Positions 1 to 64,000 of a stretch of 64,000 nucleotides of DNA are shown one piece after another. The DNA is from Cladocopium goreaui. Its lineage: Eukaryota > Sar > Dinophyceae > Suessiales > Symbiodiniaceae. The first letter of the stretch is position 1; every line of letters begins with the position of its first letter. The notes below the pieces were generated by a model that had not been told where the DNA came from, searched no databases, and worked only from the letters and a program-made list of their open reading frames with translations. Made by a program: the position numbers and the translations under genes. The stretch lies in contig CAMXCT020001125.1 in assembly GCA_947184155.2 (NCBI GenBank), forward strand, positions 648,372 to 712,371. Direction: 5' to 3'.

Positions 1-313
1 GCCCCGTGCGGTCGGCCTTCTCAGCCTTCCAATCCTTGGACTTCCAGGTGTCATGGCTTCTCCACTCGCCCCGGCCATACCTGGAATCTCCCCGCCATTC
101 ACCGGCCTTGGACCACTCAGGCCCCGAGCCTTTCCAGTCACCTTTGCTCTTCGACTGGGGGTCTCCCAGACCTTTCCAGTCATCTTTCCTTCGTCCAGTC
201 CATGCCGAACCTTTCTGGTCTGCCCAAGCATCGGCGGATCCCTTTTCCCGCCACTCTGCGGTACCAGAGGTCTCTTGCCACCATTGCGAGGATCGCTTGC
301 TGTACCACGACAT
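1..313 (-). CDS. 5' end of a Trp-rich hydrophilic protein, cut by the window edge
   Basis: An open frame starts at an ATG whose first base is 313 and runs off the left edge without a stop (104 codons). The protein begins MSWYSKRSSQWW and is dominated by repeated Trp-Lys/Trp-Ser units such as GDWKGSGPEWSKAGEW, KDDWKG and SKDWKAEK. Codon third positions are mostly G or C, as in the other exons of this window, while the opposite strand gives no comparable bias. Such Trp/Gly/Lys-rich, disordered N termini are common in dinoflagellate proteins, some of them RNA-associated, but no domain is visible and I assign no function. The next recognisable gene upstream is the cluster of minus-strand exons at 2.4-5.1 kb; nothing joins them to this frame. 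Confidence 0.6.
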   Translation of the reverse strand, partial: MSWYSKRSSQWWQETSGTAEWREKGSADAWADQKGSAWTGRRKDDWKGLGDPQSKSKGDWKGSGPEWSKAGEWRGDSRYGRGEWRSHDTWKSKDWKAEKADRTG

Positions 314-2404
314 GGCGGAACCCAGGAGTGGCGACTAAGTGCTCTGAATTTTGGCAAGCTTTGGTGCGTGTCTTGTGGATCAATGATGATTGATAGGTGT
401 TTTTTCCCATGCTACTTGCGACCTGTACAGAATATGTTGTTTTTCTTTTTGCTAGGCCCCTGCATGCTTCAAAGGCTGGGAGCTTCTCTTGAGCAATGCG
501 ATATCCAAAGCGGAACTGCTTGACTGTAACTGAGCTCTGTTTTCAAGAGGAATGTTAACCTCACATTTTTCTTGAAGGAAACTCGACAAACTCCACATGC
601 ACCATGACAGCCATGTCATCCACTTCTGCCCTGGTGCAGCCTAGTTACGTTGTCCGAGCTGATCCTCATTCTCCTTGTGGAAGAGGGTCACTTCGGTCAA
701 GCTTTTCTTGGCCGCTGGATGGAACACGATAGAGCAGTGGGCTGGTTTCTGCTTGCAACCAAGTAAATCATGCCTAAAGAGGTGACATGAAGAGTGGATT
801 TTAATGGTTCTATATTTATCTGTATAACTGAATTGAGATGGTAACATGCGAATAATGTACACTACATTTCGATACATTGCATATTCACATCACATCTGAG
901 ATGAGGGCTCTAATTGATCGTATCCGACCCCCTACATGGCCTCACATATCTTTAGTGTTTGCACAGCGCCGTCGGTGTTGTCCTCTGGCGAATGGATTTC
1001 AATATATTTCAATGGACAAGGGAGAAAGCATGAGACAGTTCATTATTCAGTTGCGTTCCTAGATTGGAAAGACATGCCCACAGAAGGATATGAACAAAAG
1101 AACAAAGTCTTGCGTGCCCCAGTGTCCCAAGTTGCAAACCATTGGATCGCATCGATGCTGTTTCGCATGATCAGCAGACCCCCTTGCAAACGCACGTAGC
1201 CTTTCCTTGAGATAGCTGGAAAGAAAACCCAAACTGAACCTGTCTCAGTAACCTCCAGAATGGCATGACGTGGCATGCAGAAATCGTGTTGAACGCATAC
1301 GCAGACTTCCTACAAGGTCCCAACATGTTCCAACTCAGCTTGAGGATCCACGAATCCACTTATTGAGAAGCCCTCTACAGAACGACAGAAGAATCCGCTT
1401 GCAATCCAGGTTCTTTGTGAATGCCACCTCATCAGTAGATCCCCAGGGCACCCTTCGGGTTCCATCGTAGTAGGAGAAGGCAATGTCTACTTGCAGCCTG
1501 AGCGGCTGCCAAGTTGACCCATGTTGACCTATCCCCGGGTCCAAAATCTGTCAGACCGCCGGAGTGGATGAAATTTCCGTGCCGGGCCACTGCTGCAAGA
1601 GCTCGAGAATATGCATGAAGGGTTTCACCTCAGCTGTGTACCCTTCGGATATATATTCCATGTGGCTGGACACAACTGGAAAATCTCAACTTTGAGTGGG
1701 AAAATAATTATTGGATAATCATCAAGCTAAAGGGATGATTTTCTATTGCCGGGCTAAACGGGTGGTAAATTGCCGGAATGGAGGATGTTATGAAGGGATT
1801 GGAAGATTCCTTGGCTTCTGATTTGCTCCCATTTTCCCGTGGCTGCTGCGGCTGTGGGCCCATCATAGAAGATCAATAACCTAATGATAATGAGAATGCT
1901 TAATCATCAGAAGAATCATGTGATACAGCCGTGCTTACGCCAAATCTGTCCGAATTATGCCCGATATGTCCATCTGATGCTCAAAATTAAGTTCCAAACA
2001 TAATGAAAACCGCAGCTACAAACATGCAGAAATATGACATCTAACAACAACACTGATTAAAATGATACTTTTTCTGATGTCATGATACAGGGTAGAAGTG
2101 AAAGTCATCCCTCACTGTCCCTTTTGGGTTTTCCCCATTGTCAACGCTGTTTCCAAGAAGTCATCCCTAAGTCATCCCTTTGATGGTTTCCCCCATGTGA
2201 CCGCTAGATTTACTGAATGTTTTTTTATCAACTACGATATTGAAATTGTAGAAATTATTGCATTCTGCTGGTGGGCCGCTATTCTTTTGAATGCCAAAAG
2301 ATATAGTAGAAAAATCACCTCTGCATGGCAACGCTGGGAAAACATCTCCTGGACTGGGCGAAGTCTATTAGTTACCAGCTGAATGGGACGTTCACCGGGT
2401 CACC
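314..2404. other. stretch with no clear gene; one weak exon candidate
   Basis: Mostly AT-rich sequence with stops in all frames. On the minus strand about 1043-1470 there are open segments (for example GLLNKWIRGSS and GSVWVFFPAIS) that could be exons, but frame changes are needed and no family is recognised. No repeats, RNA genes or transposon ends were seen. Confidence 0.4.
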
Positions 2405-2600
2405 AGCAACATATCTGAGTCCATGCAGATCACGAAGGCCACGTTTTTGTCCGGCAAGATCCGGGTCTGCCACAGCCAGACGTACCTCAAACCCCTGCCC
2501 GGATTGGGCCGGGGTGAGGATGGGGGCCACGGGGCTGCCCAAAACCGGGACATGCTCCGGAGATGTCCAGAGCACGTCCACTGCGGCCGATCAGTTCTTG
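2405..2600 (-). pseudogene. exon fragment of an unrecognised gene, probably frameshifted
   Basis: The minus strand shows strong G/C third-position bias from about 2595 to 2460 in the frame reading SPEHVPVLGSPVAPILTPA..FEVRLAVADPDLAGQ. The bias then switches to the neighbouring frame, reading LPDKNVAFVICMDSDMLLVT, down to about 2405. A single-base indel would join ADPDL to the second half. The pattern ADPDLP(D)..FVIC.DSDM is loosely like the start of a PAS domain, but this is only a resemblance. It may be a decayed exon or a sequencing error in a real one. Confidence 0.3.
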
Positions 2601-2812
2601 TGGGATCAGGAGGGTTTAACATGGTTTAACATATCTGTGATATGTAGCCGTGAAAACATGAATGTCAGCACCAAACTGTTGGAATTTATCACCCCCCACT
2701 GGTGCAGCCCCCAAAAAAAAACGTCGAAAGACTTGGCCAATCATCAAAGCGATGGCAACAAATTGGGAGCAATTGGTAAGAAATTGAAACCAATAACACT
2801 TAATAACCACCT

Positions 2813-2876
2813 GCCAATCATGCCAATCATGCCAATCATGCCAATCATGCCAATCATGCCAATCATGCCAATCATA
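2813..2876. repeat. 9-bp tandem repeat (GCCAATCAT)x7
   Basis: Seven near-perfect copies of GCCAATCAT in an intergenic or intronic region. Confidence 0.95.
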
Positions 2877-4307
2877 CCATCCAGCACAGTATGTCAAATC
2901 AAACTCCGTGATTTGTACTCCAGCGAGCTGACCCTCTGATGCAGCAATCTGAGCCGAGAAGCTGCTGAAGTTTCAAGGACTGGTAGGTCAAGCGTCGATA
3001 ATTCTCCCCTTCCGTTGGATCGTCATGGGAGCTCAGCTTCTCTTCGTGCTCCTCGGAGTTAGTTTTTGGGATTTCAAGGCCTGAATTTGCAGTGGAAATC
3101 CCCAGATGTGTACCTTAATTTACCAATGCCCAGAAAGAGCCATGCTTCACATCATAACCCTCAGCTCCTGGAATGGTGCAAACTCCACCCATGGCATCAC
3201 CAAAGTCACGGCTTCCAAGGTTGAATCCTCTAGTCCTGATGACAAAGAAAGGGGAGGCCACAGGAGGACATCCAAATGTGTTTCAGGTGCCAAAAACGCA
3301 GGGGGCATAAGACTGACACATTCTTTTGGCATCTTCTACACTTAGGGCCAGTTATAGTAACCCATGTAGCCCCAAAAGGATTATATACTGAAAACAAACA
3401 ACACACTGAAAACAAACATGGACCCTCGAACATCTAGTTCGGGATAAACCTATTGTTTAATGCGAATTGCAGTTTTTGGGTTTACGTGACATTTTGAGTA
3501 GACATTCGGTTCTTCACTTCTCCCATGCCGTGATGTTACAGTAACCCCCCCTTGCTTTTGGAGGGTAAGCCATCTTTTCCTCCACCAGATATGGTGGACT
3601 CCTGCCGTCGCTACAAGGGCTCGCACCCACTGGGCGTCCACAGACTCACGAAAAACCTGCAAAACGGCCCAACACTCGCATCAACCTCGTTTAAACAAAT
3701 GGGTCGGGAAAAGTCGAAGAAAAAATGTGCTTTGTTTTTGGTTTATATAATCCAGCTGTTTGGAATCTGTCTTTTAAGATTTTGCACGGTTAGACTTAAG
3801 GATACTTAGGGTATCTAGTTGTTTTTCATGTTTGTATTATTTTGGATTTATTGATTTATTCAAACCCCATCTGGAAAATGCCAACATGTCAATTGGACTT
3901 TCCCACCCCACCCCACCGTGTGACCGTGTCGGCGCCTCCGCTATGCTGGAGAACAGGGGGCCACAGTAAGTCCAAAAGTAGTGGTCCTGGCTGCATAGCG
4001 CGTAGAGTTGGTTACAACTCAACTGCTGGTTGGTTCACCAGTGTCTGTTGTTTTTGTTTAACTTGTTAACCCACCAGGCATGTTTACCTCTTGATCCCAC
4101 ATTCTTCCTCAATTGGATTGCTGTCTGCCTGGCGATTTAAACCATGTTTGACCCTGCCAACCCTTGACACACGACCCAGTTCTTATAGTTTTTCTCATGT
4201 TTCCCATGTTGGACCCCAAATTTTGACTGCCTAAGACATCTTCAACCCCACCCAAGTTGGATATGATGTCCAGCCACCCCAGCTGCCCAAAGGCTCCTCC
4301 ATGCACG
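2877..4307. other. stretch with no gene seen
   Basis: No frame with sustained third-position bias and no recognisable motif on either strand. No repeat beyond short homopolymers. Confidence 0.4.
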
Positions 4308-4450
4308 ACGTAAGGATCACCATCCGATGCCTCGTCGCCGCCCCATTGGCCGCTGCCAGCGACAGAGGCGCCCGCAGCGCGGGCGGTAGCTGCTGTGCCA
4401 GCTGGGCGCGGCGCAGGGCTGGCAGAGCTTGGAGCAATTCCTGTGGTGGG
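4308..4450 (-). CDS. isolated GC-rich exon, unknown protein
   Basis: The minus strand reads VPPQELLQALPALRRAQL..LPPALRAPLSLAAANG..RHRMVILTSCMEEP with nearly every third base G or C, flanked by AT-rich sequence on both sides. This is the signature of an exon in this genome. A second frame over the same bases is also open (WGGDEASDGDPYVVHGGAF), so the frame is uncertain. Helical and Leu/Ala-rich; no family recognised. It may belong with the exon at 4848-5075. Confidence 0.35.
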
Positions 4451-4847
4451 ACCCCAGTTTTAATGGAATGATATAAGTTATAAGGGAAAATCATGGAAAA
4501 TCGATACTCAGCTGTGCCCGGCTGAAACATGAATCACGAAACACAACCAGCGAACGCCAATCAATATAGTCCGTTGGTACATATTCGCTGCAACATGTTA
4601 GAATACAATAAAACATAACAAAAAACATAGCATACAAAACGCCACCTGGACGCAACATCGCATCGACTTCCCATAATTAGGTTCCCCCACCTAGGACGCA
4701 TTGTTTTTGAAAACGCTTCGACTTCCACACTGGGGAGTAAAGGATTATTTGAAGAGCTCGGTTTGGAATAGTATTTCCCATAATTATCCATCATTGGTGC
4801 CAGATATGTGCCAGATATGTGCGGTGCGGGGGGCTCCCCTCTTTTTT

Positions 4848-5075
4848 CGTCCACGCCACTGACGCCACTGAGTCCTGATAGTCTTCACTCGCAGCCGCCA
4901 TCAGAACTTCCAGAGGTCTATGGACCACCGCGGTCACCGGAGCCCTGTTGGGTGCGTTGGGTTCTTGACATCGGTGGCTGCATGAGGACAACACCACCGT
5001 GCCGCTCTCGTTCCGCGCTTCCGCGACTGCCAGGTGCCAAAGGGCGCTGCGGGCAGCGACTGCGGCTGCATCACC
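4848..5075 (-). CDS. exon of an unrecognised gene
   Basis: After a plausible 3' splice site (CATCCTGAG|G at 5075) the minus strand is open with a strong coding bias: GDAAAVAARSALWHLAVAEA, then SGTVVLSSCSHRCQEPNAP and PLEVLMAAASEDYQDSVAS. The coding look fades after about 4848, where a run of A begins. The segment contains a Cys/His pair (SSCSHRC) but no known motif. It lies about 380 bases downstream of the putative stop of the asparagine-synthetase-like gene, so it is probably part of the next gene on the same strand. Confidence 0.45.
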
Positions 5076-5410
5076 TCAGGATGACAAAAGCTGGGCCTTC
5101 AGGTTCCATTGCTAGACCCTGTTCCCACGCCTATCATGGCTGGTGAAAGTTCGAATATTTTCCGGAAATGTCTGGATCGACTCACCGAACACAAATCAAC
5201 ATGCCCACTTGGGGAAAAAAATGAGTTGGATTTTGGAACCATTTGCAGCCCACGTTACCCATTGGTTGTTCAGGGGCCATGAGCCTTCTCACATCAACCA
5301 GCAAGGTGGGAAAAGGACACCAAAATCAACCTCACTGGGTTGGGGGATGGGTTTCTGGATGTTTCTAGTGAACATCCGTTTCATTCCGTTTCAATAGATA
5401 TATGTTTTCT

Positions 5411-5464
5411 CGTTGGTTAAAGATGGTTAAAGATGGTTAAAGATGGTTAAAGATGGTTAAAGAT
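5411..5464. repeat. 10-bp tandem repeat (AGATGGTTAA)x5
   Basis: Five copies of a 10-bp unit. The minus-strand stop codon of the last exon of the upstream gene (TAA, 5457-5459) lies in the repeat edge. Confidence 0.9.
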
Positions 5465-8400
5465 GCCCCTCTCTTGGCCAGTTTTGGTGGGGCTCAACTC
5501 GACATAACTCGACCATCTCGTCACTGTCCAGGTCGTCTTCGCCCACGAGGTTTCGATCGGCGGAGAAGCCACGCTTGACGCCCTGGACGAAGGGGAAATG
5601 CTCGCGGGTCCTGGGGTCGAAGCGCCACGGAAATGGCGCTTGAAAAACGATGGGACAAGAAGACCCACCCTGAACACCAAAATAAGTAGCAAACGATGCA
5701 AATGGCTGTTCATCCTACCAAAATCTCCCAAATATCTCCAAATTTGGGAGGTTGTGATACTTAAATTGCCTTAAATCAAAACATGAGGCCAGTCTTCAAT
5801 AAATAGACATAAATAGTCTTGAATGATCGGATTCCGTCGGGGCAAATCAGCATCATTCAACCGCACCTGAAAAACCTGAAGATCAAGGACGATAAAGTTA
5901 TTTGACTGAAATTTTGTCAGGCAAAGCATCACTTTTGGTTGGTTGTTGGAAGTCTGTATCATTTGTCTACATGGATGATGACAAATGTCGGCAGGTACGT
6001 GACAGCTGATCTCAGCATACCTCAGCGTATCTCAACTGCTGAGCCCTGAGTCGAGTGTCAAGAAATTGTGGATCGGCGCCTTGTACAAGGAGTTCTTGGT
6101 TTCCTGAGTGCCGACTCAGCCATAAAAACAAAGGGGTCGTGCATTCTACAGGGAGCATGAATTCACATAATTCACCCAATTTTCCTGTACGAAAAAAGAT
6201 GCCATAATCCAATGAATTTCTAGTGACTAGAACCCCGAGCCCTCCATGCCAAATGACTCAGCCCGGGGTAATTTCTTGAACTCAATCTATAAATCAAACG
6301 GTAGAGGACCGCCTTTTGCACATCCAGAATGCATGTGTTTCAGGCACCTTTTGATTCTGTAATGAACCATCAGCGCCCGTAAACATTGCTGGCTGGGACA
6401 TCCCAATGTTTACCGGGGAAACCCATGCTTCAATTGGGAATGCCCATGAGCCAGGTCAGATTACCACAGACCCATCAGCCATCAGCCGCTTCCCATACAG
6501 CCCGGAGTCAGCGCTCAACCAGAGGAACTCTTGCACCAAGCCCCGGTCGAGGAAGGGATATCTGGTCTCCACCCCATGGGCTCCAGCGGTGCTCTCCTCT
6601 TTTGCCAGGTAGTCCTCGAATGGATCAGCTACTGGAGATGAAACGTTTTTTGTGGTGCCTTTTTTTTGGGGGCCCTCCCAAATTCAAAACAGCCCATGTT
6701 TGTATTGAATGTTGTCTTAGAGAACTCCACCCCTGACCCATATTGCCATATTCTAACTTCCTATGATTGCTCTGATTCCCAGTATTCTTGGACATAGTAA
6801 AGACACCAAAAAGGCCCTGACAACCACCAACTCAGCCAGGCCTGCTGAGTACCCTGAAAAAAGTTGAGCCAAGGAAAGACCGACGACAGATCATCAGGAA
6901 ACACGCCCATCAAGGTGCTATGAAATTCCTCAGTGCCACTGCCAGCAGCAGGTGAGGCAGGAAAACCGGAAAACCACACTGACCCCGACTGACCCCGACT
7001 GACCCCGACTGACTCCTCAAGATGCGGACAGTCCTTCCGAATTGTGACTTTATATGTGCACCTTTGAAAAAAGCACCAGAGGGGTGAACAAAAAAACGAT
7101 TTATGTTTTTTTTTGGAAAGATCTGAACATAAATTCCGTAGTCAGCTTTTCAGCCTTTAGGTTGAGGTCAAAGTTAAAGCACTTTTGGCACATCTGTCAA
7201 ATGAGATCATCATCCAATGATCCAATGTGTGGCTGATAATAACATATAATAACAAACCCTTGATAACACCATTCAGATATTGCAAAATCATATGTGCAGT
7301 GGCCAAAACAGGGTATGGCTTGTGGTCATCCCACCATCATTAGATCATTAGGAATTCCTGATAATGGCTACATTAACCGCAATCCCGATTAATGGATTGA
7401 TGACCATCCTCGAACATGGGTATGAATCCAACTTTTGACAGGTGGCACATGATAAAATGTTATATAAATCATATAAAAGCTAGATCCACAAAATACTCAG
7501 TGTGATCCAAGAGTCAAAGGGCACGCCTTTGCTTCCATAATCCGAGACGATTTCATCTGCACCACTGCCAGACAGAAACATCCGCTGCCCAGACATAGAT
7601 GCCTGGCGATAAATCCAGGATAAGCCTGCCGCGGCCTTGTCATCAACCTTAGCAGAGTTTCCGGAAGCCACGGCAGACCCTAAAATTGATCATAGCCCAA
7701 CAGATTCCAATTGTGAAATGACATAAAATATCATAAAATAGTGGGTTCTGAATCTGATCTGCTGCAACTTCACATGCTCAAGCTTCACCCTTGGGCAAAA
7801 GATTCGATCCAACATGATCCAACACAAATGCTTCTGCGTGACCTTCTAGCAGATTCACGTTCCATGAAACTGCACGAACCAAGACCAACAGTTTTGCAGA
7901 AAAACGGCAAGCAATGGATTGGTTATTTATAAGAAAAAATGGAAACCATGGTTTTCACCAAACAAGGGTAAATCTTCCAATCATCCAAGTCTGGAAAACA
8001 ATTTTTTCGGATTAAACATGGCCCTGTGACGTTGGCATAGCCCGGTCTCAGCTGGTAGAACACCTTCTCAGCATTCTCACCTGAGTCCAAAAAGGGCTAT
8101 GGCCAACGGGTTTCGGGAAATGTGCGAATAAATGTGTGAACATATGCGAAGCAAACTCAGTTGTTGTTTATGTGTATATATTATACTACATTTCATGTGT
8201 ATATATATATACCTATATCATGTACTGTAAATAAATATTGTGTATACATCTCTCTCTCTCTCTCTCTCTCTTGTTCGTCCTACGACATGATCTTCCGTGC
8301 TCTTCCACAGGGCCATAGGTGTGGGCTCTGACAATCCCGCCCTTTATGCACCAAGGATGTTCATGGCCCTCAATGTCCGCAGCTAACGACCCATCCAACT

Positions 8401-11400
8401 TTCAAAGCTGGATGGTTTTCTCAAGGATGCACGGATAGCCCTGAAGTAGAAATAGATATCTGACCCTCACAAGCAACATGGCAAAACCATCCCCATAGAG
8501 TCCTAAAGCATATCCCGTTAGACCCTTGTAACCGAGTGGCGAAGAAACTTCTTCTCGCTGTGGAATTGGTCACCTTGATGGCAACCATTCACCATGTGAA
8601 GGCAATGGTTCACATAACAAGTCAAATCACAGGCCACAAGCTTTGCCTTTTGGATATGGGGATAGTCGATGATAGTCGGATAGTCCATGATAGTCCAATG
8701 CTTGGAGCTCAGCCAATGCTGATCCAACGCAACACTTCTGTGTGGATCTTCCCGTCATCCTCCATCTTAAGGATTCCAAACGGATGCCACGGATGTTTGT
8801 CACTGACATGGGTAATTTCCGGAGAAAAAAAAAAGTTTCTATTACAACTTGGCTGGAAAAGTTCTCCTGCATCCCCTTGAACTTGAACAGTGCCAGATGC
8901 ATCCAATTAGCTTGACAGGTGCGTCAACTTCCACGTGGCCTTCATGTTTCGTCGCTTCATCTCCGTAAGCCTTGCCAGCAGCACCCGCACATCCTTGGGA
9001 ATCAACTGCCATTCTCCATCATTCATAATCACTACAGTGTATCATTAAAATCATCATTAAAAGGGGTGATTCATGGTGATTCATGGTGATTCATGGTGAT
9101 TCATGGTGATTCATGGTGATTCATGGTGATTCATGGTGATTCTGGACGCTTCCGGTCTGTGCTGAGTGACTTCTCTGGCTTGCACGGTGTACATGGCCGG
9201 CTCTATGCCCAGTCGTCCCAAGGACACGGCGATCGCTCCACTGTCGTAGCCGTCGCTCAAACACATGGCCGGCGTGGCACGGCCGGGAGCGAAACGAGGA
9301 GAAGCCGCACGCTTCTGGATGGCCTCCCATCGGTGGTTGAAACGGTTGAAACGTACCCTCTGGTAATTTAACATAGCTATTGAAAATGGCCATTTATAGT
9401 GGATTTACCCATTAAAAATGGTGATTTTCCATAGCTATGTTAAATTACCAGAGGGTACTGTCTTCAAGCCATTGAAACATACCAGTCACTTGAGATCATA
9501 GAATTCATAGATCATCCCCTCAAAATCCTCAAATATATAAGGACTGAAAAAAGAATGAAACCAGCAAATACTGTGAAGGTTGTTGTCGACCTCTGTTAGA
9601 AGGGCGAATCTTGATTATTGATGATCTTGATGCTCAGAATGGCACGTTGTCAGATGTTCTCAGTGGTTGGAGGGAACGTCTATGGAGTAACTCTTAAAAG
9701 AAAGAATGTGTTTGGATCCTTATGGGTCAATCACTTAAGGCCACTAGCTATATAATAATCCAATGGACTTTCCCACATCTTGACTGTCTTTGTCATCCAT
9801 CAGCTATATTATTTGCAACATGGTCAACCTATGCCTATCAAACCTGGAGGATGTTCCAGCTGGCAGTGATACTAACATCAACAACTGTCGACTGGAGTAT
9901 GTAATCAACCGCCAAACCCTTGGAGAAGAGTGATCAGTGGCTGTGGTTATGGCGATGATGACGATGATGATGACGACGACGACGACGATGATGATGATAA
10001 AAATGAAGACAAGGATGAAAATGAAAACAAGGTAGGCGGTTGATACGGCGCCCTGTGAGGGGTTGCCGATTTTAATTTTAAGATTTTCACGTCAAAAGCT
10101 GGAAACGTGGTATTTGTGGGACTTTGTAAAAGGACATTTCAAAGTCATGATCATTTTTCGATGGCAGGCGCATGACTCCAAAGTGGAAATTGGTGTTTCG
10201 CCTCAACGAAATACTAATTTTAGTCATCAGGGGCGAGAAAAAAAACATTTGATTTTTGAGGTTTTCATTTGGTGTGATTTGAAAATGTGCGTTTCGCCTC
10301 AACGAAACGCTCATTTTTGACATCCGGATGTCCCAAAAAAAATGGAAAAAATTCCGTTTTTTTTTGGAGCCTGTATAATGTGAACAACTTGCGGACAGCA
10401 TCTTTTTCACTCAACGCCACAAGGTGTCGCTCAAAGTCTTTAAATTCAGCATGTTTTCACACTTGGCGTTGTGTCTCCACATATAGGAGTACGCCCATTT
10501 GAACCTCATTGGATTCACTCCTGACTGCAATTTCTGTTGAAGGCTCTGAGGTCGCGTAGCATCATATATGTGAGGCAGTGCAGGACGATATTATAGCAGC
10601 GTAGCATCATATATGTGAGGAAGCGCAGGACGATATTACAGCAGCGTAGCATCATATATGTGAGGCAGTGCAGGACGATATTATAGCAGCGTAGCATCAT
10701 ATATGTGAGGAAGTGCAGGACGATATTACAGCAGCGTAGCATCATATATGTGAGGCAGTGCAAGACAATATTACAGCAGCGTAGCATCATATATGTGAGG
10801 AAGTGCAGGACGATATTACAGCAGCGTAGCATCATATATGTGAGGAAGTGCAGGACGATATTACAGCAGCGTAGCATCATATATGTGAGGCAGTGCAAGA
10901 CGTGTTAGCAACGTGGTCAGCGTAGCAGTACATGTGCAACGCAAGTGCACATGGAAGTAGCGTAGCGTGGCGTGTTACATGTTACGCAAGCGTACATGAC
11001 GTTAGCATGCCCCACCCCACCCCACCCCCGTGCAACGTGCAGACGTGTTAGCAACGTGGTCGGCGTAGCAGTACATGTGCAACGCAAGTGCACATGGACG
11101 TAGCGTAGCGTGGCGTGTTACATGTTACGCAAGCGTTCATGACGTTAGCATGCCCCACCCCACCCCACCCCACCCCCGTGCAGCCGGTTGATACGACGCC
11201 TAAAACATTGCACATACGAAAAATATGGGGATATCAAAATTCAACACACCCTCACAGGGCGCCGTATCAACCGCCTGCCGAAAACAACCATAAATATATA
11301 AGTAAGTATGAATATGATTCCCTTACACTTTTTTCAACCTTGCCGGCCTTCAAAAGTGCCTTTTGCCAATCTTCAGTGTGCGTCTTGTGCTGCCTGAGAT

Positions 11401-14400
11401 CAAATTCGAAAACGGCACGTTGATGAAGGACCTGAGCATCACCCGAAAGTTTGAAGCCAACCCAGCAACTGTGGATGGTTGCGAAATCCTGCACCAGTTG
11501 GTAGTTTATCCCGTTATATTCTATTATTTATAGGGTTCTATACTAACAGATCATTTGTGTTTGCTACGCCCTGAAGTTCAAACATGTGCTTATTTTGTTG
11601 CACATTTTTCAAGGGGGATTGCCATCCTACGTGTCTGTTTGGCCACTGCTGCCTTGCTGTCTGTTGTCACAGTCTCCGGTGCGCAGCTTGCGCTTGCAAT
11701 ATCTCGCAATGTCCCATACGTTTTTGCCTGGAGGATCATTCGTCTTGGTAAGTGGTTAATCTCCCTGGTTAGTAAGTCCTCTAAGTGGCTTATTCATGCT
11801 TATTCCACTTATAAATGGTTCGTAACCTTAATCACACTACCCATTTACTAATCATGTACGAACGTCCTGAGAAAGAATTCATTGCCCCACATCGACGCAA
11901 GGACAGGTCACGGAAGGCGTTGCATCCGCAGACGGTGCCGTAGGTGGCTGGTCGTCTGCACTGGCGCCCGGAACTTGAAAGAGCAAAGCAGAGTTGGGCT
12001 CCACTCGAAGGATTTCCTTGCAAGGCTTGAGCAAAATGACTGAATAACCCTAGATGACACAACATGTACGACAAAATATATCAAATAAGTTGAGCATAGG
12101 ATAGCACAACATAAGATTGGGTTAGATTGGATGGGGATGGTGCATAGAATAAGTTTGATTAGGCAACATTATATCGATATCTCACATTAGGTCACTATAA
12201 TTGCATAGCATGTGTGCAATTGTGTGAATATTTGCATTGACCTATCCGCCTATCCATGGGCCCTACAGCAGGCGCATGTGGAAACCGGACGGAGGAGCAG
12301 AAGCAGCCTGGATTTGACTGAACGGGCCTAAATTGATGGTGCCCTATAGTGCCACAGAAAAACATAGAGAAAACACAAAACACCGAGAGATACCGAGAGC
12401 TGAGAGACACCTGAGAGCAATGATCACTGATGACGGTTATGATGCATGTAAGCACAAAGCTCTGTAAGTATACAGAATAGGGTATAGAAGACTAATAGAC
12501 ATATGTTTGATCATGCTGATATATGCTGATGCTTGCATATGTGATCATACGTGGATAAAGGGGCGTGCTTGGAAATGAGTCCGAGCAGGCTTTTTTTGAG
12601 TCCGAGAGTTTGCGGCTTCTCAAGAATGATCATGGCCTCCCTATGCACTTTTCCTCAATTTCCTGGCATCTCATCCATGACTTGAAAGATCTTGAAAGTT
12701 CCAAAGGCCAGCCTCAACCTGTACTTGCCCACATTTGCCCACAACAACTCCGAGACTCCTCATCATGAAAGCCTAGCCTTCGCAATGCAGATGCATACGA
12801 TGAAAATGCAAAGGCACCAGCCGATGCAGCTGTGGTGGCCATGGCATACCAAAGTGGCTTCGTTCCAAATGGGTCCCGCGCCAGCACCAGCTGCTTCGCC
12901 TGAAAGTCAAAGAGGGCCACAGCAAATTCGCCATCCAAATGCCGCACAAAGTCCAGGCCATGGCCTTGGACGTGGCTTTGGTTAAGGGATCCAAAGGGTA
13001 TATCACCCGTTTCTATCACTATCCATTCTGGTAAATTCTAGGCTGGTTTCTGCGGTCATTTACTTATTTGCAATCTTATTTGCCACAATCGTCTGCACCT
13101 CTGCTGTGATTTGATGGGCTTTCCACATCTTTACAGATCTTTACGGTATTTTACAGTAATCGTTCAACTCAAGAGTCGACATCTGCGTGAATGTCTCATC
13201 CCGACTTCACGTAGCTGGCAACGATCATTGTCTTCGGTGAAATCGACTGCAGTACAGCGGGGCTCGGCAGGGCTCGGAGGGGCTTCCCAAATTTGGAAAC
13301 CGATTGCGGTTTATGCTTATTCTATCCCTTTAGACTCCAGTAATATCGAGTACTTTTAAGTGCATGTCACGGGACCCGAAACATGTTTTGTGCATTGGCT
13401 GGCCGCATCCCCGAAATGACGAGTGGCGCTTGTATTCACTAAGAATGGCATCACCATCACTGCGAAATCCACCAGGGTCCAGCTCTTCCCAGTTGTAAAT
13501 CTCACCTGGGACCAGCTCTTGGTTCTCCAAGAGTTTTGGACGAACTAGAAAAAATTGTTTCCAATGGCCACTTGACTGTGATGATCAGGTGGCTAGGTGG
13601 CTGACAGTATCAGTATATATTATGCATGAGATATGCATGATGGACATTTCAGACCGGTGAATCTGCACAAACGTGGCCGTGGAGTGCTACCACAAAAATG
13701 GTCCCTCCATGCCTCCAAAAACAACGACAGTTGATGGTCTGCTGCAGGTCTGGAAACAAACTGTTTTTTGGGGATTCTTCATGGCAATGCCAATGCCTGG
13801 ATGCATCCTGTGAGGTCTGTGGTATTCTGTGGTCGTGTCACCCACACCTCCCAGTTCCGCTAGAGTCGCCATTGAAAAGTGCCACCAGTTGTCGTTGAGA
13901 ATCCACGAAAGGTTGCAAGACCTTCTCACCAGTCATGTGAAGTAAGTTGTGAACAAAATCGAAACCTCGGCTTCGCTCCCTGCACGCCACGGGAGAAGAC
14001 TGGTATCTTAGTTCTACTATGTGATCTACTACTTTCTTGTTAAAATCCCGGCAGCGACGCTTTGAGAGTTGGGAGTGCCAAATCTGAGGCAAATCCACAT
14101 GATAACCGGCGCCCTTCATATTTGAAACCCAAATTCGCATGTCTCAAAGCCTGATTAGGGACTCTGTGGACTTGATAGGACATAGCGGGGTCTGTTTTCC
14201 CCATGTGTCCCGGGGCCGCCATTAGTCACAAGCAACTGAGGTGTCATAGAGTGGATGTATCCCATCACAACCGAGCAAACAATTGGGCGTTGACCGGAAC
14301 GACTATTCTCTTGCAAGGGAAGGTCCATTTCGAATGCTTTCAGACTTGAAAAGATCGATCCATCATCCCTCCAAGAAAGCACCCCGAAAATCACACCATA

Positions 14401-14521
14401 GATCCCCACATGGTGAAGTTTTGGGGTTTACCGATGCCCCATCAGCACACTATACTATACGTGCCAAGCGAAGCAAGTCGCCGTAGCCATGCCAGCGATT
14501 CGTTCCATCGGGACCGCGCGG
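5457..14521 (-). CDS. asparagine-synthetase-like glutamine amidotransferase, about 14 exons
   Basis: Exons (high to low): 14461-14521 (RGPDGTNRW), 14172-14235 (second RGP-like exon), 13870-13965 (FVHNLLHMTG..QPF), 13428-13505 (GEIYNWEELD), 12778-12964 (LDGEFAVALFD..ARDPFGTKPLWY), 11939-12016 (EILRVEPNSALLF), 11348-11431, 9148-9359 (PP-loop LSDGYDSGAIA), 8912-9005, 7525-7647 (LSGSGADEIVSDYG), 6842-6928 (FPDDLSSVFPWLNFF), 6513-6614 (GVETRYPFLD..VQEFLWL), 6037-6103 (LYKAPIHNFL), 5457-5638 (VQGVKRGFSADRNLV, stop). The motifs follow the family order: Ntn glutaminase domain, then ATP-pyrophosphatase synthetase domain. Known family members move amide nitrogen from glutamine to aspartate or a related acid. 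The exons 7525-7647 to 6037-6103 join in phase 0. The PP-loop reads SDGYDS instead of the usual SGGxDS. The first exon with the Met-Cys nucleophile was not found, and the two RGP exons do not join in phase, so the 5' end is unsettled. Several introns appear to start with GC. Confidence 0.8.
6977..7014. repeat. 10-bp tandem repeat (GACCCCGACT)x3-4
   Basis: Three to four copies of ACTGACCCCG within an intron of the asparagine-synthetase-like gene. Confidence 0.9.
9064..9140. repeat. 10-bp tandem repeat (GGTGATTCAT)x7-8
   Basis: Perfect 10-bp units that begin just beyond the end of the PP-loop exon (9148-9359), so they form the first bases of the following intron. Confidence 0.95.
9354..9457. 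mobile_element. palindromic MITE, copy 1
   Basis: A 104-bp near-perfect inverted repeat whose ends read TACCCTCTGGTAATTTAACA and its complement, with an internal Y-shaped core (CCATTTATAGTGG / AAAATGG). The flanking TA on both sides fits a TA target duplication as made by mariner-like elements. It encodes nothing. Its left end (minus strand TTACCAG|AGGGTA) appears to supply the 3' splice site of the PP-loop exon at 9359: this choice gives phase 0, matching the previous exon. Confidence 0.85.
10554..10902. repeat. 45-bp minisatellite, about 7.7 copies
   Basis: Units begin GCGTAGCATCATATATGTGA and differ by a few bases (CAGTGCAGG/AAGTGCAGG, TTATAG/TTACAG). The long open frames across it on both strands are by-products of a period divisible by three. 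Confidence 0.95.
10908..11177. repeat. two copies of a ~130-bp direct repeat with CCCCA run
   Basis: Each copy reads from AACGTGGTC(A/G)GCGTAGCAG to GACGTTAGCATGCCCCACC and ends in (CCCCA)n. The reverse complement of its end resembles the G-rich blocks near 19.85 and 37.75 kb. Confidence 0.85.
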
Positions 14522-14529
14522 CTCCAGAA

Positions 14530-15880
14530 AAAAATTGGCATAGACCAGGTTGCCAATCACCCAATTCGCCACCAAAAAGCTGCCTCAAAATGAGGACTCG
14601 AAAAAAGTCTGGCACGAAATGGCTGGAAAATGGATGGAAAATGGATGCGCGAAATGAACTTGTAGAAATGCCTCTTAAAGAGCCCCAAACATTGAATATA
14701 AATCTATATAAATCTGATGTATTCTTGTGGGCACTTCCCTTCGAAACATTAAAGATGTAACATATTATTTGACAGAATTGAAATCACCGATTGGCCCGTT
14801 TTAGTTCGATGATTCTGATGTTTTATCATGTTTTATCTTTTTTAAATGGTGAGTTTTCATGGCCAATGGCAATGTTTTTCATTACCGGGTATACCGCCAG
14901 GGAACACATCCTGTGGGAAAATCCGCTGTCTGACCCGCGAGGCCATCGCTCGCAAGGCGGTGCCGTGCCGCTTCGCTACAGGTGCAGGATGAATGCCACG
15001 CCCCCGGGAGAGGATTTATGTGTTGTATATATATATATATCTGTGTGTGTGTGTATCTATATAGATACATGCGTGTGTGTGCATGTAACATGTATGGAAA
15101 ACATGTCATAGATATAATCACAGGGATTGATGTGCACATTATAGGGATTTTGTACGATTTAATGGAATATATGGAGGTAGTTGTAGGAATGTTTCGTACC
15201 AATTAGATGTATATTTGTTTAAGGGGTAGAACCACCAAAATGCCACGAAATAAATGTGCACAATCCCTTTCCCATCATATTAGATACCATCTGAGAAACC
15301 TTAGTGTGGATGTGTTCATTTTTTTGTTCCAATTTAGGAGTATTTGAATTTGAATGTGTGAATTAACAGAAGGGATTACAATACTCTCCCCATCTCTCCC
15401 CCACCAGACTTGGACTCTACACATGTTGAGGCAAGCCAGAGAGTAGGTAGCGAGGCACTGAAATTGATGACATGTGGGAGGAAAACTTTGAAAGTCCAGT
15501 CAAAAGTGGCAAGCCAATCATGCAACTGCTGGAATGAAGCTCTCTGTATATCGGTTGTTGTCTATGTACCCCTTTGATTTCGAACATGACGTTGGTATTA
15601 GGTCCTTATGTATTGTGAAACATTGGTTTGAGCACCCTTTTGCTCTGATGCTAGCACTGCAAAGCCAAACTACAGTGTCTCGCCTAAAATGCCTCCAATT
15701 GCCGCCTATCAATCAATGAATCAGTTAATCAATGATGAATCAATGAATCAATTGTACAAGGAATGAATCAACTAATCATTCAATAAACGTAATAAACCCC
15801 TTGTACCTCTGCCAGTCATTTCTTCAATTGCTTGGGCCACCCCCATATCCACATAAAATCATATAATTATTATTGAAATC
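14530..15880. other. intergenic stretch between the amidotransferase and GT-A genes
   Basis: AT-rich; contains a TA/TG microsatellite at about 15024-15085. A short frame around 15540-15715 has no support. No gene, transposon end or RNA recognised. A promoter for the gene on its left should lie here, but no motif could be identified. Confidence 0.4.
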
Positions 15881-15888
15881 ACATAAAA

Positions 15889-17151
15889 TCAGAGTGGTGA
15901 ACACCCTTGCCTGCAAAAGTGGCATAGTATTGGCCCACTTAGCAGGCTCGAAACAGGTCTCCGTCCGGGAAGGACACTGTCTAAGAATTCCAAAAACACC
16001 TTTTGGATCCTTTTGGGACATCTTGGAAACCGTTTCCGGAAGTCGCTTCTTTTGCTACTTGCAAGGGCACGATCCACGCAAGTCTTTAGTCTTGCTCGGT
16101 ATTTGGATGTGAGTTTGTTGTCCTTTCCATCCATCCAGTTCTCCAGCGGAGAATCGAGGTTCGACGGGAAAATCACGCAGTTCATGTTCATGTACCTGAA
16201 GCATGAACATAATACCCTCTGGTAATCTAACATAGCTATTGAAAATTGCCATTTATAGTGGATTTACCCATTGAAAATGGTGATTTTCCATAGTTATGTT
16301 AGTTTACCAGAGGGTAATATTCATCAATGTAGGACCGGGCAGAATCTTTAGCTGTATCTCTTTAGCTGAAAAAGACACTGAGTTTGAGAACCACTCTGGC
16401 TGGGGCACAAGAAACTCTTGTCACAAGGTCACCCAAAGATGGACCCAAAGCACCAAGCCAAGTAGCGCAGGCACCATAGAAAATGAGCTCTGAGACATGA
16501 TGAGTATATCTGCTCGAGCCATATGAGCCCACGCCTTCAACATGTCTTTATTGTTGTCAATCTTTTTATCCAAGTGAACCGTCATATTTCGCTGGCGGTA
16601 GCCATCGTAATCTTTGGAGCTCCAGAAGTCATAGTCGTAGGCCGGGATATTTTTGGGTGAACTCCAAACATGGAAATCCAGCGTCTCCCCAGGAAGCAGC
16701 TTCTGTAGATCCTGGCCGGTCATTGCTATGGCAAGCGAATGGCAAACGAAGCGCTGCAACCAAGTGTTGGATGGAAGGAATGTCTTGTGAGACCAACTTC
16801 TACAAGTCTGTTGCATGGGGGTCATGTTGCCAGAAAATGCTTCACAGTAAATTGCATGCACCCCCAGGATGGGTTCCAAAGAAAGTCATGCCAATTCAAA
16901 TCCCTTGCAGAGCCGATCATTTTTCTCCCAGAAACTCAAGGAACTGACGCTTGCACGACAATTGTTTGGTGACTTCAACGGCCCGATTTAATGTCAACCT
17001 GGATGTTTAAACCTTGGTTGATTCGTTTGAAAGGGTTACCCTGAAAGATTCAACGGGTATCTATTACAGTATATGTATCTGACATTATATCCAACTATTA
17101 TGATACATCTCTATCTATATACATTTCTATCTATCTATCTATCTTTCTATC

Positions 17152-17246
<95 letters not shown>

Positions 17247-17311
17247 AAATATCGATCTAATGATCTATCTATCTACTTATTTATTTATCTAATTATCTAT
17301 CTATCTATCTA

Positions 17312-17384
<73 letters not shown>

Positions 17385-20300
17385 TCTATCTATCTATATC
17401 TATCTATATCTATCTATATCTATCTATATCTATCTATATCTATCTATATCTATCTATATCTATCTATATCTATCTATATCTATCTATATCTATCTATATC
17501 TCTCTATCTCTATCTATCTATTATACATAACCCGAAACTAGACTTGATTCAGCAGCATCCAAGCTTCTTCTGCTAGGCGATAGTAGTAGCTATCCGCTGT
17601 GGCCCTGGTGTCGTCGCGTTGCAGGTCCGAACGACGCAAGTGGATCACCACAGACACCTTCCCCGGCGCGAAGACCAGCGGCAGCGCATCCAGGTGCCGT
17701 CGGAACTCCTCGCGCAACCAGCTGGGGAAGTAGAGATCCCGTTTGACGCTGCCATCGTAGCCCCTGAGCACTGCAATGCTGCTGGATGTGCTGGGCAACG
17801 AAATTGGAAATGGCAACGGCCAAAATCCACGGAAGCTAGGGGCAGGATGGCATCTTGAACATATTAATTATACGTTTATGTCGTTCTCTGATGCTCTCTG
17901 AAAGGTAGTAAGCAGCATCAGCACCCAGCACTACCCGGGTGCTTCCAAATTGTTTTTTTGGCTCGCACAGAGCATGACATGCATGACAAAGGATGAAAAA
18001 CTTTGAAAAGACATGTCCAACCCTCAAAATCAAACACCTCCAGCCTCCAGCCATTCCCATTGGCTCTCCCCAACCGGATTTCCAGGTTCCATAGCTTCCC
18101 AACCACAAAATAGTCTAAATATGCCTATACACTATTAAGCTCATTAAGCCCTACAAACTGCAAACATATTAAACCCCACAAATATAGCCGTTCCATGCCC
18201 GAGGTGCCACTCATTCACCGCCTTCACATAGAGAGAAGTTTCAGGTTTCACGGTTCCAGCTGCCACAGCTGCCTGCAATTCCTGTCAGAGGACTGGGATT
18301 GGATGGACTGGTGTGGATGAGTTTGGATTAAATATGTACTCTCAGCCTGTATGTATGTGTATATGGGTACATGTATGTATGTGTGTGTGCATGCGTGTAT
18401 ATGTGTACATGTATGTATGTGTGTGCATGTGTGTATATGTGTACATGTATGTATGTGTTGTGTTGTGTTCTGTTCTGTTGTGTTGTATTGTGTTGTATTG
18501 TGTTGTGTTGTGTTGAGTTGTGTTGTGTTGTCTTGTCTTGTGTTGTATTTGTATTTGTATTTGTATTTGTATTTGTATTGTATTGTATTGTATTGTATTG
18601 CGTATTTGTATTGCAATGTAATATTGTGTTATGTTGTGTATGTGTGCATATGTGTCTGTGTGTGTGATGTGTCTGTGTGTGTAATGTGTGTGTAATGTGT
18701 GTGTAATGTGTGTAATGTGTGTATGTAATGTGTGTGTGTAATGTGTGTGTGTAATGTGTGTGTAATGTGTGTGTGTGTAATGTGTGTGTGTCTAATGTGT
18801 GTGTAAATGTGTGTGTGTGACGTGTGTATGCGCGTCTATATGCATTTTTTTAAGTATAATTATGCACCTACTTGAAAATATTGCCGAAATGCTGATTGCT
18901 TTCAAACTTGAAAGTAAATGCCAAAAAAACTTTGGAGGTATCCTCCCGCTACCTGTCTCAGAGGTAACATCCCGGATCTGAAACAGTATGTAGAATTCTC
19001 ATTCTCTGGCACGTGGTACAAAGAGCTTCAAGTATCAATAAACTAGAATCAGCGCAAGCAGCACATGCACTAGTTTTGCATGATTGGGTTTATAAAGTTT
19101 ATAATGCAAATCGCGCCTATTCAATCAGGATCTATATAATAGGGATGCAAGTCAGGAAACCATCATCAAGTCACAATTGAATCGACATGAACTGAAAACC
19201 GTGACGTTCCTAGAGATGTGCTGCTTTGCCAACGCAGCCACGGCCCCCCTTTTGCAGCGTTGGTCTCACAACAAGCCCCAAACAATCAAAACATCAAGGA
19301 TCAGAAAGAAAGAGGGCAACAAGCCTCTAAATATCTTCTGATTGTGAAGATCCGTCAAGTCTTATGTCTTATGTCTTGATATGTCTTAATCCCTCATCAA
19401 GCCTTTCTTCGCCCATCAGTCCACGCAAATGGTGCCAAGGCACACGCACGTTTTCAAATTCCTTCGCAAATATAGGTGTTACACCTAAGTGCCGGGATCT
19501 GGCTGGCAGGCAACCAGGGGTGCCAAAGGTGGTTTCTGGGCTGCCTCTGGCTGCTGGATGCCTAAAAATGGTCACTGTGAATCTTGGAGGCAGTCTCTAG
19601 AATCACAAGTTTTTGTGGTGAGCAGTGCCCAGAACTCTTTGTCAATTTGTCATCCCGTTCGTCTCGGGAGTTCTCAGTGGATGAGTCCATACTCCACATT
19701 GAAAATAGATCATAATCTTTTTGGGATTAACAATAAATATTTGCCATGGGTGCTGCAGGGCGCCTGGGTGTTTAGTTTTTTTTTTTGCATTATATATATA
19801 AATATATATATATATATTTTTGATGATGGGGTGGGCTGGGGTGGGGTGGGGTGGGATGTTGACGTTCATGTTGTGCTCATGATGTTACGTTGATCATGGG
19901 GTGGGGTGGGGTGGGATGTTAACGTTCATGTCACGCTCATGATGTTACGCTCAGAAAAAAGTTGCAAGTTTTGAAACAATAGGCCCACCGGAAGATATTC
20001 CAACATGTGCTGTCCTTTCGTTTATTTCAACACCGACATTCTAGGTTTGCTTGCCCAAAAGCCGTCCACCGCAAGAATCAATGGAGGAGATCTAAAATTC
20101 AAAGCTTCTTTCAGCTGTCAACTTCAAAAGGCCTACTGCTATCTATGCTGATGGTGCTCGCGCATGGTCCAAAGCTGCAAAGGTTTTGACAGTTCCTTGC
20201 TTTCAAGTGAATCATCAGCATAAAGAATATGCTTCCACAATTCGTAAGGTGCCCAAAGGATTGTCGAACATCAGTGGAGCACAGACCATTGATTCAGATT

Positions 20301-21383
20301 GGAAATCGTTGAGATATTGGCTTCCCAAGGAAGCTTCCCCAAAAAGAAGGCACTGGTGACTTGGTGACCCACTCCTCAAAATTGGAGCAAAGGGTCTGGC
20401 AATGGATGTGGCGCAGAACAATTCTGCGCAGCAATAATTCAGAGAAACTTGCAGCCATGAGCAAATTGTTCAATGGTTGAAGTAGTTTTTGGGACGTCAG
20501 AAAACAGGCGTGCAAGGCTGCATACGCAATTCCAGTGGGAAATTCACGCGCACACCCTTAAAACCACCAGGCGCCTATCAGCGCCGTTCCCAAATAGTTT
20601 GTATATACAACCTTCAACCACCAGAACTTTAGGACACGGCTCAGGCTGTTCCTGTTATATACACTGTCTGCCAAGTAGCTGATATTGTAGTAGAATAGGT
20701 TGCCTCAGGCCACAAATCTGTCCATGGCACCCACTGCGATGGCTGTGCGTGCGTCATAAAATGTGGCATTGATTATCATTGATTGGCATTGGATTGCGCC
20801 AACAAACACAAGCAGTATGTGTATAGTAAAGGTACGAAAGGTATATAGACATCGTTCCGTGGCATAGCTATGCAATTCACATATATCATAATTAATCATA
20901 TTTTGGAAGAACATCAAGTTTGTCCACAACATGGGTGTGCTCATGACTATCCAGTTGAGTTGCTTGATCCTTCAGACCCAAAGACAGCATCCACGATCAC
21001 GCGGAAGTTGATGTGCTGATCGGTGAGCGGCTGCAATTGACCCACCAAACCACCAAAATTTAAGCCATTTCTTAATCCCACTGCAATGGCCTCAAGGATG
21101 GATTTCCTTGGAAAGCTGGCTTGAATAGCGCAAGTCAACAGGTCAGGGGTGGTCAAAACAGCCGAGGAATGCTGAGGAAATCAAGCAGGCTGACACAATT
21201 CCACTTGCTTGTGTCCTGTTACCTGGGATTCGCCAACTCAAAAATCACAAGATATCACAAGCATTGCGCACCTCAATCAAAAACAGCCTCATTCTCTGGA
21301 ACAAGCTTCATTCTGTGCCCAGCACCATCAGTATGCTCGAGAATGTAAATCCGCGGTGCACTAAGATCATGCAAATTACACAC
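15889..21383 (-). CDS. HxRRxD-type glycosyltransferase, paralogue GT-A (multi-exon)
   Basis: Exons found: 21307-21383 ([26 protein letters not shown]), 20975-21106 ([33 protein letters not shown]), 18189-18281 ([30 protein letters not shown]), 17565-17763 ([33 protein letters not shown]), 16467-16711 ([36 protein letters not shown]) and 15889-16195 ([20 protein letters not shown], stop at 15889-15891). [10 protein letters not shown] matches the HxRRxD sugar-nucleotide motif of fucosyltransferase-like enzymes (GT11/GT23/GT65 group); SQSSFS is the usual later motif. The donor and acceptor sugars cannot be told. Exons matching GT-B between 20.9 and 18.3 kb were not all found, and a decayed transposase lies there, so GT-A may be partly degraded. 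The last exon has weaker coding bias after ENWMDGK. Confidence 0.65.
16213..16316. mobile_element. palindromic MITE, copy 2
   Basis: Same 104-bp family as the copy at 9354 (ends TACCCTCTGGTAATCTAACA / TTTACCAGAGGGTA). It lies inside a 271-base GC-AG intron of GT-A (16196-16466), with only 17 bases between it and the 3' splice site. GT-B has no intron at this place. Confidence 0.85.
17093..17522. repeat. (CTAT)n / (ATCTAT)n microsatellite
   Basis: About 430 bases of tetranucleotide and hexanucleotide repeat within an intron of GT-A. Confidence 0.95.
18345..18835. repeat. TGTA / TGTTG / TTTGTA / TGTGTAA microsatellite cluster
   Basis: A run of related T/G-rich short repeats whose unit changes stepwise. 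Open frames across it (Cys/Val/Tyr strings) are low-complexity artefacts. Confidence 0.95.
19827..19940. repeat. duplicated G-rich block upstream of a transposase relic
   Basis: Two copies of (GGGGT)nGGGATGTTRACGTTCATG followed by a CTCATGATGTTACG motif. Similar blocks occur at about 37.73-37.83 kb and, on the other strand, at 10.99-11.18 kb. Confidence 0.7.
20132..20420 (+). pseudogene. decayed DDE transposase (IS1595/ISXO2-like, cf. Merlin)
   Basis: The plus strand reads [34 protein letters not shown] and [19 protein letters not shown] before a stop. The order (Asp in YADG, His-Lys-Glu block, G(A/T)Q..D..WK..K/R.(F/L)P) follows the second half of ISXO2-like transposases. Upstream, about 20005-20131, related sequence continues in a shifted frame. 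Premature stops show that it is dead. It lies within the span of GT-A, on the opposite strand, and a second relic of the same family is at 37.9 kb. Confidence 0.55.
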
Positions 21384-21413
21384 CTCCGGAGGCGTCAACA
21401 ATAGATCAAAATA

Positions 21414-21522
21414 TACCCTCTGGTAAATTAACATAACTATGGAAAATCACCATTTTTAATGGTTAAATCCACTATTTCAATGGCCATTTTCAATAGCTAT
21501 TTTGTTAAATAACCAGAGGGTA
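21414..21522. mobile_element. palindromic MITE, copy 3
   Basis: 109 bp, same family as copies 1 and 2 with small indels. It ends 30 bases before the 3' splice site (21384/21383) of the first GT-A exon seen. Confidence 0.85.
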
Positions 21523-21850
21523 AGCCCAGCCCCATGGTCCAATGGTCCAATATGGTCCAATACATCTCAATTGTTCAGGCTGCAGATGGAGCATTTCAGA
21601 TGAAACCATATGACACCATTGCAGTCACGCACAGCCCATGCTTTTTCGTAGTCCTTTATCATGAGATGGGTTGTGTCGCCAACAGCGGGCTCAATGCAAA
21701 CTACTCACCAACCAGCTGGACATGCGCAGGTCCGAAACATTGCTGCTTTGAGCACTTACAGGGCTCATACATCCCCCAAAACATGGTACATCACAATGAA
21801 CTGCCTCCAACATGAAAAGCCCACAACCAAAAAGCAACCTTGGGATTTAT

Positions 21851-21909
21851 GATTTATATCATCTATCTATATATCTATCTATCTATCTATCTATCTATCT
21901 CTCTATCTC

Positions 21910-21948
<39 letters not shown>

Positions 21949-22465
21949 TTCTATCTCTATATCTATATCTATATCTACATCTATATCTATATCTACATCT
22001 ATATCTATATCTATATCTATCTATATCTATCTATATCTATATCTGTCTATCTCTATCTATCTCTATCTATCTCTATCTAAATCTATCTATATCTATCTAT
22101 ACCTATCTTTATCTATCTATATCTATCTATATCTATCTATATCTATCTATATCTATCTATATCTATTCATATCTATCTATATCTATCTATATCTACATCT
22201 ATCTATCTATATCTATTTATATCTATCTATATCTATCTATCTCTATCTATATCTATCTATCTCTATCTATACCTATCTATATCTATCTATACCTATCTTT
22301 ATCTATCTAAATCTGTCTCTATCTATCTATATCTATCTATCTATATCTATTTATATCTATCTGTATCTATCTATCTCTATCTATATCTATCTGTCTCTAT
22401 CTATATCTATCTATCTCTATCTATATCTATCTACTTATCTATCTATCTACTTATCTATCTATCTA

Positions 22466-22497
<32 letters not shown>

Positions 22498-23380
22498 ATT
22501 ATCTAATCTAATCTAATCTAATCGAATCGAATCTATCTATCCATCTATCTCTCTCTCTCTATCGAATCTATCTATCTACCTATCTATATCTATCTATATC
22601 TATCTATATCTATCTATATCTATCTATATCTATCTATATCTATCTTTATCTATCTATATCTATCTATATCTATCTATCTCTATCTATATCTATCTATATC
22701 TATCTATATCTATCTATATCTATCTATATCTATCTATATCTATCTTTATCTATCTATATCTATCTATATCTATCTATCTCTATCTATATCTATCTATCTC
22801 TATCTATACCTATCTATATCTATCTATATCTATCTATATCTATTCACATCTATCTATATTTATCAATTCCTATCTATATCTATCTATATCTATATCTCTA
22901 TCTATCTATATCTATCTATACCTATATCTATATCTATCTATACCTATCTATATCTATCTAAATCTATCTCTATCTATCTATATCTATCTATCTATACCTA
23001 AAAATATATCTATCTATATCTATCTATCTCTATCTATATCTATCTGTCTCTATCTATATCTATCTATCTCCATCTGTATCTATCTACTTATCTATCTATC
23101 TAATTATCTATCTATCTATCTATCTATTTATCTATCTAATTATCTAATCTAATCTAATCTAATCGAATCGAATCTATCTATCCATCTATCTCTCTCTCTC
23201 TCTATCTATCTATCTACCTATCTATCTATATCTATCTATATCTATCTATACCTATTCATATCTATCTATATCTATCTATATCTATCTATATCTATCTATA
23301 TCTATCTATATCTATCTATATCTATCTATATCTATCTATATCTATCTATATCTATCTATATCTATCTATAAGTATCTATA
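21851..23380. repeat. (CTAT)n, (TCTG)n and (ATCTAT)n satellite
   Basis: About 1.5 kb of interleaved tetra- and hexanucleotide repeats. Segments of about 650-700 bases are duplicated: the runs ending in AATCTAATCTAATCGAATCG recur at about 22505 and 23150. Long Ile/Tyr/Leu/Ser frames across it are artefacts. Confidence 0.95.
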
Positions 23381-25725
23381 CCTATCTATATTTAAAAATA
23401 TATCTATCTATATTTAAAAATATATCTATCTATATTTAAATATATATCTATCTATATTTAAATATATATCTATCTATATTTCAAAATATATCTATCTATA
23501 TTTAAAAATATATCTATCTATGTTTAAATATATATCTATCTATATTTAAAAATATATCTATCTATATTTAAAAATATATCTATCTATATTTAAAAATATA
23601 TCTATCTATATTTAAAAAATATATCTATTCTATATTTAAAATATTATCTATCTATTATTTAAAAATATATCTATCTATATTTAAAATATATCCATCTATA
23701 TTTTAAAAATATTATCTATCTATATTTTAAAAATATATCTATCTATATTTAAAAAATATATCTTATCTATATTTAAAATATATCTATCTAATTTAAATAT
23801 AATATCTATCTATTATTTTAAAATGTATCTAATCTATATTTAAAAATATATCTATCTATATTTTAAAATTATACCTATGCTATATTTAATATATCTATCT
23901 ATATTTAAAAATATATCTATCTATATTTAAATATATATCTATCTATATTTAAAAATATATCTATCTATATTTAAAAATATATCTATCTATATTTAAAAAT
24001 ATATCTATCTATATTTAAATCTATATCTATCTATATTTAAAAATATATCTATCTATATTTAAAAATATATCTATCTATATTTAAAAATATATCTATCTAT
24101 ATTTAAAAATATACCTATCTATATTTAAAAATATATCTATCTATATTTAAAAATATATCTATCTATATTTAAAAATATATCTATCTATATTTAAAAATAT
24201 ATCTATCTATATTTAAATATATATCTATCTATATTTAAAAATATATCTATCTATATTTAAAAATATATCTATCTATATTCAAATATATATCTATCTATAG
24301 TTAAAAATATATCTATCTATATTTAAATATATATCTATCTATATTTAAAAATATATCTATCTATATTTAAAAATATATCTATCTATATTTAAAAATATAT
24401 CTATCTATATTTAAAAATATATCTATCTATATTTAAAATATATCTATCTATATTTAAAAATATATCTATCTATATTTAAAAATATATCTATCTATATTTA
24501 AAAATATATCTATCTATATTTAAAAATATATCTATCTATATTTAAATATATATATAATCTATATTTAAAAATATATCTATCTATATTTAAAAATATATCT
24601 ATCTATATTTAAAAATATATCTATCTATATTTAAAAATATATCTATCTATATTTAAAAATATATCCATCTATATTTAAAAATATATCTATCTATATTTAA
24701 AAATATATCTATCTATATTTAAAAATATATCTATCTATATTTAAAAATATATCTATCTATATTTAAATATATATCTATCTATATTTAAAAATATATCTAT
24801 CTATATTTAAAAATATACCTATCTATATTTAAAAATATATCTATCTATATTTAAATATATATCTATCTATATTTAAAAATATATCTATCTATATTTAAAC
24901 ATATATCTATCTAAATTTAAATATATATATCTATCTATATTTAAAAATATATCTATCTATATTTAAAAATATATCTATCTATATTTAAATATATATCTAT
25001 CTATATTTAAATATATATCTATCTATATTTAAAAATATATCTATCTATATTTTAAAATATACCTATCTATATTTAAAAATATATCTATCTATATTTAAAT
25101 ATATATCTATCTATATTTAAAAATATATCTATCTATATTATATATTATATATCTATCTATATTTAAAAATATATCTATCTATATTTAAAAATATATCTAT
25201 CTATATTTAAAAATATATCTATCTATATTTAAATATATATCTATCTATATTTAAAAATATATCTATCTATATTTAAAAATATATCTATCTATATTTAAAA
25301 ATATACCTATCTATATTTAAAAATATATCTATCTATATTTAAATATATATCTATCTATATTTAAAAATATATCTATCTATATTTAAAAATATATCTATCT
25401 ATATTTAAAAATATATCTATCTATATTTAAATCTATATCTATCTATATTTAAAAATATATCTATCTATATTTAAAAATATATCTATCTATATTTAAAAAT
25501 ATATCTATCTATATTTAAAAATATACCTATCTATATTTAAAAATATATCTATCTATATTTAAAAATATATCTATCTATATTTAAAAATATATCTATCTAT
25601 ATTTAAAAATATATCTATTATAAAAATATATCTATCTATATTTAAAAATATATCTATCTATATTTAAAAATATATCTATCTATATTTAAAAATATATCTA
25701 TCTATATTTAAATATATATATATAC
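23381..25725. repeat. 22-bp AT-rich satellite, about 105 copies
   Basis: The unit is CTATCTATATTTAAAAATATAT with frequent single variants (TTTAAATATATAT, ATACCTATC). The left 450 bases hold many indels and the rest is almost uniform. It begins by replacing ATCTAT repeats and ends abruptly at ATACAGATTTAATC, 30 bases before the presumed last exon of GT-B. Confidence 0.95.
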
Positions 25726-25754
25726 AGATTTAATCTTCTTTTGCATCAGCATCA

Positions 25755-28700
25755 TCAGCCCCTTTTGCAACCCCTAGACTCAGCGGTTTCACCAGCCTTC
25801 AGCTGGCACCTCTTCTCCTTCTCCTTCTCCGGCAGATCTACCAGGTTGGACTTCCCCGGCGCCTCAGATGGACCTGCTGGCAGTCTCTGCTTCGTTTAGC
25901 ACACCTACTGGCTATGTATGGCTACCATCTGGTTATGACTAACATAGCCATGAAAAATCCATGAAAAATGGAGGTTTCTAGCTGGGAAAATCATCTATTT
26001 CTATGGGCATCTATGGGCCATCTATACCATGGCTATGTTAAATAACCGGAGGCTATATCTTTAAGCAAGATGCTGAAAGATTTTGACATTCTGATGCATT
26101 TCGCATCCTTTAGCCATAAAGCATCGAATCATATCGGACCTATGGTTTGTCATCTTGTAGTGCATAATTGTGAACACCAACTGGTGACATGAATCCTGTT
26201 GAATGTTTTGATTTCCGTCCCGCCTGCGCTGCTGGGCAGAAGAGTGGCGTTCTTCTTCCCGCGGGCTACACAGGCCTTAAATTCCTGCTGATAACCTGCC
26301 AGTGTGGGCACGGTTCATACCACCCCGTCAATCAGCTTACGCTAATTAGGTAAATGGGAAAAAACATACAAACATATAAGCATGTAGTGGAACAATGTGG
26401 AACAATGTGGAACAATGTGGAACAATGTGGAACAAACTGTTCACAGCTCAGGAGCTGGCTCGGGATTCATCCCTTCCATTCACCCAGTTCTCCAGAGGTG
26501 CATCGATGTTGGATGGAAATATCACACAGTTGGTGTTCATGTACGCAGGCACCATGGAAAACGAGCTTTGCGACATGATCAAAATGCTGGCTCTGGCCAT
26601 GTGTGTCCATGCAACCAGCATGTCGTCATTGTTATCAATGTGTTCATCCAAGTGCACTGTCATACCACGCTCCCGGTAACCGTCATAATCTTTGGACGTC
26701 CAGTAGTCGTAGTCAAAAGCAGGTATGTTCTTGGGTGAACTCCACACGTGAAAATCGAGCTGATCAGATGGAATGATGTCCGCGATTTCCTGCGGGTCTT
26801 TGATCTTTGCTCGGTTGACTGGGACTACGCTTTGCTATGGCAATCCGGTGCTTTGAGTGCTGAATTGCCCATAGATTGTACAACCAAAGGTGGGATATCC
26901 TTTGGTAATCCATGTCTCTGATTTCTAGGTTGGCCATAGGGCCATAGGTTGTACAACCAAAGGTCAACGTGTTCCGAGTGACTGGGGGTGGTGTGCTATC
27001 TCATTGAGATCCTCAAAGCAAGATCAAGCCCCAAACAATGGGAGGCAACCATTAGAATCATTAGACCATCGTTGACCATATATACCATATATATATATAT
27101 ATATATCTGAGATATCTGTCCACATCTATTCCTAAGAGTATCTATCCATATCTATCCATATCTATCCATCCCTATCCACATCCATCTCCCCATATCTCCC
27201 CCAAATAACCCATGCTGTTCCACCATCTCCTTGGCTAAGCGGTAGTAATAGCTGTCCGCCGTGGCGCGGGTGTCATCTCGCTCCAGATCTGCGCGCCGCA
27301 GGTGGATCACCACAGACACCTTCCCGGGCGCGAAGAGAAGCGGCCGCCGATCCAGGTGCCGTCCTCGGTGCCGGGGATGGCCGGGGGCATCAACTGGGGA
27401 GGTTAAAAAAAAACATCAAACATGGGGTTATAACATGGTTATAATATAACCAATAAACATCAATAAACATGGTCATATCACCATGGTTTTATAATGATGC
27501 TTCATTTTTGGTAGGGTGTGTTTGGCTTGATAATATGAAGATAAAGCATAAAAAATATTTTAGACTTCTATTCAAATTTGAAGGTGTGGAAAATTTTGGA
27601 ACGTTTGGAGTCCATAGTTTTGGTAAGCGTTTCACGTTTCCAGCTACTTTGCTTAACGGAGGCTGTAGCATGCTTCAGCCAAATGCTCATGCACGATAGG
27701 TAAAGCCCTCAAAAATATTTTAAAAGGCAATTACAAACAATACAAAGAAATGGCAACATGATTGCGCAGCTGCAGCCGAATCCATTCTTTACGAGCAAGC
27801 ATCTCAAGTCATCCCGCAACCACTGCGCAAAGTAAGAGGTAGTCGGGATGCTCCGGTCATAGCCCCTAGGTGATGCAAAAAAATACGAACGCCAACTCTT
27901 CACATCCTGATGTACATATGACTCATATGAAACCGCAGCCAGGCACCAAAAATTCTTTCGTTTGCTTCTTTCGTGATGGCGTGAATAATTAAATAATGGC
28001 AAATCTATGGTTAGATTAGATGGCTTCATGATGCGTTATGCTTGACATGGAAAGGACATCTGTGGATACACAAATGCACCAACGCTCTCCTGCCCAATTA
28101 TCCTTGGAAGGGGAACATGAGATCTCAGTATCATCATTTGATTCCAAACCCGGGGCACAACGTTGGTTTGCTTGGGGGAGAATGGACGGTTACCATAAAT
28201 ATCAGCCTACAACCCACAGCCCTGTTATACCTTACAGTGCTTACAGGCAGATCGGCATAACCTGGCATAACCAACAGTGGGATCCAGGGGCCATTCATTC
28301 ACAGCATGGCAGTAGACGAAGTCAGAATCCTTCAGTTTGGCTCGACTGCTTTCCAGCTGTCGCACGTCATTGAAGATCCCTGCCCAACCTCGGCGGAAGG
28401 GATGATTTGGGGGAACCTCCTGTCCTAATCTGATGGGAAACAAATGGGAAAATGACAACAGCATACAACGGCATCAACTACCTGCAACAATTCAAATAAT
28501 GGATGCTAGAATCTGCTAGAAGGTTTGCTGGACTTGAAAAGGTTGGAAAATAAAAATAGTGCAGTTGAAGGTGCTCTTCTTCAAATTCACAATTCAAACC
28601 CAACCCTGTGGCCCACAAACCTCGCAGACACAAGTGCCTGAGTTCATCTAGCTTCCTTTCAAACCTAGCCATCGGTTCCAGTTGCATTTGCACCCTTTAA

Positions 28701-29182
28701 GAAATTCACCCATCTGTCACACCAAGCCTTTCCAGCCAAGGTGCTGGGTTTGTTGCTGATGTTGTAGATGTAAAGTTCCTTGGATGCCTGGTCACTGGCA
28801 CTCTTTTACCCATGACAGACCATGGTGCGAAAAAACGTGGTAGACCCACAAGCCTCGTCTCCGAAAATGGCGTCCGTAATGACCCGGAAGTTGATGTGTT
28901 GATCCTCCGCAGATGATTGATCTACACATACACACGGAAAAAAAATAAACACATGGTCAAGACATAACCAAAACATCCAGGAATGGATTTCAAACATGTG
29001 AAGATGTGAAGCAAACCGGGTCATGAACGTTTCTTTCTGTTGCAATGCCATGTCGTCAGTTGGCTAAGTCGGCTGAGTAAAGATTGCAGAAGCAAAGAGG
29101 TCCAATGGGAAATCGGGTGAGATCCAATTCCAGATATGTGCCTATGTGCATATATACATTACACAAACACACACGCACACAG

Positions 29183-29213
<31 letters not shown>

Positions 29214-30311
29214 CACACATCATGCAATATTATAATTTATTAATATTTATTATACATATAGTTTCCAGAATCTAGAAGAAACACGGGTTTTCCTTGAGTA
29301 GGAACCTTTCCATGTCCTAGCTTATGGACGTATGCGGAACATTGTGGAACAGCCCTTACCTCCCTTCACCCAGTCATGCCCTCTCCGTCAGGGGTTGCAG
29401 TTGCCCGACCAAGCCACCGAAGTTCATCCTGTGCCCATGGCAGCAACGGCTGGGCTCGGCTGGACATTGGAACTGCAACCTTGCCATTTTCAACAGTTTT
29501 CAATGGCTAAGTGGCTAAACGTATCAAATTCTCGAGCCTTACCAATCCCGAGGATATCCTTCCTCTAATGCTTCAATTCAGTCCACGTTTTATCTGGAGT
29601 GTTCTACCATTCGGAAAAAAAAAACCTGGGCTGCAGCTCCAATATGGGATGAGTTGCTAGCACCAAGGTTTTGATCCATGGTCTACAGTACTAGAATGGC
29701 CACGTAGGGAGCATGAAGATTAACCACGGAACCATGGATGGAATGGTGGTTTTCCATGGGTTTTCCCCTCTTTTTTTCAGAGAACCCAGATTTTATGGTG
29801 CACCAATCGCTAGGCATCGCACTTGTTTCGCCAGGCAATGGCGACCGCTTCTAGGACGGATTTCATCCGGTGCCCTGCACCATCGGTGTGCTCCTGCCAT
29901 TTGGGGATGATGGCTACCACCCATATATGGTGATACGCGTGGTTAAGATGAGGCCTACATTGGGCCTACAGTACACATGAAGCAGCATGAAACATCATGA
30001 AACTGGTGACTTCTGAAAGGCATGAGAAAAAAATGAGTCATACTGAGTCATACTATATAGTACTATGTAATCATAAGACTAGGTCAATCACCGAGAGAAA
30101 AGAGTCAGTCATAATATGTAAGTTACATGGTCAATCACCGTTCTACCAAGGCTTCCACTTCTTCAAACGTCAAATGTTGAGCCAGCCATCAGCATCAGGT
30201 TTGGCTCCAGAATGAAGAGCTGCGGTCCCGTCTTATGCAACTGACACAGCGGCAGCGCACACACGCCCTCCAGCACTGTGGTGGTGCTGGTGCTGCTTGG
30301 CACATGGTCAC
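25755..30311 (-). CDS. HxRRxD-type glycosyltransferase, paralogue GT-B (about 10 exons)
   Basis: Exons: 30208-30311 (SSTSTTTVLEGVCALP, HKTGPQLFIL), 29823-29893 ([19 protein letters not shown]), 29386-29428 ([14 protein letters not shown]), 28854-28904 ([17 protein letters not shown]), 28694-28802 (DQASKELYIYNISNKPS, GKAWCDRWVNFL), 28262-28419 (HPFRRGWAGIFNDVRQLES, VYCHAVNEWPLDPTVGYA), 27804-27865 (GYDRSIPTTSYFAQWLRDD), 27224-27363 ([40 protein letters not shown]), 26460-26789 ([38 protein letters not shown]) and probably 25755-25862 (APGKSNLVDLPEKEKEKRC, stop). Most joins keep phase when GA-AG, GC-AG or GT-AG borders are used. One exon between 28262 and 28694 (FERKLDELRHLCLR, ~28600-28670) does not join cleanly. 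The VVIHLRRADL motif, like that of GT-A, points to a fucosyltransferase-like enzyme. GT-B is better preserved than GT-A and lies upstream of it in the same direction, a tandem duplication. Confidence 0.7.
25909..26052. mobile_element. degenerate relative of the palindromic MITE, copy 4
   Basis: Ends read TACCATCTGGTTATGACTAA and the complement of TTAAATAACCGGAGGCTA; the centre has expanded. It lies about 45 bases upstream of the 3' splice site of the presumed last GT-B exon (25862). Confidence 0.6.
29150..29215. repeat. (CA)n/(TA)n microsatellite
   Basis: ACACAC followed by TATATA runs in an intron of GT-B. Confidence 0.9.
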
Positions 30312-31237
30312 CTCAGAGGCTGCGATGCAGCAACATTCTGCACGCAAATCATTTCTTCCAATGGTGGACACAGCAAAATGATCCAAAATGGCAATTTCCA
30401 TGGGGAAATTATGATGATCAAAAAAGGAATCTTTTTCATAGAGTACACTATGTTCAAAGACGTTGCCGCATTTTGAAATCTTTATCCGACTTGAGAGTGC
30501 ATGGGCCTCAAGGCAACACAAGGTACGGCATGAATCAAGTCTTGTTTGATGCTTGGAGCTTTGCTTTTCCGACAAAATATGAGTGTATCAATTTCAGATA
30601 TGGCCGGATGGGACGGTCAGACTGGACATGGTGCAACATCCCTACATCAGCATCCACTTCCCGTAGCTTTTAAGGCAAAGTCACGTGTAACACTGGAGTC
30701 TTGCGGCAGGTCAGCATTTGGCGAACTGGACGGATGACGGATGCAGCGGCTTCATATTCTGTATTCAGGTTCATTCAACGACAAATGCCGGTGCCGATGG
30801 CAAGCCTACGCAAATGCTTGGTTCATGAGTTGGTACGGATTGTTTGGACCCCAAAGTCATTCAATAAATTTGCTTAGTGTGTCAAACAGTTAAACCCAAT
30901 TTCAAGAAATCCCCAACATCACCATAAAATGGATTGGATAAACATGTATCAACCACCCCCAACTGGTACATTATTGGGTTTACCTCATTGGTCCAAATCT
31001 GCGCCTGGGATTTCCCAGCACTGCTTTGGCCAGCTGAACCTGGTCCTGGGGGCTGACTCGGTGCGAAAGGTTCCGCCCAGGGGTTGTCTGAAAGTAGGCT
31101 AACCCAGATTCCCCCAACATCCCCATGGCAGATTTTGGCAGCTTTTGGGATATCATTTGGCTGGATTATATCAAATTATATCAAATTTAGGTCCTAGGAT
31201 GTCCTAGGTATCCAGAGTTCTTGGACACTGATTGAGG

Positions 31238-31370
31238 GACAAAAATTCCTCAAGTGGCCAAGGGTCTAAAGTAGCCCCACCATCTGTGAGAATAGTCCCT
31301 GCCACCCATCCCTCAGGGTCTGTGGCAGAGAAAAGCCTGAGGTTCAGCATGAGGCATCCCATGTATTCCA
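31238..31370 (-). CDS. exon possibly encoding the C-terminal part of a short-chain dehydrogenase
   Basis: The minus strand reads MEYMGCLMLNLRLFSATDPE then GWVAGTILTDGGATLDPWPL. A good 3' splice site (TTTTCTCTGCCACAG) lies in the middle, so the exon may start there. P(E)xWV.G..l..DGG is the usual C-terminal signature of classical SDR enzymes. No Rossmann TGxxxGIG exon was found nearby, so this is weak. About 100-200 bases upstream (31480-31560) another open segment, GFGALVGVLRLDLTTRLP, resembles the [13 protein letters not shown] exon of GT-A/GT-B. Confidence 0.3.
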
Positions 31371-31399
31371 TGTTGCAGAGTCATGTTGTATGCCAAGAA

Positions 31400-32619
31400 G
31401 CTGGAGGTCAGCCAAATCTACACGAACTCGGGCAGCCATCATTCGGCTGAGTGATTAAGACTTGGGGATTGGAATCATTTGGGAGTCTGGTCGTCAAGTC
31501 AAGGCGCAGCACCCCCACCAAAGCACCAAATCCTAAGGGACCCAGTTGACACATCAACAAGTTCATCTTCTTGGTGGCGTTCAATTTCAGCCACGATATG
31601 ACACGATCACAAAATCTGAGTTCTTGGGAGCCATTGGTCATGGTCGCAGTTTGGCAGATGGGAATAAAAACTAATTATCAATAATTGTCAAGTGGATGTT
31701 TCTTGAAATTGGGTACCCCCCAACCATTGGTTTCCTACTTAAAAATTGACCATCTTTGGATGATTTTAGGGTTCCCAATTTTGCTACTGCCTGAGGCTGT
31801 CACCTAAGCAAGTCCACGTCTTGCACAGTGGCATGGCTCGGCTGGGCCATGGTTTTGCTCGAGAAGTGGAGTCACGGAGTGCTAGAAAAAAACAGCAGCT
31901 TGGCCGTGCCTTTCTCCATACATATCCTGATCAAAGTAGGAAGATAAATTTTAATCGGAGGGTACCATTTAAGTATCATATTATGACCATTTGGTGAGTA
32001 CCCCCCGATTAATAAACCACGGTAAGTCTTAATTTTGAGTAATTTTGAGCCAATGCCAAGTCGTACCTTGCATGGCATACTGTATCATTCTATGCTAGCT
32101 CAAAAAAGGCTGTGAGGCAAATGCTGTCACAGAAATCAAACCGGGTCTTACTCGTGGTCTCTTAGGGCCGAAGAATTAGTAAGAATTATAGGTTTCACTT
32201 CTGATAATGGTGGTAGTGCCTTACCCAACGCACCCAGCTCGGCTAGGATGCCTGTTCTGTGAAGAATGTAAAGTTGAACACGGCCACGGCAAGATAATGC
32301 AAGCACGTCCGTCTGCAGGTGTACATCACGGCAATGACAAAAGAGAGACAAAATGGTGGAAGTACAGAAGTAAGCAAGCATAATCAAGCTCATAGCTATA
32401 CACCCAACTGTTGCCAAATCTAATCAAAACACACCATTCTGCTTCCCAGCCTGTTGAACTTGTTTAAACTATTCAAGGACGCGGGCAAAAACAATCGAAC
32501 TGTGACAAATCACCAGCATAACCAGGCAATTCTTCGCCATTCTTTGCTGCCCGGATCCGTCTGAAACGAGCCGCACACTTTTCACGGTGCACCCGCAGTC
32601 CCCGCGCCGTCCAACCACG
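31400..32619. other. stretch with weak exon candidates only
   Basis: Apart from the GFGALVGVLRL segment (31480-31560, minus) and a short open segment near 32230 (TGILAELGALGKALPP, minus) nothing is supported. No repeats. Confidence 0.35.
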
Positions 32620-32928
32620 TCATTTACGGCGCTTGGTCACAACACCCTGGGAGCGCCAGCGCCAGCGCCTGGTGTTCCCAGCTGTGGATAGCTTCATGGA
32701 TTGGGTGCCTGATGGTTCCACCATGGTGTACTGCGGTAAACCCAATGCCATAAACATCCATAAACCATCCCCAAAATCACCAAAAATGAATGGGATTCGG
32801 ACCATGTCAAACATTTTTCCTATAGGTTTATGATGGTTTATGGCATTGGCTTTCCCACATCAACAACTGTATACCCTCGAGGATAGCCATTGCCTCGAGT
32901 GATTGATCTCCACCGAGCCGTAGACATC
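32620..32928 (-). CDS. last two exons of an unrecognised gene
   Basis: Exon 32875-32928 (DVYGSVEINHSRQWLSSR) follows a TTCTGAG|G acceptor and ends at a GT donor. Exon 32620-32730 (YTMVEPSGTQSMKLSTAGN, WRWRSQGVVTKRRK, stop) follows CCGCAG. Both are in phase 0 when joined over a 144-base GT-AG intron. The C terminus is basic. No family recognised and no upstream exon identified. Confidence 0.45.
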
Positions 32929-33376
32929 CTCAGAACGGCTCCCCCTGTTTCAGCACGGGTCTATCGAATGGCACAACATGAAACGACTATAAACTGGCAC
33001 ATGTAAGTTAACATAAGCTATAAGGCTATAAGGGTTTCCTGTGGATGCTATCTGGTATTGTTCGGTTCGGTATTATGGTCAAATTATACGGATTCCCAAG
33101 TTAGATAAGGCCATTTGGGATGATTCCTCTCACTCAACATGTGAAAAAGGTGCTGTCGATGGTCACCATGATTTAAAATTCAATGGATTTAGATGGTACC
33201 ATCATGTACCATCCAAGATCCCGATATTAGATTCCAGACATGAGGATCATGAGGATCAGAATAGTAATAGTGATACCCGCATAGTCATGAAAGTTTAGGT
33301 CGAAACCTCCAAAGGCACCTCCGTTAAAAAAAAACATGTTGCTGAACAAGGAGGCAACATGAAGCAGCCCTTAGGC

Positions 33377-33719
33377 CATGGCCAGGATGAATTTATCCCT
33401 CCGTTGGAGCAGCAGCTTTTTCAACCTCAGCTGACCCCATTTCGAGATGGGTTGTCATTCTGCCAAAACATCCCAAACCATGGGTTGTGTTTTCTGGACG
33501 AAGTGACCAATACAGCCAATGCATTCGAACATATTCGAACCATTAAAACTACCAATCAGGTAATATCATATAATATCAGTATTTCGAGCGAATACCTGGA
33601 GTTTTTCGCAGCTCCTGTCGCAGGACTTTTGGGCAGCCCGGCGTGGAACTTCCCCTGGGAAGTGGCACCTTGTTGCCCAGCAGCCGCAAGGTGCTTCGGC
33701 CGTGCTGCCGCAGGTATTC
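33377..33719 (-). CDS. two exons of an unrecognised gene
   Basis: Exon 33596-33719 (EYLRQHGRSTLRLLGNKVPL, CPKVLRQELRKTP) has a CCAG|G acceptor, a CAG|GT donor and strong G/C third-position bias. Exon 33377-33425 (LKKLLLQRRDKFILAM) follows GCTGAG|G and ends at a GC donor. Basic, helical sequence. A competing open frame on the same bases (KHLAAAGQQGATSQGKF) is less biased. Confidence 0.35.
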
Positions 33720-34151
33720 CTGGCACCGTGGGCTCCTGCTCTGATGAACCCCTTTTTGGAGGTCCCACTTTGGAAGGGCATCCGAAAAATGAAGAACAAT
33801 GTAACAATGGTAAATGTTCAGTGAATGTGGAGCAAAGCTCTAAGGGAGACAAGAGGTACAGTATGGTACAGTAAGTTGTTCAAGCAAGCGCGAGCACTTC
33901 GGAAGAATTCGGAATGCTGTAGTCCATCCCCTGTGCAAATCATGGGCCGATGCTTCAACTGTTCCACCAAAAAGCTTGTCAATGGACTGATTGAAGGGAA
34001 ACACTATGGGAAGCCATTGTTACTAATTAATCTTATTAGCCGGAATTTGGGGGTTTCCTCTAGGTTTTCCCTTGACACCATTCTCAAAGAAACTGCTCTC
34101 TTTCCTTTTTCATCCTTTCTCCGCGTTCGTCAGGAGCAGCGCTACTGACCC

Positions 34152-35511
34152 CTACTGCGGGTATCCCCATTTGGGGAAGGGCTTGGTCTCATCTCCGAGA
34201 CCCATGGAGTCGCGGATCTTCTCCTGGCGGCTGATCCAATGCTAAGGACAGCTGGAAAATCTCCAAGTTGGATGGTGCTCCCGGCGAACTAAACCTCCAG
34301 TGGTAGGGGATATTCAAGTGCCATGATTTCGTACCGGAGGGCAAGTGAGATTTTTAGTTTCATTTTTTTCAAGATGTTTAAGGAATAGGAAGTATGAAGA
34401 CCGGTTGAAACAACATGAAACCACCAAACCGGAACAACATGTTCACAATGGTCTTGAAAAAAATAGCACATATTCTGACGTTTTTCTGACGTTTTTTTTG
34501 GATTGGACGGGATTAGATGATGTCTGAATGGGTGATGTCTGCAAGGCCGACCGAACATGTTCCGTGCACAAGCTGCAAATGCTGCCGGCTCCACCAATCG
34601 ATCATCCTTCGCCAGCTTTCTCAAGGCTGGGGACTTCTCCTGACCCATAGGGTGCCAGGAAGGGTGTGCCAGGGTCTGGTGATGTCTGGTGGAGCTGTTT
34701 TTGACCTTTTCCGATGGCTGTTGCACCATGTTGGCGTTGAGAGGAGCAAGCTAAGCAGCTCTGAATGGAGCTCTGGGAAAGGATGGTCAAGGCAGGGCGT
34801 GATGGGTGATGCAAATGGAGTGCCGCACTCTCAGACCCCCCCCGAACAGTGCCAAGGCGCCATGAATTTTGGCGTCCAGTTTGGGAAAAACCTCAGCTCC
34901 GCTCGGGAAATCAAAAGTTTGCAACAAGGAATTCTCAGGATGACACCTGTCAAGAGTTCCATTCTATTTTTTTATGCCTTGTAAATTCTCCAAAAACAAA
35001 GTGTCATTGTTTTTGTTTATGTCCGCATTGCTTCCCCAAAGGCCAACCCATGAAGTGCAACCCAAGGGCTGGTATGGATCAGGTTCATTGAGTTCGGGAT
35101 ATTCGCGAGCTTTTCTGAACTTGGTATCCCACCTGAAACAGCTCGATTGCCGGGGATGCCGGGGATGCTGGGGATGCTGGGGATGCTGCTGTGGATGCGT
35201 GTTGCTACATTGGACGTCACGCATGATCAACACGGCAAATGGAACCCAAGTAGTGGGCGTCATTAAGTCATTGAACGCAATGCCAGCTTTACAAAGCCAC
35301 AGCCATACAGGTGTATCTAAAAATGGGACATCCCCCACATGACAAATCGTTTTATGGAAAGATCATGACTGACACCATCCCCAGTAGACAAAACCAATTA
35401 GATCACAAACCAAATCACTAGATTCACGGCCCAGGATGGTCAGCAAACATCTGGGGCCAATGCTCGTCCCACTTGGACTCGATAAAGTAGACTTGTGGGA
35501 TGCCTCTCCGC
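34152..35511 (-). CDS. 3' part of an unrecognised multi-exon gene
   Basis: Exons: 35428-35511 (GIPQVYFIESKWDEHWPQMF), 35032-35132 (WDTKFRKAREYPELNEPDPY, QPLGCTSWVGLWG), 34543-34639 (EKSPALRKLAKDDRLVEPAA, ACARNMFGRPC) and 34152-34241 (HWISRQEKIRDSMGLGDET, PFPKWGYPQ, stop). All have strong third-position bias and recognisable splice signals, but the last two do not join in phase, so an exon is missing or a border is wrong. The sequence is hydrophilic and rich in Trp, Pro and charged residues. I cannot name the family. Confidence 0.45.
35140..35200. repeat. 9-bp tandem repeat (GGGATGCTG)n
   Basis: Five to six units of GGGGATGC(C/T)G just upstream of the exon acceptor at 35132. Confidence 0.8.
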
Positions 35512-35529
35512 CTTGGTGCAAAAATGGTG

Positions 35530-36600
35530 AGATTATGGATACAAACAAGTTACTCTTAGCAAAAAAAATGTGCATGAATGTTATGCACATTGTACACACA
35601 CACACACAAACACACACTGGTCTGGTTGTGAATTCTGAGTTTAAATCCAAACTCGTGAGATTCGAAGTTAAATCCACCTGGGTGAAGTCCGCAATGGTAT
35701 GAAGAAACAACAGCTTCATCAACCGATTTATACCTGAAACAGTGACAGCCTCGAGGAAAAACAGGTGATCACAAGTAAGCCAGCAGGTACATGAAAACGG
35801 CGTTCCGCTTTCATATCACAGGAAGGAGTGAAGGCCTTTGTTGGTGCCAGTTTCACTCAATCCTCTGGCACCCCCTGCATTGAAATTACATGCAGCACTG
35901 TTAACATCGCAGGTGCTAGACTGCTAGAAGGGTTCACACACACACACGCCCCATCCTGGGGCTGATTCACCCAATCGTCCATGCAAGATCACACAGGTAG
36001 AGAAGACCAATATTCAACCACCAGGACCTTTATGTGTGAAAAACCAGTTATACAATTTGACATCTGGTAACCTGGTAGCCACATGGAAACTGTAAGAGGG
36101 AAATTTGTTTCACGATGAATCCACACAGCCCAATGACTTAATTATCCGGCGGCTTGATTGTTGTATATTTTGATACAGCATCAAGTTGCAACGTGCGTAC
36201 TCCACAATAGCACCAAACATTGCCTCGAAGAACCTTCTAGGTTTTACCGCTGAGCTCAGTAGCTCTTAATGCAATCCTTTGACACCATCTGGCCATTTTT
36301 CCATTTGTAATGTTTAAAGTTTAAAATAGTTTCAATGAATTAGGACTTAAGTGTTTGTGAGAATTTGATGTGCTGTGGCCAAAAGATTCCATGGTTTCTA
36401 GGTGCCGTATAGGCCTCGCCGACGCGGAGGCACTCTCACTCTCAATTCTACAAATCTAAAGTCAGGCGAAGAAACACAGATTTGATGGCGCATGAGGGAA
36501 GAACATAAAAATAAGGAGAGAGACACGAAGAACACCAAATGGAAACCACAAGAAAAAACCAAAACCACGACCAAGGGAGACACGACCAAAAACCAAGAAA
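35530..36600. other. stretch with no gene seen
   Basis: Short CA runs at 35590-35620 and 35938-35950; otherwise AT-rich sequence with stops in all frames. Confidence 0.4.
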
Positions 36601-36604
36601 CACA

Positions 36605-36832
36605 CAAACAATCACAAACACACACGCACACACACACATATATATATATACATATATATATATACATATATATATATAGAGATATGGGTATACATATATA
36701 TATATATGCACACACATATATATATATATATATATGCAAATAGATAGATAGATAGATAGATCGATAAGATAGATAAGATAGATAAGATAGATAAGATAGA
36801 TAAGATAGATAAGATAGATAAGATAGATAAGA

Positions 36833-36864
<32 letters not shown>

Positions 36865-37230
36865 ATAGATAGATAGCTAGATAGATAGATAGATGGATGG
36901 ATAGATAGATAGATAGATATGTATGTATGTATATATAATATATATTTAAAAATTATTACTATGTATACACCATGTGTAAATATATTTATACATGAGAAGG
37001 CAGGTAGATAGGTCATAGGCAGATAGCTAGATAGAGATATAGATAGAGGTAGATTGAGATAGAAACAGGTAACCCCGAGTACATATGTATACGCATATAT
37101 ATATACGTACACGTATACGTATAAATATATATATATATGTATACGTATTTATATATATATATACGTATACGTATATATATATGTATATATATATACGTAT
37201 ACGTATATATATATACATACGTATACATAT
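36605..37230. repeat. CA/TA, (GATA)n and (TACGTA)n microsatellite cluster
   Basis: 36605-36735 is CA/TA; 36740-36920 is GATA and GATAAGATA; 37020-37060 has short GATA/AGATAG runs; 37085-37230 is TATACGTATACG. All open frames through it are artefacts. Confidence 0.9.
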
Positions 37231-37879
37231 ATATTATATATTATGGATAAGATAGACAGATTCGGGTTTTGTTCAGAACTTGGGAGTACCCAAAAACCAC
37301 TGATTAATTATGACCATATCATCAGCGGAAACAGCCATGGAGTGGAGGGTATTCCGGTATTCTCCAGGCTTAACAGAACTGAGTGGCGGAAACCATCCCC
37401 AATTAGAGGCTTCATTATTGTCGTTGGGTTTACCACCTGAATTAATCAAACCAAAAAAACACATGTGGCAATTGCGAACCAAAATGCTCAGCCAGGAGTT
37501 GATCGGGCTGCTGTGAGCTTTGTTGAGTGTTGTAAACCCAATAATCAACCATCCCCAACATGACAAAACATGTGTGTAAACCACTTGAAATATCCTTAAA
37601 TGGTAGTTGTTGATGCTACCGCCGCCCGTGGTGGACTCAGTGAATTTGTTTTTTTTACAATTCAATACGTTTCACGCGCAATCATGTCTGCATCCACGCA
37701 CGTCTTCTTCACATGACTTCATGTACCTTCGGGTGTGGTGGGGTGGGGGGGGTGGTAACGTCTGCGTGCACTTGACTTGATCTCACATACCCTGAGGTGG
37801 GGTGAGGGGGTATGGTAACGTCTCTGTGCACTTGCTCACATCTTTCATGCTACGCTCCACATGTCTTCCTTGCAAGTTC
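37231..37879. other. stretch with one weak exon and duplicated G-rich blocks
   Basis: A possible minus-strand exon ([19 protein letters not shown], 37320-37385) ends at a GT donor. At 37725-37830 a G-rich block followed by GGTAACGTCT(G/C)(C/T)GTGCACTTG occurs twice, directly upstream of a transposase relic, as at 19.85 kb. Confidence 0.35.
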
Positions 37880-38109
37880 TACCACGTCAAGCATGTGTTG
37901 CTGGAGTTTACCAGAGAAGTGAGAAGACAAAATGGTCGCAAGATCACACTTGGCACGCAGATTTTGGACAAATGTTGGGATTACTGTAAAGGTTTCATTC
38001 CAAACACTGTCCATACAAAGAACGCGAAGAACAAACTATTGAATGCTGAGATCTGGAGCTATGTCTACCAATGGCAATGGCGATACAATCATCGCCATGC
38101 CTTGTGGCA

Positions 38110-40516
38110 GGGACGGGGGTCACATTCGCCCCTACCCATTCGCCCCTACCCCACTATCCTTCCCATTGACTGTGTCATTCAACCTTTTAGGGAAAGACCT
38201 GGGGACAAGGGACTTTTAGGGGGGGGACGGGGAACATTTAGGGGGGCCTTGCAAACGCAGCTTAAGTCACTTCCCTCGCTATTGAATATGTCACTCAACC
38301 TTTTAGGGTAAAACCTGGGGACACGGGACTTTTAGGGGGGACTGGGGAACATTTAGGGGGAACTTGGGGACATAGCTTAAGACGCTTCCCTCACTATTGA
38401 ATATGACATTGAACCTTTTAGGGTAAGACCTGGGGACACGGGATGTTATGTTGAAATGGATGTTACAACGTAGCATCCACAGCGTCTTGGAGTTGCTTGA
38501 AATGGATGTTACAACGTAGCATCCAGGGCGTATGGGAAGTTGATTGATATGGATGTTGGAACGTCGCATTCACAGCGTCTTGGAGTTGCTTGAAATGGAT
38601 GTTATGCTGCAACGTAGCATCCAGAGCCTCTTCGAAATTGATTCAAATGTATGTTACAACGTAGCATCCAGAGCGTCCAGGAAGTTGCTTGAAATGGATG
38701 TTACACAGTAGCATCCAGAGCGTCTGGGAAGTTGATTGAAATGGATGTTGGAACGTAGCACCCACAGCGTCTTGAACGTAGCATCCAGAGCGTCTTCGAA
38801 GTTGATTCAAATGGATGTTACAACGTAGCATCCACAGCGTCTTGGAGTTGATTGAAATGGATGTTTTGTTGCAACGTAGCATCCAGAGCGTCTTCGAAGT
38901 CGATTGAAATGAATGTTACAACGTAGCATCCAGGGCGTCTGGGAAATTGATTGAAATGGATGTTGGAACGTCGCATTCACAGCGTCTTGGAGTTTCTTGA
39001 AATGGATGTTATGCTGCAACGTAGCATCCAGAGCGTCTTCGAAGTTGATTCAAATGTATGTTACAACGTAGCATCCAGAGCGTCCAGGAAGTTGCTTGAA
39101 ACGGATGTTACACAGTAGCATCCAGAGCGTCTTCGAAGTTGATTCAAATGTATGTTACAACGTAGCATCCAGAGCGTCCAGGAAGTTGCTTGAAACGGAT
39201 GTTACACAGTAGCATCCAGAGCGTCTTCGAAGTTGATTGAAATGGATGTTGGAACGTAGCACCCACAGCGTCTTGGAGTTGATTGAAAAGGATGTTACGT
39301 TGCAACGTAGCATCCAGAGCGTCTTCGAAGTCGATTCAAATGGATGTTACAACGTAGCATCCACAGCGTCTTGGAGTTGATTGAAATGGATGTTATGCTG
39401 CAACGTAGCATCCAGAGCGTCTTGAAGTTGATTCAAATGGATGTTACAAGGTAGCATCCAGGTTGTCCGGGAAGCTGCTTAAAATTGATGTTACAACGTA
39501 GCATCCACAGCGTCTTGGAGTTGCTTGAAATGGATGTTACAAAGTAGCATCCAAGCGTCTGGGAAGTTGATTGAAACGGATGTTGGAACGTAGCATCCAC
39601 AGCGTCTTGGAGTTGATTGAAATGGATGTTATGCTGCAACGTAGCATCCAGAGCGTCTTCGAAGTTGATTCAAATGGATGTTACAACGTAGCATCCAGGG
39701 CGTCTGGGAAGTTGATTGAAATGGGATTTACAACGTAGCATCCACAGCGTCTTGGAGTTGATTGAAATGGATGTTATGCTGCAACGTAGCATCCAGAGCC
39801 TCTTCGAAATTGATTCAAATGTATGTTACAACGTAGCATCCAGAGCGTCCAGGAAGTTGCTTAAAATGGATGTTACAACGTAGCATCCAGAGCGTCTGGG
39901 AAGTTGATTGAAATGGATGTTACAAAGTAGAATCCAAGCGTCTGGGAAGTTGATTGAAACGGATGTTGGAACGTAGCATCCACAGCGTCTTGGAGTTGAC
40001 TGAAATGGATGTTTTGTTGCAGCGTAGCATCCAGAGCGTCTTCGAAGTTGATTGAAATGAATGTTACAACGTAGCATCCAGGGCGTCTGGGAAGTTGATT
40101 GAAATGGATGTTGGAACGTCGCATTCACAGCGTCTTGGAGTTGCTTGAAATGGATGTTATGCTGCAACGTAGCATCCAGAGCGTCTTCGAAGTTGATTCA
40201 AATGGATGTTACAACGTAGCATCCAGAGCGTCTTGGAACTGACTTCCAGAGCGTGTGGCAAGTTGATTGAAATGGATGTTACAACGAAAATTCCAGCGTC
40301 TTGGAGTTGCTTGAAAGAGATTTTCCAACGTAGCACGTGAACATGACTCTCTGAGGTGGAAAAGATCATTTCGAGGCTCTGAAACTTTTGCGCCTGCCAC
40401 ACAAAAGCAGAGGTCACATTCGCCCCTACCTTAGGGTCACATTCGCCCCTACCCCCAACTGAGGTAGGGGCAAATGCGACCCCACATGAGGTACGGGCAA
40501 ATGCGACCCCCGTGCC
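38110..40516. mobile_element. 2.4-kb TIR element with internal minisatellite
   Basis: The left end GGGACGGGGGTCACATTCGC and the complement of the right end GGCACGGGGGTCGCATTTGC agree at 23 of 27 bases. It is flanked by a perfect 9-bp direct repeat CTTGTGGCA (38101-38109, 40517-40525), the expected target duplication, and sits inside a transposase reading frame. ATTCGCCCCTACC motifs repeat near both ends. It encodes no protein; 80% of it is a minisatellite. A 9-bp duplication fits Mutator-like or Merlin elements. Confidence 0.75.
38420..40340. repeat. 46-60-bp degenerate minisatellite, about 36 copies
   Basis: Units follow the pattern TTGATTGAAATGGATGTT, (G/A/T)CAACGTAGCATCCA(C/G), AGCGTCTTGGAG or AGCGTCTTCGAAG. 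Variants alternate, giving longer higher-order repeats (for example 39040-39130 and 39130-39220 are nearly identical). Minus-strand frames (CNIHFNQL...) are artefacts. Confidence 0.9.
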
Positions 40517-40698
40517 CTTGTGGCAAATGGTTCCCAAAGTTCTCAAAGCACTTTGCAAATGAGACGTTGCACTTGCAAGTGACAAAGGTAAACAGGGCGG
40601 AGTCCGCTACGGGGGGCGGTACAGTGTTCACTGTAGCTAGGGTTTTCCATATTACTGCTGGGCTAGGTCTCTTGGTTCTCCCCCCAGCTTTTCACCTC

Positions 40699-40797
40699 TC
40701 AGCCAAGATGCCTAGCCCATCGCTTGGCTAAAGCCGTCTTCAAACGGCCCTTGTTCCGCGCCAGCCATACAAAGGCTTGACGCTGTTCCAGCTTGTC
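40699..40797 (-). CDS. last exon of an unrecognised gene
   Basis: After ATCTCAG|G the minus strand reads DKLEQRQAFVWLARNKGRLK, TALAKRWARHLG and a stop (33 codons) with good coding bias. Basic and helical. It may end the gene at 42.0-45.4 kb, since it is next in line on the same strand, but a TIR element lies between them. Confidence 0.4.
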   Translation of the reverse strand, partial: DKLEQRQAFVWLARNKGRLKTALAKRWARHLG

Positions 40798-40907
40798 CTG
40801 AGATTTGAGAGACAACTAGATTTTGACCATCAAATGAAGGAAAATTGCCATCACATTTTTTGATTTTTGCCGTAGGGAGATGCTTTTTTGGAGAATTGAT
40901 GATCAAG

Positions 40908-41734
40908 ATAATCCTTTCCCCCTATTACTAAACGTCCCCCAAATACTAAAAACTAGGGTCCATCTCCAGTTTTGGAAAATTTCAGATTGGCCAATTTGAC
41001 TTTTAATTGATCCCCTTTAGAAAACAATTTAAAAATAAAGCTACCATTTGTGTGTTTTGCACCCTAATACTAAAAACTAGTTAACACCGGGGTGTTTATT
41101 CTTAGGGTCCGTCCGATTTTTTTTGTTTTTTAATATTAGGGCTTTTAATTTCTTATTATAGGGCCCGCTTCGAAAACCAATTTTTGGCAATATTTTAATT
41201 GCGTTATATATTATATGGAAATTTAATTGATTTTGAACTCGAACAAACTAGTTTTTATTATCAAGGGTTTAATTTTATTAATAGGGTCCGCTTCGAAATC
41301 CAATTTTGGCAATATTTTAATTGCGCTATATATGGAAATTTAATTGATTTTGAAATCGAACAAACTAGTTTTTATTATTAAGGTTAATTTTATTATTAGG
41401 GTCCGCTTCGAAATCCAATTTTTGGCAATATTTTAATTGCGCTATATATGCAAATTTAATTGATTTTGAAATCGAACAAACAAGTTTTTATTATTAATAT
41501 TCTACAGTAATTTTATTGTTAGGGTCCGCTTCGAAATCCAATTTTTGGCAATATTTTAATTGCGTTATATAAGGAAATTAAGTTGATTTTGAGATCGGAA
41601 AAAATAGTTTTTATTGTTAATGGTTTAATTTCATTATAATAGGGTTCCCTAATAATAAATACCCCCTAATACGAAAACCTACCTGAGGTGTTTGTTAATA
41701 GGGGGGGCGTTTACTATTAGGGGGAAGGGATTAT
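40908..41734. mobile_element. 0.83-kb AT-rich TIR element
   Basis: The left end ATAATCCTTTCCCCCTATTA and the complement of the right end ATAATCCCTTCCCCCTAATA are similar over about 36 bases (TAAACGTCCCCC / TAAACGCCCCCC follow). No target duplication could be defined with confidence. The inside is a roughly 118-bp tandem repeat. No coding capacity. Confidence 0.6.
41155..41640. repeat. ~118-bp tandem repeat, about 4 copies
   Basis: Units start GGGTCCGCTTCGAAATCCAA and contain GGCAATATTTTAATTGCG and GATTTTGAAATCGAACAAAC. They fill the centre of the 40908-41734 element. Confidence 0.9.
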
Positions 41735-42006
41735 ATGGATGTTACCATGATTTTGCCATAGAATGTGGAGCTTTCGCCTGCAAAAATTGAGGATTTGAAC
41801 AGCAACATTAGGGATGATTACTAGCATAAATTTGGTGATTTGACATTAAAATATATTAAAATCAGCGGCTTGTATAGTGACTATCAATGGATCGGTCGAA
41901 GATGGTCGAAGGATAAAATAGCAGGACACCACGTTTCTCCACGGTTTTCCTTTACATATTCGGGGTGTCCATAGTTCCCCCAAACCAATTCGTTTTTTGG
42001 GTGAAC

Positions 42007-45000
42007 CTTTCCGCAGGGTCACGGGCATCGCCAGCAGCCCAAATGGAAATATGTTCTCCTGTAAAACATGTGGATGTGGAAAACCCACCATTGGTTGATC
42101 ATTTTTCTAGGGAAACCATGGGTTTCTACATCTATGTTAATTTACCCTAGGGTATACGTCCAAAGGGGATCACGTTACACAAGGAAAGGCCTCCAAAAAT
42201 GGGGATCTCCCAATGAGCGGAGACACGCCAGAAGCTGCTACGTGGATGTAGGCTGCCCGGCAACCTTTGCTCATGATGATGTCCTTGGCGTTGTCAAATC
42301 TCGTCCGTCTCACTGCTGAAATAGGTTCAAAAACACTCCGAACACAAGACTTTAAGTAACCGTCAGCATCTTCTGTGGGTTCATTACTGACATTCTGTCG
42401 ATAGGGGATATCAACAGAAAATCAACTAAAATCATCAGATATATCCGATCGTATTTCAATGTATTTCATATAGTTCCGTTCCAAAGTTTGCCAAGTCGTC
42501 CCCATGAGTTTCCACATTTTCCAGCCCAATCAGGGGCCCCAGATGGCCCAAGATGGCCCAAGGCTCATCGATGCGGATCCGATTTTGCATATCTTCATCT
42601 CCCAGACGATCCAACGTCACCTCGCAAGCGTTGAAGATCTCTTCCAGGGTGCCTTGGCAGATCGAGTCCTGAAGCTATGAGAATGGCGTATAGCTTTATA
42701 AACTGGAGTATGAATATAAATATATATACATATAAGTTATATAAGTATATATAAGTATATATATATAATGAAATGATGTATATATATATATTTATATATA
42801 CAATGGGTTTAAGTTTAAGAATGGGTATAACAGTGGGTATAAGAAAATTGCGCGATAAGACAATGGATGACAATGGAGCGCAGTTGTGGAAATGGATCGA
42901 CCAAAAGGTCTCTATGATTCGATGTGGCTGAGGGAAGCGGTGCAGTTGGAATGAGCCAATTGTCTTCGGAAAAAATGGCAGGGAGTCACGTACCTTTCAA
43001 CCACCGATGTCTTCTTGGACACCTTCTGGGCTCCATGTCTCGTTAAGAGATCTGCGGGAGACACCCCTCGAAGTGCTTCAGGGTGCTCTTCAAGTAGGAT
43101 GCCACTCTGGCTTGGTTGCGGGTCTCAATATGCTTCACCCCATTGGGATCTCTCCTTAGGCCAGGGGTGCTGGTGTTCGGGAAAAGCAAATCTTCCGAAA
43201 AATGAACAATCAATGGCTTTGCCTTTTCCTCCACCTGGGACACAGCTTTACACCGATCATCATTTCCTCATGATATCTCTGACCTGTAGCTAAAGTATGT
43301 CCAGCTTCCAACCCAACATCTCGGGCAATTTCTCAACTGCTCCACAGGCATCTCCCAACATATAAAATCCGATGAGTGGAGCCGCAAAAAGTACAGGTGT
43401 CCACAAGTCTTGAGTTGTGCTAGCACAGCTACAAGCATGCTTTTTGAAAATAGATTATGTACATATTATCGCTCATGTGGGGTTTCCTTTTTGGGCTACT
43501 AGTTCATGCCTGTAAAGTTCCATTGGCCACTTGGTCATCCAGTTTCAATCATCCCAGCGAGGCATCAGTGAAAGTTTGAATCCTCAAAGTACTGCTGAGG
43601 CTGAAATCACTCAAAACCAGCTATTCAGTTATTCATTTCATTTCGAATGACTCATAGCTGATGTTTAGCAAAATAGATCAAAGATGATCAAATAAAAATC
43701 AACTGCGATCAGCTTAAATCAGTTTCATCTCAGCAAAATATCAGTTGAATCTCAGCTGATCTCCCAGTTCCGTCGAATTCCGGCCCGAGCTTCGCATGCC
43801 ACGCAAAGCCCTGGCGCGCCACAAGCTCCAGTTGGGACGCCTCTGGTCTCCTGGGTGTCATGGGAAAATCAGGGAGAAATTCATGGGATTATGATGGATT
43901 ATATAATGATAAGATTGATCAATGGCCTGACATTTGCTTGATACATCTGGGATATCCTCTTTTTTGCGGAGTATCTAAAATGTGGGGTCAATAATTTTGA
44001 GCCATTGTCCGCGTCAAAGATTAACCGAAGCCGAGCATCAAAATCGATGCCCACCTTGAGCCGTCCTTAGCCGCGCCACTGAGAGCCATGGGTCAAAATC
44101 ATGGCCCTTGTTTGTAGGATAAATCAAGACTGCCACCAAACAAGCCACTATGGCCCCTGGGAGACCTGAAAAAAATTGATGTCTTTGGATCAATAATGTG
44201 GTAAATCGGTAAATCCAATCAAACCTACCATTTGGATCCATTTGAGGTGGTTGATGCCACCCGGTTCCCACATTGCCCAACTCTTTCACAGCTGAGGAGA
44301 GTGCAGTCCCAGCCAGCGTTGTGAAGGCAGTGCACCAGCCATAGAAGGCAATGAAGACCACCAGGCTTAGCGCCCCTCAGCGATCAGCAACCACGGCAGC
44401 TACCCGCATTTCCCGTTTCTCTATGGTGTGATGATTTTTGAGGAACACAACTGGATGAGATATTAAATTCATACCCAAATGGAGATCAATAGATATGAAT
44501 AGATATATATATATATAATTGTATAAATACAGTAGGTCTCAGTAGATGTCAGTAGGTTTCGATATGTTTGGATATCATGGGATGCATTGTGGGCCCGAAA
44601 TTGAACATCAAACCACCTGTGAGGATCTCGCCTTGTCGCACTCCAGCCATGCTGAGACGTGCCTCGAGCTGAGACTGGCTCTGAGTGAGGACATGCTCCT
44701 TATAGCGGCTCCATCAAGGGCCATTTCCAGATATCAAGTTAATCAGATATCCTGATCCATAATATATTCACGGGCCATTGAAGTATTCAAATTTCAATTT
44801 TCAAATTCTTAAATGATCCCCCTATGTCATCTGAATCATCTGATATCCCATTCTACATCCAGCCTCAGGGCGCGTGCCCCATTGCAGAAAGCACAGCAGC
44901 ACACGCCGTGCCACTTCGAGCCAAAATGGCCAGCAGAATTCCAACCCTCAGATATCCTCCAATAATCTGAGATACCAAATGATCCTGTCTGATATGATAT

Positions 45001-45359
45001 GGTCTTTCTTGATCATCCAGCTGAGTATGAAAATTCAACATCGTTCAACCACCAAGGCCAACCATCAAACCACTACAATCTCCGCCTCTTACCAAATGAA
45101 TCCAAATGACATCATGTCACCTCAGGAAGTAAAACAACAAAAACCAGCGTTGCCGTGTTTATTGTGGCTTATTCCATGTTATATTTCCATTATATTTTAG
45201 ATATTCTCAACATTTTCCCATGCCCCCTATGGCGTTTCAGCCATTTTCCCTGGAGTTTCATGGCAGGCGCAGTTAAAAAAAAAAGAAAAACGACCTCCAC
45301 ACGTTCAAAGAACTCTTCCTCATCCTTTGGCCTGGCTTTCGGATGCTTTCGGTCCATCA
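42007..45359 (-). CDS. unrecognised multi-exon gene with hydrophobic segments
   Basis: Exons: 45295-45359 (DRKHPKARPKDEEEFFERVE), 44864-44946 (VGILLAILARSGTACAAVLS), 44617-44698 (EHVLTQSQSQLEARLSMAGV), 44229-44375 (LSLVVFIAFYGWCTAFTTLA, KELGNVGTGWHQPPQMDPN), 44055-44165 (LPGAIVACLVAVLIYPTNKG), 43000-43240 (KPLIVHFSEDLLFPNTSTPG, NQARVASYLKSTLKHFEG), 42480-42668 (DSICQGTLEEIFNACEVTLD, IDEPWAILGHLGPLIGLENV), about 42200-42315 (RRTRFDNAKDIIMSKGCRAA, YIHVAASGVSPLIG) and 42007-42058 (ENIFPFGLLAMPVTLRK). The 44229/44165 pair joins in phase over a clean GT-AG intron. At least three segments could cross a membrane. Exon 43000-43240 switches frame near 43070, perhaps a missed border. Just upstream of 44375 an in-frame TGA separates VVADR from GALSLVV, which may be a border or a nonsense change. 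It may be one gene or two; the family is unknown to me. Confidence 0.45.
42705..42800. repeat. (TA)n-rich stretch
   Basis: TATATA/TATAAG runs within an intron. Confidence 0.8.
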
Positions 45360-45369
45360 CTTGTGTGAC

Positions 45370-46861
45370 TTATGACTCACTATCATTAAAAAATCCTCCA
45401 AGATAATTAGATTTATTATGAATAATTATGATGTGAATGATACTTGATATACTTGTGAATGATAGTGAGTAACAGATTATTAACAGCATTAATTAAACCC
45501 TTCTCCCAAGATTCTTACTTTATTCATTAAAAATCCCCCTTTGAAACCATTCTTAGCATGTTGCTTAGTCATTTGGGATGTGCTGTGCAGGCTACGAGCT
45601 AATGCACCTGTTGGGCTTTGCCTTCGTCTTTGGCTTCGGCTGTTCAGGTGCCTGTTACTGGAGGTTCCCCAAATATGGTAATGTGGGTAAACCCAATAAT
45701 AACCCTCTATTGGGGATGGCTTATTATTGGGCTCCCCACATGAGTAGACTTAGTAGATGTTGACCCATCCCCAATTTGGCGCTCAAACATGCTCAGACTT
45801 TGTCTATTTGGAACCCTCTCTGTGATTCTTTTGGTTGGTTTCACTAAATGGGTGTATATCAAAATCGGACGGCAAAAGGTGCAAAGGGTTTGGGGTGCAG
45901 AAGCAAACGGCGCAGGCTTGGCGAAATGCACCAGTTGAATGTCACAAAACATCTCAAACAAACATCCATGTTGTGAAGTTAATGCTTAAACTCCCCCAAG
46001 TTTTCTTTGCATTTGCCATACTTGCATGGAAGGTGCCTTCCTTTTTCCAACTCATGTTGTCTAAGCCACTGCTAGCTACTCAAACGGCATGTGCAGGGCC
46101 CGGCTGTGCCCGGACTTAAAAGGCACTGCTGCAAATAACACCCAGGTCTCTTCCCTGTTCGGAGCTCTCCGCTGTTTGCATGATGCTCCAACTTCTTAGA
46201 GTTGCAGCCAGCTGCTATTGTCTACAATTTCATCAAACATTTCACCAAACCCCGTCTATTTAAGGCCATTCAAGGCCTACCCCGAAACTCCCCTCTCAAC
46301 CAGGTGGGTCAAATTCTACATGACAGGTCTGCACCCCGCTTTTTGAGACCGTGTCAGTGAGTTTACCTGTCTCTTTCACTGGATGTGAACTCATTCAACC
46401 CCTACTGACCTGTAGTCTCCAACATCGTGAAACACCACAATCGCGGTGTCTTTTGAAAAAGGGTCCTGCTTTTTGAGCTCTTTCTAGTCCCCGTTTCAAA
46501 TCTACCCGGCTGCCAACATTTGCCAACAGACCTTTCCCTTGAAATTCCTGCGGACTCTGCCGAACAAAGGAAGCATCCTAGGCCATGCCCTCAAAAGTTG
46601 GAGCTGGCACCGGACACGCCAAGCCAAACGCCTTGGTGGCCCACTAACTAACAATCGCCTCGCCCCTCCATTGCTACCGGCCGTTGGAACAACAACTTTA
46701 ACCTGGCAAATCAATTGATAGAATTGATAGATAATAGATACTGGTATGATGCAATTTAACCATCTTGCGATATTAATCGACATAACACTAAGTGGTATAA
46801 TTGTCGTCAATGGACTAACCCTAAACCATAACAACCAAGGTGGGTGTTCATGTATATATGC
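45370..46861. other. stretch with no supported gene
   Basis: A plus-strand segment at 45591-45676 (YELMHLLGFAFVFGFGCSG) is open between a CAG and a GT and is hydrophobic, but it stands alone. From 46502 to 46700 the minus strand is open without a known motif. Nothing else seen. Confidence 0.35.
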
Positions 46862-47479
46862 AAATGTATGTATGTATGTATGTATGTATGTATGTATGTA
46901 TGTATGTATGTATGTATGTATGTATGTATGTATGTATGTATGTATGCAAATGTATGCAAATGTATGCAAATGTATGCAAATGTATGCAAATGTATGCAAA
47001 TGTATGCAAATGTATGCAAATGTATGCAAATGTATGCAAATGTATGCAAATGTATGCAAATGTATGCATGTGTATGCATGTGTATGCATGTGTATGCAAA
47101 TGTATGCAAATGTATGCAAATGTATGCAAATGTATACAAATGTATACAAATGTATGCAAATGTATGCAAATGTATGCAAATGTATGCAAATGTATGCAAA
47201 TGTATGCAAATGTATGCAAATGTATGCAAATGTATGCAAATGTATGCAAATGTAGGCAAATGTAGGCAAATGTAGGCAAATGTATGCCAATGTATGCATG
47301 TATGCATGTATGTATGTATGTATGTAATGTAATGTAATGTATGTAATGTATGTATGTAAGTAATGTAATGTAATGTAATGTAATGTATGTATGTATGTGT
47401 GTATGTGTGTCTGTGTGTGTGTTGTATGTATGTATGTATGTATGTATGTATGTATGTATGTATGTATGTATGTATGTAT
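46862..47479. repeat. (TGTA)n and (TGTATGCAAA)n tandem repeat
   Basis: 46864-46945 TGTA; 46946-47290 a 10-bp unit TGTATGCAAA with slow variation; 47290-47479 TGTA/TGTAA. Frames up to 265 aa through it on both strands are artefacts of a repeat with no stop. Confidence 0.95.
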
Positions 47480-48231
47480 TGCGAATCGGGGATTGCCTGT
47501 CCGATTATGTCCTGGTAGTTAGTGTTGAAGTGATTGCTCCAGTGATGACGTTACGCGGGCAGCAGCTTCCGCATAGCTGTTCTTTACTCCAGTGCTGCAG
47601 TGGGTCTTGAGCCAAAGAGGCCAGTTTGAAGTGCCCCTTTGGTGCTGGATCCTAGAGTGTCTAATTGTGATAATATACAATGGTCCGTAGCCTACACTCT
47701 ATTCGCACCCCCCACGCACAGCCAACTTTGTTGGCTGCGCGCAAAGGAGTGTCCTTTAAATTGATCCACTACACTCGCAGCTGTTCATTTATTGAATTAT
47801 GGAGAGCTAAAGTCCGTTCAGAACTTCTAATCTACAAGGCGGCTTGCTACGATCTCTACCAAAAAAATAAAGGTTCTGTTCACGTGCATGTAGACACGAC
47901 GTAGTCGGTGTCTAGCATTGAGGTTCATCCGATGTGGCGTAGCCAGCATGGAGTCTCACTCAAGCATGTGAATTAAAGAAATCAAAAACACAAAGTTGAC
48001 TATGGAATTAGAAGTTTACCTTCCCGTTCCTTCGTCGGTTGAGATGTAGACCGCTGTAGAAACTCAGCGTCTCGTGCAATGATGTTCAAAAAAAATGTGT
48101 GGTTCTAAATTAGCCGGCTCAGAGTCCTCTCAGAAATCATTCGAAATGAAGTAGAGGTAAATCTCGAGCAATGATTGCATCCTCGCATCGCCAGGTTCAA
48201 TCAGGACCTATGCAGAGGTCATATCGAATAA
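47480..48231 (-). other. 3' region of the retroelement; candidate 3' LTR
   Basis: 750 bases between the stop of ORF D and the microsatellite. No coding signal. It must hold the 3' UTR and perhaps the 3' LTR. At 47606-47622 (minus) GGCCTCTTTGGCTCAAG resembles the 3' part of the dinoflagellate spliced leader. Confidence 0.4.
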
Positions 48232-51200
48232 TCATCTATAACCCCATCCATAGTATCCCTGTTGGTTCCAGTCTCCGCCACGGTGTGAATAAGATTTTCC
48301 ACCTTTTCCTTGGTCTTTTCCACCCTTCTTTGGCGGGGTCACTGGAGCTTGTTTTGGCGGAGGTGCGGTTTCAACTGTTCTCCATGTTGCTGACGATGAT
48401 GCTTTCGCTTTTGACACTCTTCCCAATGCTGGTGCTGCTTTTGGAGCTGCTTTCGACTTGCCAGCGGCTGGGTTGGTACGTTCACGATCAGCAGGAGTTG
48501 GGGCATCAGCAATCGCAAGTATATGGGCGTCAGTCATGTGGATGCCCCACCTTGGTCGTTGATCTTCCCGTTGCTTAATGTGATTGTAGTCATCGATTGC
48601 ATCATATAGCTTCTGGAGTAGAGGTCGTGGCAATTGTCGGCCATTTTGAAGGATCAGGTGTAAAAGTGATATTCTTCGAAGTGGTGGACGAAGAGCACAC
48701 ACAATGTCAACTGGGTTCAGTGTGATTGTGTCTTGAAAGTCGACGTTCCTGAAGAAATAAACAGCATTCACCCTATATGCACCTGCAATGATTCTTCTGA
48801 CCATGGCGTCTTGTCGGTCAAGGGCTTCGCGAGCAGCTGTGGTCTTTCTCATCTCATCCATTGTTGTGTCACGTTTCGACAGCTTCTCCATCTCCTCGTC
48901 AAAGAAGATATTTTGCAAGTCATCATACGTGTAGCCACATTCAAGGGTATATATGGGAAGTCGCTTGAGTACCACTGCCCCATAATATGCATTGACGAAT
49001 CCCTCTTCTCCGATGTCGTCCTTTTGATTTGGTCGGCCGATCTCTTTGTAGAGCTCTTTCATCTGTTGTGCAGTTGGTTCAATGAGTTCACCATTTTCGT
49101 CCTCGCCTAGGTAAGGCACTCTTGAGTCCAGGTCCATCCTGAATTTCTGGTTCTGCTGAAAATGTTTCCATGCCGTCTCGATGTCTCCACAGAAGTTCCG
49201 TTGGAATAGTCTGTAGATCCTGACGATATGTAATCCAATCTGCAACAGGAGGATCTTGATGAGCTCCGGCTGAGCATCTCCAATTGTGCAAGGCTCGATT
49301 GGTAGGACCTTTGATCCAAACTCAATTCGCTTCATCCACTTGGGAAACTCAATCACTGCATCACGAGCTTCGCCAGCCTCGTACTCTTCAATGTTGATTT
49401 CATCGACCGCTATCTCTTCATCGTCGTTCTCGTCGGTCGGTTTTCCTTCCTGATTGAGAAATTTGTCGACCTCATCTTGTTCTCTGAAGTCTCTTTTCTC
49501 ATCATTGATGTCGCCCTTCTTCGAGGCTTGATCATCATCTCCTTCTTCTGGTTGAGTTTCTTGTTCTGGACTCTTCATGGTTACGTCATCATCATCTGGC
49601 ATCACCTCGTCGTCATCACCATCACCTGTCAAATCGATCTTCACCTCCTCCCATGCTTTCTTGACATGGTCTTTGAGATCTTCTTCTCGATGATGTGATT
49701 CGGCGCTTGGTACTGTAGCCACGGCGATCTTGATTCGTTTCCTCCATCCATGACTCACCAAAAATCCTTTGCACATCACACAAATCGATAATGGTGAAGG
49801 GGTCTCCATCAGACATGCGGGGCATAGTCGATGGTCCTCCTTGCTGGGATGATGAGTGACTGCCAACAATGATATTGCATCATTCCAATCCGGATGTCCA
49901 GGGAACAACCTGTGAGTATGACTGAAGTGACCGGTCCTGATATCGACAAGTTTTCGAAGTTCGTCCAGATCGGGTGGTGATTCATCAGGCACAATGTTCC
50001 CAATGAGCTTGTCAAATCGTTCAATGGTGGCCACCCTCTTTGCTCCTTGCACAGAAAGGACAAGTTGATCTCTTCCCTTTGTGATCATGAGACGGTAGTA
50101 GTCCTTTTCCCTCCAGTCGTAATACCAAACTGCATCGAATGATTCGAATGGAATTGTTTCTTGGACCAAAATGTGTCCGTCTGCTGACAATCTAGGGGAG
50201 AACTTGGCGATGGAATCGTACGTGATGTAGATGTAGACAAGATCAGTTTGTTCAATCTTCCTGAATCTCAGCACCATCTGACTTCGCACGTCCCACGGTG
50301 CGAATGGCACGAAGAACGTATTGATGCGGTCGCCTCCTCCTCCGGGACGTAGTCCTTCTCTGAAGATTTGAGCGATGTTGTCAAATGTGGTGCAGTGAAA
50401 TCCTCCTCCAAGAGTGTATCCTACTCCAGGGTTCATCTGATAGGAAGTCTTCTTGTCTTCGATGTGCACACCGCCTTGGACTCTTGAATGTGCCATAGGG
50501 GCACGGATTGCCACCGGCCAAAGCCAAATCTCTCGATCTGCTGTGCCGATCTCCAACCTCAGTGTTTGTCGATCAAGTCTCGAGGTCAATCCATCATCGA
50601 AGTTGTTCATGATGTGTTCCAACTCACCTTTCGTGACCTTGAGTCCTAGCACTTGGGCTCGGATTCTCTTCGTTTGCTTGTACTCAGTGAATATCACTCT
50701 CTGGAAATTGTTCCACCTCTCAACAAGTATCGGGTAGTTGACATGGGTCGTTCCGGCCAATGTATGTTGGTCTCTCCAAATGGCATCATACTTCAAGATC
50801 GACTCAACATTGACCCAACCTGCCTCATCGCATGGTAGTCCACGGTGATTTCGATTGTCTTTGACGCAACCCACGGAGTGGCGTAGCGCTGCATTGAATC
50901 TTTTCGACAATTCGACTATCCATTGCGGATTTTCCCACTTGTTGCCCATCCACTCATTCTCGCCATGTCGATGCACTTTACACCAGCCCATTCCAAGATA
51001 TTCTTCTCCATTAATGCGAGCAAGTTGAAGTGTACCAATGTTGTGACCATGTGTGAATGGTTGGATGTACTTGAAGTTCCAGTTGTTTCCATGTTGTTTT
51101 CTTTCCTCAGTAAGCCATTTCATGTATTCATCATGGTCAATGTGGTTCCAAGCGTTCAGCTCCTCAATGGTCGGCAAAACAGGCGGGGATTCCTCAGCCG

Positions 51201-52104
51201 CACGCTCAATCAGCATGTCAAGCTCATGACGATTCTTCACACCTCGGCTAATTGGGTTAACTTCGACACCATTCACTAAGTACTGTCCTCCTGCTTCACG
51301 ATCACCAATGTCGTACATAAAGGCTGACTGACTATAGAAGCACTTGGTCACTTCCTCTTTCTCAGTGAATCTGGTTCTTCCCCAACGCTTTCCTCGCGGC
51401 ATGACGTTCTTCGGGAGCTTGTCTTTCCTGCCTCTGGTTGCAGCTTTGGATCTTTCGGATGATGATGGGGATTTGGACTTCTGATCCATGATCAATCTCA
51501 TGCGCCATAGGGTGTCCTTCATGTTCTCATCATCTGGTGTGGTACATTCATCAATGTCATGCCTCCCACCACAAATGAAACAATATTGAACATCTGATGC
51601 GTCTGAAATCAACTTCTCAAATCGATCACGGATGTCCCGCACCTCAGTTCGGCGCTTCTTCGCTTCTGAAGGTTGGCCCCCCATGTCATCTTCCTCCTCC
51701 TCAATCTCGATGTCACCAGCTCCGGCATCGGTTTCTCCTGAAGTTTGTTCTGCTCGAGGGCCCCGCGCCGTAGGCGTCGTGGTCTCCCCATCAGGTTCAT
51801 CAACTTCATCCACCTCTTCATCACTTGATGAGACCTCAATCATTTCAGGGTGGTCATCGTAGTTGGCTTCTGGGAGCACCGGCATTCTGGTGATCTTCTT
51901 CTGCATGAGTAGGTCAAAGATTCCCGCTTCTTTCAAGATTGTAATCACCATGTTGTTCTCGACCGGCGGGATGTATGCTTTCCTGGATCTGTTCCGCTTT
52001 GTGTTGATGGTGTCGGTAGGTCGACATGAACTGCTGAATAGCCAAAACGACTCTTCCAGTCCTGCGAGGCAACTGTCAAGGTTTGCCCCCCATCCAGCGA
52101 ACAT
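48232..52104 (-). CDS. ORF D: zinc knuckle plus Tpt1/KptA-like RNA 2'-phosphotransferase domain (1290 aa)
   Basis: Residues ~173-186 form YCFICGGRHDIDEC, a CX2CX3HX4C variant of the retroviral zinc knuckle. Residues ~390-440 read SKRFNAALRHSVG then RGLPCDEAGWVNVESIL, the N-lobe pattern of Tpt1/KptA (LS..LRH..G..GL..D..GWV.V..LL). Then follow VAIRAPMAHSR (cf. IRAxQGHS), GGFHCTTFDNIAQIFREGL (cf. LYHGT...I...GL), GGDRINTFFVPF (cf. R..VH(L/F)) and a hydrophobic strand pair ending DAVWYYDWREK near residue 671. All four residues needed in yeast Tpt1 (Arg-His of LRH and two later Arg) have counterparts. Tpt1 enzymes remove a splice-junction 2'-phosphate using NAD+; here the spacing between lobes is longer than usual, and activity is inference. 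Residues ~762-780 hold a CX2C..CX2C pair; an acidic stretch and an RGG/Gly-rich tail follow. The start ATG lies 160 bases inside ORF C. Confidence 0.7.
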   Translation of the reverse strand: MFAGWGANLDSCLAGLEESFWLFSSSCRPTDTINTKRNRSRKAYIPPVENNMVITILKEAGIFDLLMQKKITRMPVLPEANYDDHPEMIEVSSSDEEVDEVDEPDGETTTPTARGPRAEQTSGETDAGAGDIEIEEEEDDMGGQPSEAKKRRTEVRDIRDRFEKLISDASDVQYCFICGGRHDIDECTTPDDENMKDTLWRMRLIMDQKSKSPSSSERSKAATRGRKDKLPKNVMPRGKRWGRTRFTEKEEVTKCFYSQSAFMYDIGDREAGGQYLVNGVEVNPISRGVKNRHELDMLIERAAEESPPVLPTIEELNAWNHIDHDEYMKWLTEERKQHGNNWNFKYIQPFTHGHNIGTLQLARINGEEYLGMGWCKVHRHGENEWMGNKWENPQWIVELSKRFNAALRHSVGCVKDNRNHRGLPCDEAGWVNVESILKYDAIWRDQHTLAGTTHVNYPILVERWNNFQRVIFTEYKQTKRIRAQVLGLKVTKGELEHIMNNFDDGLTSRLDRQTLRLEIGTADREIWLWPVAIRAPMAHSRVQGGVHIEDKKTSYQMNPGVGYTLGGGFHCTTFDNIAQIFREGLRPGGGGDRINTFFVPFAPWDVRSQMVLRFRKIEQTDLVYIYITYDSIAKFSPRLSADGHILVQETIPFESFDAVWYYDWREKDYYRLMITKGRDQLVLSVQGAKRVATIERFDKLIGNIVPDESPPDLDELRKLVDIRTGHFSHTHRLFPGHPDWNDAISLLAVTHHPSKEDHRLCPACLMETPSPLSICVMCKGFLVSHGWRKRIKIAVATVPSAESHHREEDLKDHVKKAWEEVKIDLTGDGDDDEVMPDDDDVTMKSPEQETQPEEGDDDQASKKGDINDEKRDFREQDEVDKFLNQEGKPTDENDDEEIAVDEINIEEYEAGEARDAVIEFPKWMKRIEFGSKVLPIEPCTIGDAQPELIKILLLQIGLHIVRIYRLFQRNFCGDIETAWKHFQQNQKFRMDLDSRVPYLGEDENGELIEPTAQQMKELYKEIGRPNQKDDIGEEGFVNAYYGAVVLKRLPIYTLECGYTYDDLQNIFFDEEMEKLSKRDTTMDEMRKTTAAREALDRQDAMVRRIIAGAYRVNAVYFFRNVDFQDTITLNPVDIVCALRPPLRRISLLHLILQNGRQLPRPLLQKLYDAIDDYNHIKQREDQRPRWGIHMTDAHILAIADAPTPADRERTNPAAGKSKAAPKAAPALGRVSKAKASSSATWRTVETAPPPKQAPVTPPKKGGKDQGKGGKSYSHRGGDWNQQGYYGWGYR

Positions 52105-55100
52105 AGTAGGGAATTGAATACAGTACCCAGGTCAAGCATTCCAAGCCAGAATTCGAAAATGTCGCCGACATACTCAGCTGTTGCGGTTGGATTGAGCATT
52201 GATGCAATCTCCTCCTTGGTCAGCACGGTCTTCATGTAGTCATGATAGGCAACGTTTCCACCATCCCAAAGCAGTCTGTAAAACCATCGCATTCGGTGCA
52301 TTCCGCCTCCGCAATCCTCTGTTCGAGTTTCACGTTGTACAGTGAATTGGGGTAACAGGTCTCGTCTGCATTTCCCTTTCACCATGTATGCAGGCATTCG
52401 GATGGCACCTCGATGTGATACCTGCTTGAGCACATCACTTGTCGTCCTGTATCCTGAAAGCATTGCAAGTGTCGCAGTGACCAGGAATCCACGGAGGTCC
52501 TTCTCGGCTTCCATTTCTCTCCAGTCAACGCACTCATTGTAGATGTTGAGCAATCTTGCAGCTACTCTTGCATCCTGTGAAAATTCATCCATCCCAATGT
52601 CATCAGTACCGTAGATTGCCGCTCTTGTCCAGTTGCTTGCGCAATTCAGGCATCTTGTGCGGTTCTCAGTGCAGGTATTCAATCTCGAATCATTTTTGTG
52701 AAATCCTTTGCACACATCGCACATCAATTCGGAATCTTCGGTTACCTCGACCCAATGCTCATCCACATCTGTCAGGGGCTCCGGGGTGAATACTCCTCGT
52801 CGGATGTCTGACCATGCTCTCCTCTGGACCGCATCCTTCATGTGTTTCATTCCTCCAATGATGTTTGCTGATCCAGCTTGAGCATCTGTGACCTCTCCAG
52901 CACGGATGCTGGGAATAATTCGTGGATGTTCAGTGCATCGTTTGATGGTTTCAATGTCAAATCCGGTGTTCTTCACATGGACACATTCTTCATTCAGGTC
53001 ATGGACTGTATCATGATCCATTGCACAATGTAAGAAGACTTTCTGTCGCATCAGTGACTTTTCAAGCATAGCCCAAATGACTTCCTTGCCTTCACCTTCT
53101 TTCCAATAAAAAGGCTCACGTCCACAAGCATATATCTGTTTCCAGAATCTTTCATTGGTGGAGTGAATAATGCCCTTTTCCTTCAAGATTCTTGCAAGCT
53201 CCTCGGCCATGGATACAATCGAAGATTGGGACCCAAGAAACCGGGCATCTCTCAGAATGTTGACGAAAATTGGAAGATGTGCTGCTTGGCTGATCTCAGT
53301 GATGATCTCCGCCAATTTGGTGATGAAGTCTGCATTTGGCATCAGTATGCGAGTTTGTCCTCTGAAAAGTGCTGCGAAAGAGATCCAAATATGAACAGTG
53401 GCACTTGAGAACGCGTTGGCGTTGGATCGCAGAAAAGTCAATGCATTCGTTGCCAGTTTCAAGAAATCCTCGGGTTTCTCCAGAGATTCATAGGGAAGTT
53501 GGTACACCTTGATGGATGAAAGCCCCATGTTGTCAAGCCCAGCCTCGATGTCATTGACGACTCTTGAGCTAGATCTCGTTTGGTAAGTCAAATCCGTCAA
53601 GATGAGAGCTTTGTTGTTTCTCACTTGTCCTCCCAATTCATCCCATTTGTCTAACCAAGGTTCCCCGATGATGAACTGTCCAATCTTGTTTCCCAACTTT
53701 TTGAGCTTGGCTCGAATCTCGCCCTCCACCGTATCTTCAATGCCCAGTGTCAACATAGCTAGGACTTCCGTCACAGGATATCCTTTGCATCTGACAAACT
53801 CTGTGGTCGTGATGATGTAGTGATAGAGCTTCAGCCATTCGTAATCATTCTCATTGATCATGTGGGAATCAAGTTGACCTTCTGTCAGCATGTTGAAAGA
53901 CAGGGCAGCATGAAATGTCAATCTTCTCAAATACTGCTTCCAGATCAAATTGGATCCATACTTGTGAGTAGTATGAGGACCCTCTACGATGGAAAGCACA
54001 AAATCCTTGCCGGATCGCAGGAATGCAATTCGCTGTTCCTCACGAGCATAGTCCTCGGCAGCATGGAGACGCACTTCCACGGTTGAAGGTTTCTTCCTCT
54101 TCATCCAGTCTTCAGTTGGAATCCAATTCTCATCTCTTTCTGGTTCAGTGCGACCTTGAGATGTTGCTCCAGGTCCAGATCGAAAAGCTGCATGGGTTGA
54201 CGAAGATGAGGCACCGCCAGTTGATGATCTTGGCATCTTCTTCGGTTGAATGTTCGAACTTTGTGCTTGTTGCGATGCCTTTGGTTGTGATCCCTCCGTA
54301 GGAGCGGATGTACTCTGGGCGCTGGGTCCAGTTGATGTGTCATCATTCACCCATGAAGGTTCCTCATTGTTCCATAGGTCAACTTCGTATGGTCGTCGTC
54401 CGTCATTGAAGGTCAGGGGAACATCCCAGTTGTCGAAATTGTGCATGCCTCCGGCTGTACCAGCTTGAGTCTCGGTCATCACGGTGGTGAAATCTTTGAG
54501 AGAGCTGTGGCAGGCATGACGTCTTTCCTTCTCAGTATATCTGGCTCCTTCATCGGCAATTGAGACATTGTATCCATGCCCAATCAGGATTCCCTGAGGA
54601 ATGTCAAAGACTTTGAGAATCGAAAACTGAATCTCGGACAGCTCTGCTACTCTCGGCAAGTTTCCATCTCCTCGAGCGCTGGTCTTGTGTCTTTCAAGGG
54701 TCGTGCCGAGGGCTAACAAACACAAGAAATGGTTCTGGGCTGCACTCCTTCCTTTTGGTTGGTTGGTTTCGAAAGCAACCACATCCTTCATCACATCCTG
54801 CAAGATGATCTTGTCTGATGGGTTCTGCTCATTGTGATACCTCAATGCATGTCCTAGGTGCCTCATCTGGATTTCAATCATGTTCTTCATTGCCGTCAAA
54901 TAGCTATCATTGTCAGATGGAGACTTCGGATTCACCTTGGTCAACTCGTCCATGACTTTGAAGTACTCGGCGGTCCTTGTCACAGCTAACCATGATGTGG
55001 CACTCGGATCTGTGTTGAATGATGGTGTTCCTCGATAAATTTGTTTCATGCTTCGGATCTTCGCCTCAGTTTCTGCTGCAGTGGCTTGATCATCAAAAGG

Positions 55101-57914
55101 TTCGGGAAAATGTCCTTTGGACAACACGATCCAGAGCTCATCAAGTCTGTCATAGATCTCTTTGTCCATGAAGCGTCCCACAGTTGCGTCATCATATGGG
55201 CATCTGCTTGCGAAGACCTTCACGAATCTCGACCCTTTTGACAAAAACTCCCATCCTGAGCACCCCTTCTCGATGTCCTGCGCTCTTTGCAACAACTTGT
55301 AGGCTACCTCCAGGGCTTGCGCAGTGGCTTCACTGGTGTGTCTGGAGTTCGCAAAGTATGCTGAGTAGACAACTGCAGGCGGCATACCAAACCTAATCCA
55401 TTGGTTGGCTGTGTCTTCATCTGAGATCAGTCGAAAATTCGAACCTCGGGTGTCTCGGAATGGTGATGGAGTCTTGGCTGCAATGGTTCCTTCAGACAAT
55501 CCCTTCAGCACTCGTAATGCAACGGTGATTCGGCTTCCGGAAAATTGTCCTACTGAGTTCAGATCATGGGTTTCGGCCATCCCGCTTTGTACAGAATAAA
55601 GTCGCACGGACCGTAGGTCTCGTGACAACTGTTCGAGCAGCGAAAATAGTTGTACGAACCGTAGGTCTCGTAACAACCAGTCGGAGTCGAATTCAGAAAG
55701 CAGTCGACACGAAAATGAAAAGTGCCACGATGAAAGAACCGAAGTTGATGTCAATCTCGAAAAGCACCAGTGCAGTAGCGATCGCTCGAACGAAAGGTCA
55801 ATGGCGTCGAGCTCTCGAGTAGCACAAACGGATGTTGCCACCGACTTGATTGGGTGACTGCGGACATTCTCGGAATCACGAGACATTTCAGCTTTCAATT
55901 TGTCATCGCATGCAAACGGCTTCCAACGTTTCATCACTCTGACGTTCACAAATGGACTATTCCTGATTACATGATCGTTAATTCCATTCATGATTATCTT
56001 GGCTATCCACTTTGTGTAAACTTGAGTAATGCGAGTTTCCCTACCGGCGCACTCTGCATGGTCATGGCGGCGATCACATCTTCTATGAAGCTTTGGAAAA
56101 GACACCCCCCATGTGACAATCTTCCAAGGTTTCTTGATTGGTTTGGGAGTTTCTTGGAACTGTGATTTCAAGCCATACATGCATCCATCAAATTTGTGTT
56201 CATGAGATACGGTTCCTTCCACAAGATCAGTCATTCTACGGTCCTTCCAGTAATCACAACCTCTAGGCAATTCAAGCAAGGCTGGTGATCCCATGTTGAT
56301 AAGTTCACTTAGCACTGATGCAAACACTTCCCACATCGCCCAGAAGATCTGCTTCTTTGCTTCGATGAGTTGTGTTGTTGCTTCGCTCACCCATCGGTTG
56401 ATTCGGTTCCATGGTGAACCTCCTGTACATGGACCTGCAAAGAACATTGAATCAAGTTTGGTCCGAAGGCATCGCCTTGCTTTACTGATTCCGTACGGAG
56501 AGAGCATGTCGTCATCTTCAGTGATTGGCACGACATGAAACTTCATTTCGTCCTTCATTTTGTTCTGCAAGAACGTAAACCAGTTTCTCTCTTCCGAACA
56601 TAACAAGACGAAGCATGGGACTGCTTGAGGAACTTCGATCAAATTGATTGCAAGGGAAAACTTCGCATATTTTGATGTCATCAAGTCACAAGGTGATTTG
56701 GAAAATTGAAATTCCAAAGTTCTGTTTTTCTTTTCTCTCCAAAGGATTACCGACACTTTGGGATGGTCAACCTCATGTTTGCCTACTTCAATGTGATATT
56801 GATAGGGGACAAAAACATCAGTGATGGGAATAGTTCTCACGTCATTGCAATTGGTGCATAGCGTGATTACTCCCTGACTCACCTTACAGTTCTTACCTCC
56901 ATCGATCACTTCAGCATTGGCGAGCACCTTAAATGTCGATTTTCCAGTCCAAAATTCATTCAACTTGTTTGTTGATTCATGATTGTCGCCCTTGAATCTC
57001 CATATGTCTTTGATCACTCGAGTATTAGTTTTGAACTTTTGTTCAGTTTCCCTCTCATCACATATGATCCTAGGGTCACAAGGACAGTCTTCGCAATCCT
57101 GTGGTACAAAGTTTTGCCTTCTTGGCGTTTTGTGAATTCGGATCAATGTCTCTTTCCCATCCCACTGCCAATGATCTTCATTTTTCTTACCTAACACTTG
57201 GGATTTTCGGGTGGATTTTACAAACGGAATGTTATCATTGATGTCCAATTCCGGATGCGTATGACATAGGCCAGGTGTTGAAGTGGACTGTGGGTGCCCC
57301 TTTTCACTGTGCGAATGCCATCCTTCACCCTCACCCTCACTCCCCCCATGAACAAGGCGCATAAGCGTATTGATCACACGTGTGGCTGGCTGAAGGCACT
57401 GGTGAATGGATTTCGGGTGTTGAGACGGTGATGTCTGTGCATCTAAAAACAAGGCATCAACCGAGAACATCAGCATTGGTGAATCGGTCAGATGCTGTAC
57501 ACGGTCATGTTGTGTTGACGCACACGAGTCACGTAGTGAGCTCGAGTGGGCAGGCGGGGCATGCACGTGCTTTGACGACATCACCCGGTGGGTTGAGGTC
57601 GTTGAAACGGATTGTGAAACAGTGTCCGGGATCAACGGCTGCTTGTTAGGCGAATGGTACTGAAAACACGCTCGTTCAACCCACTTATCAAATCTGATAG
57701 CCTGCTCTGGTGGAGATGCACGGTGTTCGACCTTTGTCCACGTACCATTGAGAAGAACCCATGTGGATCTCAATACGTCTGGCGGCACGATCAAGCCTGG
57801 TGGCCTAGGACGATAAAACACCGGTTGCTTGACGACAAAAATGGGATCCATACCTGGCAAGTATTGTAGCTTCTCTTTACTAGTCAAACCCTTCCTATAC
57901 ACTTCCTTTGGCAA
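51945..57914 (-). CDS. ORF C: 1989-aa frame with a GPCTGGS methyltransferase-like domain
   Basis: The frame overlaps the end of ORF B by 20 bases and the start of ORF D by 160. Residues 1-270 are low in recognisable features. About residue 275 there is CEDCPCDPRIIC. Around residue 496 is FFAGPCTGGSPWNRIN, then LLELPRGCDYW (~551), FDGCMYGLKS (~577), KKPWKIVTWG and C..RHDHAECAG (~615). This order (PC loop, E-x-P, D.C.YG, KP..I.T, C...H.H) resembles a methyltransferase-like family seen with retroelements in protists, related in pattern to C5-cytosine methyltransferases; I see no certain SAM motif. Residues ~690-778 are Ser/Leu/Arg-rich with poor coding look. A new well-coded segment begins at Met 779 (55580; MAETHDLNSVGQFSG). 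It contains an alpha/beta region (~1480-1600, KALILTDLTYQTR, VHIWISFAALFRG) and a CX2C..CX2C pair (~1735-1760). It may be a separate protein. Confidence 0.5.
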   Translation of the reverse strand: MPKEVYRKGLTSKEKLQYLPGMDPIFVVKQPVFYRPRPPGLIVPPDVLRSTWVLLNGTWTKVEHRASPPEQAIRFDKWVERACFQYHSPNKQPLIPDTVSQSVSTTSTHRVMSSKHVHAPPAHSSSLRDSCASTQHDRVQHLTDSPMLMFSVDALFLDAQTSPSQHPKSIHQCLQPATRVINTLMRLVHGGSEGEGEGWHSHSEKGHPQSTSTPGLCHTHPELDINDNIPFVKSTRKSQVLGKKNEDHWQWDGKETLIRIHKTPRRQNFVPQDCEDCPCDPRIICDERETEQKFKTNTRVIKDIWRFKGDNHESTNKLNEFWTGKSTFKVLANAEVIDGGKNCKVSQGVITLCTNCNDVRTIPITDVFVPYQYHIEVGKHEVDHPKVSVILWREKKNRTLEFQFSKSPCDLMTSKYAKFSLAINLIEVPQAVPCFVLLCSEERNWFTFLQNKMKDEMKFHVVPITEDDDMLSPYGISKARRCLRTKLDSMFFAGPCTGGSPWNRINRWVSEATTQLIEAKKQIFWAMWEVFASVLSELINMGSPALLELPRGCDYWKDRRMTDLVEGTVSHEHKFDGCMYGLKSQFQETPKPIKKPWKIVTWGVSFPKLHRRCDRRHDHAECAGRETRITQVYTKWIAKIIMNGINDHVIRNSPFVNVRVMKRWKPFACDDKLKAEMSRDSENVRSHPIKSVATSVCATRELDAIDLSFERSLLHWCFSRLTSTSVLSSWHFSFSCRLLSEFDSDWLLRDLRFVQLFSLLEQLSRDLRSVRLYSVQSGMAETHDLNSVGQFSGSRITVALRVLKGLSEGTIAAKTPSPFRDTRGSNFRLISDEDTANQWIRFGMPPAVVYSAYFANSRHTSEATAQALEVAYKLLQRAQDIEKGCSGWEFLSKGSRFVKVFASRCPYDDATVGRFMDKEIYDRLDELWIVLSKGHFPEPFDDQATAAETEAKIRSMKQIYRGTPSFNTDPSATSWLAVTRTAEYFKVMDELTKVNPKSPSDNDSYLTAMKNMIEIQMRHLGHALRYHNEQNPSDKIILQDVMKDVVAFETNQPKGRSAAQNHFLCLLALGTTLERHKTSARGDGNLPRVAELSEIQFSILKVFDIPQGILIGHGYNVSIADEGARYTEKERRHACHSSLKDFTTVMTETQAGTAGGMHNFDNWDVPLTFNDGRRPYEVDLWNNEEPSWVNDDTSTGPSAQSTSAPTEGSQPKASQQAQSSNIQPKKMPRSSTGGASSSSTHAAFRSGPGATSQGRTEPERDENWIPTEDWMKRKKPSTVEVRLHAAEDYAREEQRIAFLRSGKDFVLSIVEGPHTTHKYGSNLIWKQYLRRLTFHAALSFNMLTEGQLDSHMINENDYEWLKLYHYIITTTEFVRCKGYPVTEVLAMLTLGIEDTVEGEIRAKLKKLGNKIGQFIIGEPWLDKWDELGGQVRNNKALILTDLTYQTRSSSRVVNDIEAGLDNMGLSSIKVYQLPYESLEKPEDFLKLATNALTFLRSNANAFSSATVHIWISFAALFRGQTRILMPNADFITKLAEIITEISQAAHLPIFVNILRDARFLGSQSSIVSMAEELARILKEKGIIHSTNERFWKQIYACGREPFYWKEGEGKEVIWAMLEKSLMRQKVFLHCAMDHDTVHDLNEECVHVKNTGFDIETIKRCTEHPRIIPSIRAGEVTDAQAGSANIIGGMKHMKDAVQRRAWSDIRRGVFTPEPLTDVDEHWVEVTEDSELMCDVCKGFHKNDSRLNTCTENRTRCLNCASNWTRAAIYGTDDIGMDEFSQDARVAARLLNIYNECVDWREMEAEKDLRGFLVTATLAMLSGYRTTSDVLKQVSHRGAIRMPAYMVKGKCRRDLLPQFTVQRETRTEDCGGGMHRMRWFYRLLWDGGNVAYHDYMKTVLTKEEIASMLNPTATAEYVGDIFEFWLGMLDLGTVFNSLLCSLDGGQTLTVASQDWKSRFGYSAVHVDLPTPSTQSGTDPGKHTSRRSRTTW
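55590..55860 (-). other. non-coding-looking spacer inside ORF C with a direct repeat
   Basis: Within the ORF C frame this stretch reads as a Ser/Leu/Arg mixture unlike its neighbours. It holds the motif ACCGTAGGTCTCGT (plus strand) twice, about 45 bases apart, and ends just before the ATG at 55580. It looks like a leader or internal promoter in front of a second coding unit. Confidence 0.4.
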
Positions 57915-60009
57915 AATAGGGGTTTCCGTGTATGGGGAAGTTTGGGATGTCCTCAGTTTTGGATTGGAAGACTTGGCGAGTAGTCATATCGACATCGGTG
58001 CTTGACTGCAACATGTCCAATACTTCTTTGCTCTGCAAGTCCTGAGGTTCCAACAAGTTGATTAGCATACAAGCTTTCTTCCATGCCATGGGATTCTTGA
58101 ACCCTTTAGTATGGATATCGGCTGCCATTTTGGCTGTAATTTCATAGATCAATACGAAATGATCCTTTTGGAAATGTTCATGCATGGAGGCAATGGAAAT
58201 ACCATGTGTGCGCTCCAAATGACGCATGGTTGGATTCCGTCCTGATCTGACAACACCAATCATACCTTGATTATCGTCATGAAACAGGAGTTGAGGAAAA
58301 ACTTTGGCTAAGACTTTCCACAGACTTAATGCGGGGATTCCTAGAGTCCTAAGTGCAGTATCTGCAGCCACAATTTCAGCTTCGGGGGTAGAATGACTAA
58401 CACACCCTTGTCGCTTACTTCCACCAGCAAGTGGGAATCTTGTGAACTTACCTTGGACTTGTAAGTGCGATCCTGAAGTTGATCTCAAGGATTGGGCACA
58501 TCCAGCGAAATCCGCATCTGCAAATAGTCCTAATGATAAATCTTCAATTTTGTCTCCGACCCATCCTCTCATTTTGAGGGACAATGTGGAATTAACATAA
58601 CACATTAGGTGATGAAGACGGGCGTCATCATCCTTTGTCCATTTAGTCACATTACGTGCTAATGCATTGATGGATCTCAACAGGTCAAACCGCGCAATGC
58701 GGGCTGCATAGAGCAGCTTCATAAGCACACTAGCTGCATGCGGAGCTAGATTCCCACGGCTCAGCGTCTCACTGTCTTGGCCAGGACGTGAGTTGCCAGT
58801 CTCGGAGAGAGCAGGCATATCTGGATCGAAGGAATGTGCACACCAAGGACACTCAACTTTGCGTTTTCCATCGGAAGGAGCTCGATACGGGCTGCTTTTC
58901 GTTTCCTCTGGAAGGCTTGGAGTTGATACCTTTTTCAATTTTGTGTCCTTACCAATGATGTCAAGATACTTTTCCACCGATAACTTTAACAATCCTTCCA
59001 TGTTATAAGTTATGGTCTTGACTTTCTTACCATTATGCAATTGGGTTTCACCTTGGGATAAAACACATCCTAAGTAAAGTCCCAAGTCGGTTTCGGGTTC
59101 AATGCGCAGAACAGTTCGCAGCATTTCCCAACCTTTGGCCAGATTTTCGGAGGGCCCAGCAAGCTTAAGGTCATCTACATAGATTACCAACAGCAATTTG
59201 AGCTCATCATGAAAATACATAGAAGGCCATTCCTCTCCAATGGGCTTAAAACAAATTTCTTGAACTTTCTTGTCACAATGTTGTTCCCACATCGTGCCTG
59301 AATCAGGGTGTCCATACAGGGCTTTGTCGAGTCTTACGACAGGGCGACGGAACTTCCAATACTGTATCTCCGGAGGCCATGCATCGGTGGGTAACTCCAC
59401 CCAACACAAAGGTCCCTTCAACTTAGCCTGGATGTAAGCCTGAATCGCATCTGCCAACTTGACGGAGTGCCCAGGAAGACATCCGTAAAAATCTGCCCAT
59501 CGTGAGGCTTCGAAGGAAGCAGGGGAATTTCGCAAGTCTTGGAAGAATGCTGCCTCCCAATGCTGATTCTTCACCTGATTTCCTAGCAGAACGCCTCTTC
59601 CCTTGAATTTTCGTCCAGGATTATCTTCTGACAGCTGGTAATTCTTTTCCACGCATATGCCATGGACCCTGGCCATATGTACTTCCTTTTTGTTCTTCTT
59701 GGCCTCTGCAACAACATCGTCGTATTCACGAACCATTGTAAAGTCGAATACCTCTTGGTCGTGAAGGCCTTTCCACTCCTTGAGCATTGCCTCTTTGGCC
59801 TTTGGGTTAGACTCAATCTCAGCTCTGCCCACAGGTCGTGAAACCATTGCGTTGAAAAGTTTGCTTCCACCCCGAGGCCGTCTGATGAAGGAGGGGGGAG
59901 TGGAAGTCCCCAGTATATCTATGGTCCACCTTGCGATTCCTCGGCCCTTCGCTCCTCTATTGTTGCAGCCCCTCACCCCTGGGGCCGTCACCCGGCCTCT
60001 GTGGTCCAT
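57895..60009 (-). CDS. ORF B: Copia-type reverse transcriptase and RNase H (704 aa)
   Basis: The frame carries RPVGRAEIESNPKAKEAM at the start of the RT region, WVELPTDAWPPE, VRLDKALYGHPDSG and the catalytic VIYVDDLKLAGP (YVDD near residue 277). The RNase H part shows LFADADFAG, STPEAEIVAADTAL, LLFHDDNQGMIG and AADIHTKGF, so the Asp-Glu-Asp-Asp set is present. This is the order of Ty1/Copia Pol downstream of the integrase. The first ~30 residues are GC-rich and not conserved; true initiation may be elsewhere, or ORF B may be reached from ORF A by recoding. No internal stop or frameshift was seen, so the element could be recent. It ends PYFAKGSV, overlapping the start of ORF C in another frame. 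Confidence 0.9.
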   Translation of the reverse strand: MDHRGRVTAPGVRGCNNRGAKGRGIARWTIDILGTSTPPSFIRRPRGGSKLFNAMVSRPVGRAEIESNPKAKEAMLKEWKGLHDQEVFDFTMVREYDDVVAEAKKNKKEVHMARVHGICVEKNYQLSEDNPGRKFKGRGVLLGNQVKNQHWEAAFFQDLRNSPASFEASRWADFYGCLPGHSVKLADAIQAYIQAKLKGPLCWVELPTDAWPPEIQYWKFRRPVVRLDKALYGHPDSGTMWEQHCDKKVQEICFKPIGEEWPSMYFHDELKLLLVIYVDDLKLAGPSENLAKGWEMLRTVLRIEPETDLGLYLGCVLSQGETQLHNGKKVKTITYNMEGLLKLSVEKYLDIIGKDTKLKKVSTPSLPEETKSSPYRAPSDGKRKVECPWCAHSFDPDMPALSETGNSRPGQDSETLSRGNLAPHAASVLMKLLYAARIARFDLLRSINALARNVTKWTKDDDARLHHLMCYVNSTLSLKMRGWVGDKIEDLSLGLFADADFAGCAQSLRSTSGSHLQVQGKFTRFPLAGGSKRQGCVSHSTPEAEIVAADTALRTLGIPALSLWKVLAKVFPQLLFHDDNQGMIGVVRSGRNPTMRHLERTHGISIASMHEHFQKDHFVLIYEITAKMAADIHTKGFKNPMAWKKACMLINLLEPQDLQSKEVLDMLQSSTDVDMTTRQVFQSKTEDIPNFPIHGNPYFAKGSV

Positions 60010-60272
60010 TGTCTCTTATCCACTGACAACCCCTGGCGTCGCTAATCCTACTAACTGTCGGGATGAACGCTGTGCTAACAGGTAGGGGCTTAGCTTTTTA
60101 CGTGGGGTCCTTCTAGTCACAAGTCTCCAATATCCTCCCCCCTACCCGTCTGTCCTCTGCTCTACCAGCCACGCCGTCTCGGCGGGTGTCAATTCTCTTT
60201 GTCCCCCCTTCATGACATCCTGTCCCTAGGACCCGTTTCCGCAGTGCCCCTGGATCGGCGCTAGTTCTTCCC
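60010..60272 (-). other. spacer between ORF A and ORF B
   Basis: 263 bases, GC-rich and purine-rich on the minus strand, with stops in all frames. In most Copia elements integrase and RT share one frame; here they are separated. It could be an intron, an internal initiation region or a degenerate joint. Confidence 0.5.
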
Positions 60273-63200
60273 CTACCGGTTCTTCTGGCCTGTTTTGTTC
60301 AACTTCTCGTTTTTTCCTTTCTTGTTCGTTTTGTTATCTTTTTTTGATTTTGATGCAGAAGTACACGGCATAGTTGGGAATGGAATGTATTCATCATCAT
60401 CAGTGGCTATGTTCTTCACGTTCTTGACGTTCACACATTTGCCATTTTTGATCATTGTCGACTCTCCTGGCGTAGCCATGGAAAACCTCGAAATCTCACC
60501 TGACAATGTGCTCCAAACTTCACCACTCCACGATGCTTTTGGGCCACGTCCTTTCTCGACCTCCGACCATTCATCCCATTCAGTGAGATATTCCTCGTCG
60601 TCCGGGACGTCAGTAGAAGCATCGGAACATGGACTAGCATCAGCATTCCTCTTCACTTTTCGACAATCAATGTATCGTCTTCCATGTACATCGTCATCAT
60701 CGACTATGTCGTACAAATCAAGATACGTACTTGTACATGTGATAGGTAAGGTAACTTTGTTCTTCACAACTTCACCAACACCTGCATCGGATTTCTTTGA
60801 CTTTGAATGAGAGTCATCCTTCTTACTTTCATCACCACCTTCATCGTCCTTGGACTTTGGCTCGTCCTTGTCTTTCTTTGAATCTTTCTTCTCCTTCTTC
60901 GTTGCTTTCTTCTTCTTTTCTTCGACCAATCTTTTGGCTTTGTCATCGGCCTCTTTCTTCTCCAACTTCTTCTTCTCGGCTTTGAGGATGGTATTTCGGT
61001 CAGACTGAGAGAGTTTACGCCATTCTTCAGGAGAATAGGTCCCTTTGGGACGTAATGACGTTCTGAACATTCGTCTACTGTCATCTCCAATCTTGTATGG
61101 GTAACCCTTGACGTTCAACTTGACCTTCTCACCATCGTCATTGAGGTATATCTTCCCATCTCCGGCTTTGCCCTTCTTCCAATGATCTGGTTGGGCGTCG
61201 ATCAATTCCTGGAGAGTCATCTCTTCTGGATCTTTGTCTTTGTCGAAGATATCCTCGGAGTCGTCAAGAGGTTTCTTTGAAACTTTTCCACCACTTGGTC
61301 CAGGTCCACCGTCGTCTCCGTCATCAAGTTCATCATCATCCTCATCTTGGTCATGTTCTTCGTCATCTCCATGAGGCACTTTGGAGGGATCGCCATCGAG
61401 GATTTCTCTTTCTTTCATTCCTTCCAATGTGGTGTTCACCCTCTCATATTCTTGCTTGCACGGAAATGTCAATGGAGTGACCATCTCGACCTTTTCAGTC
61501 AAATGAGGTTTGAGAAGACGGTGTTCAGGTTTGCTAGCATCGTCACCAAGATTCTGATGTACGAATTCACTCAGAGGCCATACTTTGTATTGTCTTGACC
61601 AATGCATCCCTGGACCAATGTGATACCCTGCAAACACTCCAGGAATCGAGTCAGGCCCGAACTTATGAAGTTGTCCTGCTTCTCTGGTCTTCGGAGGCTT
61701 GTAGTTCACACGAGCACCATAGGGAATGAGTTTGCCAGCAAATTCAGATCCATGTAGTTTGCACCAAGCGCTCAATTCATCATCGTTGGGTTCCACGTTG
61801 AGTAGATGACATACACAAAGGATTGCTGTTCTCCAGAAACAAGGTGGTAATCCAGCTTCCAAAAGACATGTAGAAGTAGCTGTGAGAATAAATTGGTTCG
61901 TCCTTTCGGCAATTGAGTTGGTTTGAGGTCTTCCAGGCAATGAATGATCAATTGGTATCTTCATCTCATTCATGGCTTCAATGAATTGAGGAGCATGATC
62001 AGAGTAAGCCTGTCTGACCTTCTTGGCACCGATGAACTGTTTCACTGCTCTAACTACATCATCTTTGGTCATTCGATCAGATGGATAAGCACCAATGATT
62101 CCTGTATAACAGTCTCTGACAACCAACACTTCCTTCTCGAGGACCAACACGTCATCATGGACTTTGGATGTGTCCACCGCATCGAAGGTAATGAGGTCGC
62201 CAAACTTCTTGAGTTCCCTCTTGTATGCACCACGACGAGTCTTGAAATGTTTCATCTTTGCTCGAATGCATGAGTCGCAATATGGATTCTTGTATCTGTG
62301 GGTCAACTTGTGATTCAAGCTATTAGCTTCTCTCTTGAGTGTTCCTCTTTTGGCTACCCTGGATTCACCTTCGACAACATCGATCTCGATGTCGTCTTCA
62401 TCATCTTCAGCGGCATCTTCAGGAGCACCATGACCGTCATCTTCAAGGTCAGTATCGTCCCCAGGAGGATCGCCAAGCGGGGTTCCTGGTTCGTACTCGC
62501 CGCCCTCAGGTGGTTCCTCTTCTTCTTCTCCAGGAGTTGCCAAATGTTTCTGCCGGTTCATTGCTCTTTTCTTCTTCTTCACCTTGAGCTTCTTGACATA
62601 TCGGGAACAGTTGTGGTCCTCAGTCGATGTCTCAAGACCACTTTCTCCATCGAGATGTACTCTTCGTGAGGGTTGACCAACATCATCAATGTCGTTGAAG
62701 TCGTTGAATCCGACTTGAGAATGTATCAGTAGGTCATGGATCTTTGATGCATGATGACATTCATGAGGAGTGCATTCGTATGTCCCAAGATCAACGTAGG
62801 GTATGTTGTCATGGATTGTCAAATCGATGCGTTCTCCATTCTTCGTAATCATGAAAGGCATTTGACCAGAAGGCCATACAAAGGAGTATCCTTCTTCCAT
62901 GCATCGTTTCCCAAGAGACATCACGGACGGAGTGTCGTCCAGTACGTAGGCATGAGAGGTCACATCAAAGGTTCCCAGGTCAATCTCTGCTTCCGTCTGA
63001 GTAGCAGTTGAACCGTTGGCTGTGTGGAACATGATAGGATCACAAGTTCGTTGCTTCAAGTTCATCCTCGCGGCTTTCCTTGCAGAAATCAGATCGTGTC
63101 CGCTGCCAGAATCCAGGATGAATCTACGATCTTTGGCTTGCACTGGTAGTGAAATGCACATTATGCTCTTGGACTTCATGAGGGGGTTTCCAACTTCGTG

Positions 63201-64000
63201 TTCAACAAGCTCTTCGATAAAAGTCAAGTCATCACGATCATTGTCCAGCTTGATCAACATGTCGAACTTGGGGCCAATAATGATTCTAACTTCATCAACA
63301 AAACGATGGAGTCCACATCTGTCCATGATGATAGCTTTGGCCCTTGCTCTGACTGAACCGAGGGTGTTGTCGGACTTGGACTGATCGTCAGTCAAATCAT
63401 CGACTTTCCAGAAGACATATTGCTTGTTGGGGTCACGATACATACGTTTGGGTAGTCCCTCCTGGTAGTCCTCAATGGCGATCTCGTGCACTTCAGGTTC
63501 CAGATCAAATGAGATCCTGCGATCATCAGAAGACTTCTTCGCGCTGGCTATCCTCGGTGAGGTATAATCCGTAGAATCTTCATTGTCGCTATCAAAGAAG
63601 GAATCAATGGTAATGGGAGTCGCTTTCTTCTTTGGTGTTTTCTTGCTGGTTCTTTCTGAAGATGCTGAAGGCGATTGATCTGCATGCAGGAATTTACATT
63701 TGCTCCCGAACGTGCAGGTACCCTTTTGCCAATTCCAACATATCTTCTTCTTGGGTCCAGCTGAAGATGAACTTCCTCTACCTTTCCCTCTTGATGAATC
63801 TCGACTTCCGCTTCTGCCTTTCTTACCTTTCATCTTGGCATCATAGACCTTCTGAGAATGACTGTAGAGACATTTGTCACCTTTGTTGCATCCTCCTTTA
63901 TTGAAGAAGTAGTTACAGAAAATCTTCTTCTTGTCAACGGGTGAAGATGATCTTCCCTTCCCACCTTTGCCTTTCTTGTTGTTCTTGTCGGCATGAGACT
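60273..64000 (-). CDS. ORF A: CCCH-finger Gag region, protease and integrase (5' end outside window)
   Basis: The frame is open to the window edge; the ATG at 63833 is internal. Before it lies a CCCH finger FCNYFFNKGGCNKGDKCLYSH (CX8CX5CX3H), and 30 residues after it a second, ICWNWQKGTCTFGSKCKFLH (CX7CX5CX3H). Residue ~243 (from 63833) is the aspartic protease motif FILDSGSGHDLIS. The integrase starts with an H..H..C..C zinc motif (HKLTHRYKNPYCDSCIRAK, ~507-525), followed by catalytic Asp in ITFDAVDTS (~551), Asp in AYSDHAPQF (~610) and Glu in NSIAERTN (~642). The C-terminal 500 residues are acidic and Lys-rich, with a folded-looking piece (DGKIYLNDDGEKVKLNVKG). No stop interrupts it. Family: Ty1/Copia. 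CCCH fingers in place of the usual CCHC knuckle are the odd feature. Confidence 0.88.
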   Translation of the reverse strand, partial: SHADKNNKKGKGGKGRSSSPVDKKKIFCNYFFNKGGCNKGDKCLYSHSQKVYDAKMKGKKGRSGSRDSSRGKGRGSSSSAGPKKKICWNWQKGTCTFGSKCKFLHADQSPSASSERTSKKTPKKKATPITIDSFFDSDNEDSTDYTSPRIASAKKSSDDRRISFDLEPEVHEIAIEDYQEGLPKRMYRDPNKQYVFWKVDDLTDDQSKSDNTLGSVRARAKAIIMDRCGLHRFVDEVRIIIGPKFDMLIKLDNDRDDLTFIEELVEHEVGNPLMKSKSIMCISLPVQAKDRRFILDSGSGHDLISARKAARMNLKQRTCDPIMFHTANGSTATQTEAEIDLGTFDVTSHAYVLDDTPSVMSLGKRCMEEGYSFVWPSGQMPFMITKNGERIDLTIHDNIPYVDLGTYECTPHECHHASKIHDLLIHSQVGFNDFNDIDDVGQPSRRVHLDGESGLETSTEDHNCSRYVKKLKVKKKKRAMNRQKHLATPGEEEEEPPEGGEYEPGTPLGDPPGDDTDLEDDGHGAPEDAAEDDEDDIEIDVVEGESRVAKRGTLKREANSLNHKLTHRYKNPYCDSCIRAKMKHFKTRRGAYKRELKKFGDLITFDAVDTSKVHDDVLVLEKEVLVVRDCYTGIIGAYPSDRMTKDDVVRAVKQFIGAKKVRQAYSDHAPQFIEAMNEMKIPIDHSLPGRPQTNSIAERTNQFILTATSTCLLEAGLPPCFWRTAILCVCHLLNVEPNDDELSAWCKLHGSEFAGKLIPYGARVNYKPPKTREAGQLHKFGPDSIPGVFAGYHIGPGMHWSRQYKVWPLSEFVHQNLGDDASKPEHRLLKPHLTEKVEMVTPLTFPCKQEYERVNTTLEGMKEREILDGDPSKVPHGDDEEHDQDEDDDELDDGDDGGPGPSGGKVSKKPLDDSEDIFDKDKDPEEMTLQELIDAQPDHWKKGKAGDGKIYLNDDGEKVKLNVKGYPYKIGDDSRRMFRTSLRPKGTYSPEEWRKLSQSDRNTILKAEKKKLEKKEADDKAKRLVEEKKKKATKKEKKDSKKDKDEPKSKDDEGGDESKKDDSHSKSKKSDAGVGEVVKNKVTLPITCTSTYLDLYDIVDDDDVHGRRYIDCRKVKRNADASPCSDASTDVPDDEEYLTEWDEWSEVEKGRGPKASWSGEVWSTLSGEISRFSMATPGESTMIKNGKCVNVKNVKNIATDDDEYIPFPTMPCTSASKSKKDNKTNKKGKNEKLNKTGQKNR

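Follow-up and report, generated by a model that had tools for sequence, protein, structure and literature searches.

Tpt1 strips the 2'-phosphate beside a 3'-5' junction in RNA by transferring it to ADP-ribose. Such 2'-phosphates originate when RNA carrying a 2',3'-cyclic phosphate is opened and then religated. The canonical enzyme is a stand-alone protein of ~180-250 amino acids. The essential tetrad of C. thermocellum (Cth) Tpt1 consists of Arg18, His19, Arg68, and Arg121; some of these arginines are described as acting in the second, phosphate-removing step, and His101 and Thr103 as contacts to NAD+ (PMC6333775). KptA domains have been reported from polyproteins of RNA viruses (Beihai picorna-like virus and Botrylloides leachii nidovirus) and from DNA viruses (sawfly baculoviruses and Bodo saltans virus) (PMC9503650; PMC3230848). 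Among retrotransposons, LINE and DIRS elements of Symbiodinium are described as carrying a DNA methyltransferase (DNMT), while the Copia elements of the same organism are without any DNMT (PMC5890265).

A Tpt1- or KptA-carrying retrotransposon was not found in the open-licence literature, searched at the level of titles and abstract beginnings. The main text of PMC9503650 contains neither "retrotranspos", "retroelement" nor "dinoflagellate," and the sections of PMC5890265 consulted do not mention Tpt1. DNMT cargo in retrotransposons and KptA in viral polyproteins are already known, while Tpt1 in a retrotransposon is new as far as searched, which agrees with the first-pass annotation of the locus described here, where no described retrotransposon with this cargo was known. 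As in the viral cases, an RNA-based replicator carries a KptA domain within its polyprotein at this locus, but the replicator is an LTR retrotransposon present in at least 128 copies in the genome. It resembles the DNMT retrotransposons of Symbiodinium in that enzyme cargo is found in several retrotransposon classes of one lineage, in many copies and under purifying selection, but the enzyme, there serving DNA methylation, is a different one.

The DNA analyzed is a stretch of 64,000 nucleotides from Cladocopium goreaui (the window). The following features of the element were located in it:

47480..47707, minus strand: 3' LTR of 228 bp with TG...CA ends, 0 of 228 positions mismatched to the 5' LTR
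47708..47717, minus strand: purine-rich tract GCGTGGGGGG, polypurine-tract-like, abutting the 3' LTR
48232..52104, minus strand: ORF D, an intact frame of 1290 codons; it makes up the 3' end of the element polyprotein and contains the Tpt1 domain
50038..50964, minus strand: Tpt1/KptA-like domain with margins (ORF D residues 381-689; P0001), placed by Pfam, hhalign, and genomic copies
51945..57983, minus strand: ORF C, middle of the polyprotein, in a frame that differs from that of ORF D in the window copy
56013..56447, minus strand: PCxGGSPW domain between RNase H and Tpt1 (BLASTP 2e-13 against L086, a copy of a second Copia group)
57895..60015, minus strand: Copia reverse transcriptase (RT)/RNase H frame, with RVT_2 at 59050-59349 (PF07727, E 8.9e-9, over cut-off)
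60273..63998, minus strand: 5' part of the polyprotein with CCCH zinc fingers, aspartic protease, and a weak integrase match; it leaves the window

The first-pass annotation placed a complete Tpt1/KptA-like domain at 50090-50935 (minus strand), which corresponds to ORF D residues ~391-672, and all the motifs that it quoted were present in the intact frame; we place the divergent Tpt1/KptA (RNA 2'-phosphotransferase) domain at residues ~395-680. The sole Pfam-A match across ORF D at E ≤ 1 was PF01885 (PTS_2-RNA) at residues 397-588 with E 1.3e-4 and 22.5 bits, which falls below the curated cut-off of 26 bits. Direct comparison to canonical proteins was similarly weak. The window domain shares ~22-28% identity with 34 bacterial Tpt1s, a bacterial Tpt1 HMM gave it only 11 bits, and sequence and profile searches of PDB chains with the window domain returned no Tpt1 match. 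Precomputed PF01885 matches were present on 37 of 120 relatives among the matches listed, and PF01885 was not reported at E ≤ 10 in any of the four distant relatives scanned (P0106, P0107, P0117, and P0120). The EukProt proteins P0117, P0120, P0242, P0243, and P0247 are among the relatives.

Comparison of profiles gave a clearer result. An alignment of 106 element domains (that of the window and those of the 105 among 120 listed proteins which cover the domain; 15 partial ones were left out) matched 120 bacterial Tpt1s by hhalign with probability 88, E 3.2e-6, and a score of 47.3 over 177 co-linear columns. No score above 22.9 came from 200 column shuffles, and reversing the alignment gave 16.7. 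Smaller element and Tpt1 sets gave E 8.2e-6. When the Tpt1 side was a diverse set of 19 rows (drawn from host, human, yeast, bacteria, and two other element groups that Pfam recognises unaided), the probability was 98.1, with E 6.9e-14 and a score of 95.1, and 200 shuffles reached at most 25.4. The match to eukaryotic Tpt1 plus the third element group had E 5.2e-6, and that to the second Copia group alone was weaker (E 1e-4, 61 columns). Pfam alone thus stays sub-threshold, and the match to the PF01885 family that the annotation had proposed stands at the profile-profile level, far over the 200 shuffles. Judged by sequence, the ORF D domain is confirmed as a divergent Tpt1/KptA homologue.

It resembles Tpt1/KptA/TRPT1 (PF01885; 6e3a, 7yw3, and 8tfi) in co-linear motifs over ~187 columns, in the R-H-R-R tetrad, in the H-x-T NAD motif, and in the fold of the N-lobe. 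Unlike canonical Tpt1 it has inserts in both lobes and lies within a retrotransposon frame of ~6,130 codons. The residues concerned are as follows:

50878..50910, minus strand: LSKRFNAALRH, with S400, K401, and the catalytic pair R408-H409 (Cth Ser10, Lys11, Arg18, and His19)
50653..50781, minus strand: insert of ~40 residues in the N-lobe, an alignment gap missing from canonical Tpt1
50557..50559, minus strand: R516, counterpart of Cth Arg68, the third tetrad Arg, paired by hhalign
50485..50508, minus strand: IRAPMAHS, counterpart of IRAxQGHS in the alignments (R534 and H539)
50389..50397, minus strand: H570-x-T572, matching the HGT motif through which Tpt1 holds the NAD+ ribose
50326..50328, minus strand: R593, counterpart of Cth Arg121 in the alignment, the fourth tetrad Arg

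The window tetrad is thus R408, H409, R516, and R593, with H570 and T572 as the NAD motif. The ~40-residue insert sits between the GWV motif and VTKGELE. The annotation had claimed counterparts for the Arg-His pair and two later arginines. All four are present, but the third is R516 and not the arginine of IRAPMAHS. Numbering along the PDB chains showed that Cth Arg68 is the Arg of DKKRY and yeast Arg71 the Arg of DKQRF; hhalign pairs R516 with the former, so R534 was ruled out and R516 (in LRLEIG) is the predicted third catalytic arginine. The tetrad, H570, and T572 were all kept in 102 of the 106 aligned relatives, the four exceptions being without one residue each, which bears out the expectation that these residues would be retained. 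By position, conservation was 105/106 for each of R408, H409, R516, R593, and R534, and 106/106 for each of S400, K401, H539, H570, and T572. The distant proteins P0120, P0243, and P0247 are without R516; P0243 and P0247, which lie outside the 106, have Lys there, and P0247 also has Asp at H409. As to the proposed two-lobe fold, the winged-helix RNA lobe of Tpt1 was found in the window domain, and this N-lobe alone was modelled with fair confidence; the C-lobe was mostly at pLDDT <50 in both predicted structures.

The element is of Copia type. It resembles Ty1/Copia in its RVT_2 RT, in the aspartic protease and weak integrase match upstream of the RT, in its TG...CA LTRs, and in 5-bp duplications. 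It differs in being 19.9 kb long and yet having LTRs of 228 bp, in having ~3,300 codons past the RT/RNase H frame, including Tpt1, and in its CCCH zinc fingers. The window copy occupies positions 695851-715706 of the contig (19,856 bp), with the 5' LTR outside the window at C1125:715479-715706. In the 5' frame Asp_protease_2 was matched with 3.1e-6 and rve with 0.067; the latter is below cut-off, but in the position expected between protease and RT. One zinc finger over the Pfam cut-off, at 63684-63746 and upstream of the protease, is of the CCCH and not the CCHC kind. ORF C had no Pfam family at E ≤ 1. The PCxGGSPW domain, common to both Copia groups (4350-5132 in L086), had no Pfam family over cut-off; its motif may resemble that of a methyltransferase.

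Paired LTRs were found in 10 of 10 copies. Eight pairs were 228-230 bp long with 0-2 mismatches, one was 85% identical, and one was common over only 190 bp. Target duplications of 5 bp, judged by eye, were clear in two copies and ambiguous in repeats elsewhere. Since its LTRs are identical the window copy is young; its polyprotein is nevertheless spread over several frames, owing to either mutation or assembly error. Relatives such as P0010 have the ORF C-like and ORF D-like parts within one chain, and in long-framed copies the YVDD of the RT and Tpt1 were found in one frame of ~6,130 codons in all five checked (no stop in the ~1,000-codon pieces read). A domain search of the C. goreaui genome itself (1.17 Gb, 6,202 contigs) gave at least 128 copies, scored among 895 candidates; of the 128 scored, 125 had no stop and 12 lay in open frames of at least 6,000 codons. 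The RVT_2 match in the adjoining frame, the LTRs on both sides, the shared frame of RT and Tpt1, and the purifying selection described below support the assignment of the Tpt1-type domain to a giant Copia LTR retrotransposon, as the first-pass annotation had it.

The 5' LTR is followed by GGTTATCAGCC, which we took to resemble the complement of an anticodon arm, so that a half-tRNA may serve as primer. When the genome was searched by pattern for a tRNA arm that would pair with it, 5 hits were obtained (control 0), and we judged none of them to be a convincing tRNA. Insertions were seen to adjoin AT-rich CATA/TATA microsatellites (window 46500-47480; L055-L074). A strict simple-repeat measure was exceeded by 3 of 18 3' flanks (20 fetched minus 2 without a recognisable LTR end) compared to 24 of 1000 random window stretches, and many other flanks were repeat-like by eye; a target preference for microsatellites is possible. 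A 1.9-kb repeat, 99.6% identical, lies on either side of one element copy (L044/L045, contig C5953). Window positions 22000-26000 have a very low G+C content (15-20%) and an extreme strand skew.

The Tpt1 domain is under purifying selection. Among 30 copies (435 pairs) pN was 0.0043 and pS 0.080, a ratio of 0.054, where the copies are the best protein matches, so that pN is biased downward, and the pairs are not independent. The flanking frame gave ratios of 0.127 and 0.086 (253 and 210 pairs from 28 copies, pairs differing by more than 15% being dropped), and RT/RNase H from 5 copies gave 0.075. The constraint on the Tpt1 domain seems similar to that on the RT.

We also searched the C. goreaui genome with PF01885. 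At least 150 matches were scored among 1,496 candidates, and all 150 were over cut-off. All 150 also have higher scores than the window protein (22.5 bits), whose family is therefore the most divergent. Three of the 150 (174-180 bits) were of stand-alone size, one TRPT1-like (8.1e-38 to human 7yw3) and two bacterial-type. The bacterial-type KptA genes (L076 and L077) may represent contamination or horizontal transfer. A third group, retroelement-like, comprised 22 of the 150 at 92-101 bits in frames of 534 to 2,760 codons (L078-L085; contigs C3624, C2112, C251, C2623, C3201, C680, and C5831). In one copy read over 9.9 kb an RT-like region is followed by an RNase H-like region and, directly after it, a full-length Tpt1; an upstream frame has a CCCH-like motif by eye. 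This copy had no Pfam RT match, and the best PDB match of the RT-like region, HIV-1 RT, was non-significant (E 0.25), so the retroelement class of the group rests on motifs. The group, which has VAAWSGH, was considered as a natural step-arrest mutant, and this was ruled out by the third arginine being kept (KQRF).

The other 125 matches had 45-64 bits. Many of these lie in long frames, which exceed 4,000 codons in 14 cases. A second Copia group was found (L086 and L093-L095, e.g., on C2546). Its one copy read at length, L086, is Copia: the RT is 44% identical to the window RT (E 1e-65), with a Pfam RVT_2 score of only 16 bits, and Tpt1 lies in the same relative position and matches the window Tpt1 region at E 0.002. 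In the parts read, Gly replaces the tetrad His in this second Copia group. A related Tpt1 domain with CRGH was seen in L087/L088. Tpt1-like domains with the GGGGD loop of the window family were also seen in short frames of 733 and 523 codons (L089 and L090, contigs C691 and C5903), which may be stand-alone relatives or may be where the captured domain came from. Carriage of Tpt1 thus appears wider than thought, as the second Copia group and the retroelement-like third one also have the domain, with better scores in both. In the tree each of the three element groups formed one clade, with no resolved order among them. AU tests rejected no union of groups (p 0.26-0.30), so the tree is compatible with different numbers of captures. 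As the simplest reading we infer that the ancestor shared by the two Copia groups captured Tpt1 once and that the third group acquired it independently.

We consider it moderately probable that the domain is a captured and still-selected Tpt1-type enzyme, located downstream of RNase H, which would clear 2'-phosphates from element RNA in an NAD+-dependent manner. Catalysis by the element domain is what we infer from the sequence, while its substrate and a repair role are speculative. The first-pass annotation had suggested repair of 2'-phosphates, ADP-ribose caps, countering of host RNA-end chemistry, or splicing of the element's own RNA, and the sequence analysis is compatible with each of these. 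Like Tpt1, the domain would act with NAD+ on RNA-borne phosphates, inside or near the element particle; ADP-ribose would be added to an internal 2'-phosphate, and the phosphate would depart as ADP-ribose cyclic phosphate. The 2'-phosphates would be those remaining after metal-independent RNases cut element RNA or primer tRNA and the ends rejoin, and clearing them would let reverse transcriptase pass. The element RNA of ~20 kb would need to stay whole for reverse transcription, the same need as in RNA viruses, where RNA-end repair has been proposed for the KptA domains of polyproteins (PMC9503650). No ligase or phosphoesterase that could act as a partner was among the Pfam matches in the element frames scanned, so the element would rely on host enzymes for those steps.

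A broader proposal, which we hold to be doubtful, is that retroelements of this lineage took up Tpt1 repeatedly, in Copia and in an element with a different RT, because NAD+-dependent clearing of 2'-phosphates is a general need of their replication. The need might arise when nicks in genomic RNA are sealed by a ligase that leaves 2'-phosphates behind, or when a cut-tRNA primer matures, and Tpt1 would then be a retrotransposon replication enzyme rather than passive cargo. Retrozymes prompted the idea of hammerhead ribozymes in the LTRs and ligase-made 2'-phosphates (PMC4918200). This idea of a ribozyme and circular RNA was rejected when Rfam showed no ribozyme in the stretches scanned; its weak matches were nearly all to microRNA families on CATA/TA microsatellites and were taken as artefacts.

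Rather improbable is that the domain is an RNA ADP-ribosyltransferase which caps element RNA or cDNA with ADP-ribose at 5'- or 3'-phosphate ends, against exonucleases or as a packaging mark. ADP-ribosylation of RNA has been reported (PMC6582358; PMC9458441, the latter by TRPT1), and this reaction depends on the same NAD+ pocket, where the H-x-T motif is conserved. However, together with H-x-T the four tetrad residues, including the second-step arginines, are retained in 102/106 relatives, and a pure capper might not need them. We give still less weight to a catalytically dispensable RNA-binding module of nucleocapsid or packaging type, made of the winged-helix N-lobe and a dead ADP-ribosyltransferase (ART) lobe. 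Loss of the tetrad His in the second Copia group would fit this, as would the divergent N-lobe with its insert and the ORF D C-terminus rich in glycine and lysine/arginine; against it, the window family shows little or no variation at its catalytic residues, and 106/106 have the NAD-binding H and T. An ART directed at the host, which modifies host RNA as counter-defence or restores host tRNAs cut by anti-element RNases, seems unlikely indeed: one published view is that most viral ARTs take part in conflicts and that phage KptA restores tRNAs after cleavage (PMC9503650), but no pointer to a host target was found in the sequence, and change in the domain is purifying, not diversifying. That the match is not Tpt1 at all, or that the domain lies outside the element by chance, in a neighbouring host gene or through an assembly chimera, is very improbable and already contradicted, since against the sub-threshold Pfam score and the poor structure model from element sequences only stand E 6.9e-14 with its shuffle control, the 128 scored copies (12 in frames of at least 6,000 codons), the LTRs flanking the domain, and the Pfam matches of 45-101 bits in further groups, many in long frames.

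To our knowledge Tpt1 has no agreed role where tRNA splicing leaves no 2'-phosphate. A selected Tpt1 in many retrotransposon copies, and in more than one group, makes element RNA a place to seek its substrate directly. Our findings suggest that these elements may repair or finish their own RNA. This would tie NAD+/ADP-ribose chemistry to reverse transcription, and RNA processing would join DNA methylation as retrotransposon enzyme cargo in this kind of genome.
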